Source: Lunularia cruciata
Taxonomy: Eukaryota; Streptophyta; Marchantiopsida; Lunulariales; Lunulariaceae
Length of the DNA stretch: 64,000 nt
Direction of reading: 5' to 3'
Assembly: GCA_948567375.1 (NCBI GenBank)
Contig: OX419756.1
Span: 35,354,333-35,418,332, forward strand
Below the pieces are notes generated by a model that searched no databases, was not told where the DNA came from, and saw only the letters and a program-made list of their open reading frames with translations. The position numbers were made by a program, and so were the translations under genes. Every line of letters starts with the position of its first letter. The stretch's first letter is position 1. Positions 1 to 64,000 of this stretch are shown here, in pieces.

Positions 1-3000
1 AAATCCCTCTAACTACTATTAGTGCAACTCCAATGTCCAAGCAATCTAGATGCGACACTACAAATGGCATGATAGATGTCATGAAAACAAGAAGAGGGTG
101 AAGGTACTTTGGAGTGTGTGGAGGGAGGTGCATCCTCCATAGATGGAGAAAGGGGAGAAAAGGAAGCAGAGGGAGAAGGAGTTATCTCAAAGGATGAAGA
201 TGGAGAAGGAACTTTCTCCCTACAACTATCATGACCTAACCTCACTATTGGTAAGGCATGTGTCTCAACACAAATCTGTTGAACACCTATTCACAAGTGA
301 TACATTTAGTCATCCATCAAGTAAAACTCACTTTGAATCAAGTAAATACACAATTTTATTAATTGAGGCATGTTAAATTAACTCATTTATTAAATCCAGC
401 AATGGTATATACAATAGCCATTTGTATATTTTCAAATAATGAAAACATACAAATATATGCCAAACTCAATCTAGTCAATCACTCATCATCCTTGTCTTGT
501 CCCTCATCCTCCCCATCATCAACATTGTTGTCCTCATCTAAGCTATTTGCATCCTCATGATCATGATAATCCTCTTCCTCTCATATAATCTTCTCTTCTC
601 CATCACTCAAGTAAATCACTTCCTCCTCAATAATGAAACTTCTTTCCACAAAGAGATGAATGAGTATCTAACCAAGGAAGGTGAATTTTAACTTGCATCC
701 CTTAGGTACCTTCAATTAGCTTTGCAAACTCCACACCTCAGCAATGATAGCTCTAAATGCTAACTCTCCCTAATCATAATCCTCCACACCAAATCTCCTC
801 AACTTTGTCTTGGTGTTGAGAACCAAATGCCCATGTACAATCTTGGGCCTAATAGTTGGTGCCATAAGTACACCCATCAGCTAGAAGAATGCCCTAAAAG
901 TAGGATACATACATTGCTTTGCAAGATATCTTTTTGCAACACTGTCTCTTTGTGGTTACCAATCTGAAATAGTAGTGTAAGGAACAATCCTCCATCTTGG
1001 TGTTCTCTCCCTTAGCATGACCAATGCAACTCTAACTATATTCATTGTCAATTGAAACTATCTTCCTTTCACCAACCATGTGCAAGAATTCTTGTCCTAA
1101 ATACTCAGAAACTCAATACATGGAAGAACTTGCAAAAACCACCAAGAAAAAATTCTTTAACTTCAATCCTCACATAGGAAGATGCTAGGCACTGCTTGAT
1201 GGTGACACCCTCGGACAAGAAAAAAATGGATAGATGCCATAGGACAATGCTTGTTGCCACCATGGGATAGGGTTTGAGGGTGGGATTGCCATGGAGCGAC
1301 GTCCGCTGGCGCTATTGGATAGTTACCATGGCATCAAGTGTGGGGCATTGTGACATAGAGTGCAGGCCAACATCCAGAGCTGCAAGTGGACGCCTACCAA
1401 GGTGCAACTTCAATGAGCATTGCTACGGGATTAGGTTTTACAAACAAAAAGGTTCTGGCGGTGGCAGGTGATGCTTGTAGGCATTGTGGGACAAAAGTTT
1501 TAGGGTTTAAATTGTAGGTGATGCACATAGACATATGATGGCATATGATGGTGCTACCAAAAAAAATAGATGGTGTTGGGTGATGCCCATAAGTGTTGAT
1601 AATTGCAACACCTAAAAGGAGAGAAAGACATAAATAGGAAAAAAATTATAGTGAAATTGAGAAAAGAAACTTAAGAAGGCCAACATAATGCCTCTAGATG
1701 TGGGTAATGAAGGCCAAGTGTAATTTTAAGGCTGATTACATCAAGATTAACCTCCTTGATTCTAACTACAACAATTCAAATCTGATGTTTATTGAGCCAA
1801 CACCATTTGATGAAGTTCACAAGGTGGTGTGAAATGAGCCAATCTCCTTCTTGAGTATTTCTCATGTCTAGACCGTCAACAATCTTCTCATAAACCCCAT
1901 ACTTCTACCATGGATATGTAAATATATGAAAAATAAATAATTTTGATTCCTTGCTCTCCTCTCCCTTCTCACTTGTGTTAAAAAACTACTCCTCAATCCT
2001 CTTCTCTCCTTCCCAATTTTGAATCCTCCTTTCCTCTCCCACAAAATTTTTAATTTTAGTTCCAAACTAAAAATTGGGTAATCTTGTCTTCAAATAAAAT
2101 ACTCTCTTGAACCCTCCACTTAAACACCTTGTTTTTCCCAAACAACACTTGGAATCAAATGGGTACACCCTTTGAAACTCAAAAATTCTAAAAAACTGTG
2201 TACTACACCCTCTTCCTGCAAACACCCATGAAGCTCAAGTGCAAATAGTTCTTGCATGATGACTCTTTGAAATAGCTCAATTCCAAAAATGTGAAACATA
2301 TGTGTAAGAGGAGGGTTTATATAGCACTCACATGACAAAAATATATGTATATCCATGCTAACTAAATTTGTATTTGAGTGGAAAGAACCCAAATTTGGGA
2401 AGCAAAATTAGAATCATCAATGCCACCCAACAACAATAAGTGGCACGCCATGTTGCCAACTGGCACACCCAACCATTAATTTAGAGAAGGAGTGGCTCCA
2501 AGCATCTCAATGTGCCAACATGCAGCACTATTGAGTGTTGACAAGTGCCACTCAAATTGAAACACGCTGGCAAGCGGCTCCCAACACCCACCAACGTCTG
2601 CCCTTAAGCATTGGCCGGTGCCACCCTAAAAAATCTATATTAATATTGGTCTTCCTACAAACACTAGATGTCATTCAAGGCCATTCAGCAACTTCTAATT
2701 TATAGTGTGCAGGATTGAGTGCCATCTAGCACCTTTGATCCTAAATGGGGCGACATTTGGTGCTATCTAACGCCTTTGAGTGTAAACTTGACAACACTCT
2801 ACACCATCTAGCTACTTTGAGCATAAATTAGGCAACACCTAGTCCATACAAATGTATGGGGCATCCCCAAGCGCCTTCTTACAATTTTACATACAATCCT
2901 TGAGTGCCTTCTTGCAATTTTACATAAGATTCCATCATGGTCAAGGAAGCAACATACATTTTTGTAAACTTGGTGTTTGTTGAGGGATATGGATATGCTA

Positions 3001-3207
3001 ATCAGATAAAATACAAGAAACATTACTAGATATAAAGAATTGGAGCATGAATACTTTATTATAAAGAAACTCATTTGGGTACATCATCAAGGTGATGAGC
3101 AAGGCATTGTTGCATCACCCTTGATCTACTTTCTTCTCTACCAAGTTCTATTCCATGCAAAGACATTTTTGAATCTATTTTGAGTTTCCTCTGTAAATCT
3201 ACCATTG
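1..3207. other. AT-rich decayed sequence without a recognised gene
   Basis: No intact gene is visible. The minus strand between about 480 and 850 reads, with several stops, as a coding-like stretch ending in a very acidic tail rich in Asp and Glu (plus-strand run of tcatc/tcctc around 483-640); I could not assign it to a family and suspect an old transposon gene. Short open frames at 9-245 (minus, Ser/Pro-rich) and 1274-1471 (plus) have low-complexity composition and no recognisable motif. The stretch 1150-3200 holds AT-rich sequence with simple repetition and nothing else I can support, apart from the small tandem repeat listed separately. Confidence 0.4.
2709..2840. repeat. degenerate tandem repeat, about three units of 45-50 bp
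   Basis: Three consecutive diverged units share the pattern gtgccatctagcacctttga followed by a taaa-containing spacer and a gacaac/gcaacac end. They lie in non-coding AT-rich DNA. Array boundaries are approximate because the units are diverged. Confidence 0.45.
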
Positions 3208-3212
3208 TCTTT

Positions 3213-3761
3213 TGTAATCTTATGAGGATAAGAGATATTAAGAGAAACATAAAAAAAACACTTTCACACTCAATCTTTGATGCCCCAAAGGAGCACCTTG
3301 ATTGTATTATATAGCAAAGGAGTCACCCCCAAAGGAAGCTCCACCCTTGTATTAGATACATGGATTGGTGACCTATAAGCAAGCTCTGCTCTTAGATTGG
3401 TTGCATGCATGGATGACACATGTTGGTTTTGATCTTATCTGGTTGGTCAAACCATCTTTGACCAAAGGGAATTAAGGAATCTTTTGTAGGAATCTCCAAA
3501 TCACGTGGTTGAGGTATCATCAAAAAGCTCTTGACAAGACAAACCTAGGGGAGGGAGGGCCAACCTTTCCTCTATTTGAAGTGTGGGAATTTTTATATTT
3601 TCAAGGCCTAATTCATCTGTTTAGGCCTTCAAAATTGGCTTTGAAGTCCTTTTTAGTGACACTTCTATCTGAACTACCTAGCCCATCATGCATAACATTC
3701 TTCTAGATGTTACCAAGCCAATTTCCATCTTTAGATAATATATTTACCTTTTGGTATTACA
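3213..3761 (-). repeat. LTR of the old gypsy element (3-prime LTR in element orientation)
   Basis: Begins tgtaatctta and ends tattaca on the plus strand. It is clearly related to 9003-9597 but diverged by many substitutions and small indels. The target duplication tcttt lies just outside. Confidence 0.85.
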
Positions 3762-6700
3762 AACCTCTCCTCTTTTAAGACATAATGTCCTTGTTGCAAA
3801 GTTGTTGCTCAAAAGATTTCACTAACACCAATGCATTGGTCAAGTTGGTTGTTGGCTCCCATGTTGCCTCATATAGTGGGTACCCTTTCCAATGTACAAA
3901 ATATTCCACACGCAGATGGCGAGTACATTGGATGCCTTTCTAGAGAATGTGTTTGAATTCATATTCCTCCATGTCATCAATGAGGGTTGGACAAAGTCAA
4001 ATCTCCTACAAAGAAGGAAAGTGGCACGGTCAAGGTGCATATCTACATAGCAAGGAAATATGGAATACTAGATGAATCTTCAAGTATGGCAATAGCTCAA
4101 AGTGGTAGGCCACTATGCCAATTTGATGATGGATAGGAAAAGGCGCAATAAAATGAGGTCTGAACTTGTGAGTGCCAACTAATGTGAGGTTGGTTGTTGA
4201 TAACCAGACTTGATCCCCAACTTTGAACTCCAAATGCCGGTGATGTGCATTTGGATGCTATTTTTATCAATTTTGAGCAATTTACAACCTATTTTTGGTG
4301 TTCTCTACTCCTTGTTGGATTCAGGAAACAAAAGTGTTGACAACATCTACCTTGGTATCCATTGGGTGTGTCTTCATCAAGCTCAAAGGTGTGAAAGGAT
4401 ACTCTTTGTACATGAGGAAGAATGGTTTAACCTATGTGGATGCATTCACTAAATTGTTATACTTAAATTCCACCAGTGGAAGTAAGGTGTCTCATCTTTC
4501 TTGTTCTTCTAAGATGAAGCCCCAAATCATGTCCGCAATGGTACAATTAGCCCGCTCTATTTAGGCATCGGTCTATGGATATGGCCAATTTGGTTTTGAA
4601 CAAACCAAAACGTGTTCTCCAAACAAATTGGTGAATTGAGTGCCTCTATTGGTGATGAACACTTGAGATAGGCCATGGTGAGAAAAGACTACATCTAAGT
4701 ACAAGTGAGCTAGTTTTGGAGCAGTCACATCCTTGGTGGTAGGATGCACATGAATCATTTTGCTGAGTTGGTCAACAAAGATGATAATGGAGTCAAACTC
4801 TAAGGTTGTCTTGGGCAATTTGCAAACCAAATCCATGCTTACTTGTTACCAACATTGTGTAAGAGTAGGAAGGGGTTGAAGGAGTCATTTTGGAGCTTGA
4901 TTAGAAGCTTTATTTTGTTGACAGAGTAGGCAGCTTTGAATGTACTCCATCACATTGTTGCTCATCTTGGACCAATAGTAATAGCATTTGGTTGTATCCA
5001 AGGTCTTGTCCACTCAAACATGACCTACAATGGCAAAATCATGACATTCTACAAGGATGGTGGTTTTTATGTCCGTGTCATTTGGGATCTATAACCTACT
5101 ATCACAAAAAGTGAGTTCTTGGGTATTGGTGATGCCTTTGGATGATCAAGCTCCTACAATTTATGGGTCAAGTTTTGTAGCAACAAGCATTCTTGGCTAG
5201 AATTCAAGGTTCATCTTGACCTCTACCACTAGATTGTTTGCCATAGGCATTCCGGTGAGTGCATTGGTAAGTTGCTTCATGCCTTCCACATATCTGATTG
5301 TCATGTTGAACATTTGTCTCCACTCTGCCCACCAAATCTATTGACAAGATAAATCTTTATGTGAGGTAGACTAGAGATTTATGGTCTGTCTCCACTATAA
5401 ATGCCTTCTCGTCAAGATAGTACTTCTAATGCTTGGATGATAAGACAATAGCCAACTCTTCTTGTTTGGTGGTATGATAGTTCCATTTTGCCAATAATAT
5501 TTTCCAAGAGAAATATACAATTGGGTGTCATCTATCACGCCACTCTTGTAGTAGGATTGCATCTATTGCCACGCTTGGTGCATCTATAGCCAACTTGATT
5601 GGACATTTTGGGTTCTACCATTTCAAGATTTGCACATCTAGTAATGCATATTTCAATTGCTTAAAGGCCAACTCTTGTGTGATTCTCCACATCCACTTCT
5701 TCTCCTTGCCAAGTAGTGCCATTAAAGGTTGTGCCACCTTAGAGAAGTCTTTGAAAAATTGCCAATAGAACCCTATCAATCCCAAAAAACTATTGAGTTG
5801 AGTTTGATCTTATAGAGCACTCTATTTTGGAATGACTTCTATTTTATCTATTAGTACTTGGATACCTTTTGCACTTACTCTATGCTCCAAGTAGTCTACT
5901 TTAGACTTTGCTAAACTCACACTTTGAGATTTTGGCTTGTAATTTATTTTGTTGTAGAATCTAGAGAACTTTTTGTAGATGTTACTTGTGTTCACTCATG
6001 GTCCTACTATAGAAAAGGAAGTCATCTAAGAAAACAATAACATATTTATCCAAGTATGGATGAAATATGTCAATCATCAATCAAACTTATGAAAGTGGCC
6101 AGTGCATTGATGAGGCCAAAAGGCATTACCAGGCACTCAAAGTGACCATACCTTGTTCAAAAGGTAATCTTGTGGAAGTCTTTGTTTGCAATCCAAATTT
6201 GATTGTAACCGATCCATAGATCAAGTTTGGTGAATTGGTTTGCCCCATTGAGTTGATTGAACAGTTCATCCATGCAGGATAAGGGGTATTTATTCTTCAC
6301 CATTTGCTAATTTAGGCCTTGATAGTCAATGCACATGCGCATTATACCATCCTTTTTCTTCACAAACAAGACAAGAGCTCCATATGGTGATACATTGGGT
6401 TGGATATCCTTGATCTAAGCCTTATACTCCTTTAACTCATGAGGTGATAAATGATATGGGGTCTTACAAGGAGATGCCTTCTTAGGAATTATCTCAATTT
6501 TATGATCAACTCTCCTTTTTAGTGGTAATCTTAAGGGTAGGTCATTTAAGAAGACATCTTGAAACACATTGAGCACATCTCTTAGTTTCTTGGGAACTTG
6601 TCCATTGAGTTATGTACTCTGGACTTCTCTTATTACCCCTTGAAACATTTATGTTTCTTATAGATAATTGTTGTCCTTATGATATATATAGGTAATTCTT

Positions 6701-9002
6701 GCCTTTGCGCTCTCTCTTTAACTCCAATGATCTTCCATTGGCGAGTCCTCATTATTTTCTTCCTCCAATAAACCATAGGGTTGTAGTGCTACATTCATGG
6801 TATACTTAGGATTGCATCATAACAAGCTAACTATATCACTAGCCACTCAATTGCTTCCTAACACTCTCCTGTAGAGAGTGTTACCTTTCTAGGTAATGAT
6901 TCAATCCTCTTTGTCTACCCATTAGGTAATTTTACTTTCTCATTCTTATCCTTCTTTAGATCCATTCTCAACCTTATTGCAACAAAGCAAGACAAGAAAT
7001 TCTTTGTTGCTCTAGTGTCTATCAATACTCTCATCTGATTTCCTTCTAGGACTCCATTTACAACAATTAATTGTGAGCTTGTTTTTCTCAATCTTTATGC
7101 ACTTGTCAGATGAGAGTATTGATAGACCCTAAAGCAACATAGAATTCCTTTTACTCTTTTCCATTGAGCTATTAAGGCCATGAGGTACATTTACTGGTGA
7201 TCTTTCTTTGAGGTGATTTCTACATCCTCTTCTTGAACTCTTCTCACCATGTTGTTCAAAGATTGCCTATATGGAGGTTGAGGGCCTCTCAGAAAATGAG
7301 TGTGACAATTGATGGTAACGTGCCCAACTCTTCCACAATTGTAAACAACAATGTTGTTTTGCCCAAGGCCCTTCCCTTGTGGAACCCAATCTCTTGTTTC
7401 TTTGACCCATCCCCGTTATCCTTGGAGCGGTCATGTTCCTCTTTCTCTACATCAAATATTGCCCAATTCCATAAAGACTAGTCCACCAAAGTGTTGTGTT
7501 TCAACTCAATAATGTTGAGTCAAGATGACCCCTTCACCTCCTCCTAGCACCCTTGCTATTCTTTGAGCACAAGCAATGGCTTCAAAAATTGTACAAGGGT
7601 TTTGCACCATTACTTCTTGATGGATTTCCTCCTTCAACCTTCATTTGAAATTGTCTAGAGCTTTTGCTAGACTCATGTCTATTATTAAAACATATAAATC
7701 AAGGAATGCCTCCACGTATTCTTGTACACTACTTTTCTACTTCAACTCCTATAGTCTGTTTTGGGCCATTTGAAATTGTCTAGAGCTTTTGCTAAACTCA
7801 TGTCTATTATTGAAACATGTAAATCAAGGAATGCCTCCACGTATTCTTGTACACTATTTTTCTACTTCAACCCCCATAGTTGGTTTTGGGCCATATGGAC
7901 CAAATTCAATTATTGGAAGTTCTTTAGCAACTCTTCCTACATGGCCATCCAAATGACCTTCTTTCCTTTTGCCAACATTGATCATTTGTAAGCATCATAC
8001 CATGTGAGGGTTTTATCGGTCAAGTACCCACATGCAAACACACCGGTGGAAAAATTGGTGATTTCAATTATGAACAATCAAAAGTATTGATTCATTCCTG
8101 AAATCCAATTCTCCACAAATCCCATGCAATGTTGTCTCTTGTAAGGCTTGATGTTGCAAGTCTTCTTCATTTGCCGTAACAATGTGGCCTCGTTGTCAAC
8201 CGGGGTTGGTGTCCTTGGCATTAGTGGCTCTCCATGGGCTTCGGTTGCTAGTACCAATGACTCCTCTTTGTGCATTTCTTGATCATTCTAAAGGTTCATA
8301 CTTGACTTTGCAATGCCTCTATGGTTATCTTGATCTCTTGAAACTCATTCAACATTCCTTGCATTCCTTGTATCAACTCATGCAATTGCGGATCCATGAT
8401 TCCTACACACAATACTGCTCAATTGCTACTTCCTACTTCCATAGATGGTTAATATGATTACTTAAGAGGGAGCAAATGGACTAGTGGAACTACCATTGGG
8501 ACCTCAAAGGCTATCACTCATTGATAGTATTCTTCACCAAAATTGCAAACTATGAAAACTCCAAACATTACTTTTGGTTAGATCACATAATAGATTTCTA
8601 CTTGAGTGTTGAAAGGGAGATAATTTGGTATATTCAAATCCATCATAATAGAATACAAATTGACAAATCCCACTCTCTATCGTAGATCACCACAAGAAAA
8701 ATCACCAAGTTTGGTGAATTCATCACTATATCCATGAGCTCTGCTCCAAAATGAAAAACAAGATACACTTTCACTTGCTCACGTTGGATGTACATGAACT
8801 TGATGTGGAATAGGTTTGAGAATAGAAATTGGGGTGATGGATATTGTCCTATTGGAGCCTCCATCCCATCCTCTCTAGCACACTCCTTAACTATCAACTA
8901 CACTACGGTGTCTTTTCTCAAAAATTACTTAGTCTCAATAGCCCATGTTCTTCCAAGAGGATGATCCATTCTATTGGATTGAAACACCTACTTTGATAAC
9001 AT

Positions 9003-9597
9003 TGTAATCTTTTGAGAATAAGAACCCTAAAGAGAAACACAAAAAACACACATTTTCACACTCAACCTTTGATGCTCCAAAGGAGCACCTTGATTGTATT
9101 ATATAACAAAGGAGGCACCCCCAAAGGAAACTCCACCCTTGGATCAGATACATGGATTGGTGACCTATAAGCAATCTTTTCTCTAAGATTGGTTGCATGC
9201 ATGGGTGAAATTTCTATTTTGATCCTATTTGGTTGGTCAAACCATCTTTGACCGGAGGGAATCTTTAGGGAATCTTCTTGTAAGAATCTCCAAATTGCAT
9301 GGATGAGGTGCCATTGGAAAGCTCTCAACAAAAAAAACCCTAGGAAGGAAGGCCAATCTTTCCTTTGTCAAGAGAGGGGGACATATGTGCACATTTTTGA
9401 GGCCTAATTCATCCATTTAGGCCTCTAAAATTGGCTCTAAAGTTTCTAGGCTATTTTTGGCTCCTACCATATTAGTAGAAGTACTCTGTTGGTGACACTT
9501 CTATCTGAGCTACCTAGCCCATCATGCATAACATCCTTCTAGATGTTACCAAGCCAATTTCCATCTCTAGATAATATGTCTAGCTTTTGATATTACA
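9003..9597 (-). repeat. LTR of the old gypsy element (5-prime LTR in element orientation)
   Basis: Begins tgtaatcttt and ends tattaca, followed by the target duplication tcttt. It is about 45 bp longer than its partner at 3213-3761. The primer-site remnant abuts its inner edge. Confidence 0.85.
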
Positions 9598-9602
9598 TCT
9601 TT

Positions 9603-11110
9603 TGACCAAACATCTGCTCTATTGATTAAAAAGTTATGTAAAATAATACACACTAAAACCTACTTTAACAAATATGCATTTCTACTACTATCTTTAAGTT
9701 GCACTCTTAGCACACAAAGAGAATGCCATCTAGATTTCAATACTCCTATACAATGCTCATTTATCACCCTTGCCTTTGTCAAATATTTGTTGAACTCTTG
9801 CTTGTCCTCTGATCTGGCCTGCTTGAAAGTTGGGACTAGGTGATGCATGGATACATAACCGGAATCACCTAAAAGATACTTTTTTGCCTCAAAACTATGA
9901 CATTCCACTCTCTAGTTCAAATCATTCCATAGTGATAATTTTTTCAAACAAGTCATGTTGTGACATGACCTTGGCATTCATGCAAATAAACAAATCAAAT
10001 CATACCTTTAATAAAATCTTGCTAATGTACAAAGATGCAAGCCAATGCATTGAACAAAAGAACATAAAAAAAAAACTTACCTGTAGTAAAATGTATAATT
10101 CTCCTTTTATCATCATAAATCAATAGGCAATTTATGGAATATGAACCCTTTTGGTTGTAAGAGATTTCTCCATCCATGGTGGGTCAGCGCAAGAGGAAAC
10201 AATGTTTCATCTAGCAAACCAAAAAAAGTGGGGAAAATTTTATGTGCAAAAACTATGGATATCCTCCTCATCTCCACATGCTCAGGCCATGCAACTTGAC
10301 TCCTCATCAAATCTAATATGGCCATCATAACTCTATCTATAAAGGTAATTGTTGAACCTACACTAATGCCCCAAATATTTAATCACCGTGCAACACAAGC
10401 TCCATTTCCGTGATGCCTAAATCTATCTAGAGCTAGAGCTACTTGGATCCACCTATGTGTTTGCTCCCTTTTGTAGTTTTTCTCAAAAAGAGTATGCATT
10501 TTAATCAAATCTACTAATGTCAAAAAAAATCAACATCCATTCTAGTAAGTTGGTGAAAGGTCTTCACATCGAGATTTTTAAAATACTTTATCAAAAATTC
10601 TAGACTACGAGGATAAGTAAATTGGGATTCCAAGTATTGATGCATATGTGCATACTCACACACACGAATCAATAACTCTAGCATATTTAAATCTCCTTCT
10701 ACTTCTTCATCTTCATCTTCATCTTCTAATCTTTGCTTCAAGATCCCCAAATCTAATCGAATCATCCATTGCATATATTTTCCAATAATTCTAGTTAGTT
10801 CTATATGCATGATTTGTCTTGCCATGTTCTCCTCCTCGACTCAATTCTTGAATCACCAAAGATAATACCTTCTCGACATGCTTTACACTTCTTACTTAAA
10901 TCTCTATTCTCTACACAAGAGAACAAGATAAGAATTTCATTTTGTAATAACTAATATTAGAACAAGGAATACTAAATAATGAAATTGAGGATTTGGATTG
11001 AGCTTCAAACAAATTCACTCCATTCTTCCAACCTTCACACAACCTGCACTCAAATCTGCCGTCTCCATTGTTAAATTTGTCATTCTCATCTTCCTCGTTC
11101 ATTTTGCCAA
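9603..11110 (-). pseudogene. PIF/Harbinger-type DNA transposase relic (DDE_Tnp_4 / HARBI1-like)
   Basis: The minus strand carries pieces of a DDE nuclease. The piece at 10113-10328 contains GLLDETLFPLA followed by PKGF, matching the region of the first catalytic Asp. The piece at 9660-9908 contains YLLGDSGY (second Asp) and, further on, ARVINEH then GVLKSRW, matching the catalytic Glu and the helix after it. Upstream pieces at 10520-10825 (acidic, helical) and 10911-11102 (Cys/Asp-rich) may be the N-terminal part but carry no diagnostic motif. The frames are interrupted several times, so the gene is dead. I could not define terminal inverted repeats or a TWA target duplication. The old gypsy element abuts its 3-prime side and may have entered its tail. 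Confidence 0.65.
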
Positions 11111-11129
11111 CTCGTGCACAAATCTCCCA

Positions 11130-11570
11130 ACTCTATGATCAATTTTCTTGGTCATTGTTGTTCTCGTACATCACCCTGTCGCCCCATTGCCCCCTTTGGT
11201 TGCCACCACATTCACCTTAATTTAAATGAGGCACTTTATCAACCTTAACATGTAATTAATGTGTTACTGTGTGATATTGAAAATTCCGTATCCCTTGTTT
11301 TCTACGGACCACCTTCACTTTCATTGAATGTGTTAATAATAAAGAGCTTGGACTGAACTCCGATGTGGGATCTTTTTTCTACAAACCACCTTCCTTGGAA
11401 GGTGTTAATAATAAGGAGCTTGGACCGAACTCCCAAGTGGGATTTTTTTTCTTTCAAATGGAGCATAGTCAACACTATGTTCCCGGTGATTTAATCAACG
11501 CTATGTAATAATCTATATGAAAATATATAGAATTTTGTAAAACTATTTTTATACCCTCATATGTACTCTA
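11130..11570. repeat. dispersed repeat, copy 1 (partner at 61170-61600)
   Basis: Shared landmarks with 61170-61600, in the same order, are: a ccctttggttgccaccac-like start, tgtaatcaatg-like text, a tttctacggaccacctt motif, gtgttaataataa(a/g)gagcttgg, cgaactcc, and a cctatatgaaa-like end. This copy has an inner duplication of about 80 bp (11297-11375 and 11376-11450). No coding potential or LTR-type ends are visible. It ends about 350 bp before the ORC3 start codon, so it may touch that promoter. Confidence 0.6.
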
Positions 11571-11924
11571 GACACGAAAAAGATAAATGTAAAATTTATC
11601 TAAATACCTCGAAAGTAATGACAGCAGATAGCAGCTAACCATACTTCACACTATCCTAACCACGTCGGACATCAGCAGTCCACTGGGTCCGACGTGGAAG
11701 TCCATGTGGCACCCTGACAGTACCAAGAAATTGGCGCTAAAATGGAGTGAGGAATTCTGGAATCCCGAACGATGAAAGCTTCACTTCACTCTACTGATCC
11801 AAAGCGTCCATTGGAATGGAATTTTTATTCCTGGTTGATCATCACAAGAAGTATTCGATGGTTGCTTCAGACTCTAAGGTCTAAATCCTACCAGTGCTAG
11901 AGAGTCTGAGGTGGGGTCGAGACG

Positions 11925-14900
11925 ATGGATTACTTGGACGATGGCGACATCGATGAGAACCAGCTGCAGGCATGAATATTTCGCGAATTTCTCTTTGCTG
12001 GCGCTCAATTTTTGCTAGATACTTGAGTGAACTCACCTAATCGTCCCCGAAGCTAGAAATTATATATTGATTACTCTTGATTATTAAGTGCAGGCGTGCT
12101 TCGTTTTGCATCGAGGTCCGCTGAAAGTTAGTCAAAGTAGTCCAAGGAGAAGAAATTTGAAGTACGGGGGAGAGGAATCAAAACGCGGGGCCAATAGCCC
12201 AATTGGCTTGCCTTCAGTTGCCGACGAACCTTCTTCGTTTGGAACGTTGCGTTTGCAAGCATTTGATGTGGTTTGGGGACGAGTCCAGAAGCTGATTGAG
12301 GTGAAGTTGATTCCATTCTATCTCCTAAGAACGAATGCTCTACAGAATTTTACAACCTAGTGGCAATTAGATGAGTTTTCTGCAACAGAGACTTCTTGCT
12401 GGTCATTACGGGACCAGTATCGAGCTTCAGACTTTGGTGTACATACATCTTTCTCCTTGCTTATATGGTTGATTGTTAATTTATCTTAGGATATCATCGA
12501 AGGAGAAAATCAGGATGCATTCCACTCAATCCAGCAGTGGATATGCAACAGGCAATTTAGCGACGCTCAGTTGGATGTATATCAGTCGGCTCGGTGGGCC
12601 TCCAATGATGACGACGTTGCTGATCCTGATTTGGCCAAGAATTTGCCAAAACCCTTCCCTACCTGCGGCAAGCAATTGCACACTGCCTTGATGTTTCTAG
12701 GTCCGACGGACTTGCCAATTCTCTTAGTTGCGGTAGTCACAGTTTGTGCGTACTCCCATTCGATATTAGTGACTCTTATTTGTCATTTTAACGACTGACC
12801 AAGGGAGACCAAGATCTACCTTGTCTAGTTTAGACTTCCTTTTACCCATGGACTCTGAAAAGATGATAAATTGACCCTAAAATCTTGAAATTTATGCAGG
12901 AGGAGTGAATCCATCGGATCACTCGAGAGTTTTTAGTGGTCTCGCAGGACATCTGAATGCTCACAAGTGCCACGTTGCCCGGCTGACCGCAATGGATTTT
13001 TTCAAGGGCGGGGTTGGTAGTCCCCTGCGAAGCTTCTTCAGGCAGCTTATTCACATTGTTCCTGATGTAAGTAGTCGATATGCTGACCTCAAGTACAGTC
13101 TCAGCGGAAATTAAAAGGAACTTGAAGCTGTGTTCGTGAGTCTTATAATGCCAGGTTTATGTGAATTGCAGCGGTGCTACACTTCTGGAATCGAGTTCCA
13201 GATTAGGTCTTTAGGACCCGGTTATCTCGTGCGCATGGTCGACGCTCGCAATCAAACGAGTTTTACATCTTTTTTGTAGTAGCTGCACTAGACTGATACC
13301 GTCAGATCCACCTTGGTTGCCCACAGACAACGGATATGGAGATCTTGGTTGCTTGGCATCGAGAGGCAGAGAATCAAGGGCTGCCCATAGCAATTGTCAT
13401 AGAGGATGCCGAGTCCTGCGACTCCAAGGTTTTGGCTGAGTTCCTTGTCTTATTGAGGTTGGGGTCGTCTCCTGTCTGCACTATCAAACACGTGTTTTGC
13501 CTTTCTTACATTACTCTATCTTTACTCCTTGTATCGGCAATTTCTCTGCCTTCACTTCTCTGACGGTTTCAGAGGCCTTCTTGAGCGCGTGTGGTTTGCT
13601 GTTGGATAACAACTAAAACTCCCTTGGGTTACCTGCTTAACTCCTCAAAATAAAGAAAATATCAACGGGGCGTTTAGGCAATGCAGTACCCGTACCTAGG
13701 TCACCTACTTTCTTCAACTATGCAAATTTCTTGTTTAAAAACCTCTTGTAGTGTCCATCACATGAAGAGATCGATGTAAGGTTAGACTTGGATCGTAATT
13801 TGATATGGGATTGACTTGGTTGGATGCAGCGAGTGGATAGCAGAGCTACCAATAGTACTTGTAATGGGAATGGCGACAAATGAGGATGCATTCAGAAAAT
13901 TACTCCCAGCAAGTACTCTTGCGCGTTTACACCTTTGGCGATTTTCAATAAAATCTCCCCTGAAGCAGCTAGAAGTGGTCATGAGAGCTGTTATGATTGA
14001 TTCCTTCTGTGCATTTGAGTTATCACATGAGGTCGTGCTCTTTCTGTACGGATATGCCGAGAGTCACGATCTTACGATCACATCTGTTATGAAATCTCTG
14101 AAGGTGTGATTATCACTCATGTCGCTTCGCTTGGTACTCTTTTGCGCAAAACAGTAGAGGAAAGGAAAAGCTGAAATTATTCCAAAGCAATTTCAAGTTC
14201 AAGAAAAGCGCGGACAGAGTAAGAACAAGTTGCCGGAATGTGCAGATTGCGTGCATGGAACACTTTTGGAAGGAGCCCTTGAGTTTCTTACTGATGACCC
14301 TTCTGGCCACAAACAGCAAGGTAGGATTCTGCATCCCACAGCGAAACTCGAGCGCTTTCTGAAAAAAACTCTCTATATATCTTACTAATCACTATAGCTG
14401 TTCTCGATTTCAAGTTGTTTTCTAGTCCTTTAGACATATGTTCTCGATTTGTTGCAATTATACCTTTGCTTCAGGTTACATTCAATGCATTCTACTTTAC
14501 GGATTGATCACTATTTTCGTATTGGGCATAAATTATATTTTGGTTACCGATCATATGCATTTAATGAGTTCTGGGTCAGCCGTTCCTAGAACGGCTTCTG
14601 CTCTCATCTACCTATATCTTACTAATTACCTCATGCGAAACTTTAAACAGGTGGACTTGGAAGGAGAATGCGCTGGGTTGCCTAGTGCACTAATTACCCG
14701 AGCGTCTAACTTTCCCTCTATCAAGGGGTAAGTAGTAGAGCGTGCTGGATCTGTTAATGGACAGTAACTTTTATGATGTTGAAGCTACTTCCTGCATCTC
14801 GTATCTGCAATGTTGAAATTTTGTTGAGATTCTGGGCTAGGTGCTTGGGTGGTTAGCACCTCTTTCATGGAATTTTTGGTTGCGCATTTCAGAGTAAAGA

Positions 14901-17900
14901 GTTGTGTAGACGAAGGAGAAGGTACAAGCAAGTATTTGGCTGCCTCACTGTGGGGATTAAGAGCTCAAAAGAAAATGTGGGCACTGGTCTTTAAGGTATG
15001 TAATTTATCACAATTCGTTAGGTAGGCCATGCAAAGTGACGGTTTGGGTCAAGGAGGTTGCTATCTCCTATTATCCAGTAAAGTATGCCTACTGACAATC
15101 AGTACTCTCTTGAGCTTTAGATTATTCTGTGTGTACTGATTCCTTATACCGTCATGATCCTGGAGTGTATGCATACACTTGCGAAATACGCAGGAATTAC
15201 TTTCGGGGATCTGTTACGATGTGTATATCAGTGGAAAGAAGAGGACACGACAGATGCCAACACGGATCCAAAACCGTTGGACCTACTGATATCGAAACTC
15301 AGGCAAGATTTCCAGATAACCTTCTAGAGTGACATATTGTGCGGGCGAAGATCTAATGTTCTGCTTCGTCGTTTTGCTGCGGCTATAGTTTCCAGGAGGA
15401 TCGGACACGCCCACATCAATTCAAACTTGATCAAGAGGTGTAATGATTTTACCATTCTTTTCTCACCTGTGGTCCGCGTACCTCGACCTTAATCTGTACT
15501 TATCGGTACTCAACCTGTACAAACAAGCTGGTTCTGTCCGTACAGGGATATGCCAGGATCATCTTTGAAGACAACACTCGAGGAATGGAGGAAATTCACC
15601 CTCCATGAGAAAGAGGTACAAGCGTCCTGAAAGATACTGACGCTTCATGGCTCTTTCCACTCTTAAGATGGCTAGGACAGCGTATGCTTGCTGAAGTCAT
15701 TAATTTGATGTCTGTTAGATGATATTCTTTCACATCCTCAGCAGCGCTTTTCTGTCTAGCTAGTCTGGAGTCACTCTCAGTGTGTTGATGACTCTATCGA
15801 TTATCTGTAGAAAGTACTTTGTGAGGAATTCGGAAGGATCGGATTAAGTACTCTAACCTAAGCATCCTAACAACTTGAAGTGAGTTCCCCCTCGCTATCT
15901 AGTATTGCAATGTCTCCCACTCATTATCTTCTGAAGTCTCCCAGTTGTTAGCACCATAAGAACAGCATCAAGTTGCTGTCTCTTGTTATTCTGTGTTGCA
16001 GCTCAATGTAGAAGTCTCTCAAATTCTTTCAGAGGTAACCACTGGTCCAGCAACGGGTGAGATGAAAGAAGTGGTAGCTACTCCGCCTTCACGCTGTCAC
16101 GGAGAATCTCCTTCTTTAGACGTGGAAGGGGTTGCCAAGGCAGGCTCAAACCCGCAGATTAAATCCGGAGTAATGAGCCGTTCAGCGTTAAGAAGGTGAG
16201 TACCTTGTACAGGTTATTTTCTGAAAGGAAGTGCGAAATACAGTCGTCATGTTGAGTAACTTGGCGAGTTAACAGAATAGGTCAGCAGCAAACTCCTGGC
16301 GCCCCTCAAGTGGGAGCAGTTACCACCAGCAAGAAGGCCGAAGATCTCCTCAGACGTCTTGTGAGGTAAATTCCGCTTATAGTCGACGTGAACCATACAA
16401 GATAACCTTTGAAGATAACCGAAGTGCAGAATTGTGCTCTTCACTTGCCTTACAACCATCACATTGATTATACACCGTATCTGAGCACCGTAAAATGATC
16501 ATGCAGAGATCACATGAAACCTGCCGAATCGAGACCCTTCAATGAAGTTTTCTGCTTTAAAGATATTAACAATTTAAAACAGGTATGTCCTTGTGTTTGT
16601 ACAAGATGCATATTGAATGCATTTTATTCGAGTTGGATCAAAAAGACACGGAGTCCTAATTTCTTTATCGCATGTTGAATGTTGGCTGATGGTTACGTTC
16701 TAGTCAAGAGATCACGTCCAATACGTGCAAATACAGCTTGTTGAGATCTTTCAACTTGTGTAAACTTGAATTTATGTACTAAGAGACTCTATGCACTTTG
16801 CAGGTCAAGTTGTGCGTTGCAACTTGCTCTATCTTCCTCTGAGAAAGTTTCTATCGGATGATTGCAGGCACTAGTCGGTGAGACTCGGAGGAGGGTACAC
16901 ATGGATCTCTTGAACTCGAGTAATGCGCTGAGATGCGAGTGTTGCCCAGCAGATGGCGAGATTTCTTCCACGTCTCATGACACTACTCTGGCGTATGGAC
17001 TCCCCTTTCTTCCACCTCGTGAATATTATCTATAGTTCTAATTATGGTTGCGTCTTCTGGTGTTAAAGCTCGATTCATCTGATTGCCCTTCTTTGGAACG
17101 GAAGATCAAAGCTGCGTGGATCCAAACTTCAACTCGCAAGAGCAGATCCTCCAGTAATTTGCTGCAAATTAATATGACGAATGACATCCTTGTTCCTCAC
17201 AGATACATTTTATCTCAGGAGTATGGGGACGTTATCAGAGTTCAAAACTGGTATCAGTCCTTCGCAGCTGTTTGCGACCCCAAAGTCGAGAGACCAGTCT
17301 ATGGTACACAAAAGAAGTCTCCGCCTGGACGAAGGGGGAGGCCTAAAAAGTCTTTGGAACCTGCGCTTGAGGAGGATGTTCCCACCAAACCAAAACGTGG
17401 ACGTCCGAAGGAAGTCCTGGATGCTGCAACGGGAAACGAATCTGAAGAAGGGAAACGATCAAGGCTGTCGGACCCTGTGTTAGAGGATAACAGTCCTATC
17501 CAGTATCCTTATTAAACCAGTCCGCGTTGTGGTTATCATACGTCGGTGGTGACCTCCTCCCTTGAAACACACCTCTCCTTCTGATTTGAAATTGGAACAT
17601 CGTGAAGTTTTCTTTCTGTATCTGTAGGCTCCGTTGGATACACATGGTTGCAAGTCTAGCACTGATAAGAGTTCTACTATCTCACACATCTCTTATGCGG
17701 CATCCATCGTGTGCTAGTAAGATGTCCACACAGTTCTCTGTGCAAATATTGTCTCCGTCCAATAGATATGAGTGCTTTCATCGACCTTCTGATGGCCCGT
17801 TATTCATTCTACACCGAAAGGTCGTCCTTAATTTGGTCCCGAAGGACGAGGTTTACAAGAGCAGCGACGGAGCTTCAAATCGTAGGACTACTTCAGTTGC

Positions 17901-17944
17901 CTAAGAAGGGGCACTCCGAAACTGTACGTCGTATTTGCATGTAG
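11925..17944 (+). CDS. ORC3: origin recognition complex subunit 3, multi-exon gene
   Basis: ORC3 is the AAA+-like/winged-helix subunit of the complex that marks replication origins and loads MCM. Exons with consistent phases: 11925-11969, 12094-12300, 12490-12700, 12900-13066, 13327-13457, 13830-14103, 14246-14320, 14651-14727, 14893-14995, 15121-15302, 15546-15615, 16002-16195, 16276-16365, 16507-16582, 16868-16992, 17203-about 17502, then one or two final exons ending at the TAG at 17942-17944. Landmarks are QDAFHSIQQWI, HKCHVARL, IVIEDAESC, LPIVLVMGMAT, ALVGETRRR, LSQEYGDV..NWYQSF and the C-terminal FTRAATELQIVGLL. Introns after exons 1 and 10 start with GC, not GT. Exon 16 carries two AT-hooks (GRRGRPKK near 17327, KRGRPK near 17393) in the linker before the last winged helix. 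The joins between 17502 and about 17840 are unresolved, and the start is the only ATG in frame with the first good acceptor. Family assignment is secure; the exact C-terminal splicing is not. Confidence 0.9.
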
Positions 17945-19620
17945 CTGAACAAATTACGGGTGTCTCACCAGTCGTCACAAAGCACTTACGAGATGAGTTC
18001 ATGCGCAAACGGGTTCCTATGTCCGGTGGTCATTGTCAGATTTGAGAAGACAGTTGTGTAAACCACTCCTGTTTGAGAAGACAGTTGTGTGACCACTTTG
18101 TCAAGAGTTTTACCACAACTTTACGATGATACCCCGAATGCCGTGCGGTTTCAGTGATATGTCGAGTTGCAGAGTAGTTCAGGAAGGAGAGGTCACCCCT
18201 ACCAACCGGGTTTCTGCACCAGTGAGGTGACCCCAGTTTCGGTGAGCTCTCTTTCGTTCGCTTTTAGGAAAAGTCAGTCTGTTTCTCTTCAATTATTCAG
18301 TAATTTTGGCTTTTCAGTGCGTTTGTTCAACACTTTTTGACATTGTTTTTCATCTTACCCAGGTGAATACTTCTTGTGCGGGTGAAGTGTTACACTTCGA
18401 AATCAACTTGAAGATGAATATTCAGATCTCCTATCAGCTGACCTTGTTCCTTACAACCTATCGCCAATAGTGATTGTCCCAGAAATGTCTTACTGAAGGA
18501 GAAAGGAAGTCTCTCAACAAATGCTGAGAGAATTTATCAACTAGAATGAAGATGGTCTTATAGGTTGGTAGAGCTTGCATATACACCCAACTCAAGGGTC
18601 CCAATATCAAAGCTTAGCAGCCGAGAAGTACAGATGAGGCTCGTCTATGGATGTGCAGTTCATTTGTGGTTCTTTGAACATAGAATTTGTTGATGATTAA
18701 ATGTACACCTACAAAAAGAAGATTAGTGAGCTGTCTAATGGAAGTCTTCGGAGTCCTTTGGGAACTCCTAAATTCTACAACTTCTCAATGCTCACGCTTT
18801 TGTTAAAACTCGTGTGATACCCGTAGCATCGGGACTAATTGCATCTGTGGAAGTGCTGGTACACGTTCCTCGGGCCAGAATTACTCCATCCAATCCACAA
18901 TACTAATTTATCTCAATTGTAATGAATTGAAAGTACAATTCGGATCATCCAGATATAATGAAAAGTCCACGCAGACACTGCGCCTTCACTCATAGCGGGC
19001 GCCCCTGGAAGCCCGCAATTTGTTCCCCACCCACTTAGTTGGATAGGAACAAGGCGACCAGCTTTCACTCCTGCGAAATAAACTCTGGCCAGCGCAGAAA
19101 TTCCCATCTCCCTCGAAAGGCTAAGACAGTGCGAGGGTTCTCAAGAAGTAGACATAGGTCGGAAATCTTTTCCACTTGCAGAGAAGCCGTGCTCGACCAT
19201 GACCGCGTCACTAGACAATTTCTTCTCTTTAAAGAAGCGCCCGAAATAAGATCACAGTGATTCATCTGTGAACTCCAAAATCCTCCACTTATCCTGAATT
19301 TAAGAATCGTTGGTGCACCCTTACGGTCTCTTTCCCAGTTCGACTGCATTCGCTATCGATCAAACTAAACTGAAATCCATAAAAAAGAAAAGTGATACAA
19401 TTGTTTCGAAAAGCAGTGCACGAAGTCTCTGTGGGGACACAACATAATGCCCCATTAAATTTCTAGGACGGGTGAGTTTTATACATAACGTCTAATCTCG
19501 GTATTCTCTACTAAGGGAGGAATTGCCCTGCCCTCTGTCAAGCTGCGTTTCGAATATCTAAAGTTCGTACCTGTAGTCTACAAAATTGAATCTCCAGTCC
19601 CGCCTAAACATACAGAACTT
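17945..19620. other. intergenic stretch between ORC3 and RsmD (convergent ends)
   Basis: The two flanking genes converge here, so this region holds both 3-prime UTRs. A 19-bp sequence, tttgagaagacagttgtgt, occurs at 18041-18059 and again at 18072-18090 as a short tandem duplication. Minus-strand frames at 18913-19107 and 19065-19349 have ordinary composition but no motif I recognise and no supporting splice pattern. I see no RNA gene or transposon end. Confidence 0.5.
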
Positions 19621-20679
19621 TTAATCTCTTTCAACCCAATCGGGTCCGTAAATGGCAACATACGTCCGGCCATATTTCCTGTCTCGAACTTTGAAGAGTT
19701 TCCCACACTGGTCAGGAATCTCATGCTTAGATTTGATAGGATACTCTACAACCATGAAAGTTTGGTCTGTAATAACTGGGGATTTACTCAGCTGCTCCAT
19801 CAACTCTGTGTAAGACACTGCTTCATACGGAGGAGTGACACTAACAAAGTCAAATGCACCTCCCAGAAAATCAACACCACGGTCGGACGCTTGTTGAAGC
19901 AGAGTTTCAACCGCCGAGGTGTGAATTGTAGCTTGGTCATCGAAGTTGGTCTCCACCAAATTAGGCCGCAAGACATTGGTAATCACCCACGGGTCCATCT
20001 CCACGAAATGGGCCTCTTCACAACATCCACGACTAAGGGCTTCGATGGCGACAGAACCGGTTCCACTGTATAAGTCCAGCCACCTCCCCGAAGGAGTGCT
20101 AGCAGACCAACCACTGAGCGACTGAAGAATATTAAAGACAGCTCCGCGCACAACTTCCATCATAGGTCTCACTTTCAAGTCAGAGCAAGAGGTCAATTTC
20201 TTCCCTGAAACACTTCCTGCCATAACCCGCAACAATTTGTGAGTCAACCTCCGTGCTTCAGTTTTAGGAGCTGGCCTTGCACTGGTTTGAATTTTGGCGT
20301 TCCGCCGTTCGTTTTGCAGCTGTTGTTTGAGCCGGAGGGGAACCTGTACTCCAGCAATCTCCATCATTTCCTCAGTGGGCTCTATGTGCACTGACCAGCC
20401 ATCATCAATGGTGTAAATATCTTCTTCTATGAGGTCCGAACGAGGTGTTCTTTCCTTCGGCTCTTTGTTTCTCTTGCTCTCCTTCCTCTTCCTCTCCTTT
20501 GCTGTCTCGACGGAAGCACCTCTACCAGTAGCCCTGATGCTCCTGCTGCTTCCGCTTTGCAACCGCTGACGAAAATGCACACCTCCGTTGAACTCGTCTA
20601 CACGAGCATTCCTGAGTCCATTACCAGCGAACGGTGACCGATATCCACACTGTATGGATGCTGCTGCAGTGGTCGCCAT
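19621..20679 (-). CDS. RsmD: plastid RsmD-like 16S rRNA guanine-N2 methyltransferase
   Basis: Intronless frame of 352 residues. RsmD enzymes transfer a methyl group from S-adenosylmethionine to N2 of a guanine in small-subunit rRNA; the plant homologues are nuclear-encoded and organelle-targeted. Residues about 150-352 form the catalytic domain: RVMAGSVSGKKL with RPMMEVVRGAVFNIL is the family signature, LDLYSGTGSVAIEALSRG (201-218) binds SAM, and VTPPY (281-285) is the catalytic motif IV, with Thr where bacterial RsmD has Asp. Residues 1-50 are rich in Ser, Arg and Ala with few acids, as in a chloroplast transit peptide; 60-80 is a Lys/Arg/Glu-rich linker. The first roughly 100 residues closely match those of the LdpA-type protein at 32074, which diverges from it. 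The ATG at 20677-20679 is chosen because that match begins exactly there. Confidence 0.88.
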   Translation of the reverse strand: MATTAAASIQCGYRSPFAGNGLRNARVDEFNGGVHFRQRLQSGSSRSIRATGRGASVETAKERKRKESKRNKEPKERTPRSDLIEEDIYTIDDGWSVHIEPTEEMMEIAGVQVPLRLKQQLQNERRNAKIQTSARPAPKTEARRLTHKLLRVMAGSVSGKKLTSCSDLKVRPMMEVVRGAVFNILQSLSGWSASTPSGRWLDLYSGTGSVAIEALSRGCCEEAHFVEMDPWVITNVLRPNLVETNFDDQATIHTSAVETLLQQASDRGVDFLGGAFDFVSVTPPYEAVSYTELMEQLSKSPVITDQTFMVVEYPIKSKHEIPDQCGKLFKVRDRKYGRTYVAIYGPDWVERD

Positions 20680-21319
20680 TCTCTTGTCTCTTCAATCGCA
20701 CCCACCTGCAGATCCAAAACAGCTCGTGTCAAAATTCCTCACAGAGAAGGAAGGACGTCGAAATTGGGTTTTGTTCCGTGAGCAAGGCTATGAAGATTTG
20801 CGAGGATAGACCAGAGATTCTTTCAACCACCGCTTAGTCTTCAGATAGCCAAACGAGGGTTTCTTCCTGCTTTGTTTCTTACCCCGGAGAAGAGGTAAAA
20901 CCATCTCAATCTCTTCTTATAATCAGCATAGGTCTCTCACTCCTTAAAGACTCTAGTTATGAGGCGAGAGTTCGTGAAAGAGTAACAAGGTGACCCAGCC
21001 TGTTACGCGAAATTGGTTAAATTGAGATTAAGATGTAAATCTTTCTTTCTCTGGAGGGTAACTTTCTCAACGACATAATTATCATGGTCAATCTACAGTT
21101 TAAATCTTATGCGGAAACCGGATAAATGTACAACAAGTAATTTTTTAATTTATATTAAATTAAATTATTAATTATTTAATGTAGGAACAAAGTGTTTGAT
21201 ATTGGAAGGTTGAATTAACTACCGCACAATATATGAATAGAAGCATATATAATCCGGAACCCTCGTGCCGGATTCATATAACTCAAGATAATATTTAAAC
21301 ATAATAATTTTGAATTTTA
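20680..21319. other. 5-prime flank of RsmD, AT-rich beyond 21060
   Basis: This is the promoter side of the RsmD gene and the left remnant of the original spacer between RsmD and LdpA. 21060-21310 is strongly AT-rich. The minus strand just upstream of the RsmD ATG contains ctgcaggtggg about 40 bp out, which could be part of a 5-prime-UTR intron, but this is not provable here. No other gene is seen. Confidence 0.45.
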
Positions 21320-21845
21320 TATTTGTTTTTGTTTTTGTTTTAAACTAAAACAAAACACGAGGTAGGTGTTTGAGATATGCTTAGCTTGTAGATAGCTGTG
21401 TGGGTTTTGAAGGTGGGTTGTTGTACATCTTGAGGAAATACCATAGGTAGTTTAGGGGTAAAAGGCGACCGTGCTGGAAAAACAAAGGATGGGAAGACCC
21501 CTTCAAGACGTGACAAGGGAGAGACAAAAAAGGTAACATGGAGCTAAGCCCCAACAAAGTCTATATGAGAAATATGCCCTGCCACACCTAAGATATCTGA
21601 GCTATGCAAGTCATATGGTCTACACACAACTGGAGCATCCGAAGAAATATCACCTAATGTGATTGCTCTCCTATGGATTGCACCTGCCACTGCACACTGT
21701 AGAGCAATGGACACACACTATCTAAAATATGCTACAAAGTATGAGAGTGAAAGTGGTACCCCTTGACGCCTAACATGATAAGCTCTCGTGCACTCCTTGA
21801 CAAATGTGTCAAATGCCGTGTCCATTGCTCCATATAACTCCAAGG

Positions 21846-22652
21846 CTAGAGGAACAAAGAGGTGACCTCGTTGCATGCCCCTATACTTGGAGACCTTGCG
21901 ACCTGCTGCTGCACTCGTCGCCTATCCGAGGGATGGGTAATCACTCCCTCCAAAACTATATCCCGCGTAGGGTCCGTAACCATGATATCTAGTATTGTCA
22001 CATGATCATCTTGGACCAAGTATAAGTCTGCCCTGACACGTGTTGTCTGTAAAGCATAGGAACGCTCTCTCCAAGCCAAGTATCCACTCTCTCGTGCCAT
22101 AGCAAACACTATGTCCCTAATGGCATCATGGGTAGCTATCCTCTGTCTTCCAAAAGGACACCATGTCATGTGGACCGCAACTTCATCTAGTGTAGAACCA
22201 CACTCACAAGTGAGTAATGAAGATGCAGATGGGTGGACCAAACCTAGGCAAAACATCATCACTATAGAAAAAGTAGCTGGTGCGAGTCGGAATACCCTAA
22301 TGCATGGTTGAGCTAGGATCCGAGAGCCTGCATCCTTGCCGGAGCAAGAGCAAAGACATGCTCTAGTAGCCTGAGGAATGGATGAGTTGACTAAGAGAGA
22401 ATGTAGCATATGCTCACACTGTCGTTCCATCAAGGAAGGCTGTAAACCTCTAGTCCAATCTGACGATAGTGAAGCAAAAGGTGGAAAACACTCTCGTGCT
22501 CGTGGGGATAGACTATCTCTCGTATGCCACAATAACACATGGAGAGAAAAGGATCCTCCTTCCACCTTTGTCACATAAGTCTCCAAACCCTGCCTATCAG
22601 CAACCACAAAACGATAGGAAAGTAGGGGTGCCAAGAGAGCCCAACAACCCAA
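21846..22652 (-). pseudogene. LINE C-terminal part: Cys/His knuckle plus restriction-like endonuclease
   Basis: Open frame of 268 residues forming the end of the LINE protein. About residue 149-165 lies CECG...H...C (a CxC-H-C knuckle), followed at once by RIATHDAIRDIV, the arrangement found before the endonuclease in R2, NeSL and related elements. About residue 207-230, RADLYL then TILDIMVTDPT fits the (R/K)PD-x(12-14)-D/E core of the restriction-like nuclease, with Ala in place of the usual Pro. The frame ends at the TGA-side boundary near 21846. Its upstream part continues across the gypsy insertion at 22902. Confidence 0.75.
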
Positions 22653-22901
22653 AAATGCTCAAGGCGCCGTCTCCTCCATAGAAAGTAAGCCAACCCCACC
22701 ACATGAGGTCGGTAGAGCCATCTGTCTACATGCCAAATCCCTTGTCACACTCTCAAAAGTCCTTGGTCCAATAATATCACAAAGACTCCCATAATACTCC
22801 TATCAACTGCTCTCAGACGTGATAAGAAGGACGGTGAGGGGGAACTATACAAATGAGGTAGGATGGTCATTGAGCAATACTGGAAGAGAGTATACCAAAT
22901 G

Positions 22902-23314
22902 TGTAAAAGACCAAAACCGAGGAGAGAAATAGGAGAATGGAAGCTCACATTGGGACACTTGAATGAGAGAAAACTCCGAATGCCTAGCATGTGCTTCGGC
23001 CTTGGTATTTATAGGTAGCATACAAGTCCCTTGAAGCTTCTCAAGAAGCTTCCTTGAGCCGCTTTCTTGGAGTGCAAGCCAAGTTAACTAGGAAGCTTCT
23101 CAAGAAGCTTCCTTCTAGAAGCCGCCTACTTGGCGTGCAAGCTAAGCTAGTTAGAAGCTTCCTTCTAGAAGCTACCTGCTTAGGGCGCAAGTTAACTAGT
23201 TAGGAAGCTTCCCAAGAAGCTTCTTAGATGCTTCTAGAATATTATAGGCTATTTTGTCTTATTATCTACTTCATAAGCTCGACTAACTTCGTCGCTAAAC
23301 TCCATATTGTTACA
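22902..23314 (-). repeat. LTR of the nested chromovirus (3-prime LTR in element orientation)
   Basis: 413 bp, nearly identical to 28112-28524. It contains the same cluster of GAAGCTTC and TTCTAGAA motifs as its partner. Confidence 0.95.
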
Positions 23315-26300
23315 TATTCCCCCGCCGCTAGTTGGTGACGTCCTCGTCGCCAGTGAAGCTTAGAATTCCTTGATGGCCATCTGTGCATTCTGGAGGTGAG
23401 AAAGAGGTTCCCATGTAGCATCATGAAGGAGATACCCTTTCCAAAGGACCTTGTACTCCGTATGTTGGTGATGGCCTCGTTGAATATGGCGACGTGCAAG
23501 GATACGATCAACTTCGTACTCCTCATGATCATTGATAGGGACAGGAAGAGGGGGAGGTTGGACTCGAGAGGAAAAGGAAGAAGGGTTAGGAACAAAGGGT
23601 TTCAACTTGGAAATATGAAAGACAGGATGGATACGCATGTGACAAGGTAAGGCAAGACGATAAGCAACAGGAGAGATAATGTGGGTGATATCAAAGGGTC
23701 CTATCCAATTAGGAGCAAGTTTACGAACTTGGGTATCAAGTGGGAGAGGGAGGTTACTAGAGGATAGCATGACTTTATCACCAACTTCAAAGGTGAGATC
23801 ATGACGATGATGGTCTGCATATTGTTTTTGGCGATTCTGAGCAACAAGGAGGTGAGATTTGGCTTGTTGGAGAGATTGGGATATAGTGGTCAAGAATGTA
23901 GAAGTATGAGGAACCTGAGAGGGAGGGGGAGCAAGAAGAGAATCTGGAACAAGCGGATCTTGGCCAAAATTGAGAAAGAAGGGAGAAAATCCAGTGCTTG
24001 CCTGTTTGGAATTGTTGTAGGCAAATTCTGCAGCTGCAAGACATTCATCCCAGTTGGTATGGTGGACATTGACAAAGGCCCGCAACATATCCTCCAATGT
24101 ACGATTGGCGCGTTCGGTTTGTCCATCAGTTTGAGGATGATAGGCCGTGGACAAAGCAAGCTTGGTGCCGAGTATCTGGAAGAGTGCTTGCCAAAACTTC
24201 CCGGTAAATCGAGGATCACGGTCAGAGATGAGTACACGTGGCATCCCATGATGCTTGAAGACATTGTCTAAGTAGATTTGCGCTAAGGTTGGAGCATCCA
24301 CGGTATCACAGGTGGGTGCCAAGTGGATTTGCTTACTAAGCTTATCCACAAACACCACAATTGCGGTGTGTCTTTGTTTTGTCTTTGGCAAGGATGTGAT
24401 GAGATCCAAGCTCACATGCTCCCAACGAGCGGATGGAATGGCGAGTGGTTGAAGGAGTCCACTCGGCTTCTGGTTGCTGGCCTTGTTCCGTTGGCAACTC
24501 TCACATGATCGGACAAAGTCTCGAACATCTCGTGTCATGTTGGGCCACCACCATTGGCGTTGGAGGGTGCCCAAGGTCTTGTCCACTCCCATGTGACCAG
24601 CTATTGGTAAATCATGGACTTCTTGAAGGCGCACAAGTCGAAGATCACCTTTGGTTGGAACATAGATCTGGTCTGCATGGAATAAAAGGCCTTCCTTGAA
24701 GGAGAAGGTGTTGTACTCCTTGTCGCGTGCTGTTAGACGACCATGTACCATTTGGAAGAAGGGATCTTGCTGTAGGGCTAATCGAAACTCGTTATGAATC
24801 TTGGGATCAATTGACACTGTCGTAATTGCTTCCACGATGAGAGAAAGAGACTTCAAATCAGGTCGTCGTGATAGAGCATCAGGGATGACATGGAACCGAC
24901 CTGGTTTGTACTCAAGTTTGATGTCGAACAATTGGAGTTGCTCTTCCCATCGATGATGTTGACTCTTCATGTGCTCTAGGTGTAAGGTCTGCAACAATGG
25001 CTTGTGATCAGTTCGCATGATCACTTGTTTCCCCAAGAGATAATGCCTCCATACCTTGGTGGCATATACCATTGCAAGTTGTTCCCGATCTCGAGCAGAG
25101 TAATTTCTTTCAGCTGTCTTTAGTCGGCGAGACACAAAGGCAATAGGATGTAGTCCATCTGGAAATTCTTGTTGCAACACAGCTCCAATTGCAAAGTTAG
25201 AAGCATCAAAATCAACCACACAAGGTAGTTGAGGATCATATGGTTGAAGAATGGGTCTTGAAGACACCATATGCTTTAACTTTTGGAATGCTTCTTCATG
25301 CTTGGTGGTCCATTGGAAGCTCGAGTTCTTTCCCAAGAGGTCAGTCAATGGTGCAGCCACGTGAGCATAATAGTGGATGAACCGTCGGTAAAAACTGGCC
25401 AATCCGTTGAACGCTCGTACTTCGGTAGCATCCTTCGGGATAGGCCAATCAGTAATGGCCTTGATCTTCTCTTCTTCCATCTTGATCCTCTTTGATGAGA
25501 TCTTATGACCCAAGAAGGTAACCTCCTTTTGCCAAAAAGCACACTTTGACTTCTTGCAGTAAAATTTCCACTGTCACAGTCGTCTTAGGACTTCTTGCAC
25601 ATGATTCATGTGTTCTGCCTCTGTCCTACTATAGATTAAGATATCATCTAAGAACACTACCACAGACTGATCCAATAGCCCCTCCAACACCCGATGCATC
25701 TGATCCATGAAGACTGTTGGAGCATTAGTGAGTCCGAAAGGTAGAACTCTCCACTCAAAATGTCCATACCTTGTACGAAAGGCAGTCTTTTTCACGTCCT
25801 CTCCTTCAATAGGAATTTGCCAATAGCCGCTACGAAGATCTAGCTTGGAAAAGTATCGTGCTCCACTTAATTGATCAAGCAAGTCATCGATCCGAGGCAA
25901 GGGATATGCATTCTTCACGGTTTGCTTATTGAGCCCACGGTAATCAATACAGAAACGAAGTCCTCCATCCTTCTTTGGAACAAATAGTACCGGTGCTCCC
26001 CAAGGAGAGGTACTATGTCGTATGAAATCCTTCTCCAACAATTCTGTAAGTGTTGTTTGCAACTCCTCCAACTCCTTTGGTGAGAGCCGATAGATTGGTC
26101 TACTCACTGGAGTACTCCCTGGCAATAACTCGATCTTGAAGGGCATACCTCGATCAGAGGGTAATCCCTTTGGCAGATCATCCGGAAACACATCTGCAAA
26201 CTCTTGAACTATCCGATCAACCGTCGCTTGATGCGGCACTTGGCCCTCCTCAGATTGTTCTTGTGCAATCGGCTTGATCCACACTACGAATACAGACTTA

Positions 26301-28111
26301 TCTTCCTCCAAAGCTTGCTCTATGGCTGCTTCATTAACAAACTTCCCTTCTAGGGACTCATCTCTCTTCCGAGCTTGCTCCATGGTTGCCTTCCTGGCAA
26401 ACTTCCCATCTTGGGACTCATCTCCCTTCCAGATTTGCTCTATGGCTACCTTCTTGACAAACTTCCCATCTTGGGACTGACTATTCTTAGGTGTCTTACT
26501 CAGAAGTGCTAGACAACCTAATCGGAAATTCCTACCTTGGTGTTGTACTTGAATTTGGTGTCGAGTCCAATCAAATTGAACCTTATGACATTCAAGCCAA
26601 GGTAGACCCAGAATGATATCATAGTGTAGAGGTGCCACTACAAACCTCATACACTCCAAATACTCCTTCCCAATCTTGAAGGTAACAGGATGCAAGGTGC
26701 GGAATGTAGAACCCTTTCTACCATCCGCCATCATCAAACTACTTCCAATCACTGGCTTGATAGGAATACCCAATTCCTTTGCTACTTGCATAGACATGCA
26801 ATTCTCTGAACTTCCAGAATCAACCAAAATTCTACAACCCCGATTAGATATCATACCTTGCAAGTGAAGCAAACTTGCATAGGTCGAGCCTTCAATCCCA
26901 TTGGAACTAATCAAGCTCCCAGTAGGCGGCTCGAAATCTCCTACTGGGATTCCTCGTTTCCCTGATCATTCCGCTCCACAACCTCCACTTGGGCAACTTG
27001 TCGAGGTCGTCCATTCTTGAGTGGACATTCAGCAATGCGATGCCCCAACTGGCGACAATAAAAGCAACCTCCATTTTGTCGTAATCTTTCTCTATCTGCT
27101 GTGCCAAGTGGTCTTCGTTGGATAGCATCAATCTCCATTGGTACCGGTTCTTCCACTCGTGGTACTGGTGGGTTTTGTGTAGGTCGAGGTCGAGACCAAG
27201 TTGTCGCAACTAAGGAATCAAAACGCTCAGCCAATTGCATGGCTTGTTCTACATTCTGTGGCTCTTGCATAGTCACCTCCAGTCTGGTTTGTGACTTCAA
27301 TCCTCGCACAAATCGATCCAGAACTTCACCTTCTTGGATATCTGGAATTTGCATGATGATATTCTGAAATTGTGTGATGTAGCTTCTCACTGAGCCAATC
27401 TGCCTCAACTCCGCCAATTTATCTCGTGCAGCTCGGGTGGCATTTATAGTCTGAAATCAACCAAGTATTGTATCCTTGAATTCTGCCCATGTAAAAATTG
27501 GTGTAACAATTTGTCGTTCAGCTCTTTCTACTCGGAATCGCCACCAAAGTTTTGCCACTCCATCCAATTGGCTAGAAGCCAAGAGAATTTGTTTCCGCTC
27601 GTCTTGAAGATTGGTAGCTTCAAAGTAACGTTCATAGTCAAACACAAAATCCTCCACTGTGCCTGGAAGATTCTTGCCTTCAAACACCTTGGGTTTTGGA
27701 AATCAAATGCGATCTTCTCCATCTCGAACTGGCGCTCTGTCTATCTGTTCTCGTCATTGCTGGTCTCGTTCATCCAACAATCGAGTAAGATGCTCAATTT
27801 GTTGTTGCATTGCAAGGATAACATCCGGTATTGCCACCATCGCTACTACTCTATTCCACTACCTGCAATTTATCTAGTTGATTAACATGTAGATACAACA
27901 CGTCCACCGTTCTCCATAAGTTACAACTGGAAGTATCAAGGGTTCCTCTGACACGGTGATCATATGTAGAAAATCCTGCCCAAAGCGTGAGGTGATGAAT
28001 TGTGTGAAACGATGCTTTGGTAATATCTGGACATGAAAGTCCCAATGGTTTGGCGGAAGTGGATTTGGTGGTCCATAAATTACATCCATCCCATTCCTGC
28101 TCTGATACCAA

Positions 28112-28524
28112 TGTAAAAGACCAAAACCGAGGAGAGAAATAGGAGAATGGAAGCTCACATTGGGACACTTGAATGAGAGAAAACTCCGAATGCCTAGCAT
28201 GTGCTTCGGCCTTGGTATTTATAGGTAGCATACAAGTCCCTTGAAGCTTCTCAAGAAGCTTCCTTGAGCCGCTTTCTTGGAGTGCAAGCCAAGTTAACTA
28301 GGAAGCTTCTCAAGAAGCTTCCTTCTAGAAGCCGCCTACTTGGCGTGCAAGCTAAGCTAGTTAGAAGCTTCCTTCTAGAAGCTACCTGCTTAGGGCGCAA
28401 GTTAACTAGTTAGGAAGCTTCCCAAGAAGCTTCTTAGATGCTTCTAGAATATTCTAGGCTATTTTGTCTTATTATCTACTTCATAAGCTCGACTAACTTC
28501 GTCGCTAAACTCCATATTGTTACA
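28112..28524 (-). repeat. LTR of the nested chromovirus (5-prime LTR in element orientation)
   Basis: 413 bp; this copy would hold the promoter for the element. Its inner edge abuts the initiator tRNA-Met primer site and its outer edge the target duplication aaatg. Confidence 0.95.
28230..28456 (-). promoter_or_regulatory. cluster of heat-shock-element-like motifs in the chromovirus LTR
   Basis: Between 28230 and 28456 the LTR holds at least six GAAGCTTC blocks (GAAnnTTC) and three TTCTAGAA blocks (TTCnnGAA). One of these extends to TTCTAGAATATTC at 28442-28454, a perfect three-unit nTTCnnGAAnnTTC element, the consensus bound by heat-shock factor trimers. The partner LTR has the same cluster at about 23030-23245, but its trimer is imperfect at the last base. 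Plant LTR elements with heat-shock elements in their LTRs are known (ONSEN in Arabidopsis). Heat response here is inferred from sequence only. Confidence 0.6.
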
Positions 28525-28533
28525 AAATGCCAC

Positions 28534-29358
28534 CTATGAATCTCCTAGTAATGGAAGGTCATCCACATGGAGAACATCCTCTGCAAGGGCAACGTCTAAG
28601 AAGCGTGTGACAAAATCCTCCAATCCTACTAGCACTCCAAGAACACAAAGTCCATCTATGGATGTGATACACCCCTCTAGAAGCTCAAGGTGGGGAGGGA
28701 TACCTAAAGGGGACCATGCCCTACACTTTGACACCTTGACTCTCAAGCCTTCTAGATGTAGCTTGGTAGTCAAGTAGTCAAAGGCCTGCCTAATCTGGTC
28801 TACATGGCCTACGATGTGTGTATCATCTGCCAAGGAGGGAAATACACAACATAGCATGGCCAAAGTAGTAGATAGAAGAGCTCTAAAGTGAGCCCCTAAA
28901 GGATCTCCTTGACGTGTACCAACAGCTGACTCCAAGATGGTGACTCCCTCCTATGAACCACCATGCTGGTAGTAAAGTGAAGCAGGAGAGCCATAAAAAG
29001 ACCGCACAAAAGGAATGAGACTCGCCAAGGATCCACCAGCCTCCCTAAGCTCTCTAAAGATGGATGCCCATGAGACGCTATTAAAAGAGTTCTCAACATC
29101 CACATGTAGGACGACCCACTCCGGATGGATATCTAGGAGTGCTCTAATGCCTAGAGATATAGCCTCACATCCTCCAGGTGTAGCTACTCCAAACTGAGGT
29201 GGACTAAGGTGTTGTTGAAAGTGAGAACGGTGCTGAAGGACAATGGTACGACTGACCAAATGCAAAAAGATCTTTCCAATAGCAATCGGTCTAATGCCTC
29301 CCGTGTCCATCTCCATTGTGAAAAGTTGACTAGCACCAAATACCCGACTAACAAACAT
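28534..29358 (-). pseudogene. LINE reverse transcriptase domain
   Basis: Two adjacent minus-strand pieces carry RT motifs in order. At 28951-29358: RPIAIGKIFLHLVSR, QFGVATPGGCEA and DVENSFNSVSW, the last being motif A with its catalytic Asp. At 28534-28935: GTRQGDPLGAHFRALL (motif B) and ADDTHIVG (motif C, the ADD core), then a thumb-like segment with KCRAWSP. These are typical of non-LTR RTs, not of LTR elements, which have YxDD with a different context. The two pieces are in different frames, showing decay. Confidence 0.82.
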
Positions 29359-29391
29359 AGGAATTTCTACTCTCGCTACTACTGCAACTAC

Positions 29392-30325
29392 CTAAAACAA
29401 CTCGGTAAAACCACTAGAAGGATCATTTGCTTGGAAGCAATCTCTAAGGTGCTCATAAACCATCCTTGACAAGCCTTTTGAGGAAAGGCAAGGTGCAGTG
29501 CACAATGTTTGTGCAAAAAGTGACCTATCAAGACATAAAGGCTGCTCAGGCTGATAATCTAAGACCTCTAGTGGTAGTCCTTCTACTACTATAGGATGTA
29601 GTGAGCGTAGGGAGGAGATAGTCTCATCAGTAGGACTCGCCATGGACAAAGGGTGTAGCACTCGTGCTGCTCTGCTAAACTCTCCCGCTTGACCAAATGT
29701 CCACACCGTCGTAATCGAGTGGACTCTGTGGTATCCTGTGGTGATGCTTGTCTCCTAAATCGTGTAGCCCTAACAGACTCCTCTTGAAGGGCTGCCCAAT
29801 CTCCTGCTCGGAATTGACGAAATCTAGCAGCCACCTCTCTATGCCCCCATGTCCCCCTCTAGCATAACACAGACACCATCGAAGGAGTAAGAGGAATAAG
29901 AACAATGCTAACTCGTCCAAGGAATCACGTGCCAAACAATCAAGTGGTAGGCAAAAAGCCTGTCTAGCGTCATCATGGAGTGTGCGGTGTAGCCTATAGA
30001 ATAGACGTGGACATGGAAAATTAGTCTCAAATAACCCCAAAATGCAACCCGCTTGAGAAGCTAACCACTCCCACGACTCGATCGGTATCCCTAGAACAAT
30101 CAACGAAGGGATAGAAGAAGCATGTGTAATCTCAAGTATCATTGCTATCGATGTGGTCATTCGTCTCATATGGGCATCCCAAGTGGTCCAATCATAGTCC
30201 TTGTGCATCCTTCTCACATGGGTCTTTACCCCTTGCGAGGTAAAGCGTCGATGACACACTAGGCACGGTGTATCCTCAGTTGCTCTAGGCGACCCCACAT
30301 GGGAAGGTGTAGCCATGGCTAGCAC
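29392..30325 (-). pseudogene. LINE N-terminal region with C2H2 zinc finger
   Basis: The minus-strand frame 29675-30325 contains CLVCHRRF...H...H (CX2CX12HX4H) around residues 21-41, the kind of N-terminal DNA-binding finger found in R2 and NeSL-group LINEs. Downstream it has hydrophobic and Leu-rich stretches of unknown role. Overlapping short frames at 29589-29834 and 29392-29706 continue the protein toward the RT with frame changes. An ATG at 30325 or 30319 is the likely start. Confidence 0.65.
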
Positions 30326-30800
30326 AAAAATAATGATAGTAACACATGTTGCTCCTCTTCATATCTCCCCATATCTGCAAAACCACAACCAACTCACATC
30401 CCAACTCACATAAGAAAATAATCTCTCCAAGCCCTAAAATCTATAAATTCTCATAACTTTCAATTTACATCTCCAAAATTTTCAAACTAAATTCCCATAG
30501 TATTTAATCATGAAAACCAAGAGATTGAAAATGAAAATTCTCGACCCATCACTCTACAAAATCTCTGTATGATGATCACTCTACAAAATCTAAAGTTAAA
30601 AATCTTCATAACTTTCTACTCCATTCTCCATAGTCTTCAATCTAGGTGCCAATGGAACCAAAATTGAAAAATGAATAGAATCTACTATTCACTCAAGTGC
30701 TACATGCTAGAGAGCCCTCATCAATTATAAATATCTTCTTGTGTCTCTCCCTCTTCTCTCCGTCTCCACACTCTCCCGCAGCTCCCGATCATGTCAGTCA

Positions 30801-32073
30801 GATTATAGGTCGTTTCTGGTACTTTAGATAGGAGTGTTTCATAAAACTTTTTCTACATATGTAAAGTATTTCAGTAGAAGAGAGAAGGTCATTTGCAACT
30901 CTTGTTTCAACAAAGGGCTTTCTTTTCCTCGTTAAGTTTTGCTTAGAGGTTGTATACAAAAGGGAAGAGAAACTATCCAACATTAGTCTTCTTTGTGTCC
31001 ATAATTTCCAAGCAATTCATCATTATTATAAGTTAGTTGGTGTCATTGGAACTCACATGAACACAATTTAAGAGACAATAATGAATATATGTTGCCCTAT
31101 TGTTGTAGTTGCCTATATTACGTACCTTCCAAAATTATTCTCGATAAAAATAGTATAGTGAAAAGATAATGGGTCCAATTAAAAATAAACTGAATACGCT
31201 TGTCTATATTGTAATATCTGATTATTATCAAATAAGTTTTTATTCAGTAAGCATTATGAATATTTAAATGAAACGGCTTAAGACAAATTAGGATTATAAT
31301 ACTGTGGCGATTCATGCTATGAAATGTCTTTGCACTTTGATTACTTGATTAAGTGATAGATTTGGACAGGTATAAATACTATCTTGCACATGTAAATTAT
31401 GTAATTGTGACAGTTATTAGTGATGGTCTAAGATTTACTATGCGAAGTTTTCTACAAAAGGATTGATCACAACTTGCAAGTATATGCCTAACTTAATAAA
31501 TAAATGTCCCATGGATGTTTTGAGTAAATAACCATCCAGCTATGACTGAAGCTATGTAACTGAAATCACTGATATAAAAGCATATCTTGTATCATTTTCT
31601 CCTCACCTTGTGGTCATGATTAGTAGATACATTTATCGATTTTTTGTTTGTTCATTACTCTTTATTTGTACATAGTTCCGAACCTCTAAACTTTTATGGA
31701 AAACTCAAAAGTGGAAGATCATGGAAGGGAATGGAGAACTACTCACGAGCAAAATTACCAAACAAACAAAAATGAAAATGTTCTTAACACTTAACATGTA
31801 AACTTGCCTCCTGAATTGCCAGTTGTCGAAGTCAGGGATGGATTGGTTTAACTTTTATGGGTAAGATTTGGAACGTGAACATGAGGGTAGATAGATCCTG
31901 GTCTGTCTGCGCGCGAGAGAGAGAAAGCGAGAGATCTGGTCGTGAGAAGAATCTCTGTTTCATCCTCGGCCCAACAAGCTTGGATGGGGAGCAACACGGA
32001 GTTTCTGTGTCCTTGATCCTCGTTTACAAATTTCGACATCAGATTGTGTTGCAGAAATCAAGGAAGTAAAAGT
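30801..32073. other. 5-prime flank of the LdpA-type gene
   Basis: AT-rich spacer with no gene. It is the right-hand remnant of the original intergenic region between RsmD and LdpA. A short run of alternating purines, gcgagagagagagaaagcgag, lies around 31910-31932, roughly 150 bp before the start codon. The sequence tgttgcag just before 32056 looks like a splice acceptor, so a 5-prime-UTR intron is possible. Confidence 0.45.
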
Positions 32074-35000
32074 ATGGAGACTACAGCAGCATTAGCATCG
32101 ATCCAGTGTGGATTCCGGTCACCGTTCGTTGGATATGGACTGGGGAATGTAAGCGCTGACGTGTTCAGTGGAATTGTGCGTTTTCCTCAGCGGCTGCGAA
32201 GCACTTTCGTCGTCAGCATCAGGGCGGCTTGTGGTGGTGATACCATTGAGACAGGAAAGGAGAAGAGGAGAAAGGAGTTTGAGAGAAACGAAGAGCTGAT
32301 TCAAAGAGTTTCACGTTCAGACGTTATCGAAGATGATGGTTACAGCTCTGGCGATTGTTGGACTGTCGACGTAGAGCTGTGGGAAACTATTATCAACAGA
32401 TTGGAGTCCATGGGTCCTTCTTCTCCTGAAACTTCGTTGAACGACGGTCGTTGGGTGAAGCTGATATGTGGAGCCAGCTTTGAGGTTTGAAGCTAGCTGA
32501 GATCACTCTTATTGTCCTATAGTTGTTAAGTCTGACACTCTCTGCAATTCGGCGTGTGTGCATGACTCGGTGCATTGTATTTGTATTCACAGTTACAGAA
32601 TGTAGCAAGCTTTTTCAGCATTATGTACGAAATTGGCCCCATATGTATGGATTTGTGACGATGCTCGGCAGGATGTTGCAGACGTGCGGAATTTGTCTTT
32701 AATCTACACTTTAGCCGGTGGTAAGAAAAGCTCTCCTACTACTCATGTTTCTGACGGAGCTTTGGTGAAAACCTTATCCCAGAGAGAATCTTGGACTTCA
32801 GATTCCAGATTCCATCGGTCAGGGTTTGGGGTTTAGTCTCATTTTTCTTTCCTGTGTTTTGTCACATGCCTGCATCATTAGCTAGCTGAACCTGCACTGT
32901 GAAACTAAAAGTTTTGCACAAGAAAAGCACAATCCGGCGCGATTACAAATCTAATTGACCTGCTTTTCTTACCGCTTTGTGGTATGCAGTTGATTGCATA
33001 GACTGTGCTGCGGACTCTGCGATTGTCGCTGCTGTAATGGAAGGAGTTCATGCTGCAAAAGATGTTTCACAGAAACTAAGTAACGGTGTAGCGTATCTTT
33101 TGAGAAAACCCTGGGTCATGATCAGCATAAATGATGACGAAGATCCGCATTTCCGGAAAGCTGGTAGGGATGAGCTCTCGTATCCATATTTAGTTGTTCA
33201 GGGTCCATACGGCTTTCTAGTAGGTTTCATAGCCGCAAGAGCTTATTTTGGGAGATCTTGGAGCAAATAGCTGACTGCCATGAGATTCATAGTCACTTTG
33301 TGACCTGATTGACCTTACTACAAGATGTCAATTTACAATTGCTTATTTGGGTGCAGAGTTTGATCCACAACACTGCCCTTCAAGCTGTCCACGCCCATGT
33401 GAAATAGTATGCCCTGCCTCGGCTATTGAGTTTCAAGAGCCCAACTTGAAAGCTAGTCTGACTCAGCTGGTACGTTCAATCACTCAAGACATTCACCTAA
33501 CTGATTCTCAGTTGCCCATTACGTCCATCAATTTCAGAATAAGATGCTGATTTACAGGCCACAAACTGCGAGAAGGAGCTAATCAATTATCAATCTGTAA
33601 CCCATAATTTTGTAGCTTCGAGCTTTAGTCACTAACGAGTCTCATATGCTGTTTATTATGAACAACCAAAGAGTACACAATATGTTATCAGTTACAAAGT
33701 GTGAGGATGATTGCCTACCAACGGCAGATGTGTCCCTCTCCATGTTACGGTCTTCTGTAGCAAGATATACAAAGCAGAAAACTGTACGTTCTTTAGTCTG
33801 ATACGGACGTTACTTTCTGTGTAGCTCAAGTTGTTTCACGTATTTACTGGATCTCATCTCAAAACAAACATGAAGAAATGAATATCGACCGCTATCTTTT
33901 GCCTCTAACAGGGAAATGGCGTAATTGTTGAGCGTTGTTATGGTTGTGGTCGATGTATCCCAATATGCCCTGTGGGTCTCATAAGTGAGTGAAAGTGAAT
34001 CTACCTCTGGAGCTCTTTAAGAGTATTTTTTTATAGCAAATTATTAAGTTTATTCATATTGCACAGATAATTATCATCATTAGGCATCGGATACTTGACC
34101 ACTATGATGAAAGTAAGAGCATTTTCGCTGAGTTTACTTGTGTTATATTTTGTTTTAGGTGCCAAATCTTACGTGCGGCCCATAGAGGCAGTGGTGAATC
34201 TGATGCGGAGTGGAGTGGTGGATGCTGTAGAAATACATACCTGCGCTGGGTAGGTTTCGTATATGCCTTCAGATGTTGCAAATAGCATGAATGCACCGAT
34301 ATTTGAAGAAATGTATGAAGCCACTTAGTTCAAATACCTGGTCGTTCCCAATTGCACATATTCCTTGAGCTGAAGGTTGTAAAGGAAGATTCATGTGAAT
34401 TCGTGACGCACATATGCACGACTAAAATACGGTGGAGAATTGCTTGTTCGTGAGTTACTTGTTGCTGAATATTGTCAAGTACAGCATTTGTTACTGATTC
34501 TATGTAAAACAGGTGAAAAGGTCCTCTGTCCGATTATCTCATGCAATATCGGTATATAGTTATAGAAACGAATTGAATTGGTCACACCGGATTTGAAATT
34601 CAATGATTAGCAACTTTGTCGTTCGTAGTTCTATAAGCGTGTCCTTCTTAGTACAAGAGCTGACTCAGGGGCCATGTGTTCAATCTTCAGACATTTGAGG
34701 GCCTTTCAGGATCTGATGCCAAAGCTGGGGACTGCACTAACATCATTAAAACTTGTTGCTGTAAGGTTTACTGTAAAACGCGATTTATCATGTGTTATGA
34801 TGAAATGATTAGAACAGATCTTATCAAAAGTTCAGCTATTCTCCTGTGGCATGTTTCAATACGATGTAGTTGAAGTTACTATCTCCTCTGGTTTCACAAG
34901 GTGACTGGTTGATCTGGATGATAGATTGCAGAACGTACGGGTGTACTTATACCTTTGATCGTGTGGGAACAACAGGTCAGTGTACCAGATTTGGGGGAAG

Positions 35001-36598
35001 TTATGGTTCCGACTATGAGCGCCATGTTTATGGCAATGCAACCTTTTGTGAAGAATCTCAATCTTTGGCAGGTTTGTCTAACGTAACACGTGAAGAATAT
35101 AGATTTTAAGCTTAAAGGCGAGGTGCTCACAGACCATATTATTTTCTAATATAAACATGGAGTCACAATGTATTGCACAGGAATCACCTCATTACTGAGC
35201 TTAATGTGAGAAGAATTACAGACTACTTCCATGGTCAACAAATGGACCATAAGAGTAGTTTGTAATTTACTGGTACACAGCGTTTAGTACATGTTCTTCT
35301 GTCTACTAGGACATGGGATTAAGAAGGTATATCTCATGTATCTGGTATAGATTAACAATTGAGATCTTAAATATCTGAACTGTCGTACTCAAAAATATGG
35401 ATACAGTAACTGTGTTACAAAAGAACTAAATCATCGTAGGAAGCAAGAGATTAATCTTATTCAATCCATCAAATGAAGAGTTTTGGGCCCAAGTGTCATC
35501 AAGGTTTATAATGAGAGAATATTAATCAGCTATAAAAGTGTATCTCTGGACTATCTTCCAATATTACTATCCTTGTGCAATGAAGCGAAGATAACTTGTA
35601 GCTGATAGCAATAAATATAAATAACATAAAAGCAATCTACACTGGGAGTGCATCACTAAATTTCTGATGCCGTTCTTGTCATTGCAGTTAGATGGGCGTC
35701 CTATGAGTGGAGATATTGGCATAGGTGCAACCAGAGCAGCTGTAGCTCTGGGGGCGCAGGTGGCTTCGTCACCAGACAGGCCCCCAGGTAAGTAAAGTCA
35801 TAAGTCAGTGTCCAACCTAATACCGGACTTTATCTTGCTTTAAAACCACACTTAACTAAAGTACTCACTGCGTCATGACGCTGTCCTTCGTGCTTAACCA
35901 AAGTTGGTTCAAATTTGCACATTTTGAATATTTATACGTAGTTTCTGACCATATCCGGAAATGGTTTTCTGAACAGGTCATCTACAACTAGCTGGAGGAA
36001 CAAATGTGCACACTGCAACAGCGTTAAAGAGAGTGGGTTTATATGGTCGACTGACAACAGACAAACAAACTGGTAACTATCCAATATCATGTTGAAGAAC
36101 TCCTTTCAAAGTCTTGTTGTCATATCATTGGGGTCTTAACAAAATTTTTAATCTGCACAGGCAAGTTGGAGAAGCCTATGGGAAGTTCTCACGAAAAAGA
36201 CAATGGAAATGAGGTAGCAGCAATTGGTGGAGTGGCTTATGGTGGATATGCACGGAAGGTAATTGATAGAAACTGGACTATGCTGCTGTAAAGTTTGTTT
36301 TTCTTCGTTCAATAGGTTCCGTGGAGAATTTCTCAAGAAGCGAACATTACCTATTATCCACTAAGGAAAAATGAACCAAATGTGTTACTATTAGATTCTT
36401 CGGATCTTTTGAAGCTAAAGTTGCGAATATCTATGGCAGATTGTGAACAGATTTTTAAGAGAAATGGACAAGCTAGGAGGTGCAAATGAGATGGATAAAC
36501 AACGAAGAAGTCAACTTGAGAGATATCCATCTTTGCTTGCTAATGCAGTTTTAGAAGCTATTATTCTTGTGGACAGCATGAAGCGACTCGATTGTTAG
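32074..36598 (+). CDS. LdpA: LdpA-type plastid iron-sulfur protein (circadian coupling factor family)
   Basis: Twelve exons with matching phases: 32074-32484, 32672-32720, 32990-33163, 33357-33469, 33912-33984, 34159-about 34248, 34691-34760, 34976-35071, 35688-35787, 35977-36072, 36161-36258, 36440-36598. In cyanobacteria LdpA is an iron-sulfur protein that senses redox state for the clock; the plant homologue's role is less clear. Family landmarks are GRWVKLICGASFE, DVADVRNLSLIYTLAG, VDCIDCAAD and LDGRPMSGDIG. Two cluster motifs are visible: CX3CX3CX3CP in exon 4 and CX2CX2CX3CP (CYGCGRCIPICP) in exon 5. The last exon ends with a TAG at 36596-36598 after a helical segment. Residues 1 to about 102 are not from the LdpA core but match the RsmD N-terminus; the LdpA part begins near residue 103. 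The 5-prime-most in-frame ATG matching RsmD was taken as the start. An extra small exon between 33469 and 33912 cannot be excluded. Confidence 0.88.
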
Positions 36599-37710
36599 TT
36601 TTTTTTCAACAGCAATCATCAAAAACCGTATTTGTACAGATACTTCTTTCTCTCCACAAGTTACCATTCCGGTCAAGTCAGTATAGACTAAGTGCGGTTT
36701 TGGCCCGGAGACACAGGTACAAACTGTGTAATGTCCATCCCATGTTCATGGGACGTGAAAGTTCGATAAAGGACGTTCTCACCTGTTGTCCCAACTTCCA
36801 AGTAGCTCATTGCGCTGGATCGCTCTTTTTCCATACTGCAAAATGAACACTGAGGGTCTTTGGCATCATGCAGGCCATGTAAGTACAGCAGTGAATCTGA
36901 TACAGACTCTCACACATCTGACACGAGTGGATGAGTTTCCCTGAATAAATAGTCCTCGGAGTGCATTAACAATTTGATTCTTAGATACTACGTGTGATTC
37001 TTAGTGCCTCTTAGAGTCTCAGGTCCTTTTGAGTACCGAGTGGTCGGGTTTATACACGAGCAGAGGGCATAAATACTCTATTTCCACATTAGATCACACT
37101 CTTCATGGTCTTGTACGTTTAATTTTGGAAAAGATCGCTCTCGGCACGCTCTTGAATTTTTCCTTTAGTGTCAAAGTATCACGCTGTGTTCCTCGTTTGA
37201 TCATGAAAGTCCTAGTCCTCGGGATGTTGAGATGGTGCTCCGCATGCATTTGGTTTTTGCAGGTAGTCATCCTTCTACCGACCTAAAGGATAGAACACCT
37301 ACATTCCCGAGCAACTAAAAAAGCTGACCAGATGACCAGTTCCAACTTATCTTATGCTCGATTTCATTAAAGTCTTAGTGATATTCCTACTCAGAGTACG
37401 TCTATCGGGTAATAGCATGGAGTCTCTACTAACTTTTGAGCTTTGATCTTCTCACCAGACTATGTGTCTAAACAACATATTGCCGACAAGCAGCCTTTGT
37501 CGAAAGAATAAAACCTTGGAATTTATCAACTCCAGTACATTTTACTTTACTAGCTTCTCAATCGTGACTGGTCCTTTGCTCTCACCGTTAGTCGTTTACC
37601 CCAGACCTTGCTGCCTTATACGTGAATCCAAAGATATTTATGTTCTCTCTTTCAACTATTTTAAGAAGTTGCGAATATCAAGGTACTGTTTTAAGGTGTT
37701 GATTTGTTAG

Positions 37711-37889
37711 AAGCCCTCCTAATGGTGGAAGGGAACTGGAAAGAGAATATGATCAATATGTGAACATGGTGGGAAGTAATACCAGATCAAATGAATATGT
37801 TTCGATGCGCGGTCATGTCGATCAAGTGCTTCATCAGGTTGGATTGAACTGTTCAGAGAATGACATTGCAGAAATCATTGTTAATGCAG
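37711..37889 (+). other. candidate orphan exon of an unrecognised gene
   Basis: Flanked by gatttgttag as an acceptor and gcag/gtatcc as a donor, one frame stays open for about 59 residues of ordinary protein composition, including REYDQYVNMVG and MRGHVDQVLHQVGLN. I do not recognise the family and could not find convincing partner exons on either side. It could be a remnant of a decayed gene or a small exon of a gene whose other exons I missed. Confidence 0.3.
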
Positions 37890-38079
37890 GTATCCACTGG
37901 CAACGCTTCCAACTCAAATATCAGATGACATATGCAGTAATCTACAACTTATACCTATCATCTAGGAGTAACTCTGAAAAGTCTGCTGGGTCAGAAAGAT
38001 ATGCAGCGTCAAAAGCACATAGATCTATGCGTTGGTGCTGCTTGTGTAACTGCTAGGGACGAGGTTGCAAGGCATGCGG

Positions 38080-38740
38080 CGTCCAAAGTACAGTCTCTGA
38101 CTACATAGCGCACCCAGTCGCCAGAGACTGAGGGATTCCAAAGCACACGCTTGTCCGTCTTTCCGAAGAGATTACATCACGTGTTTGTGCGTCTTTCTGA
38201 AGGTCTCATAGCATGCGCTTGTCCATCTTTTTGATTATCTCGTGTGCTGAACAACAAACACTTGCGCGGCTTTCTGAAAATGTAGTGCGCGATCTCGTGT
38301 GCCCCGAAAACTACACGCTTGTCCGGCTTCCTGATATCTCGTGCGCTGCTTTCTGAGGATCCAGTCTTGGTGTTGCTGTCATTGTGCGCTTGGTATGAAA
38401 GACTTCAAGCTTCCGGAATATAGCATCGGAGACTAAATAAGTGATAATCGTGCGGATGCTGAGGTTAGGCCGGCTAGGTAGGTGGCTGGAACACATAAAG
38501 GTTCGCGAATATAACCTGGGATACCATACCTGATGCTTGTGCTACTTTCTGGGTATCTCATGCGTATGTGCAGATGAATATAGCATCAGTACAACACACC
38601 TGAGCTGCTTGTGCAACTTTCTAGATGACTCGTTCGCGGTGGTGAACTGCTGCGTGTGAACGAAATAGAACTTTCTCGGGACTACGTACCTTAAACTTGT
38701 GCGGCTATCTGAAGGTCACTGTGGGAAGTGAACGATGTAT
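38080..38740. repeat. degenerate tandem array, units of about 60-70 bp
   Basis: About eight to ten diverged units share a core of cacgcttgtccg then ctttctgaa then tctcgtg(t/c)gc. Examples begin near 38140, 38185, 38212, 38260, 38315 and 38690. The units lack a long open frame and show no hairpin or promoter pattern. Confidence 0.5.
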
Positions 38741-38791
38741 TTTAGAGTCCTGATCAGGGAGCCTTAGGCGGGATGAAGGAGAGAGAGAGAA

Positions 38792-38835
38792 ATTCCCATC
38801 AGACAATCCAAGATGGTGGATTGTCTAATGGGAAT
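38792..38835. repeat. hairpin, 19-bp stem
   Basis: Arms 38792-38810 and 38817-38835 (attcccatcagacaatcca and its complement) pair with a single G-T-type mismatch across a 6-nt loop. Confidence 0.8.
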
Positions 38836-39296
38836 ACTTGGCAGATGAATATACTGAGTTGACCTTCCAATCAGCTCAATCCCAATTTCTCCACCAGGTC
38901 TCACAGATTTTTCAGTCTTGAACTCTCAATTTAGAGGACCACGAATTGGAGATACGATTTGATAATGATCATTTGAAAAAAAAATGATTCTCATATGTTA
39001 CTTTCTTTATACCGGAGGTCTGACCAGGCTGCCCTCCTCTCTCTCGTGATAAAACCAATTTCGATTTGGCCCATTTAACTGATGAGCTTGACAAGGCATG
39101 TCACCGGGTTCCTTGCTGATGAGTTGTTACCTTGTTCATTTAAGACCTCCGAAAATGTTGATAGAACATTTTAAACATGTTCATCAGATGCTTTGGCCGA
39201 GGAACAATTGGTGCACACTTTTTGATTTCAAAGCAACAGGCAAAGAAGCGATTTCCTGATTTCTTTATTCGAACTCCTATAAACTTCTTTGGGGCT

Positions 39297-39328
39297 CTAG
39301 AGGCTCATACTGGAGTATGAGCCTCTAG
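39297..39328. repeat. hairpin, perfect 15-bp stem
   Basis: Arms 39297-39311 (ctagaggctcatact) and 39314-39328 are exact reverse complements with a 2-nt spacer. Confidence 0.85.
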
Positions 39329-39489
39329 ATCGTGTAACATCTACTAGCTCTACATGCTTGCTGATGGTATCAATAAGTCCTCCATCAATATGCATCCGAT
39401 GCCGTTCAATCGGTGGAGATTAAACTTGGGTTCTGATCCTATGGGCAGATATATTGACGCGTAACTAAAGTTATGTATGACACGAGTTC

Positions 39490-39720
39490 TTATGTTCAGG
39501 ATTGCGCTCTCTTTGGTACTTAGACATATAACACCAGTGTTCTCACTTCCAGTTACAAATGGTGCCTTGGTTCGGATCCTCGTTTAGTGCAGGGTCATAC
39601 ACTGGGTCTTATCTTTCAAAGTTGCGTTTTCTTTCGTCCTTGGACATGTAAGGCCCGACCCCGCCAGTTGACGTTCTCAGTTCCAACTGATAAGGATGCC
39701 CTACATCGAATTTCGTATTC
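39490..39720. repeat. diverged tandem duplication of about 105 bp
   Basis: Two neighbouring copies (about 39488-39590 and 39590-39705) share tct(t)atgttcaggat / tcatacactgggtctt starts, gcgctctctttggt / gcgttttctttcgt, ttagacatataa / ttggacatgtaa and ttctcacttccagtt / ttctcagttccaact. Confidence 0.45.
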
Positions 39721-40276
39721 TGCAGTACAACACGTAAGTCGACTTATTATGGGTCACAGAAACCTGACAGTGAGTTGTAGAAGTGTTCTGATACAGTGGG
39801 TAACCAGTCTAACATACTTTACCTTCCGTATTTGCTGTTGAGATATGAAAGGTTTGATCTTCTAATCCCGTTGGATCTGCTGGAGAATAACGGAAAGTTA
39901 TCGTATGCCAACTGTGTAATCATCCACAAACATCGGAGTATAAAGGAGACGCATCGAATCCTTGCGAAGAATGAAGGAAAGGGATCGTACCGCAATTTCT
40001 CTAGCTATACACATATATTTTAAATACTTTTGATAGTGGATCCGGAATGCTCACTATCCTATAAAGAAAAAACCTTTCTTCATGGAAGCGGCGTATTGCA
40101 CTTTTCCCGATGTTTTCGGTGCTATAGTTGGTTATGTTTGTTCACAAATGGAATCCAATTCATTGTTGCAGCTATAATAACAAGAGGGAGATGGACGTCC
40201 TCTTCAACTCAGACAAGTTCGCTCCCAATTACGGCTGTCTTTCATTCGGTTGAGAACAACTTACTTCTTACTTCTT

Positions 40277-40305
40277 ATCCTGTTAATGAAGCCTATTAAC
40301 AGGAT
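40277..40305. repeat. hairpin, perfect 11-bp stem
   Basis: Arms 40277-40287 (atcctgttaat) and 40295-40305 are exact reverse complements around a 7-nt loop. Confidence 0.75.
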
Positions 40306-40521
40306 GCCTTCTATCCTGCTGATGCTGATGCTGATGACTTAGACCAAGCACTTTTCGCTCAATGAAACCTTTCTGATTCTTTGTTAAAATCTATAGTTTC
40401 CATCAATTAGCAGATTTGTCATAACCCCTTCATCATCAAAGTCATAGACTGATATCAACATCGTTGATTCCATGCAGTTGCACGAGAGATTTTCCATCGC
40501 TTGCAACCCTAAACCCATGAA

Positions 40522-40555
40522 CTTGCCTCACGTAACCTCACGTACGTGAGGCAAG
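40522..40555. repeat. hairpin, perfect 13-bp stem
   Basis: Arms 40522-40534 (cttgcctcacgta) and 40543-40555 are exact reverse complements around an 8-nt loop that itself repeats cctcacg. Confidence 0.8.
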
Positions 40556-40736
40556 CTTGTCATGAGTTTCCCGGGCTTCTTCGGAAGTCCATTACTCTTT
40601 CGTTCGGTTAACACACATTCTCGTTTCATCTTTGTAGAATGTAAAGGACCCGCCCTTTAGCGTGGTTTAGAATGTAGATGACAATTTGCATTCTAAACTA
40701 CACTTATTACATGTTGATTCAAGTTATTTAGTCGAA

Positions 40737-41085
40737 GTGTATATACTCAGAAGAGTGGATCCTCAAGCCCATGAGAGGTCGAGAGTTATGTTTGACGTTT
40801 GTTCCACACTGCTCGAGTTTAGGACAAAGTAATATTTCATCCAAGTCATAGTTGGATGTCTGTCTAACGATCTTGATTTATGATCACAACAGAAAGATTG
40901 CATGTCCATACAGATTTCTCAGTTGGAATGTATATTCTCGGAGAGTGGAGGGAAATTTCTTCAATTCCATGGCAGATCGAGAGGTATGTTCGACTTTTGT
41001 TCCACTCTGTTGGAGTTTAGAACAAAGTAATACTGCACCCAAGTCTTAGTTGGATGTCTGTTTGACGGTTACGACCACAACAGAA
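40737..41085. repeat. diverged tandem duplication of about 175 bp
   Basis: The copies at about 40737-40890 and 40918-41085 share gtgtatatactc/gaatgtatattctc, agagtgga, gaggtcgagag/cagatcgagag, tttgttccac, gagtttag(g/a)acaaagtaat and gttggatgtctgt. They are clearly related but diverged and non-coding. Confidence 0.55.
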
Positions 41086-41573
41086 CATGTTGAATATGTT
41101 ACGCTACTGATTCTGGCTAGTGTCAATGGTTGGAGATCGACAACAATCGATTTATGATTTCGATCATTGAAAGCTTTATAATAACAATTTGGAAAATCTT
41201 TTTCCCACCAGTAACGATGATTCAGAAAAGTTTACAAGGTACGAGAGAGACATGGTTACGGGAGGCTTCCTCCCCCATCTAATAACTCTCCTAATGATAA
41301 CTCATTAATCTAGTTTTAAGGGAAGGCAAGTTTTCCTAGCCATTTCTGTTAGACTATGTCATCCTTGCTTGGCACTAAAACAATATATCCCTATGTTGCC
41401 AGTGCCATGTCGATCCTGCCCTGATGATAATTGTTGCCCATTTAAAAGTGTGAACCGCATTCTCATAAGTAGTACAATTCATCGATATACATCAATACAC
41501 TGATGTATATGGAAGCTTTCCTCTGCTCCGTATGTATATGCTATGCTTCTTTGTTGGTCGCTGTGGGGGCGAG

Positions 41574-41603
41574 GAGGGGTTGTGGGGCGACCCACAACCC
41601 CTC
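41574..41603. repeat. hairpin, perfect 13-bp stem
   Basis: Arms 41574-41586 (gaggggttgtggg) and 41591-41603 are exact reverse complements around gcga. The next hairpin starts only 13 bp further on. Confidence 0.85.
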
Positions 41604-41616
41604 CCGGTTGTGTAAG

Positions 41617-41656
41617 GCAAGGAAAGCGAGGCAAAATTTTGCCTCGCTTTCCTTGC
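41617..41656. repeat. perfect 40-bp palindrome
   Basis: Arms 41617-41636 (gcaaggaaagcgaggcaaaa) and 41637-41656 are exact reverse complements with no spacer. The match stops at the next base on both sides. Confidence 0.9.
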
Positions 41657-41918
41657 GTTACACTCTTGGGATTTCTTTTGTCATTCGTTAAGAGTGTTCC
41701 TGTTGGACCCAAATAAGAGGAAAGGATACGTTGACAAATATGTTGTTCAAATCAGACCGCATTGGATTCTGTGTGCTCGTATACGTCTAATTGTGTTGGG
41801 CTATACCAACCTTCTATAGCTTCCAGGTAGCTTAGTGGGCAGCATCGCCGTTTCTCCACACTGCAATGTGCATTTGAATACCCAGACTACGCAGTCCCAC
41901 TTTTCCAGGTGAGTAGCA

Positions 41919-41950
41919 TCGCACTTCCCGAAGTTCATCGGGAAGTGCGA
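41919..41950. repeat. hairpin, perfect 13-bp stem
   Basis: Arms 41919-41931 (tcgcacttcccga) and 41938-41950 are exact reverse complements around a 6-nt loop. It lies between two copies of the small dispersed repeat. Confidence 0.85.
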
Positions 41951-43218
41951 CCACCTTCCAGGTAGCTTAGTGAACTTCATCAACTTTCTCCATATTTCAT
42001 GAACACCCAACTTCTGGCGGTTATTTGGTCCAAGCATGTACGGCAACGAATCCGGTACAATGTTTAATACGGGCTGAGACGAGAGGGTCAGTTCCCTAAA
42101 TAGACTTACGTTGGAATGCATAGAAACAGTTTAGTAAACGTTTAACTTACCTGTCACTTGGTTCTTCACATGGGTTCGTAATTCTTGATTACGCATGTTC
42201 GTTTGCAGACAAATACGAGGAGATTCGTGAAGGCTCTATTCTGCAGATAAGATCGCATTCTGCATGCTACTGTCTGTTTAATTTGTGGCTAATAATTTTT
42301 CTGCCAGAAGCACAAGAATGTTAGACTACTTAAATTTTGCTGATTGCAACAATTCCAACATATCAGTCATCTTGACTAGTGCTTACCAATGAACACACTC
42401 GATATTGCTCATCTAGCACTCGCTTCCTCGCCACTTGAAAATTCGTCAAACACTCAACTTATGGGCTTTCAATCACAGTAGCGCTCCTTGTGTGTATCGT
42501 AGGCCTTGCAGACCTCAATATTGCTTCTCTCCACTAGCATAAACATTAGGGGGTTTCAGAAATGGGTTTCACGGATGTCTACCGATAACAAACATCGTAA
42601 CTATTTTTAGTGACTCTGTAAGGAAATGAGGTGTTAATAAATGAACGCTTCATAAATTATTATACAGTATTCATTTATAAATATCAGACGCTATACTGCG
42701 GATGTTTAGGAGTTCCATTGTGAAATAAATGACTGTCAAAAGAGAAGTTGTTGCTTCTTGAGAGAGTTGCCACTTATTTCTGGTGGGTGATTCTTAGAGT
42801 GTGATTTATGAAATTTTTTTGGCGGATCCAAAATGCAGCTTTCAACTATTCAAATTCAAATTCACCATCTGCAAATGCGAATGCTGTGCAAATGCTCTTG
42901 TCAATAAACTAAACCGGTGTGTTTTGTAGTTTTGCATTGGTGTGTTGGTTCATATCCATATATATTAGTGTGGTGAGAGAGATAGCGCGAGTTATGTAAA
43001 ATGATTTGCATCATCTTATGGCAACCAAGAAATTAATTGGAGATCAAAGAATTTTACTCCAAAAGTGCAACAAAAATTTAGCAAAAACCTGATTACAATG
43101 TTGGCTCACATTTGGATGCAAAATCAACTTGCACTATCAAGCAACTACCCGCGGCAATGAGCGTCAACCAGTGCCAACAAGATTTGAGCTTCGAGCGCCA
43201 TTGAGTGGCTACGGGCAG

Positions 43219-43669
43219 TGTCACGCCATTTGTAGTTCCGCATCTAGATGCTCGGACACTGGAGTTCCAGTGATGGTAGTTAGAGTTATTCTAGCAGTTT
43301 CTCAGGGACTACTTTCCGACGGTTAGATTTCGTGTTCGGGGTACTGACTTCACGGTGGGGCCCACCGTCACTTTGCACCGTTTGCACCGTTGAGTGTGCA
43401 GTCAGCGGGACCGTTAGGGTTTCAGGGCTAGCTCGAGTCCAGGGGGTATAGTTTCGAAGTGAGCTCCAGAGAGCTCACTTCTCTGATGTTGAGCCTTCGA
43501 GTTCCTGGCTATGGTGGACAGAGGCCGGCGAGCGTCACCTGGATTCTCTATGCTTGAGTGGGTGTGGCTTGACTGTAATCAGTGCCCAGTTGTTGGCAGT
43601 TTATAGAGTGACAGATCAAGTACTGATCTGAGTTGAGTTGAGTTGAGAGTGTTAAGCAATCTGATTACA
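43219..43669 (+). repeat. 5-prime partial LTR of the methyltransferase gypsy element
   Basis: Matches 60466-60914 with about six differences and ends in ttaca, followed by tcagag, which may be part of an initiator-tRNA primer site. It lacks the first 107 bp found in the full LTR at 60359. It contains a 10-bp-stem hairpin at 43457-43480. Confidence 0.85.
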
Positions 43670-44384
43670 TCAGAGAAGTGAAGTCAGGGGGAAATCGGGT
43701 GCAGGAACGTTGAGTGTTGGTGGTATCTCCAAGCTCGGTGGATCGTGGTAGCTCAATTCAGGTTCTGTGTTTCCCTAGTGTGCAGAAGCTCGTGTAGTTG
43801 ATGCAAAATTGGCAGTTAGGCGGACGGTGTGCGGAAGCGCTGGCCAAATTTTGAGCAAAGAAGGAGCAATTTTCGAGCAGTGTTGTGATTTTGAGCTCAG
43901 GAGGTGAAGGTAGGACCAATTTGCTGCGAGTTGGGCTCAGAAAGTGAAATTGAAGGTGGAGTTGGAAAGCTCTTCTCATGAAATTGTGATTTGGAAAAAC
44001 CCGTTTTGTCAATTTGGCTCGAGTGGAAAGTTAGCGGGGGATTTGGCGGACACCCATCTTTAGGGTTTATGTCAGATTTTACGTCAGATTTACGTCAGAT
44101 TTTGGGCCAGAATTGGAGGAGTTTCGCTGTTTGGCCAGATTTGGAGAAGTTTCGCTAGTTTGGAGGAGTTTTGTAGATTTGGAGAAGTTTCGCCAATTTT
44201 GGAGGAGGTTCGAAGTGGCAACAAGAAAGGCCTCATTTGGCTGAATTTTGGCGCTTCGAGGCATAGGGCTGTGGGCTATGAGAGGCTACGAAGGGCCAAA
44301 AGGGCCAGCAAGCCAGCTTGCTGGCGTGAGGCTAGCTAGTTTAGTGTAGATCTTGGTCATTGGTTGGCAAAATCTGCCTTTCTT

Positions 44385-44470
44385 GCTAGATTGTGCGCAA
44401 CAGGGTTTGACCCCTAGATCTCTTGTTCCTAGACTGGTGCCCTAGCCAACTGGTCCACCCTCACTTGTTG
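44385..44470 (-). repeat. tRNA-derived SINE-like head
   Basis: On the minus strand TGGACCAGTTGG (44446-44457) resembles the A box of a pol III promoter, and GGGGTCAAACCC (44402-44413) resembles the B box (GGTTCGANNCC), about 33 bp apart, as in tRNA-derived SINEs. The arms do not form a proper cloverleaf, so it is not a tRNA gene. It lies in the leader of the methyltransferase gypsy element. The SINE 3-prime end is not clear. Confidence 0.45.
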
Positions 44471-44923
44471 TCATAGTGACTGTGCCACTGTTATCTATAC
44501 ACATGTAGCTTTGGCTAGGAGAGGCAGTTTGATCCTATTCTTGGTGATCCTGGTAGCTTAGGACTTAGATACGAACTACTCTTATGTCAAATGCCAAATG
44601 GTGGCAGAGTCAGTCCCGTGTTGTGTTATGAGATGGAGGGTTTTCGTTTAGATTTCTTGTGATTGGATCCCCTCCATTCTCTGCTTCTTGTTTGTGCACC
44701 ACGTTTGTGTGAGGTGCCTTGACTTTTGAGCGTTGGTGCTCTGGTGTGCTCTCGATGGTGAGGCTGGAGTGATGACCAGTCAGACTACCTTTGTTTCTCT
44801 CCGGTGAGGTAGGAAGTGATGACCTGCAGACCGTGAGAGTGCATGTTATGATGGCAGGTTACAGGTTGCCTTCTCCCCTAGTGTAGTTATCTCAGTAGAG
44901 TTACATTAGTGGGAGGTGTTTAG

Positions 44924-45698
44924 TTGGTGTTGGCACGTGGTGGTATTGGCACTTGGTGGGATACTTGCGGTTGCGACTTGTGGTTGCAGTTGGTGGTTCG
45001 GGTTTGCTGTTGCAGTTACGTGGTCATGACGGAGTTCTTTGGAGATTCCAGAGGAGTTAGCCCTGCAGTACGTAGTGGGTTTACTCGGAGTGGTGCTCGG
45101 TATCAGCCTGTATCTCAGGTCCTAGTGAGGGAGGAGATTGACTCTGAGTTGGAGTTCGACACAGGAGTTGATTCAGTTGAGAGTGCACTTAGTGTGTCCG
45201 CACTGTTGTTGTGGGACATGGACAAGATTTATGGGGCCTCCAAAGGCCCTAGGCGTTACTCTGGTACAGTGGGTACCATTGAGTTGGATGACTTCATCCA
45301 GGAGTTTGATAGTTGGTGTGATCTGCAGCAGATGCGGAACCCGACTTTGTTCACACCTTTCATGGCATGGAAAGGGTTGTTTCAGCACTTGGAGGGTCCA
45401 CCAATGGACGACTACCATGAGTTCAGGAGAGCTCATTTGGAGGAGATTGAGTTATGGAGACAGTATTGGTCTCCACACTATGTCTCCATCACTTCAAGCT
45501 CAGTGGCCAGGAGTAGATCGGTTGTACCCACGAGTTCTAGCTCGAGTAGTGTTGGTGGAGCTAGTGGAGGTGCACTAGCTGGAGATAGTGCTACTACGAG
45601 TGGAGGTACCGCTGCAGGAGGTGGTGTGGTATCGGGGTTTAACCCCATGGTTGAGTTCTTCCTCTGTTTGAGGCAGAACTACCAGGGAGTGCGGACTG
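44924..45698 (+). pseudogene. gag N-terminal part of the methyltransferase gypsy element
   Basis: Open stretch of about 260 residues with a helical, Trp- and acidic-rich region (WDMDKIYG, DDFIQEFDSWCDLQQM) followed by a Ser/Gly-rich linker, typical of retroelement gag without conserved catalytic residues. The young nested gypsy element begins at 45699 and separates it from the remaining gag. Confidence 0.65.
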
Positions 45699-46375
45699 TG
45701 AGCCGGCCTGTCTCTCACTCAGGATGAACCTCTGATGGCTATTATGGTAGCGCACCATGGACTAAGAAGGCAAGGAACCCCAACTCCATCATACTCCTCC
45801 AAGGCTAACACTCCAAGACTCAAGACATTGCTCACTAGAGAACTCAATGAGAGAGAGATAGTTGCAAATGAAAGGATGATGAGTACCTCCTCACTCCTTG
45901 TTTATATACTTGTGAAATAGTTAGGTACCAAAGTTACTAATTACCGTAGTAACTCAAGTTACTAGACTAAAAGTCAAGTAAAGTCAAAAAGTAGAAAGGA
46001 ATATCCATTCACATGGGCATATTCCCCTTATCTTGACCCAACCACTAAAGCAAGGATTCCTTCACATGGGCTATCCTTGGACTAAAGAAGAATCCAAAAC
46101 AAAAAGGCTTGCGGGCCCAAGAGTTCTCAACTCTTTCCCCAAAGCCAAACACCTAGGAATAATACCAAGTCAACACACTAAAATCCAAAATAGTGGTGCT
46201 CATCTTTTCTACTTCCTCTAAAGTAAGGTCCCATCTATCTTAGCTATGACTAACTTTAGCTAACCATGACTAATATAGAACCATCCTTTATCTCTATATA
46301 AATAATATCTCTTAAGTATTTGTAATACCAAGCTAAATATCACAATACCACACACATGCACAAATGGGTGTTACA
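45699..46375 (-). repeat. LTR of the nested young gypsy element (3-prime in element orientation)
   Basis: 677 bp, almost identical to 52822-53498, with the polypurine tract on its inner edge. Confidence 0.95.
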
Positions 46376-46423
46376 TTTACCCCCGGACTAAGTTTTCACT
46401 TTGTCCTCAAAGTGAAGGTCTCT

Positions 46424-49400
46424 CTACCTTCTATGGTACATCTTCAACTTATCATGGTTAATCCTATCAAAGTGTCTTCCTCCCAACTCCTTGAGATCAT
46501 AAGTGTAATTTCCCCACACCTTCTCTACTATGAAAGGTCCAAAGTACTTAGGCAAAAACTTCTTTTGTACTCTCTTGAATCGAATGGAATCAAACAACAT
46601 TACCCAATCACCTTCTTTGAAAGGCTCCACCTTCTTCTTGCCTTGCCTCTTGTCATAGCTCTCCTTTTGTTTCCTTTGGGCTTGCTCCACTCGAACCATA
46701 GCAACTGCTCTTGCCTCTTCCAACTCCATGAGTTGATCCTTCCTTGACTTCTCTGCATCACTTCCTTGTGCTTTCTTCAATCTCCTATGAATGCTTTGGA
46801 AGGTAGGAAGATCAAAGTGAATAGGTAAGGTAGACTCAATACCATACACCAATTGGAATGGAGAATATCCAGTGGAAGTCTTCATGGTTGTCCTATACTC
46901 CCACAAAACTGCATGAATCCTCTTGTCCCAATGATGTTTAGCCCCCTCCATTTCTGCATCTTTGGCCAACATCATGCACAAGGTCTGATTGGTTCTCTCT
47001 GCCAAGCCATTGGAATTTGGCTTATAGGATGTAGTTACTCTATGTGTGATAGAGAAATGTCGTAGCATGGCTGTAGTAATGCTTCCTGTAAACTCTCCTC
47101 CTCTATCAGAAACCAACTCCAAAGGGCATCCAAACCTAGTGATAATGCGTTCATAAAGAAATCTACCCACTTCATCTTCATTCTTGTCCCTCAATGGTCT
47201 AGCCTCAACCCACTTGGTAAGGTAATCAGTAACTACCACAATGTACCGATTGTTCCTTGGGGTTCTATTGAGAGGTCCTACAAAATCAATTCCCCACTTC
47301 TCAAAGGGTCCTAGCAATGGAATTGATCTAAGTGGTGGAGTGGATGTAGACTTTCTAGCAAAAGCTTGACAAACATGACAAGTTTTGCAATAATCAAGAC
47401 AATCCTTGAAAATCCCTCTCCAATGGTAACCTGCATCTAGAATCTTGAAAGCAGTCACCTTTCCTGCAAAGTGTCCTCCACATACTAAACCTTCATGAAA
47501 CTCCTTTATGAGTAGGATAGACTCTTCCTTACCCACTGCTCTTCGAAGTAGACCATCTGCTCCTTGGTGAAAAAGAATATCATCCACCATTGTGTAAGGT
47601 CTAGATCTTGCTGCAAGGGCCTTCCTCTCCCTAGCATGCATCCCTTCTGGATAGTTACCTCTTGTCACAAAATCCACAATCTCCTTGTACTCCATTGGAA
47701 CCTCTTGAGTGACTGAGATTGTCATGAGCTCCTCATCCGGGAAGGAATCATCTACTGGCTCATCTCCATCATGATCATAGGCTCTAGATAACAAATCAGC
47801 ATTTGCATGTTTCTTTCCTGGCCTATCCTCAATTGTGTAGTCATACTCAGACAAGAGAATCATCCACCTTGCTAGTCTCCCTTCAACATTAGGCTTGTTG
47901 AAGATGTACTTCAAAGCCTTGTGATCCGTGACAATTGTGGCTTTCCCTCCAATCAAGTAGTGTCTAAACTTCTTGAGACCAAAGATCACTGCCAACCCTT
48001 CTCTCTCTGTGACAGAGTAGTTTTTCTCTGCTGAAACCATCTGCCTACTAGCATAAGCTATTGGATGATCATGCCCATCTTGGTCTAATTGACTAAGAGT
48101 GCATCCTATAGCTACATTAGAAGCATCAGTGTAGAGGATGAAAGGCTTACTCCAATCAGGTTTAGCAAGAATTGGAGCTACAACAAGGGATTGCTTGAGC
48201 TCCTCAAAAGCTTTGAGAGCCTCCTTGTCTTCCAAAATCACCATGTAATCTACACCCTTCTTCATGTAGATGGTCAATGGATAAGCCTTGTTGGAAAATG
48301 AGAAGATGAACCTCCTATAGTACCCAACCATTCCCAAGAATTGGCGTAACTTTGTCAAGCTTGAAGGGAATGGAAGGTCTGAGATTTTCCTCACCTTCTC
48401 AGGATCAACTGCTATTCCATCCTTGGAGATGATGTGCCCCAAAAGTAGACCTTCTTCACATCCAAAAATGCACTTCTCTGGGTTGAGTGATGCATTTGCC
48501 TCATCCAAGCGTTGCAAGACTTTGATTAGGTGCTCAAAGTGCTCCTCCTTGCTCCCATAGACACAAAAGTCATCAATGAAATCTCTCACAAATTTCCCAA
48601 TGAAAGGTTCAAATACCTTGTTCATGAACCGTTGGAATGTGGCTGGAGCATTGCAAAGCCCAAAAGGCATGACCTTGAAAGCGTAAGTTCCCCAAGGTGT
48701 GGTGAATGTGGTGAGTTGTTGATGCTCTGGTGCAATCTTGATTTGGTTATATCCACTATAACCATCTCCAAAACTGTACCTCTCATGACCTGCAACCTCC
48801 TCCAAGATCTCATCAATGAATGGCAATGGGTAGTAGTCCTTCTTGGTAACAGCATTGAGCTTCTTGTAATCCACACATACCCGAAGCTTGCCATTCTTTT
48901 TCTTCACAATGACAATTGGAGACACCCATTCTGAATTCTCCACCTCAAAGATAAATCCAGCCTCCTTGAGCTTATCAATCTCCTCCTTCACAACCAAAGA
49001 TATTGGTGGGCTAATGCGACGTTGCTTTTGGCGGATTGGTCTTGCATGTGACTCCACCTCTATCTTGTGCTCCTCCAAGGTGACTTCCTTCAAATCCTTG
49101 TAACTAAAAGCAAACACATGGATGAACTTGCGGAAAATCTCCTCAAATCTCACCTTCTCCTCCTTGGTAACATTTGGGCCATACTTGAGGGTAGATAACC
49201 TTCTCTCTACCTCCTCAAGTGTCAATGGTGATTTATCTGGGTCCTTCAAAACCTCTGGCTTAGGTGCAAAATCCATAGCACACAAAGGATACACATCTGA
49301 ATCAGATTCAGATTCATCCTCCTCCGTGGAAGTCTCCTCTTCCATGCTTGTGTCCACACCTGAAGCTCCTCCTTCAGAATCAGATTCCCAATAATCAGAA

Positions 49401-51250
49401 GATGGGGTATCTGAATGTGAAGTGTTGGTGGTGTTAGTCACAGGAACAGTGACTCTATGGTTTGATGGCCCAATCCTTAAGTACCCTTTGTGCCATCGAT
49501 CAGTTGTGCGTGCTGCTCTCAACCATGGCCTCCCAAGAAGTAAGTCATAGCTTGAATCCTTCAAGACTTGGAAAGTCATGAGATTTTGAACTCCCATAAC
49601 TGAAACTACCACCTTATCCATCACTCCTACTGGTCGAACTTGTTGCTTGTTTGCCATGCTCACCACAAATGTTGAAGCTCTTGAGGGTATCATACCCAAC
49701 TTCTTCATCAACCTTTCTGACATGGCATTCACTGCTGATCCTCCATCAACCAATGCATCCTTGATGTTGTGACCATTCACTCTCACATCAATCTTGGAGG
49801 CATATTCACAAGCTTCCCATGGTGCTGGCTTGGCATCCACCACCCCCATTGATACTGGAACTTTTGCCTTCTTCTTCTTTTTGCTCCTTGTAGAACTCAA
49901 ACCACCTCTAAGCTCCTTTCTCAAGGTAGGGTTCAAAGCAATTAATTGGCCCACTGTGATGTTAGCCTTGTGACTACCAACATCCTCCAACACATTGTAG
50001 TTCCATTGTTGCTTTGAGATCAAGAAGTCCTCCATCCCCAACTTCTTCCTTGGAGTCTTTGTTGTTGATGGTGTTGAGGTGCGAGTGCTCCTAGTAGACA
50101 TAGGAGTATCCTTGCTTGAAGTAAATCCTTGAGAAGAGTGAACATCCTCTGCAAAACGAGCTCTCTTCTTCTCTTGTGCCAAAAGCTCCAAATTAAGACC
50201 CTTGGAGTTTGAGCACTCTCCCTTCTCATACTTGCTCTCAACCACATCTATGGATGCTATCCCCTTACCTTTGTTGGGATTAGGAGCCACTTGGGTTTCA
50301 CTACCTCCCTCTTTCCCTCTATTGGCTCCCTCATAACCCCTTCCTCCATGGTAAGTGGAATTTGGGCAATTCCTTTGGATATGGCCTCTTCCTCCACAAC
50401 CAAAACAATTTCTATCATTGAAATTGTTGGCTGGTTGGCCTCCTCTATATGGATAGTTTCCATAACTCCTAGGTCCTCTCCCTACATTCTGATCCACCTC
50501 TCTCTTCTCCCATAGTTGCACCACATTGATCTTGAGATCCGCAAGTTGTTCTGTGATGGTTTGGAGTGGATCTTTTGGTGGAGGTGCAAGAATTGGAGCA
50601 ACTACTACTTGTGGTGCAACCCTTGTCACCAAAGTATCAGAAGTTCCACCATACTTGTAGCCTTGAGGAGGATGCACAACCTCCTTCACCACCAAATCAC
50701 TCTCATCCCCTTCCAAACTCTCCTCCATACGAATTGCGATCTTGATAGCTTCAACCTTGGAAGAAGGTTTCTCATATCTCACCTTGCTTCTAATTTGTGG
50801 TCTCAATCCTCCCACAAAATTCTTGGTGAGCATGGCCCCTATGCCAATCATTGTAGTCTCCACATCATCCCCACCCTTCTTCAACACTATGCGAAATCTG
50901 GACTCCAACTTTTCCACTCTTTCCACATAGACCCTCACTTTCTCTCCATCTCCTTGCTTGAGAAATGTAACCTCACTCATCAATCTCTCATAACTCTCAT
51001 CAGGAAGAAATTTCTCAATGAGTGCTGAAGTCAAAGTCTCCCAAGACTCCTCTTCCCCCTCTCTCCTCTCTCTCTTTTGGTATTCTGACTCATACCATGT
51101 AAGTGCTGCATCCTCAAAGAAATCTGGTAATAATGAGGCCCACTCATTCTTCCTCCTCTCATTGTTTCCTATGCAAGCTCTCTTGAAGTCTCTCACAAAG
51201 GCCTCCACATCTTCTCCATCCTTGCCAAAGAAAACTGGAAGTTTCCCCAT
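46424..51250 (-). CDS. gag-pol polyprotein of the young gypsy element, 1608 residues
   Basis: Single uninterrupted frame. In order: retrotransposon gag helical domain (residues about 5-170), a CX2CX4HX4C zinc knuckle (CFGCGGRGHIQRNC, about 279-292), a linker with basic and acidic runs, aspartic protease with VDGGSAVNAM (about 498-507), RT with FMPFGL-type motif B and FIDDF as motif C (about 780-960), RNase H with YTDASNVAIGC (about 1040-1170), integrase with CGGHFAGK...H and CKTCHVCQ (about 1255-1290), core WGIDFVGPL, VSDRGGEFTG and NSNGLAERTNQ (about 1320-1410), and an SH3-like end. No chromodomain follows. Gag and pol are fused without a frameshift, unlike many gypsy elements. Motif C has Phe for the usual Tyr. 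Confidence 0.93.
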   Translation of the reverse strand: MGKLPVFFGKDGEDVEAFVRDFKRACIGNNERRKNEWASLLPDFFEDAALTWYESEYQKRERREGEEESWETLTSALIEKFLPDESYERLMSEVTFLKQGDGEKVRVYVERVEKLESRFRIVLKKGGDDVETTMIGIGAMLTKNFVGGLRPQIRSKVRYEKPSSKVEAIKIAIRMEESLEGDESDLVVKEVVHPPQGYKYGGTSDTLVTRVAPQVVVAPILAPPPKDPLQTITEQLADLKINVVQLWEKREVDQNVGRGPRSYGNYPYRGGQPANNFNDRNCFGCGGRGHIQRNCPNSTYHGGRGYEGANRGKEGGSETQVAPNPNKGKGIASIDVVESKYEKGECSNSKGLNLELLAQEKKRARFAEDVHSSQGFTSSKDTPMSTRSTRTSTPSTTKTPRKKLGMEDFLISKQQWNYNVLEDVGSHKANITVGQLIALNPTLRKELRGGLSSTRSKKKKKAKVPVSMGVVDAKPAPWEACEYASKIDVRVNGHNIKDALVDGGSAVNAMSERLMKKLGMIPSRASTFVVSMANKQQVRPVGVMDKVVVSVMGVQNLMTFQVLKDSSYDLLLGRPWLRAARTTDRWHKGYLRIGPSNHRVTVPVTNTTNTSHSDTPSSDYWESDSEGGASGVDTSMEEETSTEEDESESDSDVYPLCAMDFAPKPEVLKDPDKSPLTLEEVERRLSTLKYGPNVTKEEKVRFEEIFRKFIHVFAFSYKDLKEVTLEEHKIEVESHARPIRQKQRRISPPISLVVKEEIDKLKEAGFIFEVENSEWVSPIVIVKKKNGKLRVCVDYKKLNAVTKKDYYPLPFIDEILEEVAGHERYSFGDGYSGYNQIKIAPEHQQLTTFTTPWGTYAFKVMPFGLCNAPATFQRFMNKVFEPFIGKFVRDFIDDFCVYGSKEEHFEHLIKVLQRLDEANASLNPEKCIFGCEEGLLLGHIISKDGIAVDPEKVRKISDLPFPSSLTKLRQFLGMVGYYRRFIFSFSNKAYPLTIYMKKGVDYMVILEDKEALKAFEELKQSLVVAPILAKPDWSKPFILYTDASNVAIGCTLSQLDQDGHDHPIAYASRQMVSAEKNYSVTEREGLAVIFGLKKFRHYLIGGKATIVTDHKALKYIFNKPNVEGRLARWMILLSEYDYTIEDRPGKKHANADLLSRAYDHDGDEPVDDSFPDEELMTISVTQEVPMEYKEIVDFVTRGNYPEGMHARERKALAARSRPYTMVDDILFHQGADGLLRRAVGKEESILLIKEFHEGLVCGGHFAGKVTAFKILDAGYHWRGIFKDCLDYCKTCHVCQAFARKSTSTPPLRSIPLLGPFEKWGIDFVGPLNRTPRNNRYIVVVTDYLTKWVEARPLRDKNEDEVGRFLYERIITRFGCPLELVSDRGGEFTGSITTAMLRHFSITHRVTTSYKPNSNGLAERTNQTLCMMLAKDAEMEGAKHHWDKRIHAVLWEYRTTMKTSTGYSPFQLVYGIESTLPIHFDLPTFQSIHRRLKKAQGSDAEKSRKDQLMELEEARAVAMVRVEQAQRKQKESYDKRQGKKKVEPFKEGDWVMLFDSIRFKRVQKKFLPKYFGPFIVEKVWGNYTYDLKELGGRHFDRINHDKLKMYHRR

Positions 51251-51485
51251 CTTAACCCCTCACTATCTTTCTTTTCTCTCAATTTTTTTTTTCTCTTTTC
51301 TTTTCTCTCACTCTATTACTAATAGAGTATATACATGACTAACACCATCTGAGAATAATCCACTCTAGGGAACACAAAAGGTTCAGGTTGCTCCAAGATT
51401 TCTATAGCAACATCAAATCCTAGAGTGCATATTAATCTAACTCTCATGGATAGTTTATCCATAAGTTGAAAGATTATCTCCATCA

Positions 51486-51983
51486 CTAATCTTGAGAACT
51501 AGCTGATGAAGGTGGTAGTATTTCTGTAGCTGTACTAAGACTCTCTCCAAGATCCTTCACCAAAGTTTCCAAAAGTGCTTTTACTCCACTACACTCATGT
51601 CCTTTTGGAAGTCCTTCAACTCCACAAACCTCACACAACTCCTTGGTCTTAGATCTTCTCCCTCCCAATCTTGGTGAAGAAGGTCCAACATGCAAACCCA
51701 AGTCAAGTAAGCCTCTCCTTTCCCTCAATCTCTTGCTCTCAAAGGTTAATGGACATGAACTTGCCTTATGTCCCTTCTCTCCACATAGAAAGCACTTAGA
51801 CTCACTCTTTCCTCCAAGTGGTGTAGGTTTTTGGATCCTCTCAACACTCTCTTCAAATTCTATTGTAAACTCTCTTTTCCTCAAATCCACCCCTACAATC
51901 ACCTCAAACCCTTGGGGAACCTTGCATAATCTCAATTTCCACTCTTGATGACCCTCCATGTTCCCAAAGATGAATCTAAACAC
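51486..51983 (-). CDS. accessory zinc-knuckle protein upstream of gag-pol
   Basis: 165-residue frame between the 5-prime LTR and gag-pol of the young element. It starts with a globular-looking segment (WKLRLCKVPQGFEVIVGVDLRK), then CFLCGEKGHKASSC, a CX2CX4HX4C knuckle, then CEVCGVEGLPKGHEC, which is Cys/His-rich but not a standard knuckle. The rest is Ser/Leu-rich. It is not a duplicate of the gag knuckle region, as the surrounding sequence differs. It could be an RNA-binding leader protein; function is unknown. Confidence 0.55.
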   Translation of the reverse strand: MFRFIFGNMEGHQEWKLRLCKVPQGFEVIVGVDLRKREFTIEFEESVERIQKPTPLGGKSESKCFLCGEKGHKASSCPLTFESKRLRERRGLLDLGLHVGPSSPRLGGRRSKTKELCEVCGVEGLPKGHECSGVKALLETLVKDLGESLSTATEILPPSSASSQD

Positions 51984-52821
51984 TCAAACATGCTTTTTGT
52001 TGATCTCAAACTTCTCATGCATGAGATCTCCACTCTGCAGAATTGACCCTTCCTCACAATGTCACTCAAATCTCTCAACCAGTATGTCACAGTCATCTGA
52101 AATTTTTCACACTTGATCACAACTCTAGGGCGTCCCTCCCTGCAAAATTTTAGATCTTTTCATCGAGCCATTTGGCCTAGACGCCTTTCTATTCAGCACC
52201 CATATTTCAGATTTGGTCTGAAAACCACCCCCCTCACTTCAAAAACTCATAACGCCCTGCGCAAAAACGATCTCTCTCTAATTTTTGTGGCAGCAGGTAG
52301 GATACAATGCACTGAATTTTCTTGGAAATTTTCAGGACAATTCACTGAAAATTGAAGAAATGGCAGACTCTGTACAATTTTCCAGAGAGCATGCAGTTGC
52401 GGGAGCACTTTACCCTATCAACTTTCAAAAATTCTAGCCCAGTGCGCATAGAAGCTCTCTCAATAATTTCAAGTGTGCTAACTGAAAGATAACCCAAGCT
52501 ATCATGTGTAGAAATCTCGAGTCCAGATCTCAAACTTGAGATTTTGCCCAAAATCACCTTAATCCCCAAAATCTGCAATCCACCTGACACAATCTCTCCA
52601 ATTCCTCTCATGTGTACAAGATGTACAAAATCACCTCAAAGACATCATAATGAACTACAGGGTATACAAATGGATCTTGGTTCTCTAACATAAGTTCAGC
52701 CCTCTCCTCTCCTAATGTTCTCTCCAAGTGAGCTCTCATAGCCTCCTTCTGCCTAATGTAGAATTGGACGCGGAACATTATCTTGCCTTCTAGAGAGGTC
52801 CCGGCAACGGAACCAAAAATG

Positions 52822-53498
52822 TGAGCTGGCCTGTCTCTCACTCAGGATGAACCTCTGATGGCTATTATGGTAGCGCACCATGGACTAAGAAGGCAAGGAA
52901 CCCCAACTCCATCATACTCCTCCAAGGCTAACACTCCAAGACTCAAGACATTGCTCACTAGAGAACTCAATGAGAGAGAGATAGTTGCAAATGAAAGGAT
53001 GATGAGTACCTCCTCACTCCTTGTTTATATACTTGTGAAATAGTTAGGTACCAAAGTTACTAATTACCGTAGTAACTCAAGTTACTAGACTAAAAGTCAA
53101 GTAAAGTCAAAAAGTAGAAAGGAATATCCATTCACATGGGCATATTCCCCTTATCTTGACCCAACCACTAAAGCAAGGATTCCTTCACATGGGCTATCCT
53201 TGGACTAAAGAAGAATCCAAAACAAAAAGGCTTGCGGGCCCAAGAGTTCTCAACTCTTTCCCCAAAGCCAAACACCTAGGAATAATACCAAGTCAACACA
53301 CTAAAATCCAAAATAGTGGTGCTCATCTTTTCTACTTCCTCTAAAGTAAGGTCCCATCTATCTTAGCTATGACTAACTTTAGCTAACCATGACTAATATA
53401 GAACCATCCTTTATCTCTATATAAATAATATCTCTTAAGTATTTGTAATACCAAGCTAAATATCACAATACCACACACATGCACAAATGGGTGTTACA
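52822..53498 (-). repeat. LTR of the nested young gypsy element (5-prime in element orientation)
   Basis: 677 bp with the probable primer site just inside. The following ggactg is the second copy of the target duplication. Confidence 0.95.
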
Positions 53499-53504
53499 GG
53501 ACTG

Positions 53505-54175
53505 ACAAGCTGAGGAGCTTGCAGGAGTTCCAGCGGAAGGCTGGAGAGAGCCTACGCGAGGCATATACTCGCATGAGGCGGCTGATCAGTTTCACTAAGG
53601 GAGTTACTGAGGCCCAGGCAGTCCAGTTTTGGTATGGGATACTGGACAGGGAGTTGCGACGTAGAGTTCGTGATGCTACGTTGTTGCAGGCTACTTCGCC
53701 CACTTTGGCAGTAGTCTTTGGTTTGGCTGAGCGTATTGAGCTCAACATGGTGGAGGAGAGAGTGGTGACAGCTGGATTTGGTAGAGAGACCTCATCCACG
53801 GTTGTGACTTCTTCTAGAGTGCAGCAGAGTGCACCACGCCCAGTTGGTTTTCGAGGACAGGGTGGACAGCCCAGATCCTATGGAGCGAGTGGAGGGCCTA
53901 GTGGAGTTAGACCCTTACCCTCATTTTCGGGTCAACAGCAGTCAGTGAGTGGTGGTGTTGCTTGTTGGACTTGTGGTGGACCTCATCATAGGAGAGAGTG
54001 TACTCAGGGCAGCGGACCTGATACCTCTGGTGCATCACAGCCAGCACAGAGGCAGTGTGAGCATTGCCACAGATTTGGTCACACTAGTGACCGGTGTTTT
54101 GACCTACACCCAGAGTTACGGAGTGGTAGGGCTGCTATGGCAGATAGTAGAGGAGCTCCAGTTCATGGAGGATGA
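53505..54175 (+). pseudogene. gag C-terminal part with two zinc knuckles
   Basis: Continues the gag region after the nested element. It has a retrotransposon-gag-like helical part (LQEFQRKAGESLREAYTRM), then two knuckles: CWTCGGPHHRREC and CEHCHRFGHTSDRC, each close to CX2CX3-4HX4C. Nucleic-acid binding for genome packaging is the family role. Confidence 0.75.
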
Positions 54176-54247
54176 GGTGGTAGAGGTGGTGGTAGAGGAT
54201 CTACACCTAGTAGGGGTGCGGTACCTGCCCTTACTTCTGACACAGCT

Positions 54248-55579
54248 ATGGCTACTCGGATTGAGCAGTTGGAGCAGAGATTGGCTAGTATGGCTATTGC
54301 TCAAAGGAGATCAGATTCGGGTGCTGAGGCTTCCACCTCATATGCTGGTGATAGAGATGCTTTGGACTTCATGTGCGGAGCAGCACATGTGGATGCATCT
54401 GCAGCAGTGACTAGGAGTGCAGTACGTGCTCCAGAGCCTAGAGGAGCATTAGTGGAGTTGGACCCACAGAGAGGAGAGGTTGGGAGACAGGTTAGACTTC
54501 CCCAGTCTTTCATGCTATTTGAGGCATTGCAGACGACATCCATGGTTCCTAGACGTCCCAGTGCAGGTGTGGTAGGTGGTGATGGAGTACCTGCTAGTCA
54601 GCCACCTGCGACTACACAGACTGAGTCTAGCATGATGTTGGGGGCGGCTCAGCTGATTATGCGGCATCCTTTATTTTCAGCCAGTGACATGTTTACATTG
54701 GGAGTTGACCCAGCCCCAGTGTTCCGGTTGGCTGCCACGTTGTGTGAGAGTAGGGATGGTGCAGTTCCTACTACTAGAGCAGAGGTGGTTGGTAGTGGAG
54801 CTGACTTGGTTGAGGAGCATGGGATCTGTTCAGCGACCAGTGGGTTGTGGCAGGCAGCAGCGGCTAGACTGGAGGAGTTGCCAGCTAGACCGGCCTTTGA
54901 GAGAGCGCGGTTTACACCTGGTGTTGTCCTATTGGATAACCAGAGGGGGATCTTTCGTTTAGTGGGACCTTCAGGGAAGGTCTATACACCACAGAGAGTC
55001 TTGTTAGACTCTGGTGCGCAGCCCCTTATGTTGGGGAAGGCTGTAGTTGTTGGTCTGGAGTTACGGAAGACCGATGTGGAGAGGTGTCCATTTCAGATCC
55101 AGACATCTCTTGGTGGTGGTTCAACACAGTACATCACACGTGGAGAGCTTGTTGTCCAGGTTCAGCTTGGTCATCCGACTGATAGCTCGGTGGTGAGAGC
55201 TCAGGCTATTGCGACAATAGCTGAGTCATATGATGTGCTAGTTGGGGGAGCAGTGTTATATCCTATGGGTTTCAGTATTGACTATTGGGAGGAGACAGCC
55301 TCTTATAGACCTGGTTGGCAGTCTGGTGAGGGACGGGTATGTCGCCTACCAGTACGCTTCAGTAGTGGCAGTCTTGGCTCACTACAGTCTGTGACCATGG
55401 CAGCATCAGTTTTAGCTTTCAACGGTGCAGTTACTTGGCCTGGTGACTTGTTGGAGGGGAACGCCCATGCAGAGGATACTCCAGTACCAGAGGAGATCAC
55501 TCGGCTATGGAGTACGAGTGGGATTGTTCCATCCACCTTGGATGTTCCATTGTGGAGTTCAGAGGAGGCATTGCAGTAG
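54248..55579 (+). pseudogene. aspartic protease region of the methyltransferase gypsy element
   Basis: A 443-residue open stretch. Residues about 230-360 form a retropepsin-like domain: RVLLDSGAQPLMLG holds the catalytic DSG near 55004-55015, and SYDVLVGGAVLYPMGFSIDYW gives the flap-side and C-terminal hydrophobic-hydrophobic-Gly motif. The first 200 residues are Ala/Ser-rich linker of unknown role. Confidence 0.7.
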
Positions 55580-55714
55580 CATGCAGATCAGTTGGTGCAG
55601 CAGGCTTGGAGTGGAGCCTTCGTACCATCAGGGGATGAGTGTGAGGATGAGCCTCCAGAGGCAATTGCTTTGACACCTCTGGATACCACACTCATTGCTT
55701 GACAGTATCCAGTA

Positions 55715-57004
55715 GAGGAGATATGTGTATTGGAGTTGTTTGGTGGGATCATCACCGGACTAGCTGCGGTGTTATAGGCGGGTATCCGAGTACAGAGGTA
55801 CTTGTATGTAGAGAGAGATGAGACTGCTAGGCGAGTCTCTCTACATCATGTGGCACACTTGGCCTATCGGTATCCGGAGTTATTACCAATGTCAGTAGTC
55901 AGAGGTTACCAGAAGGCCTTACCAGGAGACATTTCCTTACTGGGGGCGCATGACCTAGAGAGACATGGGCTTGTTCACTTGGTGATTTCTGGATGGCCAT
56001 GTCAGGGACATACACATGCGGGCCGTGGTTTGGGTCTTCAGGATCCTCGTTCTGGTGTGTTTTGGGAGATGTTACGGATATTACGACATCTCCAGGTTCA
56101 TCAGTCTGTTTCTCCAGCTTACCTTTTGGAGAACGTTCCTTTGATGGATGATTCTCGCACTAGAGTGGTGGCGAGTACACATCAGGTCCATTCTTGGATG
56201 GGACCTGCTGTATTGTTAGATGCAGCCAGAGTGGGATCACGGGCTCATCGTCTTTGTCTTTGGTGGACGAACCTCTTACCCAAAGAGGTTCTACAGCATA
56301 GTTATGATGGGATTCAGCGACTAGACCACATTCTTGCTGATGATATCTTGGATGCTGGACGTCAGTCTCAGATAGTGGTAGTGGCTGATAGGTCACCTAT
56401 GGCAGTGGTGAACCTAGTTGGACAGCCTAGAGCTGCATTTCCCATACTCATGAGTTTCCCAAGCTCTCATGCTTTTCAAGAGGGAGGACCTGGACTTGTT
56501 TGGGACTCACAGTTACAGCAGTTGGTGGAGCCCAATGTTGATGAGAGAGAGCGGGCGATGGGTTTTTGCACCGGTATTACCGCTGTTCCAGCAGTGTCAG
56601 AGGCATCTAGGCGTCAGGTGTTAGGTCAGGCTATGGACCTGAACTGTTTGACCTGGATTGTGAGCCTTGGTTTGGCAGAGCAGCGTAGGATGCACTTGGT
56701 AGGCATCACCACTCGGACACTTGTGAGCCTTGTGCCTATCGAGACGATTCAGGCACATGCTGGGGGCGATGGACCGAGTGGACATGGTATTCTTGGGACA
56801 CATCCAGTAGCTACTAGGGAGAGTGGTCTACTTGGAGTCCATCCAGGTGAGCGTGGGCTACTTGGATTACACCCTTGGTCCACATGGGATGCAGCCAGAG
56901 GACGTATGGAGCTTGCAGCCAGAGTGGAGGGAGTTTTTCACACAGAGGTTGGGACCTCTAGTGGTCGGGAGCATGACACCATTGCTCCCAAGGGCCCAGT
57001 GTAG
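55715..57004 (+). pseudogene. cytosine-5 DNA methyltransferase domain inside a gypsy pol
   Basis: C5 methyltransferases move a methyl group from SAM to C5 of cytosine in DNA. Motifs appear in canonical order: motif I as VLELFGGI (near 55730), motif II/III as YVERDETARR (near 55805), motif IV with the catalytic Cys as ISGWPCQGH (55985-56011), motif VI as LLENVP (near 56123), motif VIII as RVGSRAHRLCLW (near 56228), then ERERAMGF (near 56545) and motif X as LGQAMDLN (near 56620). This covers the whole catalytic fold. It lies between protease and RT on the same strand, so it belongs to the element. Closest class is uncertain: PCQ argues for a DNMT1/CMT- or prokaryote-like catalytic loop more than DNMT3 (PCN). 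Charophyte and dinoflagellate retrotransposons with methyltransferases have been reported. Confidence 0.82.
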
Positions 57005-57109
57005 CAGCCAGTCAGTACGTCTTCCACTCCTACTACAGTTACAGAGGATACTTGGGAGCTAGATCTTGGACCCAAGCTTATTGGAGAGGAAAGACGGAGG
57101 GTTTGGAGG

Positions 57110-58560
57110 TTCTTGAGTAGTCACACGAGTTGTTTTGCCTTCAGTATGAAGGATTTGGGTGCTCTGAAGGGACATGGTATACGGATTGAGCTGACTAGCG
57201 ACACACCAGTTTTCCGACATCCTTATCGATATAGTGATATGGAGAGGACATTGATTCAGAGCCGGAGTAGTGACCTTTTTGAGGCTGGTTTGGTGGAGAT
57301 TTCACATGGAGAGTATGCATCAGCGACAATGATGCCAGCCAAGAAGGATATGCATGGCAACTATACAGATGTGTGGAGGTTACCGTCCTATCAACCGACA
57401 GACCAGGGCTGATCGGTATGCCATGCCTACACCGGAGGAGATTTTTGATGTGTGGAGATTACCGTCCTATCAACCGACAGACCAGGGCTGATCGGTATGC
57501 CATGCCTACACCGGAGGAGATTTTTGATGCGATTGGGCATGCAAAGGTCTTCAGTACTTTGGATCTTCGAGCAGGATATCATCAGTTGCCAATTAGGGAG
57601 GAAGATAAGTCCAAGACAGCATTTTGGGCTATTGATCCTCACGGCAAGGATGTGTTATATCAGTGGAGGTTCTTACCATTTGGGTTAAAGAACGCTCCTG
57701 CTGAGTTCCAGAGGGTCATGGATAGGATCCTAGCTGGATTGGATTTTTCTCGGTGCTATATTGATGACATTTTGGTTTATAGCACTACTGTGGAGGAGCA
57801 TGAGAGACAGTTGTTGGAGGTGTTTGAGAGGTTGAGATCTCATGGACTCAAACTACATCTTGGGAAGTGTAGGTTCTTCCACGAGCAGGTTGAGTATTTG
57901 GGTCACACAATCTACCCCGGAGGACTTGGTGTCCAGCAGACCAAGGTGGAGGCTATTGCACGTATTCCTCGGCCTACGGATGTGAGTAGAGTGCGAGCAT
58001 TCCTTGGGTTGGCAAACTTCTATCGCCGCTATGTTAGAGGATTTAGTGCCATTGCCAAGGCCTTGACAAAGCTGACCAAGCTTACACATGAGTGGTGTTG
58101 GGGAGATGAGCAGGAGAGAGCTTTTGTAGAGCTCAAGGAGAGGTTGACATCTGCTCCTATTTTGAGGAGACCGATCAGGGGACGACCATTTCAGGTTCAC
58201 ACTGATTGGAGTATGTTGGGGCTTGGAGCGGTGCTCACCTAGCATGATGATGAGGAGAAGGAGTTTGTGGTGGCCTATGCTAGTCGCTCCAACAATTCAG
58301 CGGAGGCGAAGTATAGTTCATATGAGGGAGAGTGCTTGGCAGCAGTTTGGGCAGTAGCACATTTCCGATGTTACCTATTTGGTAACCCCTTCACTCTCAT
58401 CACTGATCATCAGCCGCTGAAGTGGTTGATGAAGTCCGACAAGCTTTCAGGGAAGCTTGCACGATGGGCTCTGATTTTACAGGAGTATGATTTCACGGTT
58501 GTTCACAGACCTGGAGTGGTGAACCGTGATGCAGATGGGTTGAGTAGAAACCCATGTCCC
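57110..58560 (+). pseudogene. reverse transcriptase and RNase H of the methyltransferase gypsy element
   Basis: RT landmarks are DVWRLPSYQPTDQG-type text at the fingers, FSTLDLRAGYHQLPI (motif A, near 57555), FLPFGLKNAPAEFQRVMD (motif B, near 57670), CYIDDILVYS (motif C, near 57755) and FLGLANFYRRYVRGFS (thumb, near 58000), all typical of Ty3/gypsy. RNase H follows with the HTDWS (near 58197) and ADGLSRNPCP (near 58530) regions. Confidence 0.9.
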
Positions 58561-58799
58561 AGCCAGGAGGATCAGACCGGAGCACGTTGGCATGGTGAGA
58601 CAGATGAGGAGATGGTGCCAGGTTGGCATGCATCGGCCTTTCTGTGTATATTTGCAGAGACTTTGGTGGTATCTCTCTCAGCGCATATAGGAGGAGTTAT
58701 TGAGGTCACAGATCCAGAGAGTGAAGATATTGGTACAGTTCAGCGAGACATTCATGATGATGTCTTAGTGATGGACTATCTTTGCACTGGTGTTGTGGG

Positions 58800-59631
58800 T
58801 GGCACAGTTGGGGCCAAGGAGAGAGACCGTGTTCTTCAGCGAGCCAGACGGTTCAGATTGGAGGGTAAACACCTTTTGCGTGTATGGGAAGATGGTAGAG
58901 TGCGAGTAGTACCACTTCCATCACAGAGACCACAGTTGGTCCGTCATGTTCATGAGGAGCTAGGACATTTTGGAGTAAAGCGTACATATAGCTTACTTCA
59001 GAGTCATTATTGGTGGCACGGTATGCAGACCGAGGTACAGCAGTTTGTTGCCAGATGTATGGTTTGTGACCGAGTTAGAGCATCATTCAATGCTCCTACG
59101 CCACAGTTACACCCATTACCTATCATGGGATTGGGTTACCATTGGAGTTTGGACTTTGCCGGACCTTTACCGCTGACTGTGAGACATCATCGGTATGTTT
59201 TGGTGATGGTGGAGCACTTCTCCAAGTGGATTGAGTTGGTGGCACTTCCTGACAAGTCTAGTGAAGGGACAGCTTACTCGTTCCTGGATCGAGTTCTTAG
59301 TCATTTTGGTGCACCAGCTGAGGTTTTGACTGATCAGGGTACAAAGTTATTGGGAGAGTTTCAGGTCTTGTGTGACAAGGCTTTGATTGATCATCGTACT
59401 ACATCCCGAGATCACCCTGAGGCAGATGGCTTAGTAGAGAGAGTGGTTCAGACGGTGAAGAGAGGATTGCGAAAGTATGGTTTGCAGAGAGGCCACTTGG
59501 GAGATTGGGATCTCCAGTTACCTTGGTTGGCCATGGGCTATCGGTTCAGCCGGCAAGCCTCCTTAGCATCCTTCTCTCCATACTTCCTACTCTATGGACG
59601 AGATCCAGATTTACCTGCAGCCATTCGTTGA
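58800..59631 (+). pseudogene. integrase of the methyltransferase gypsy element
   Basis: HHCC zinc domain: HEELGHFGVKRT then CMVCDRVRA (58950-59085). Catalytic core: WSLDFAGPLP (near 59143), VLTDQGTKLLG (near 59325) and HPEADGLVERVVQTVKRGL (near 59412), supplying the D, D and E. The frame continues after 59647 into a C-terminal SH3-like/PHD region. Confidence 0.9.
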
Positions 59632-60048
59632 GATGCTACTATAGTTTTGGACTTGGATGACCCCGATGTATGGATGAGCGCATGTTCTCAACGGGCAGAG
59701 ATCTTTCGGAGAGTGATGCCGATGGCCTTTGAGAACTTGGCGATTGCTCAGCATAGAGATACTTTACGCTATGCTACCATTCGAGGAGGAGGTTATAGAC
59801 CCTCGATCCATCGATTTCATCAAGGCGACTATGTATATCTACAGCAGACAGCACCGACAACACTTGATGTTTCTACAGGCCGCACTATCTTGAGAGTGCG
59901 TGAGGTTTTGCCATCTGGAGTCCTTGTGTTAGAAGGACGTGATGGTGTTGTTTGGAAGGATCATGTGCGCAATTGTGCGCCATGCCACCTTCCAAACATT
60001 GATGGTACTATGGACCCAAGCTTGGCACTTGTACGTGCAGGCTTGAGG

Positions 60049-60183
60049 TGTATGTTATGTGGCTCTTCTGGTGGAGCTGCTACTATGTTAGTGTGTGATA
60101 GCTGTTCGAGAGGATGGCATATGGCATGTATGACTCCTCCCCTCACGGTGGTTCCTCAGGGATAGTGGTTATGTCCTAGATGT
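60049..60183 (+). pseudogene. PHD finger at the C-terminus of the gypsy pol
   Basis: The C4HC3 pattern is complete: CMLC, CDSC, GWHMAC and CPRC, with the invariant aromatic before the last Cys pair and a PPLxxVPxG turn, as in histone-H3-reading PHD fingers. It lies after the integrase core and an SH3-like stretch (HRFHQGDYVYL near 59810), the position where chromoviruses carry a chromodomain. A role in choosing insertion sites through histone marks is inferred by analogy with chromodomain integrases. Confidence 0.75.
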
Positions 60184-60358
60184 ACTTGACCTATAGCTAG
60201 TTCATTCTTTATATGGTATAGATTGCAGACAGGCGACTAACGATGGGGCTCCATAGCACCCGGCCTCCTGATCTTTGCCCATTAGAGGGTATACCATATA
60301 CCTAGAGTAGATGGCTATCTGGAGTTAGAGGGACCTAACCGCCAGCTAGGGAGGCAAT

Positions 60359-60914
60359 TGTGGCACTTTAGAGTCTATGTATGACTTATGTGTGAGTTGT
60401 GCTTTTATAGTGTATGATGTTGACAGCGATGTATGTTGTGTAGCAATGTATATACGCACGACAGCTGTCACGCCATTTGTAGTTCCGCATCTAGATGCTC
60501 GGACACTGGAGTTCCAGTGATGGTAGTTAGAGTTATTCTAGCAGTTTCTCAGGGACTACTTTCCGACGGTTAGATTTTGTGTTCGGGGTACTGACTTCAC
60601 GGTGGGGCCCACCGTCACTTTGCACCGTTTGCACCGTCAAGTGTGCCGTCAGCGGGACCGTTAGGGTTTCAGGGCTAGCTCGAGTCCAAGGGGTATAGTT
60701 TTGAAGTGAGCTCCAGAGAGCTCACTTCTCTGATGTTGAGCCTTCGAGTTCCTGGCTATGGTGGACAGAGGCCGGCGAGCGTCACCTGGATTCTCTATGC
60801 TTGAGTGGGTGTGGCTTGACTGTAATCAGTGCCCAGTTGTTGGCAGTTTATAGAGTGACAGATCAAGTACTGATCTGAGTTGAGTTGAGTTGAGAGTGTT
60901 AAGCAATCTGATTA
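60359..60914 (+). repeat. full-length LTR of the methyltransferase gypsy element
   Basis: Starts TGTGGCAC immediately after the purine-rich ctagggaggcaat, a plausible polypurine tract, and contains first the 107-bp segment X (60359-60465), then the 450-bp segment shared with 43219-43669. The expected terminal ca is absent at its junction with the following X copy. Confidence 0.7.
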
Positions 60915-60915
60915 T

Positions 60916-61022
60916 TGTGGCACTTTAGAGTCTATGTATGACTTATGTGTGAGTTGTGCTTTTATAGTGTATGATGTTGACAACGATGTATGTTGTGTAG
61001 CGATGTATATACGCACGACAGC
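60916..61022 (+). repeat. extra partial LTR (segment X only) at the 3-prime end
   Basis: 107 bp matching 60359-60465 with about two differences. It ends at acagc, exactly the point where the 5-prime partial LTR (43219) begins. Confidence 0.75.
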
Positions 61023-61112
61023 AGCGACGAGCAACAATGAGTGGCGTAGAGCAACGTCGAGCAACAACGAGCAACAATGAATAGCGACGAGCAACAATGA
61101 GCAGCGACGAGC
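61023..61112. repeat. short tandem repeat based on agcgacgagcaacaatg
   Basis: Five to six imperfect units of about 15-18 bp directly follow the gypsy element's last partial LTR. Confidence 0.7.
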
Positions 61113-61169
61113 AACAATCCCATTTAATCCTAAATTAACATATTAAATCCTTTATAAATCTTGTTCTTG

Positions 61170-61600
61170 TTCGTCTAGTGCATAAATTTGTCAACTTTTG
61201 ATTACCATGGGTATTCTCGATCATCATGGATGGTCCCTTTGGTGGCCTCGGTCGTCTAGTGCATAAATTTGTCAACTTTTGATTACCATGGCTGTTCTTG
61301 AACATCATGGATGCTCCCTTTGGTGGCCGCCACTGTCACTCTAACCCTAAACAATAAACTTTATTAACACTAATATGTAATCAATGCACTACGGAGTGAG
61401 AACAGAAAATTCATTATTCCTTATTTTCTATGAACCACCTCATATGGAGTGTGTTAATAATAAGGAACTTGGCCCGAACTCCGTAAGGATACCTTTTCTA
61501 TCTCCCTGTAACACATCGTACCCATTTAGTCAACGCTTCGTAACTATCTATATGAAATGAAAAGTTATGAAACTTAGTATAACTATTTCTGAAACCTCGT
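61170..61600. repeat. dispersed repeat, copy 2 (partner at 11130-11570), with an inner tandem duplication
   Basis: The first part is a tandem duplication of about 78 bp (61171-61248 and 61249-61326) sharing tcgtctagtgcataaatttg and ttgattaccatgg. The rest (61330-61600) matches the copy near ORC3 through gtgttaataataaggaacttgg, cgaactccgt and atctatatgaaa. No coding content. Confidence 0.6.
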
Positions 61601-61652
61601 GTTGATCCGATCTTCTTGTCAATGAGTAGATACCGTAATTATGATAGTAGAT

Positions 61653-61891
61653 GATGTACCTTAAGACGTTGGGCAGTGCTTATCTTCATGTGGTAGTTTG
61701 TGCTGTCTCGTTTGTTTATGGGACCTTCTTACTCCGTGTTAGATCTTTTTGCAACTTGCATCGCCAGAGTTCTTATGGCGGTACTTTATTAGTGAGGGAG
61801 CATGACTTTTGGCCACTAGATCCACGATTTGTTAACACTGCGTGGTGGATATTTCCTTGTCTGCCTGAGTCGGAATCCTACCACCGTAAGT
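61653..61891 (+). other. candidate 5-prime exon of an unrecognised gene
   Basis: A plus-strand frame opens with two ATGs near 61651, has a hydrophobic start (YLHVVVCAVSFVYGTFLL, a possible signal anchor) and reads through LVREHDFWPLDPRF and NTAWWIFPCLPE to a strong donor, ccaccgtaagtc, at about 61885-61892. No family is recognised. The start and any link to the repeats downstream are guesses. Confidence 0.3.
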
Positions 61892-62130
61892 CTTGTTCCT
61901 CTTATGTAACTCTTGCTTCTCAAACCTTTAAATAAAAATTTCATTCGATGAAAGCTCTCTATCGTTTACAGACTGAGATTTTAGTAGCAAGGAAGATATA
62001 AATGTGCACCTCCAGATATCATCGTGCCAAGATTGTATTGACAGTGTACGTATGGAAAGCGATCTGCTTTACGGTTTGCCCCTGCGAGTTGCAATCACTA
62101 GAGCCCCGTTTCTTGGTGTCTTGATGTCTT

Positions 62131-62178
62131 ACTAATAATTCCCTAACCAGACGTAGGTCTGGTTAGGGAATTATTAGT
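62131..62178. repeat. hairpin, perfect 22-bp stem
   Basis: Arms 62131-62152 (starting actaataattccctaacc) and 62157-62178 are exact reverse complements around a 4-nt loop. The flanking bases do not pair. Confidence 0.9.
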
Positions 62179-62724
62179 TCACTGCTAGCTTAAATTTAAG
62201 CAGGCATGCTTGGTTAGACTTTTTGAGATGAATTGTGGGTCGAGGCCCAGGGTGGAAGAGATATGCATATAGGTCGGTTTGTTCTGCCATCATCACCAGA
62301 AGATTTACTTCCGAGTCACAAGAATATTTCTAAGTTGTTATATTTGTCGTTATGAATGTTAATACTGTACATTGTGATTCAACGCAATATCCTGCTCGAA
62401 GTGTTGCTGAATAAACGCCAACATGTCATTGGCGTCCGGGATTGGATCAAAAAGTTCGGGTTGGGTTAGATCGAGGGCATTCGATGTTGGATGAAGTTCT
62501 TTTCTCAGCAACACTGTCACTTCCTGACAGAAAGTATACATTTTCTAGGTGTTACGTTTTGGAACAGGAACTTTAAAAGTGACAATGTTTTGTATTTGGA
62601 CGACATAATATGATCTTCAGCTCAATCAATGCATCAATATATATTGTTAGCGAAAGCACCTTTCAGTTATCTTACTATTTGAATTACCTGAAGAGAAATG
62701 GGATTTTTTAACATTTGTTTCTTG

Positions 62725-63456
62725 CAGGTAGCCATCGTTTCCCGAAATCCAAGGAAATCCATGGTTACAATGGATATTTCCGAGAAAGTAGAACCCAATC
62801 ACGAGATGACCAATTCTAGCTCCAAGAAGATCAAGTTGGACCAGAGAGCGACTGGTGCACGTTCGAGAAAGCTGCGATTTCGCGTCGAAGATCATGGAGC
62901 TGTTCGTCTATATTGCCAGGCTGAAGTTTCTCACGGTGATCAAAGGTCAAACACCAACAGGACAAGAAAACTCTGTCAGAGACTGGTAGATTTCTTAGAT
63001 ATATCGACTGGATCAACTGCTGCACGTTCGAGAAAGATGCGATTTCGCGTCCGAGGTCATGGAGCTTTTCGTCTATATTGCCAGGCCGAAGTTTCTCACG
63101 GTGATCAAAGTTCAAACACCAACAGGACAAGAAGACGCTGTCAGAGACTGGTAGATTTCTTACATATATCTAGATTCCTTGATTGTACTAGAGAAGTGGG
63201 AATCCAGATTGGAGGTTATGGAGCTTTTCGCCCATATCACCAGGCAGAAGTTTCTTATGCCGGTGAAAGTTCAAACATACAGGGGAAAGAAGTTTTTCGC
63301 GCTGGTGACAATTCAAGCACCGAAAGAAAAATTAGACAATTTCGGATACTGGTAAGTTTCTTAAATATATCTAGATTCAGTGACCGTAATAGAGAAGAGA
63401 GAATCCAGACCGGAGGTGGAGAGCATTTTGTCCATACGATCGTACTCAAGAAGTGA
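62725..63456 (+). CDS. unrecognised repeat-containing coding region, possibly repeated exons
   Basis: After a good acceptor (tttcttgcag, ending near 62728) one frame stays open to 63456. Three to four tandem units of about 165-190 bp (starting near 62855, 63025, 63190 and 63375) encode a motif of the form (R/I)-x-R/G-GHGAF-RLYCQAEVS followed by SNTNR and CQRLV. Each unit ends in ctggtagat or ctggtaagt, which look like splice donors, so each may be an exon with a short intron-like tail rather than a continuous protein. Units one and two are about 90 percent alike; later ones are diverged. No known domain is recognised. The first unit is preceded by a Lys/Ser-rich segment (SSSKKIKLD), a possible nuclear signal. 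Confidence 0.45.
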   Translation, partial: QVAIVSRNPRKSMVTMDISEKVEPNHEMTNSSSKKIKLDQRATGARSRKLRFRVEDHGAVRLYCQAEVSHGDQRSNTNRTRKLCQRLVDFLDISTGSTAARSRKMRFRVRGHGAFRLYCQAEVSHGDQSSNTNRTRRRCQRLVDFLHISRFLDCTREVGIQIGGYGAFRPYHQAEVSYAGESSNIQGKEVFRAGDNSSTERKIRQFRILVSFLNISRFSDRNREERIQTGGGEHFVHTIVLKK

Positions 63457-63636
63457 GAATCCAGATCGGCGGCTATGGATGAGCATTTCACGACACGAAG
63501 CAAGGGTTACAAACACTCAGACACCAGTGCAACAATTGCCGAGAAATGTAAATTTCTTGAACATACCTGGATTAGAGGAGTGAACGACGTTTTATGGTTC
63601 TGTTCCTTGTACACAAAGCGTGAAATTAAGGAATCC

Positions 63637-63781
63637 CGTCGCTGGCACTGTTACAGCATGATGATTTCATTCTGGATAGCGTTCCGAACGCCACTGCTGT
63701 AGAAATTGCCGGAGCCCCAAGACGTGACACACTTGGACCGCGGCAACATAATGTTCAGTATCCACACAATGTAGTTGTTCG
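63637..63781 (+). other. candidate further exon near the right edge
   Basis: One frame reads LALLQHDDFILDSVP, then TAVEIAGAPRRD and GPRQHNVQYPHNVVV, before a gtaaat donor near 63781. The composition is protein-like, and the tctgtagaaattgcc start resembles gcaacaattgccgag upstream, hinting at a relationship to the repeat gene. Family unknown; the window ends 220 bp later without more support. Confidence 0.3.
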
Positions 63782-64000
63782 GTAAATAGAGTGGCGAACT
63801 TAATTTCCTCCTCGACTTATCTTTTAACTACTATCTCATTAAAGGCTTACCTTGAGTCAGATCAAAGTAGATATGTTGATAATAATATGAGGTTGTAACA
63901 TATAACTACTGTAAAGATGTTTGACCAATGATCGTCTCTTCGAACGGGCTACGTATTCAAACGCTAGATTGCTCAAGGGCAGGCACTCGGATTCCGGAGG

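Follow-up and report, generated by a model that had tools for sequence, protein, structure and literature searches.

What is a cytosine methyltransferase doing between the protease and the reverse transcriptase of a retrotransposon, and does it belong there? The question is raised by positions 55715-57004 of the 64,000-nucleotide stretch of DNA analysed here (the 'window', whose positions are used throughout), which encode a C5 cytosine methyltransferase of the DNMT3 type at that place in a Ty3/gypsy element. The answer that we consider probable is that the locus preserves the remains of one member of an abundant Ty3/gypsy family, probably self-priming and resident in what looks like a land plant, that encodes such an enzyme, and whose mechanism is as proposed below.

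A DNMT3-type methyltransferase between protease and reverse transcriptase

A preliminary description of the locus had placed a C5 methyltransferase between protease and reverse transcriptase on the same strand, and the order of domains bears this out: an aspartyl protease motif, DSGA (recognized by motif at 55008-55019, forward strand), lies upstream, a match to RVT_1 lies downstream, and the methyltransferase motifs follow one another in order. The domain itself occupies 55715-57001 of the forward strand and was assigned by comparison with Pfam, PDB and NCBIfam. A match to a C5-methyltransferase profile had been set beforehand as the test of its identity, and the window frame at 55778-57004 gave one, to Pfam PF00145 (DNA_methylase), with E=7.8e-8 and 32.5 bits against a cut-off of 22, covering residues 50-129 only. 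This uninterrupted frame of the window copy lacks motif I.

When the methyltransferase of L039, an uninterrupted copy of the same family, was compared with solved structures, the best match was DNMT3A (E=3.8e-11, residues 4-188, with a second, weak stretch at residues 276-310), followed by DNMT3B (6.4e-8), HaeIII (7e-4), DRM2 (6e-3), HhaI (0.02) and DNMT2 (about 0.05), a ranking that puts the domain of this copy nearer to DNMT3 than to other C5 methyltransferases. The catalytic motifs I (LFGGIxTG), IV, VI and VIII occur in order, without a DRM-like rearrangement. Motif IV (PCQ, with the catalytic cysteine) lies at 55997-56005 and motif VI (ENV) at 56129-56137, both on the forward strand, and among 30 copies of the family PCQG is present in 29 and L.ENV in 27. 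The motif VIII region, which reads AHRLR-WW in copies L039-L041 and HRLC in the window copy, is intact as AHR.R.WW in only 20 of the 30; an ERAMGF...LG region is also visible after it, and the C-terminal motif region of L039 is divergent from DNMT3 in the solved structures. Among the NCBIfam profiles only dcm matched, far below its cut-off, and no relatives were confirmed among viral contigs and prokaryote genomes by peptide patterns, which are sensitive to close relatives only.

The copy in the window

Comparison with pieces of another copy delimits the element at 43219-61020. A first assumption, that the window copy is 5'-truncated, was ruled out by the presence of its first terminal repeat and 5' part at 43219-45698. 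The first open reading frame (ORF1) begins with the 5' part of the gag region (44924-45698, forward strand). An ordinary LTR gypsy element, foreign to the methyltransferase element, has inserted into this frame (45699-53498, reverse strand) and divides it in two. The remainder of ORF1 (53500-57001, forward strand) carries gag with two zinc knuckles, recognized by eye, the DSGA protease motif and the methyltransferase; Pfam recognized neither gag nor protease in ORF1. The Pol part that follows (57005-60189, forward strand) comprises reverse transcriptase, RNase H, integrase (H2C2 and rve) and a PHD finger from about 60049, and is broken in this copy.

The window copy is dead, a fossil of its family, because it bears the nested 7.8-kb insertion, four premature stops in the remainder of ORF1 (about 53500-57001), a duplication of about 80 bp in the reverse transcriptase and a stop that interrupts the PHD finger. 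The nested insertion appears to be recent, since its 677-bp LTRs are 99.85% identical; it is flanked by duplicated (G)GACTG, 5 or 6 bp long, and holds an open gag-pol frame of 1611 amino acids on the reverse strand (pol ORF 46424-51259).

Elsewhere in the window, the reverse strand carries a second gypsy element, in which SH3_Tf2-1 and a chromodomain (Chromo) were recognized (23360-26965), and a likely host gene (19621-20691) that matches Pfam Cons_hypoth95, which we take to be an RsmD-like rRNA methyltransferase family; the N-terminal extension of its product could be a plastid transit peptide. At 62692-63456 an open frame of 254 amino acids shows repeats of about 55-60 amino acids by eye and no Pfam match.

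The family in the host genome

The methyltransferase is kept in other copies of the family. A search of the same genome with the methyltransferase stretch gave 14,879 loose first-look candidates, and the best 102 of these, which were scored, all cover 407-408 of its 408 residues at 93-100% identity, several of them inside open frames of 1428-1431 amino acids. The whole element measures 9.1-9.7 kb in 27 of 30 pairs of ends. Because these pairs were chosen by eye from neighbours on one strand, almost always about 9 kb apart, their uniform length gives weak support to the presence of the methyltransferase in every member.

The coding frame and its conserved UAG

In all 30 copies read, which were the best matches to the window and not a random sample, the methyltransferase frame closes at TAG, and the six bases that follow are CAGCCA in 29 and CAGCTA in one (57002-57010, forward strand, for UAG and CAGCCA in the window copy). 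UAG CAR YYA is described as a type I readthrough signal in the available text of PMC11166343, and this motif, as a sequence context, is present in all 30. In L039-L041 the frame continues past the UAG into reverse transcriptase, RNase H, integrase and PHD finger, and by Pfam the order of reverse transcriptase, RNase H and integrase, with an rve integrase, is that of Ty3/gypsy elements. The methyltransferase thus reads as the last domain of a Gag-protease-methyltransferase frame whose stop stands in a leaky context; its assignment to the pol region, as first described, holds for its position between protease and reverse transcriptase and fails for the frame to which it belongs. Encoded before the conserved UAG, it would therefore form part of the Gag-protease-methyltransferase product and be expected in excess over Pol.

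The PHD finger that had been noted in the same element was found after the integrase by Pfam in the open frames scanned (59632-60165 in the window, and copies L040 and L041). It is closest to the PHD fingers of CHD4, KMT2D, DPF3, KDM5, PHF21A and ATXR5, several of which bind unmethylated H3K4. No match to the Chromo domain was obtained in the open frames scanned with Pfam.

What the methyltransferase may do

The most likely target of the enzyme, as we infer it, is the element's own cDNA. According to this proposal the methyltransferase would be made in Gag-like amounts, because it is encoded before the conserved UAG in its leaky context, and would enter the particle; once packaged, it would methylate the new cDNA no later than integration, and each copy would arrive marked at CG. 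The PHD finger might in turn tether the integrase to chromatin, perhaps chromatin with unmethylated H3K4.

The pattern of variants among the 30 copies suggests modest purifying selection on the methyltransferase in the source copies. Codon variants confined to one copy comprise 40 that change the amino acid, five stops and 22 that are silent; those found in at least three copies comprise 12 changing and 16 silent (Fisher p=0.025 against the singletons), with 35 codons that have several variants dropped from the test. The same test on the protease and reverse transcriptase stretches was uninformative, with only 8 and 1 of the 30 copies, respectively, passing the ungapped filter. Decay from C to T, per site and per copy, runs at 0.0079 in CG, 0.0095 in CHG and 0.0016 in CHH contexts. 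This concentration at CG and CHG is what methylation by host enzymes would give, to which the CHG part points, and does not show action by the element's own enzyme.

A possible, if somewhat unlikely, alternative is that the methyltransferase is kept for another job, such as methylation of the element's RNA, self-damping, defence against DNA viruses or a non-catalytic structural role. Proposals of this kind are in print, RNA methylation and slowed retrotransposition in the available text of PMC5890265 and antiviral roles in that of PMC6338049; furthermore, the related KnitGypsy-Dnmt3 domain of the alga Klebsormidium showed no activity in yeast, a result that its authors call inconclusive (PMC5890265). 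That result also counts against the cDNA proposal, as do the incomplete retention of AHR.R.WW among the copies, the C-terminal divergence from DNMT3 and the CHG share of the decay. Against such roles, DNMT3A is the closest structure and DNMT2 falls far behind (E of about 0.05), and the catalytic motifs are retained at the frequencies given above (PCQG in 29 of 30 copies, L.ENV in 27). A genome in which copies decay at CG and CHG and which houses a methylating parasite makes the transposon's gain from methylating DNA testable, by comparison of its new insertions with gypsy families that lack a methyltransferase.

Permuted repeats at the ends of the element

The preliminary description had also placed the methyltransferase 'inside the LTRs', and this part has to be given up, since the ends of the element are split direct repeats. 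Self-comparison of three copies with their flanks gave the order A1-internal-B1-A2-B2 with TG...CA termini, in which the left end consists of A only and the right end of B-A-B; identical complete LTRs at both ends were not encountered, and conventional LTRs are thereby ruled out. The nested element, with its complete LTRs, served as an internal control for this analysis. In the window copy, all on the forward strand, A1 is 449 bp long (43219-43667, starting TGTCACGCC, 98.4% identical to A2 of L041), B1 is 106 bp long (60358-60463, ending ACGACA), and A2 (60466-60914) and B2 (60915-61020) complete the right end. Between B1 and A2 lies GC (60464-60465), within a palindrome, GACAGCTGTC, at the junction (60460-60469).

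The window copy is flanked by GCAG on both sides (43215-43218 and 61021-61024, forward strand). Across the 24 copies used for the analysis of ends (20 paired end pieces, L039-L041 and the window copy) a 4-bp target duplication is exact in 21, of which 19 were found by script and two, L040 and L105/L106, by eye; it has one mismatch in two more and was left unjudged in one, whose right end is interrupted. Mismatched pairings of ends agree over 4 bp in 8 of 552 cases. The TG...CA ends with a short target duplication are as found in Ty3/gypsy LTR retrotransposons.

The bases that directly follow A1 are complementary to A itself near its position 257, a pairing scored in 27 copies. In the window copy the putative primer-binding site, CATCAGAGAAGTGA (43668-43681), is a perfect 14-nt complement of a putative self-primer donor within A1, TCACTTCTCTGATG (43475-43488, A position 257, both on the forward strand), at the predicted 5' end of the RNA. 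Watson-Crick pairing holds at 14 of 14 positions in 14 of the 27 copies, at 13 in 12 and at 10 in one, for which the script may have picked the wrong segment. Of the 14 bases of the primer site, 8 were preset by the pattern used to find it; complements of at least 12 nt occur in 16 of 27 copies, compared with 4 of 5400 shuffles. A primer site complementary to the start of the RNA is the arrangement of Tf1-type self-priming, and this is the mode of priming that the site after A1 suggests. At the other boundary, a purine-rich tract precedes B1 in all six copies read; this putative polypurine-like tract reads AGGGAGGCAA in the window copy (60348-60357, forward strand), directly 5' of B1, and AGGGGGGCGA in L039 and L041.

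The junctions also give a measure of the size of the family. The 18-mer across A1 and the primer site has 1670 exact occurrences in the genome, so that the family is abundant, with at least that many exact left-end junctions. The 18-mer across A and B is commoner, with 2724 exact occurrences, and solo A-B remnants left by recombination between A1 and A2 are a likely cause of the excess.

How the permuted ends may arise

A comparison of A1 with A2 in four copies found no fixed difference and five lineage variants common to both repeats of a copy, and the two repeats are therefore taken to be renewed together in each cycle. B1 and B2 had no shared and five differing sites, too few variants for joint renewal to be tested. 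Among the 24 copies the joint between A and B is exact in 19, differs by a single altered or extra base in three, is aberrant in one (L106) and is unreadable in one. Two further joints, in L048 and L049, are also aberrant, with 5'-internal sequence that extends past the primer site, and other bases, before B; all three aberrant joints look like products of end-joining.

The permuted repeats suggest an integration intermediate that is circular or end-joined. Reverse transcription bounded by the purine tract and the primer site would yield a molecule of the form B-A ... B-A, the outer ends of which would be joined to give the A-B joint; the integrase would then cut the palindromic B.A junction, GACAGCTGTC, and the inserted form would be A-internal-B-A-B, bounded by TG...CA and flanked by a 4-bp duplication. 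The limits of reverse transcription would accordingly be B and A, and those of integration A and B. Cleavage of a palindromic 2-LTR junction by HIV-1 integrase in vitro is reported in the available text of PMC1905944. The full proposal, of an element with a DDE integrase in which cDNA ends are obligatorily joined, an internal palindrome is cut and permuted copies result, with the cDNA methylated beforehand by a packaged DNMT3-type enzyme, is offered tentatively, as quite possible yet short of probable.

One prediction of an end-joined circle is at odds with the data. Its two B-A units would present two identical B.A sites, and cutting at the other site would yield a mirror form, A-B-A-internal-B. 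Only two pattern matches to this form were obtained, both of them right ends with aberrant joints, compared with 1004 exact A1-internal stretches; B-like sequence was absent from all 25 left flanks of A1 that were examined, and B stood at the end of none of 24 further left flanks. The mirror form, and with it a tandem circle, was rejected on these results. That only one of the two forms is seen, and that most joints are so precise, counts against the end-joining model and is left unexplained by it.

The same two observations favour a second route, in which the repeats would be copied as in DIRS/PAT elements, A2-B2 being read from the RNA and B1-A2 acting as a splint that completes the ends, with no end-joining. 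The layout equals split direct repeats, the A-B joint seldom departs from precision (exact in 19 of 24 copies and off by a single altered or extra base in three), no mirror form was seen, and the repeats of KnitGypsy are called DIRS-like by de Mendoza et al. (PMC5890265, in its available text). We nevertheless regard this route as unlikely: the element has an rve integrase and, in the open frames scanned with Pfam, no tyrosine recombinase; it makes 4-bp target duplications; the purine tract and the self-complementary primer site lie exactly at the boundaries of B and A; A1 and A2 are renewed together; and the aberrant joints hold 5'-internal sequence or truncated B. Whether circles serve as precursors of integration is an old question, and for the end-joining proposal the permuted ends make it testable from genome sequence and extrachromosomal DNA.

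Decay, host genes and the origin of the domain

It is very improbable that the UAG is mere decay of CAG to TAG within what was natively one long Gag-protease-methyltransferase-Pol polyprotein. Elsewhere in this stretch of 430 codons, stops fall in 11 codons, in one to three of the 30 copies each, and TAG is indeed the commonest among them (9 of 11 codons); at the end of the methyltransferase frame, by contrast, both the TAG and a following CAR YYA are found in 30 of 30.

The host has methyltransferase exons of its own, labelled DNMT3-like, DRM-like and CMT-like by motif, labels that we take as working assignments. That a host methyltransferase gene or pseudogene lies by chance beside or inside a retroelement is nevertheless scarcely conceivable, and is refuted by family-wide conservation: the stretch is intron-free in 102 of 102 scored copies, runs in frame into the UAG in all 30 copies read and shares about 30% identity with the DNMT3-like exon of the host. 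In blastp comparisons the element's methyltransferase scored 58.9 bits against a contiguous stretch of human DNMT3A; of the two host pieces, the DRM-like one gave 38.9 and the DNMT3-like exon 37.0 (14.1 and 21.1, respectively, by phmmer), an uneven comparison in that the host pieces are shorter than the human stretch. On these scores it appears unlikely that the domain was captured recently from the DNMT3 gene that the host now has. The host looks like a land plant because dirigent genes are present (35 matches in the genome, 34 of them over the cut-off), which to our knowledge are specific to land plants; its DNMT3-like exons suggest that it is not an angiosperm.

Comparison with known systems

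Elements of the DIRS/PAT type have split direct repeats, a tyrosine recombinase and no target duplication. The family described here has the layout A1-internal-B1-A2-B2, and thus split direct repeats, in common with them, and differs in its rve integrase and 4-bp duplications and in that no tyrosine recombinase was found. Tf1/sushi chromoviruses, as described in the available text of PMC10085805, are self-priming, as the present family probably is, and the coding region of several relatives is likewise interrupted by an in-frame stop; unlike the present family they have conventional LTRs, whereas here the repeats are permuted and a PHD finger is present, and Pfam matched no Chromo domain in the scanned frames.

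Methyltransferases borne by retrotransposons have been described before. De Mendoza et al. (2018) reported that a charophyte and dinoflagellates harbour gypsy and DIRS elements with a Dnmt3; SymbioDIRS-Dnmt3 and SymbioLINE-Dnmt belong to other retrotransposon classes, and two SymbioDIRS methyltransferases methylate CG de novo in yeast (PMC5890265, available text). A 2025 paper mentions that DNMT3 is carried by LTR Copia and DIRS elements in streptophytes and dinoflagellates, in a text whose available part does not contain the word bryophyte (PMC12344493).

The closest precedent, judging architecture by its published description, is KnitGypsy-Dnmt3 of the charophyte alga Klebsormidium nitens. 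According to the available text of PMC5890265, the two have in common Ty3/gypsy domains, an intronless Dnmt3-type methyltransferase in the coding region, DIRS-like repeats and purifying selection on the methyltransferase, a likeness of architecture as judged from that text. Unlike KnitGypsy-Dnmt3 as described, the present family resides in a probable land plant, in many copies; it has a PHD finger, a word absent from the main text on KnitGypsy-Dnmt3, and, compared with that description only, a conserved UAG of leaky type, 4-bp duplications around TG...CA termini and a putative primer site complementary to the element's own A repeat (PMC5890265).

Within the open-licence literature, from which absence from print does not follow, no land-plant case appears in the available texts of PMC11244446, PMC8616336, PMC9861306 and PMC9033089, and a 2019 opinion paper describes land plants as being without methylase-encoding transposons (PMC6338049, available text). 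If the host is a land plant, the methyltransferase-bearing family described here contradicts that statement.
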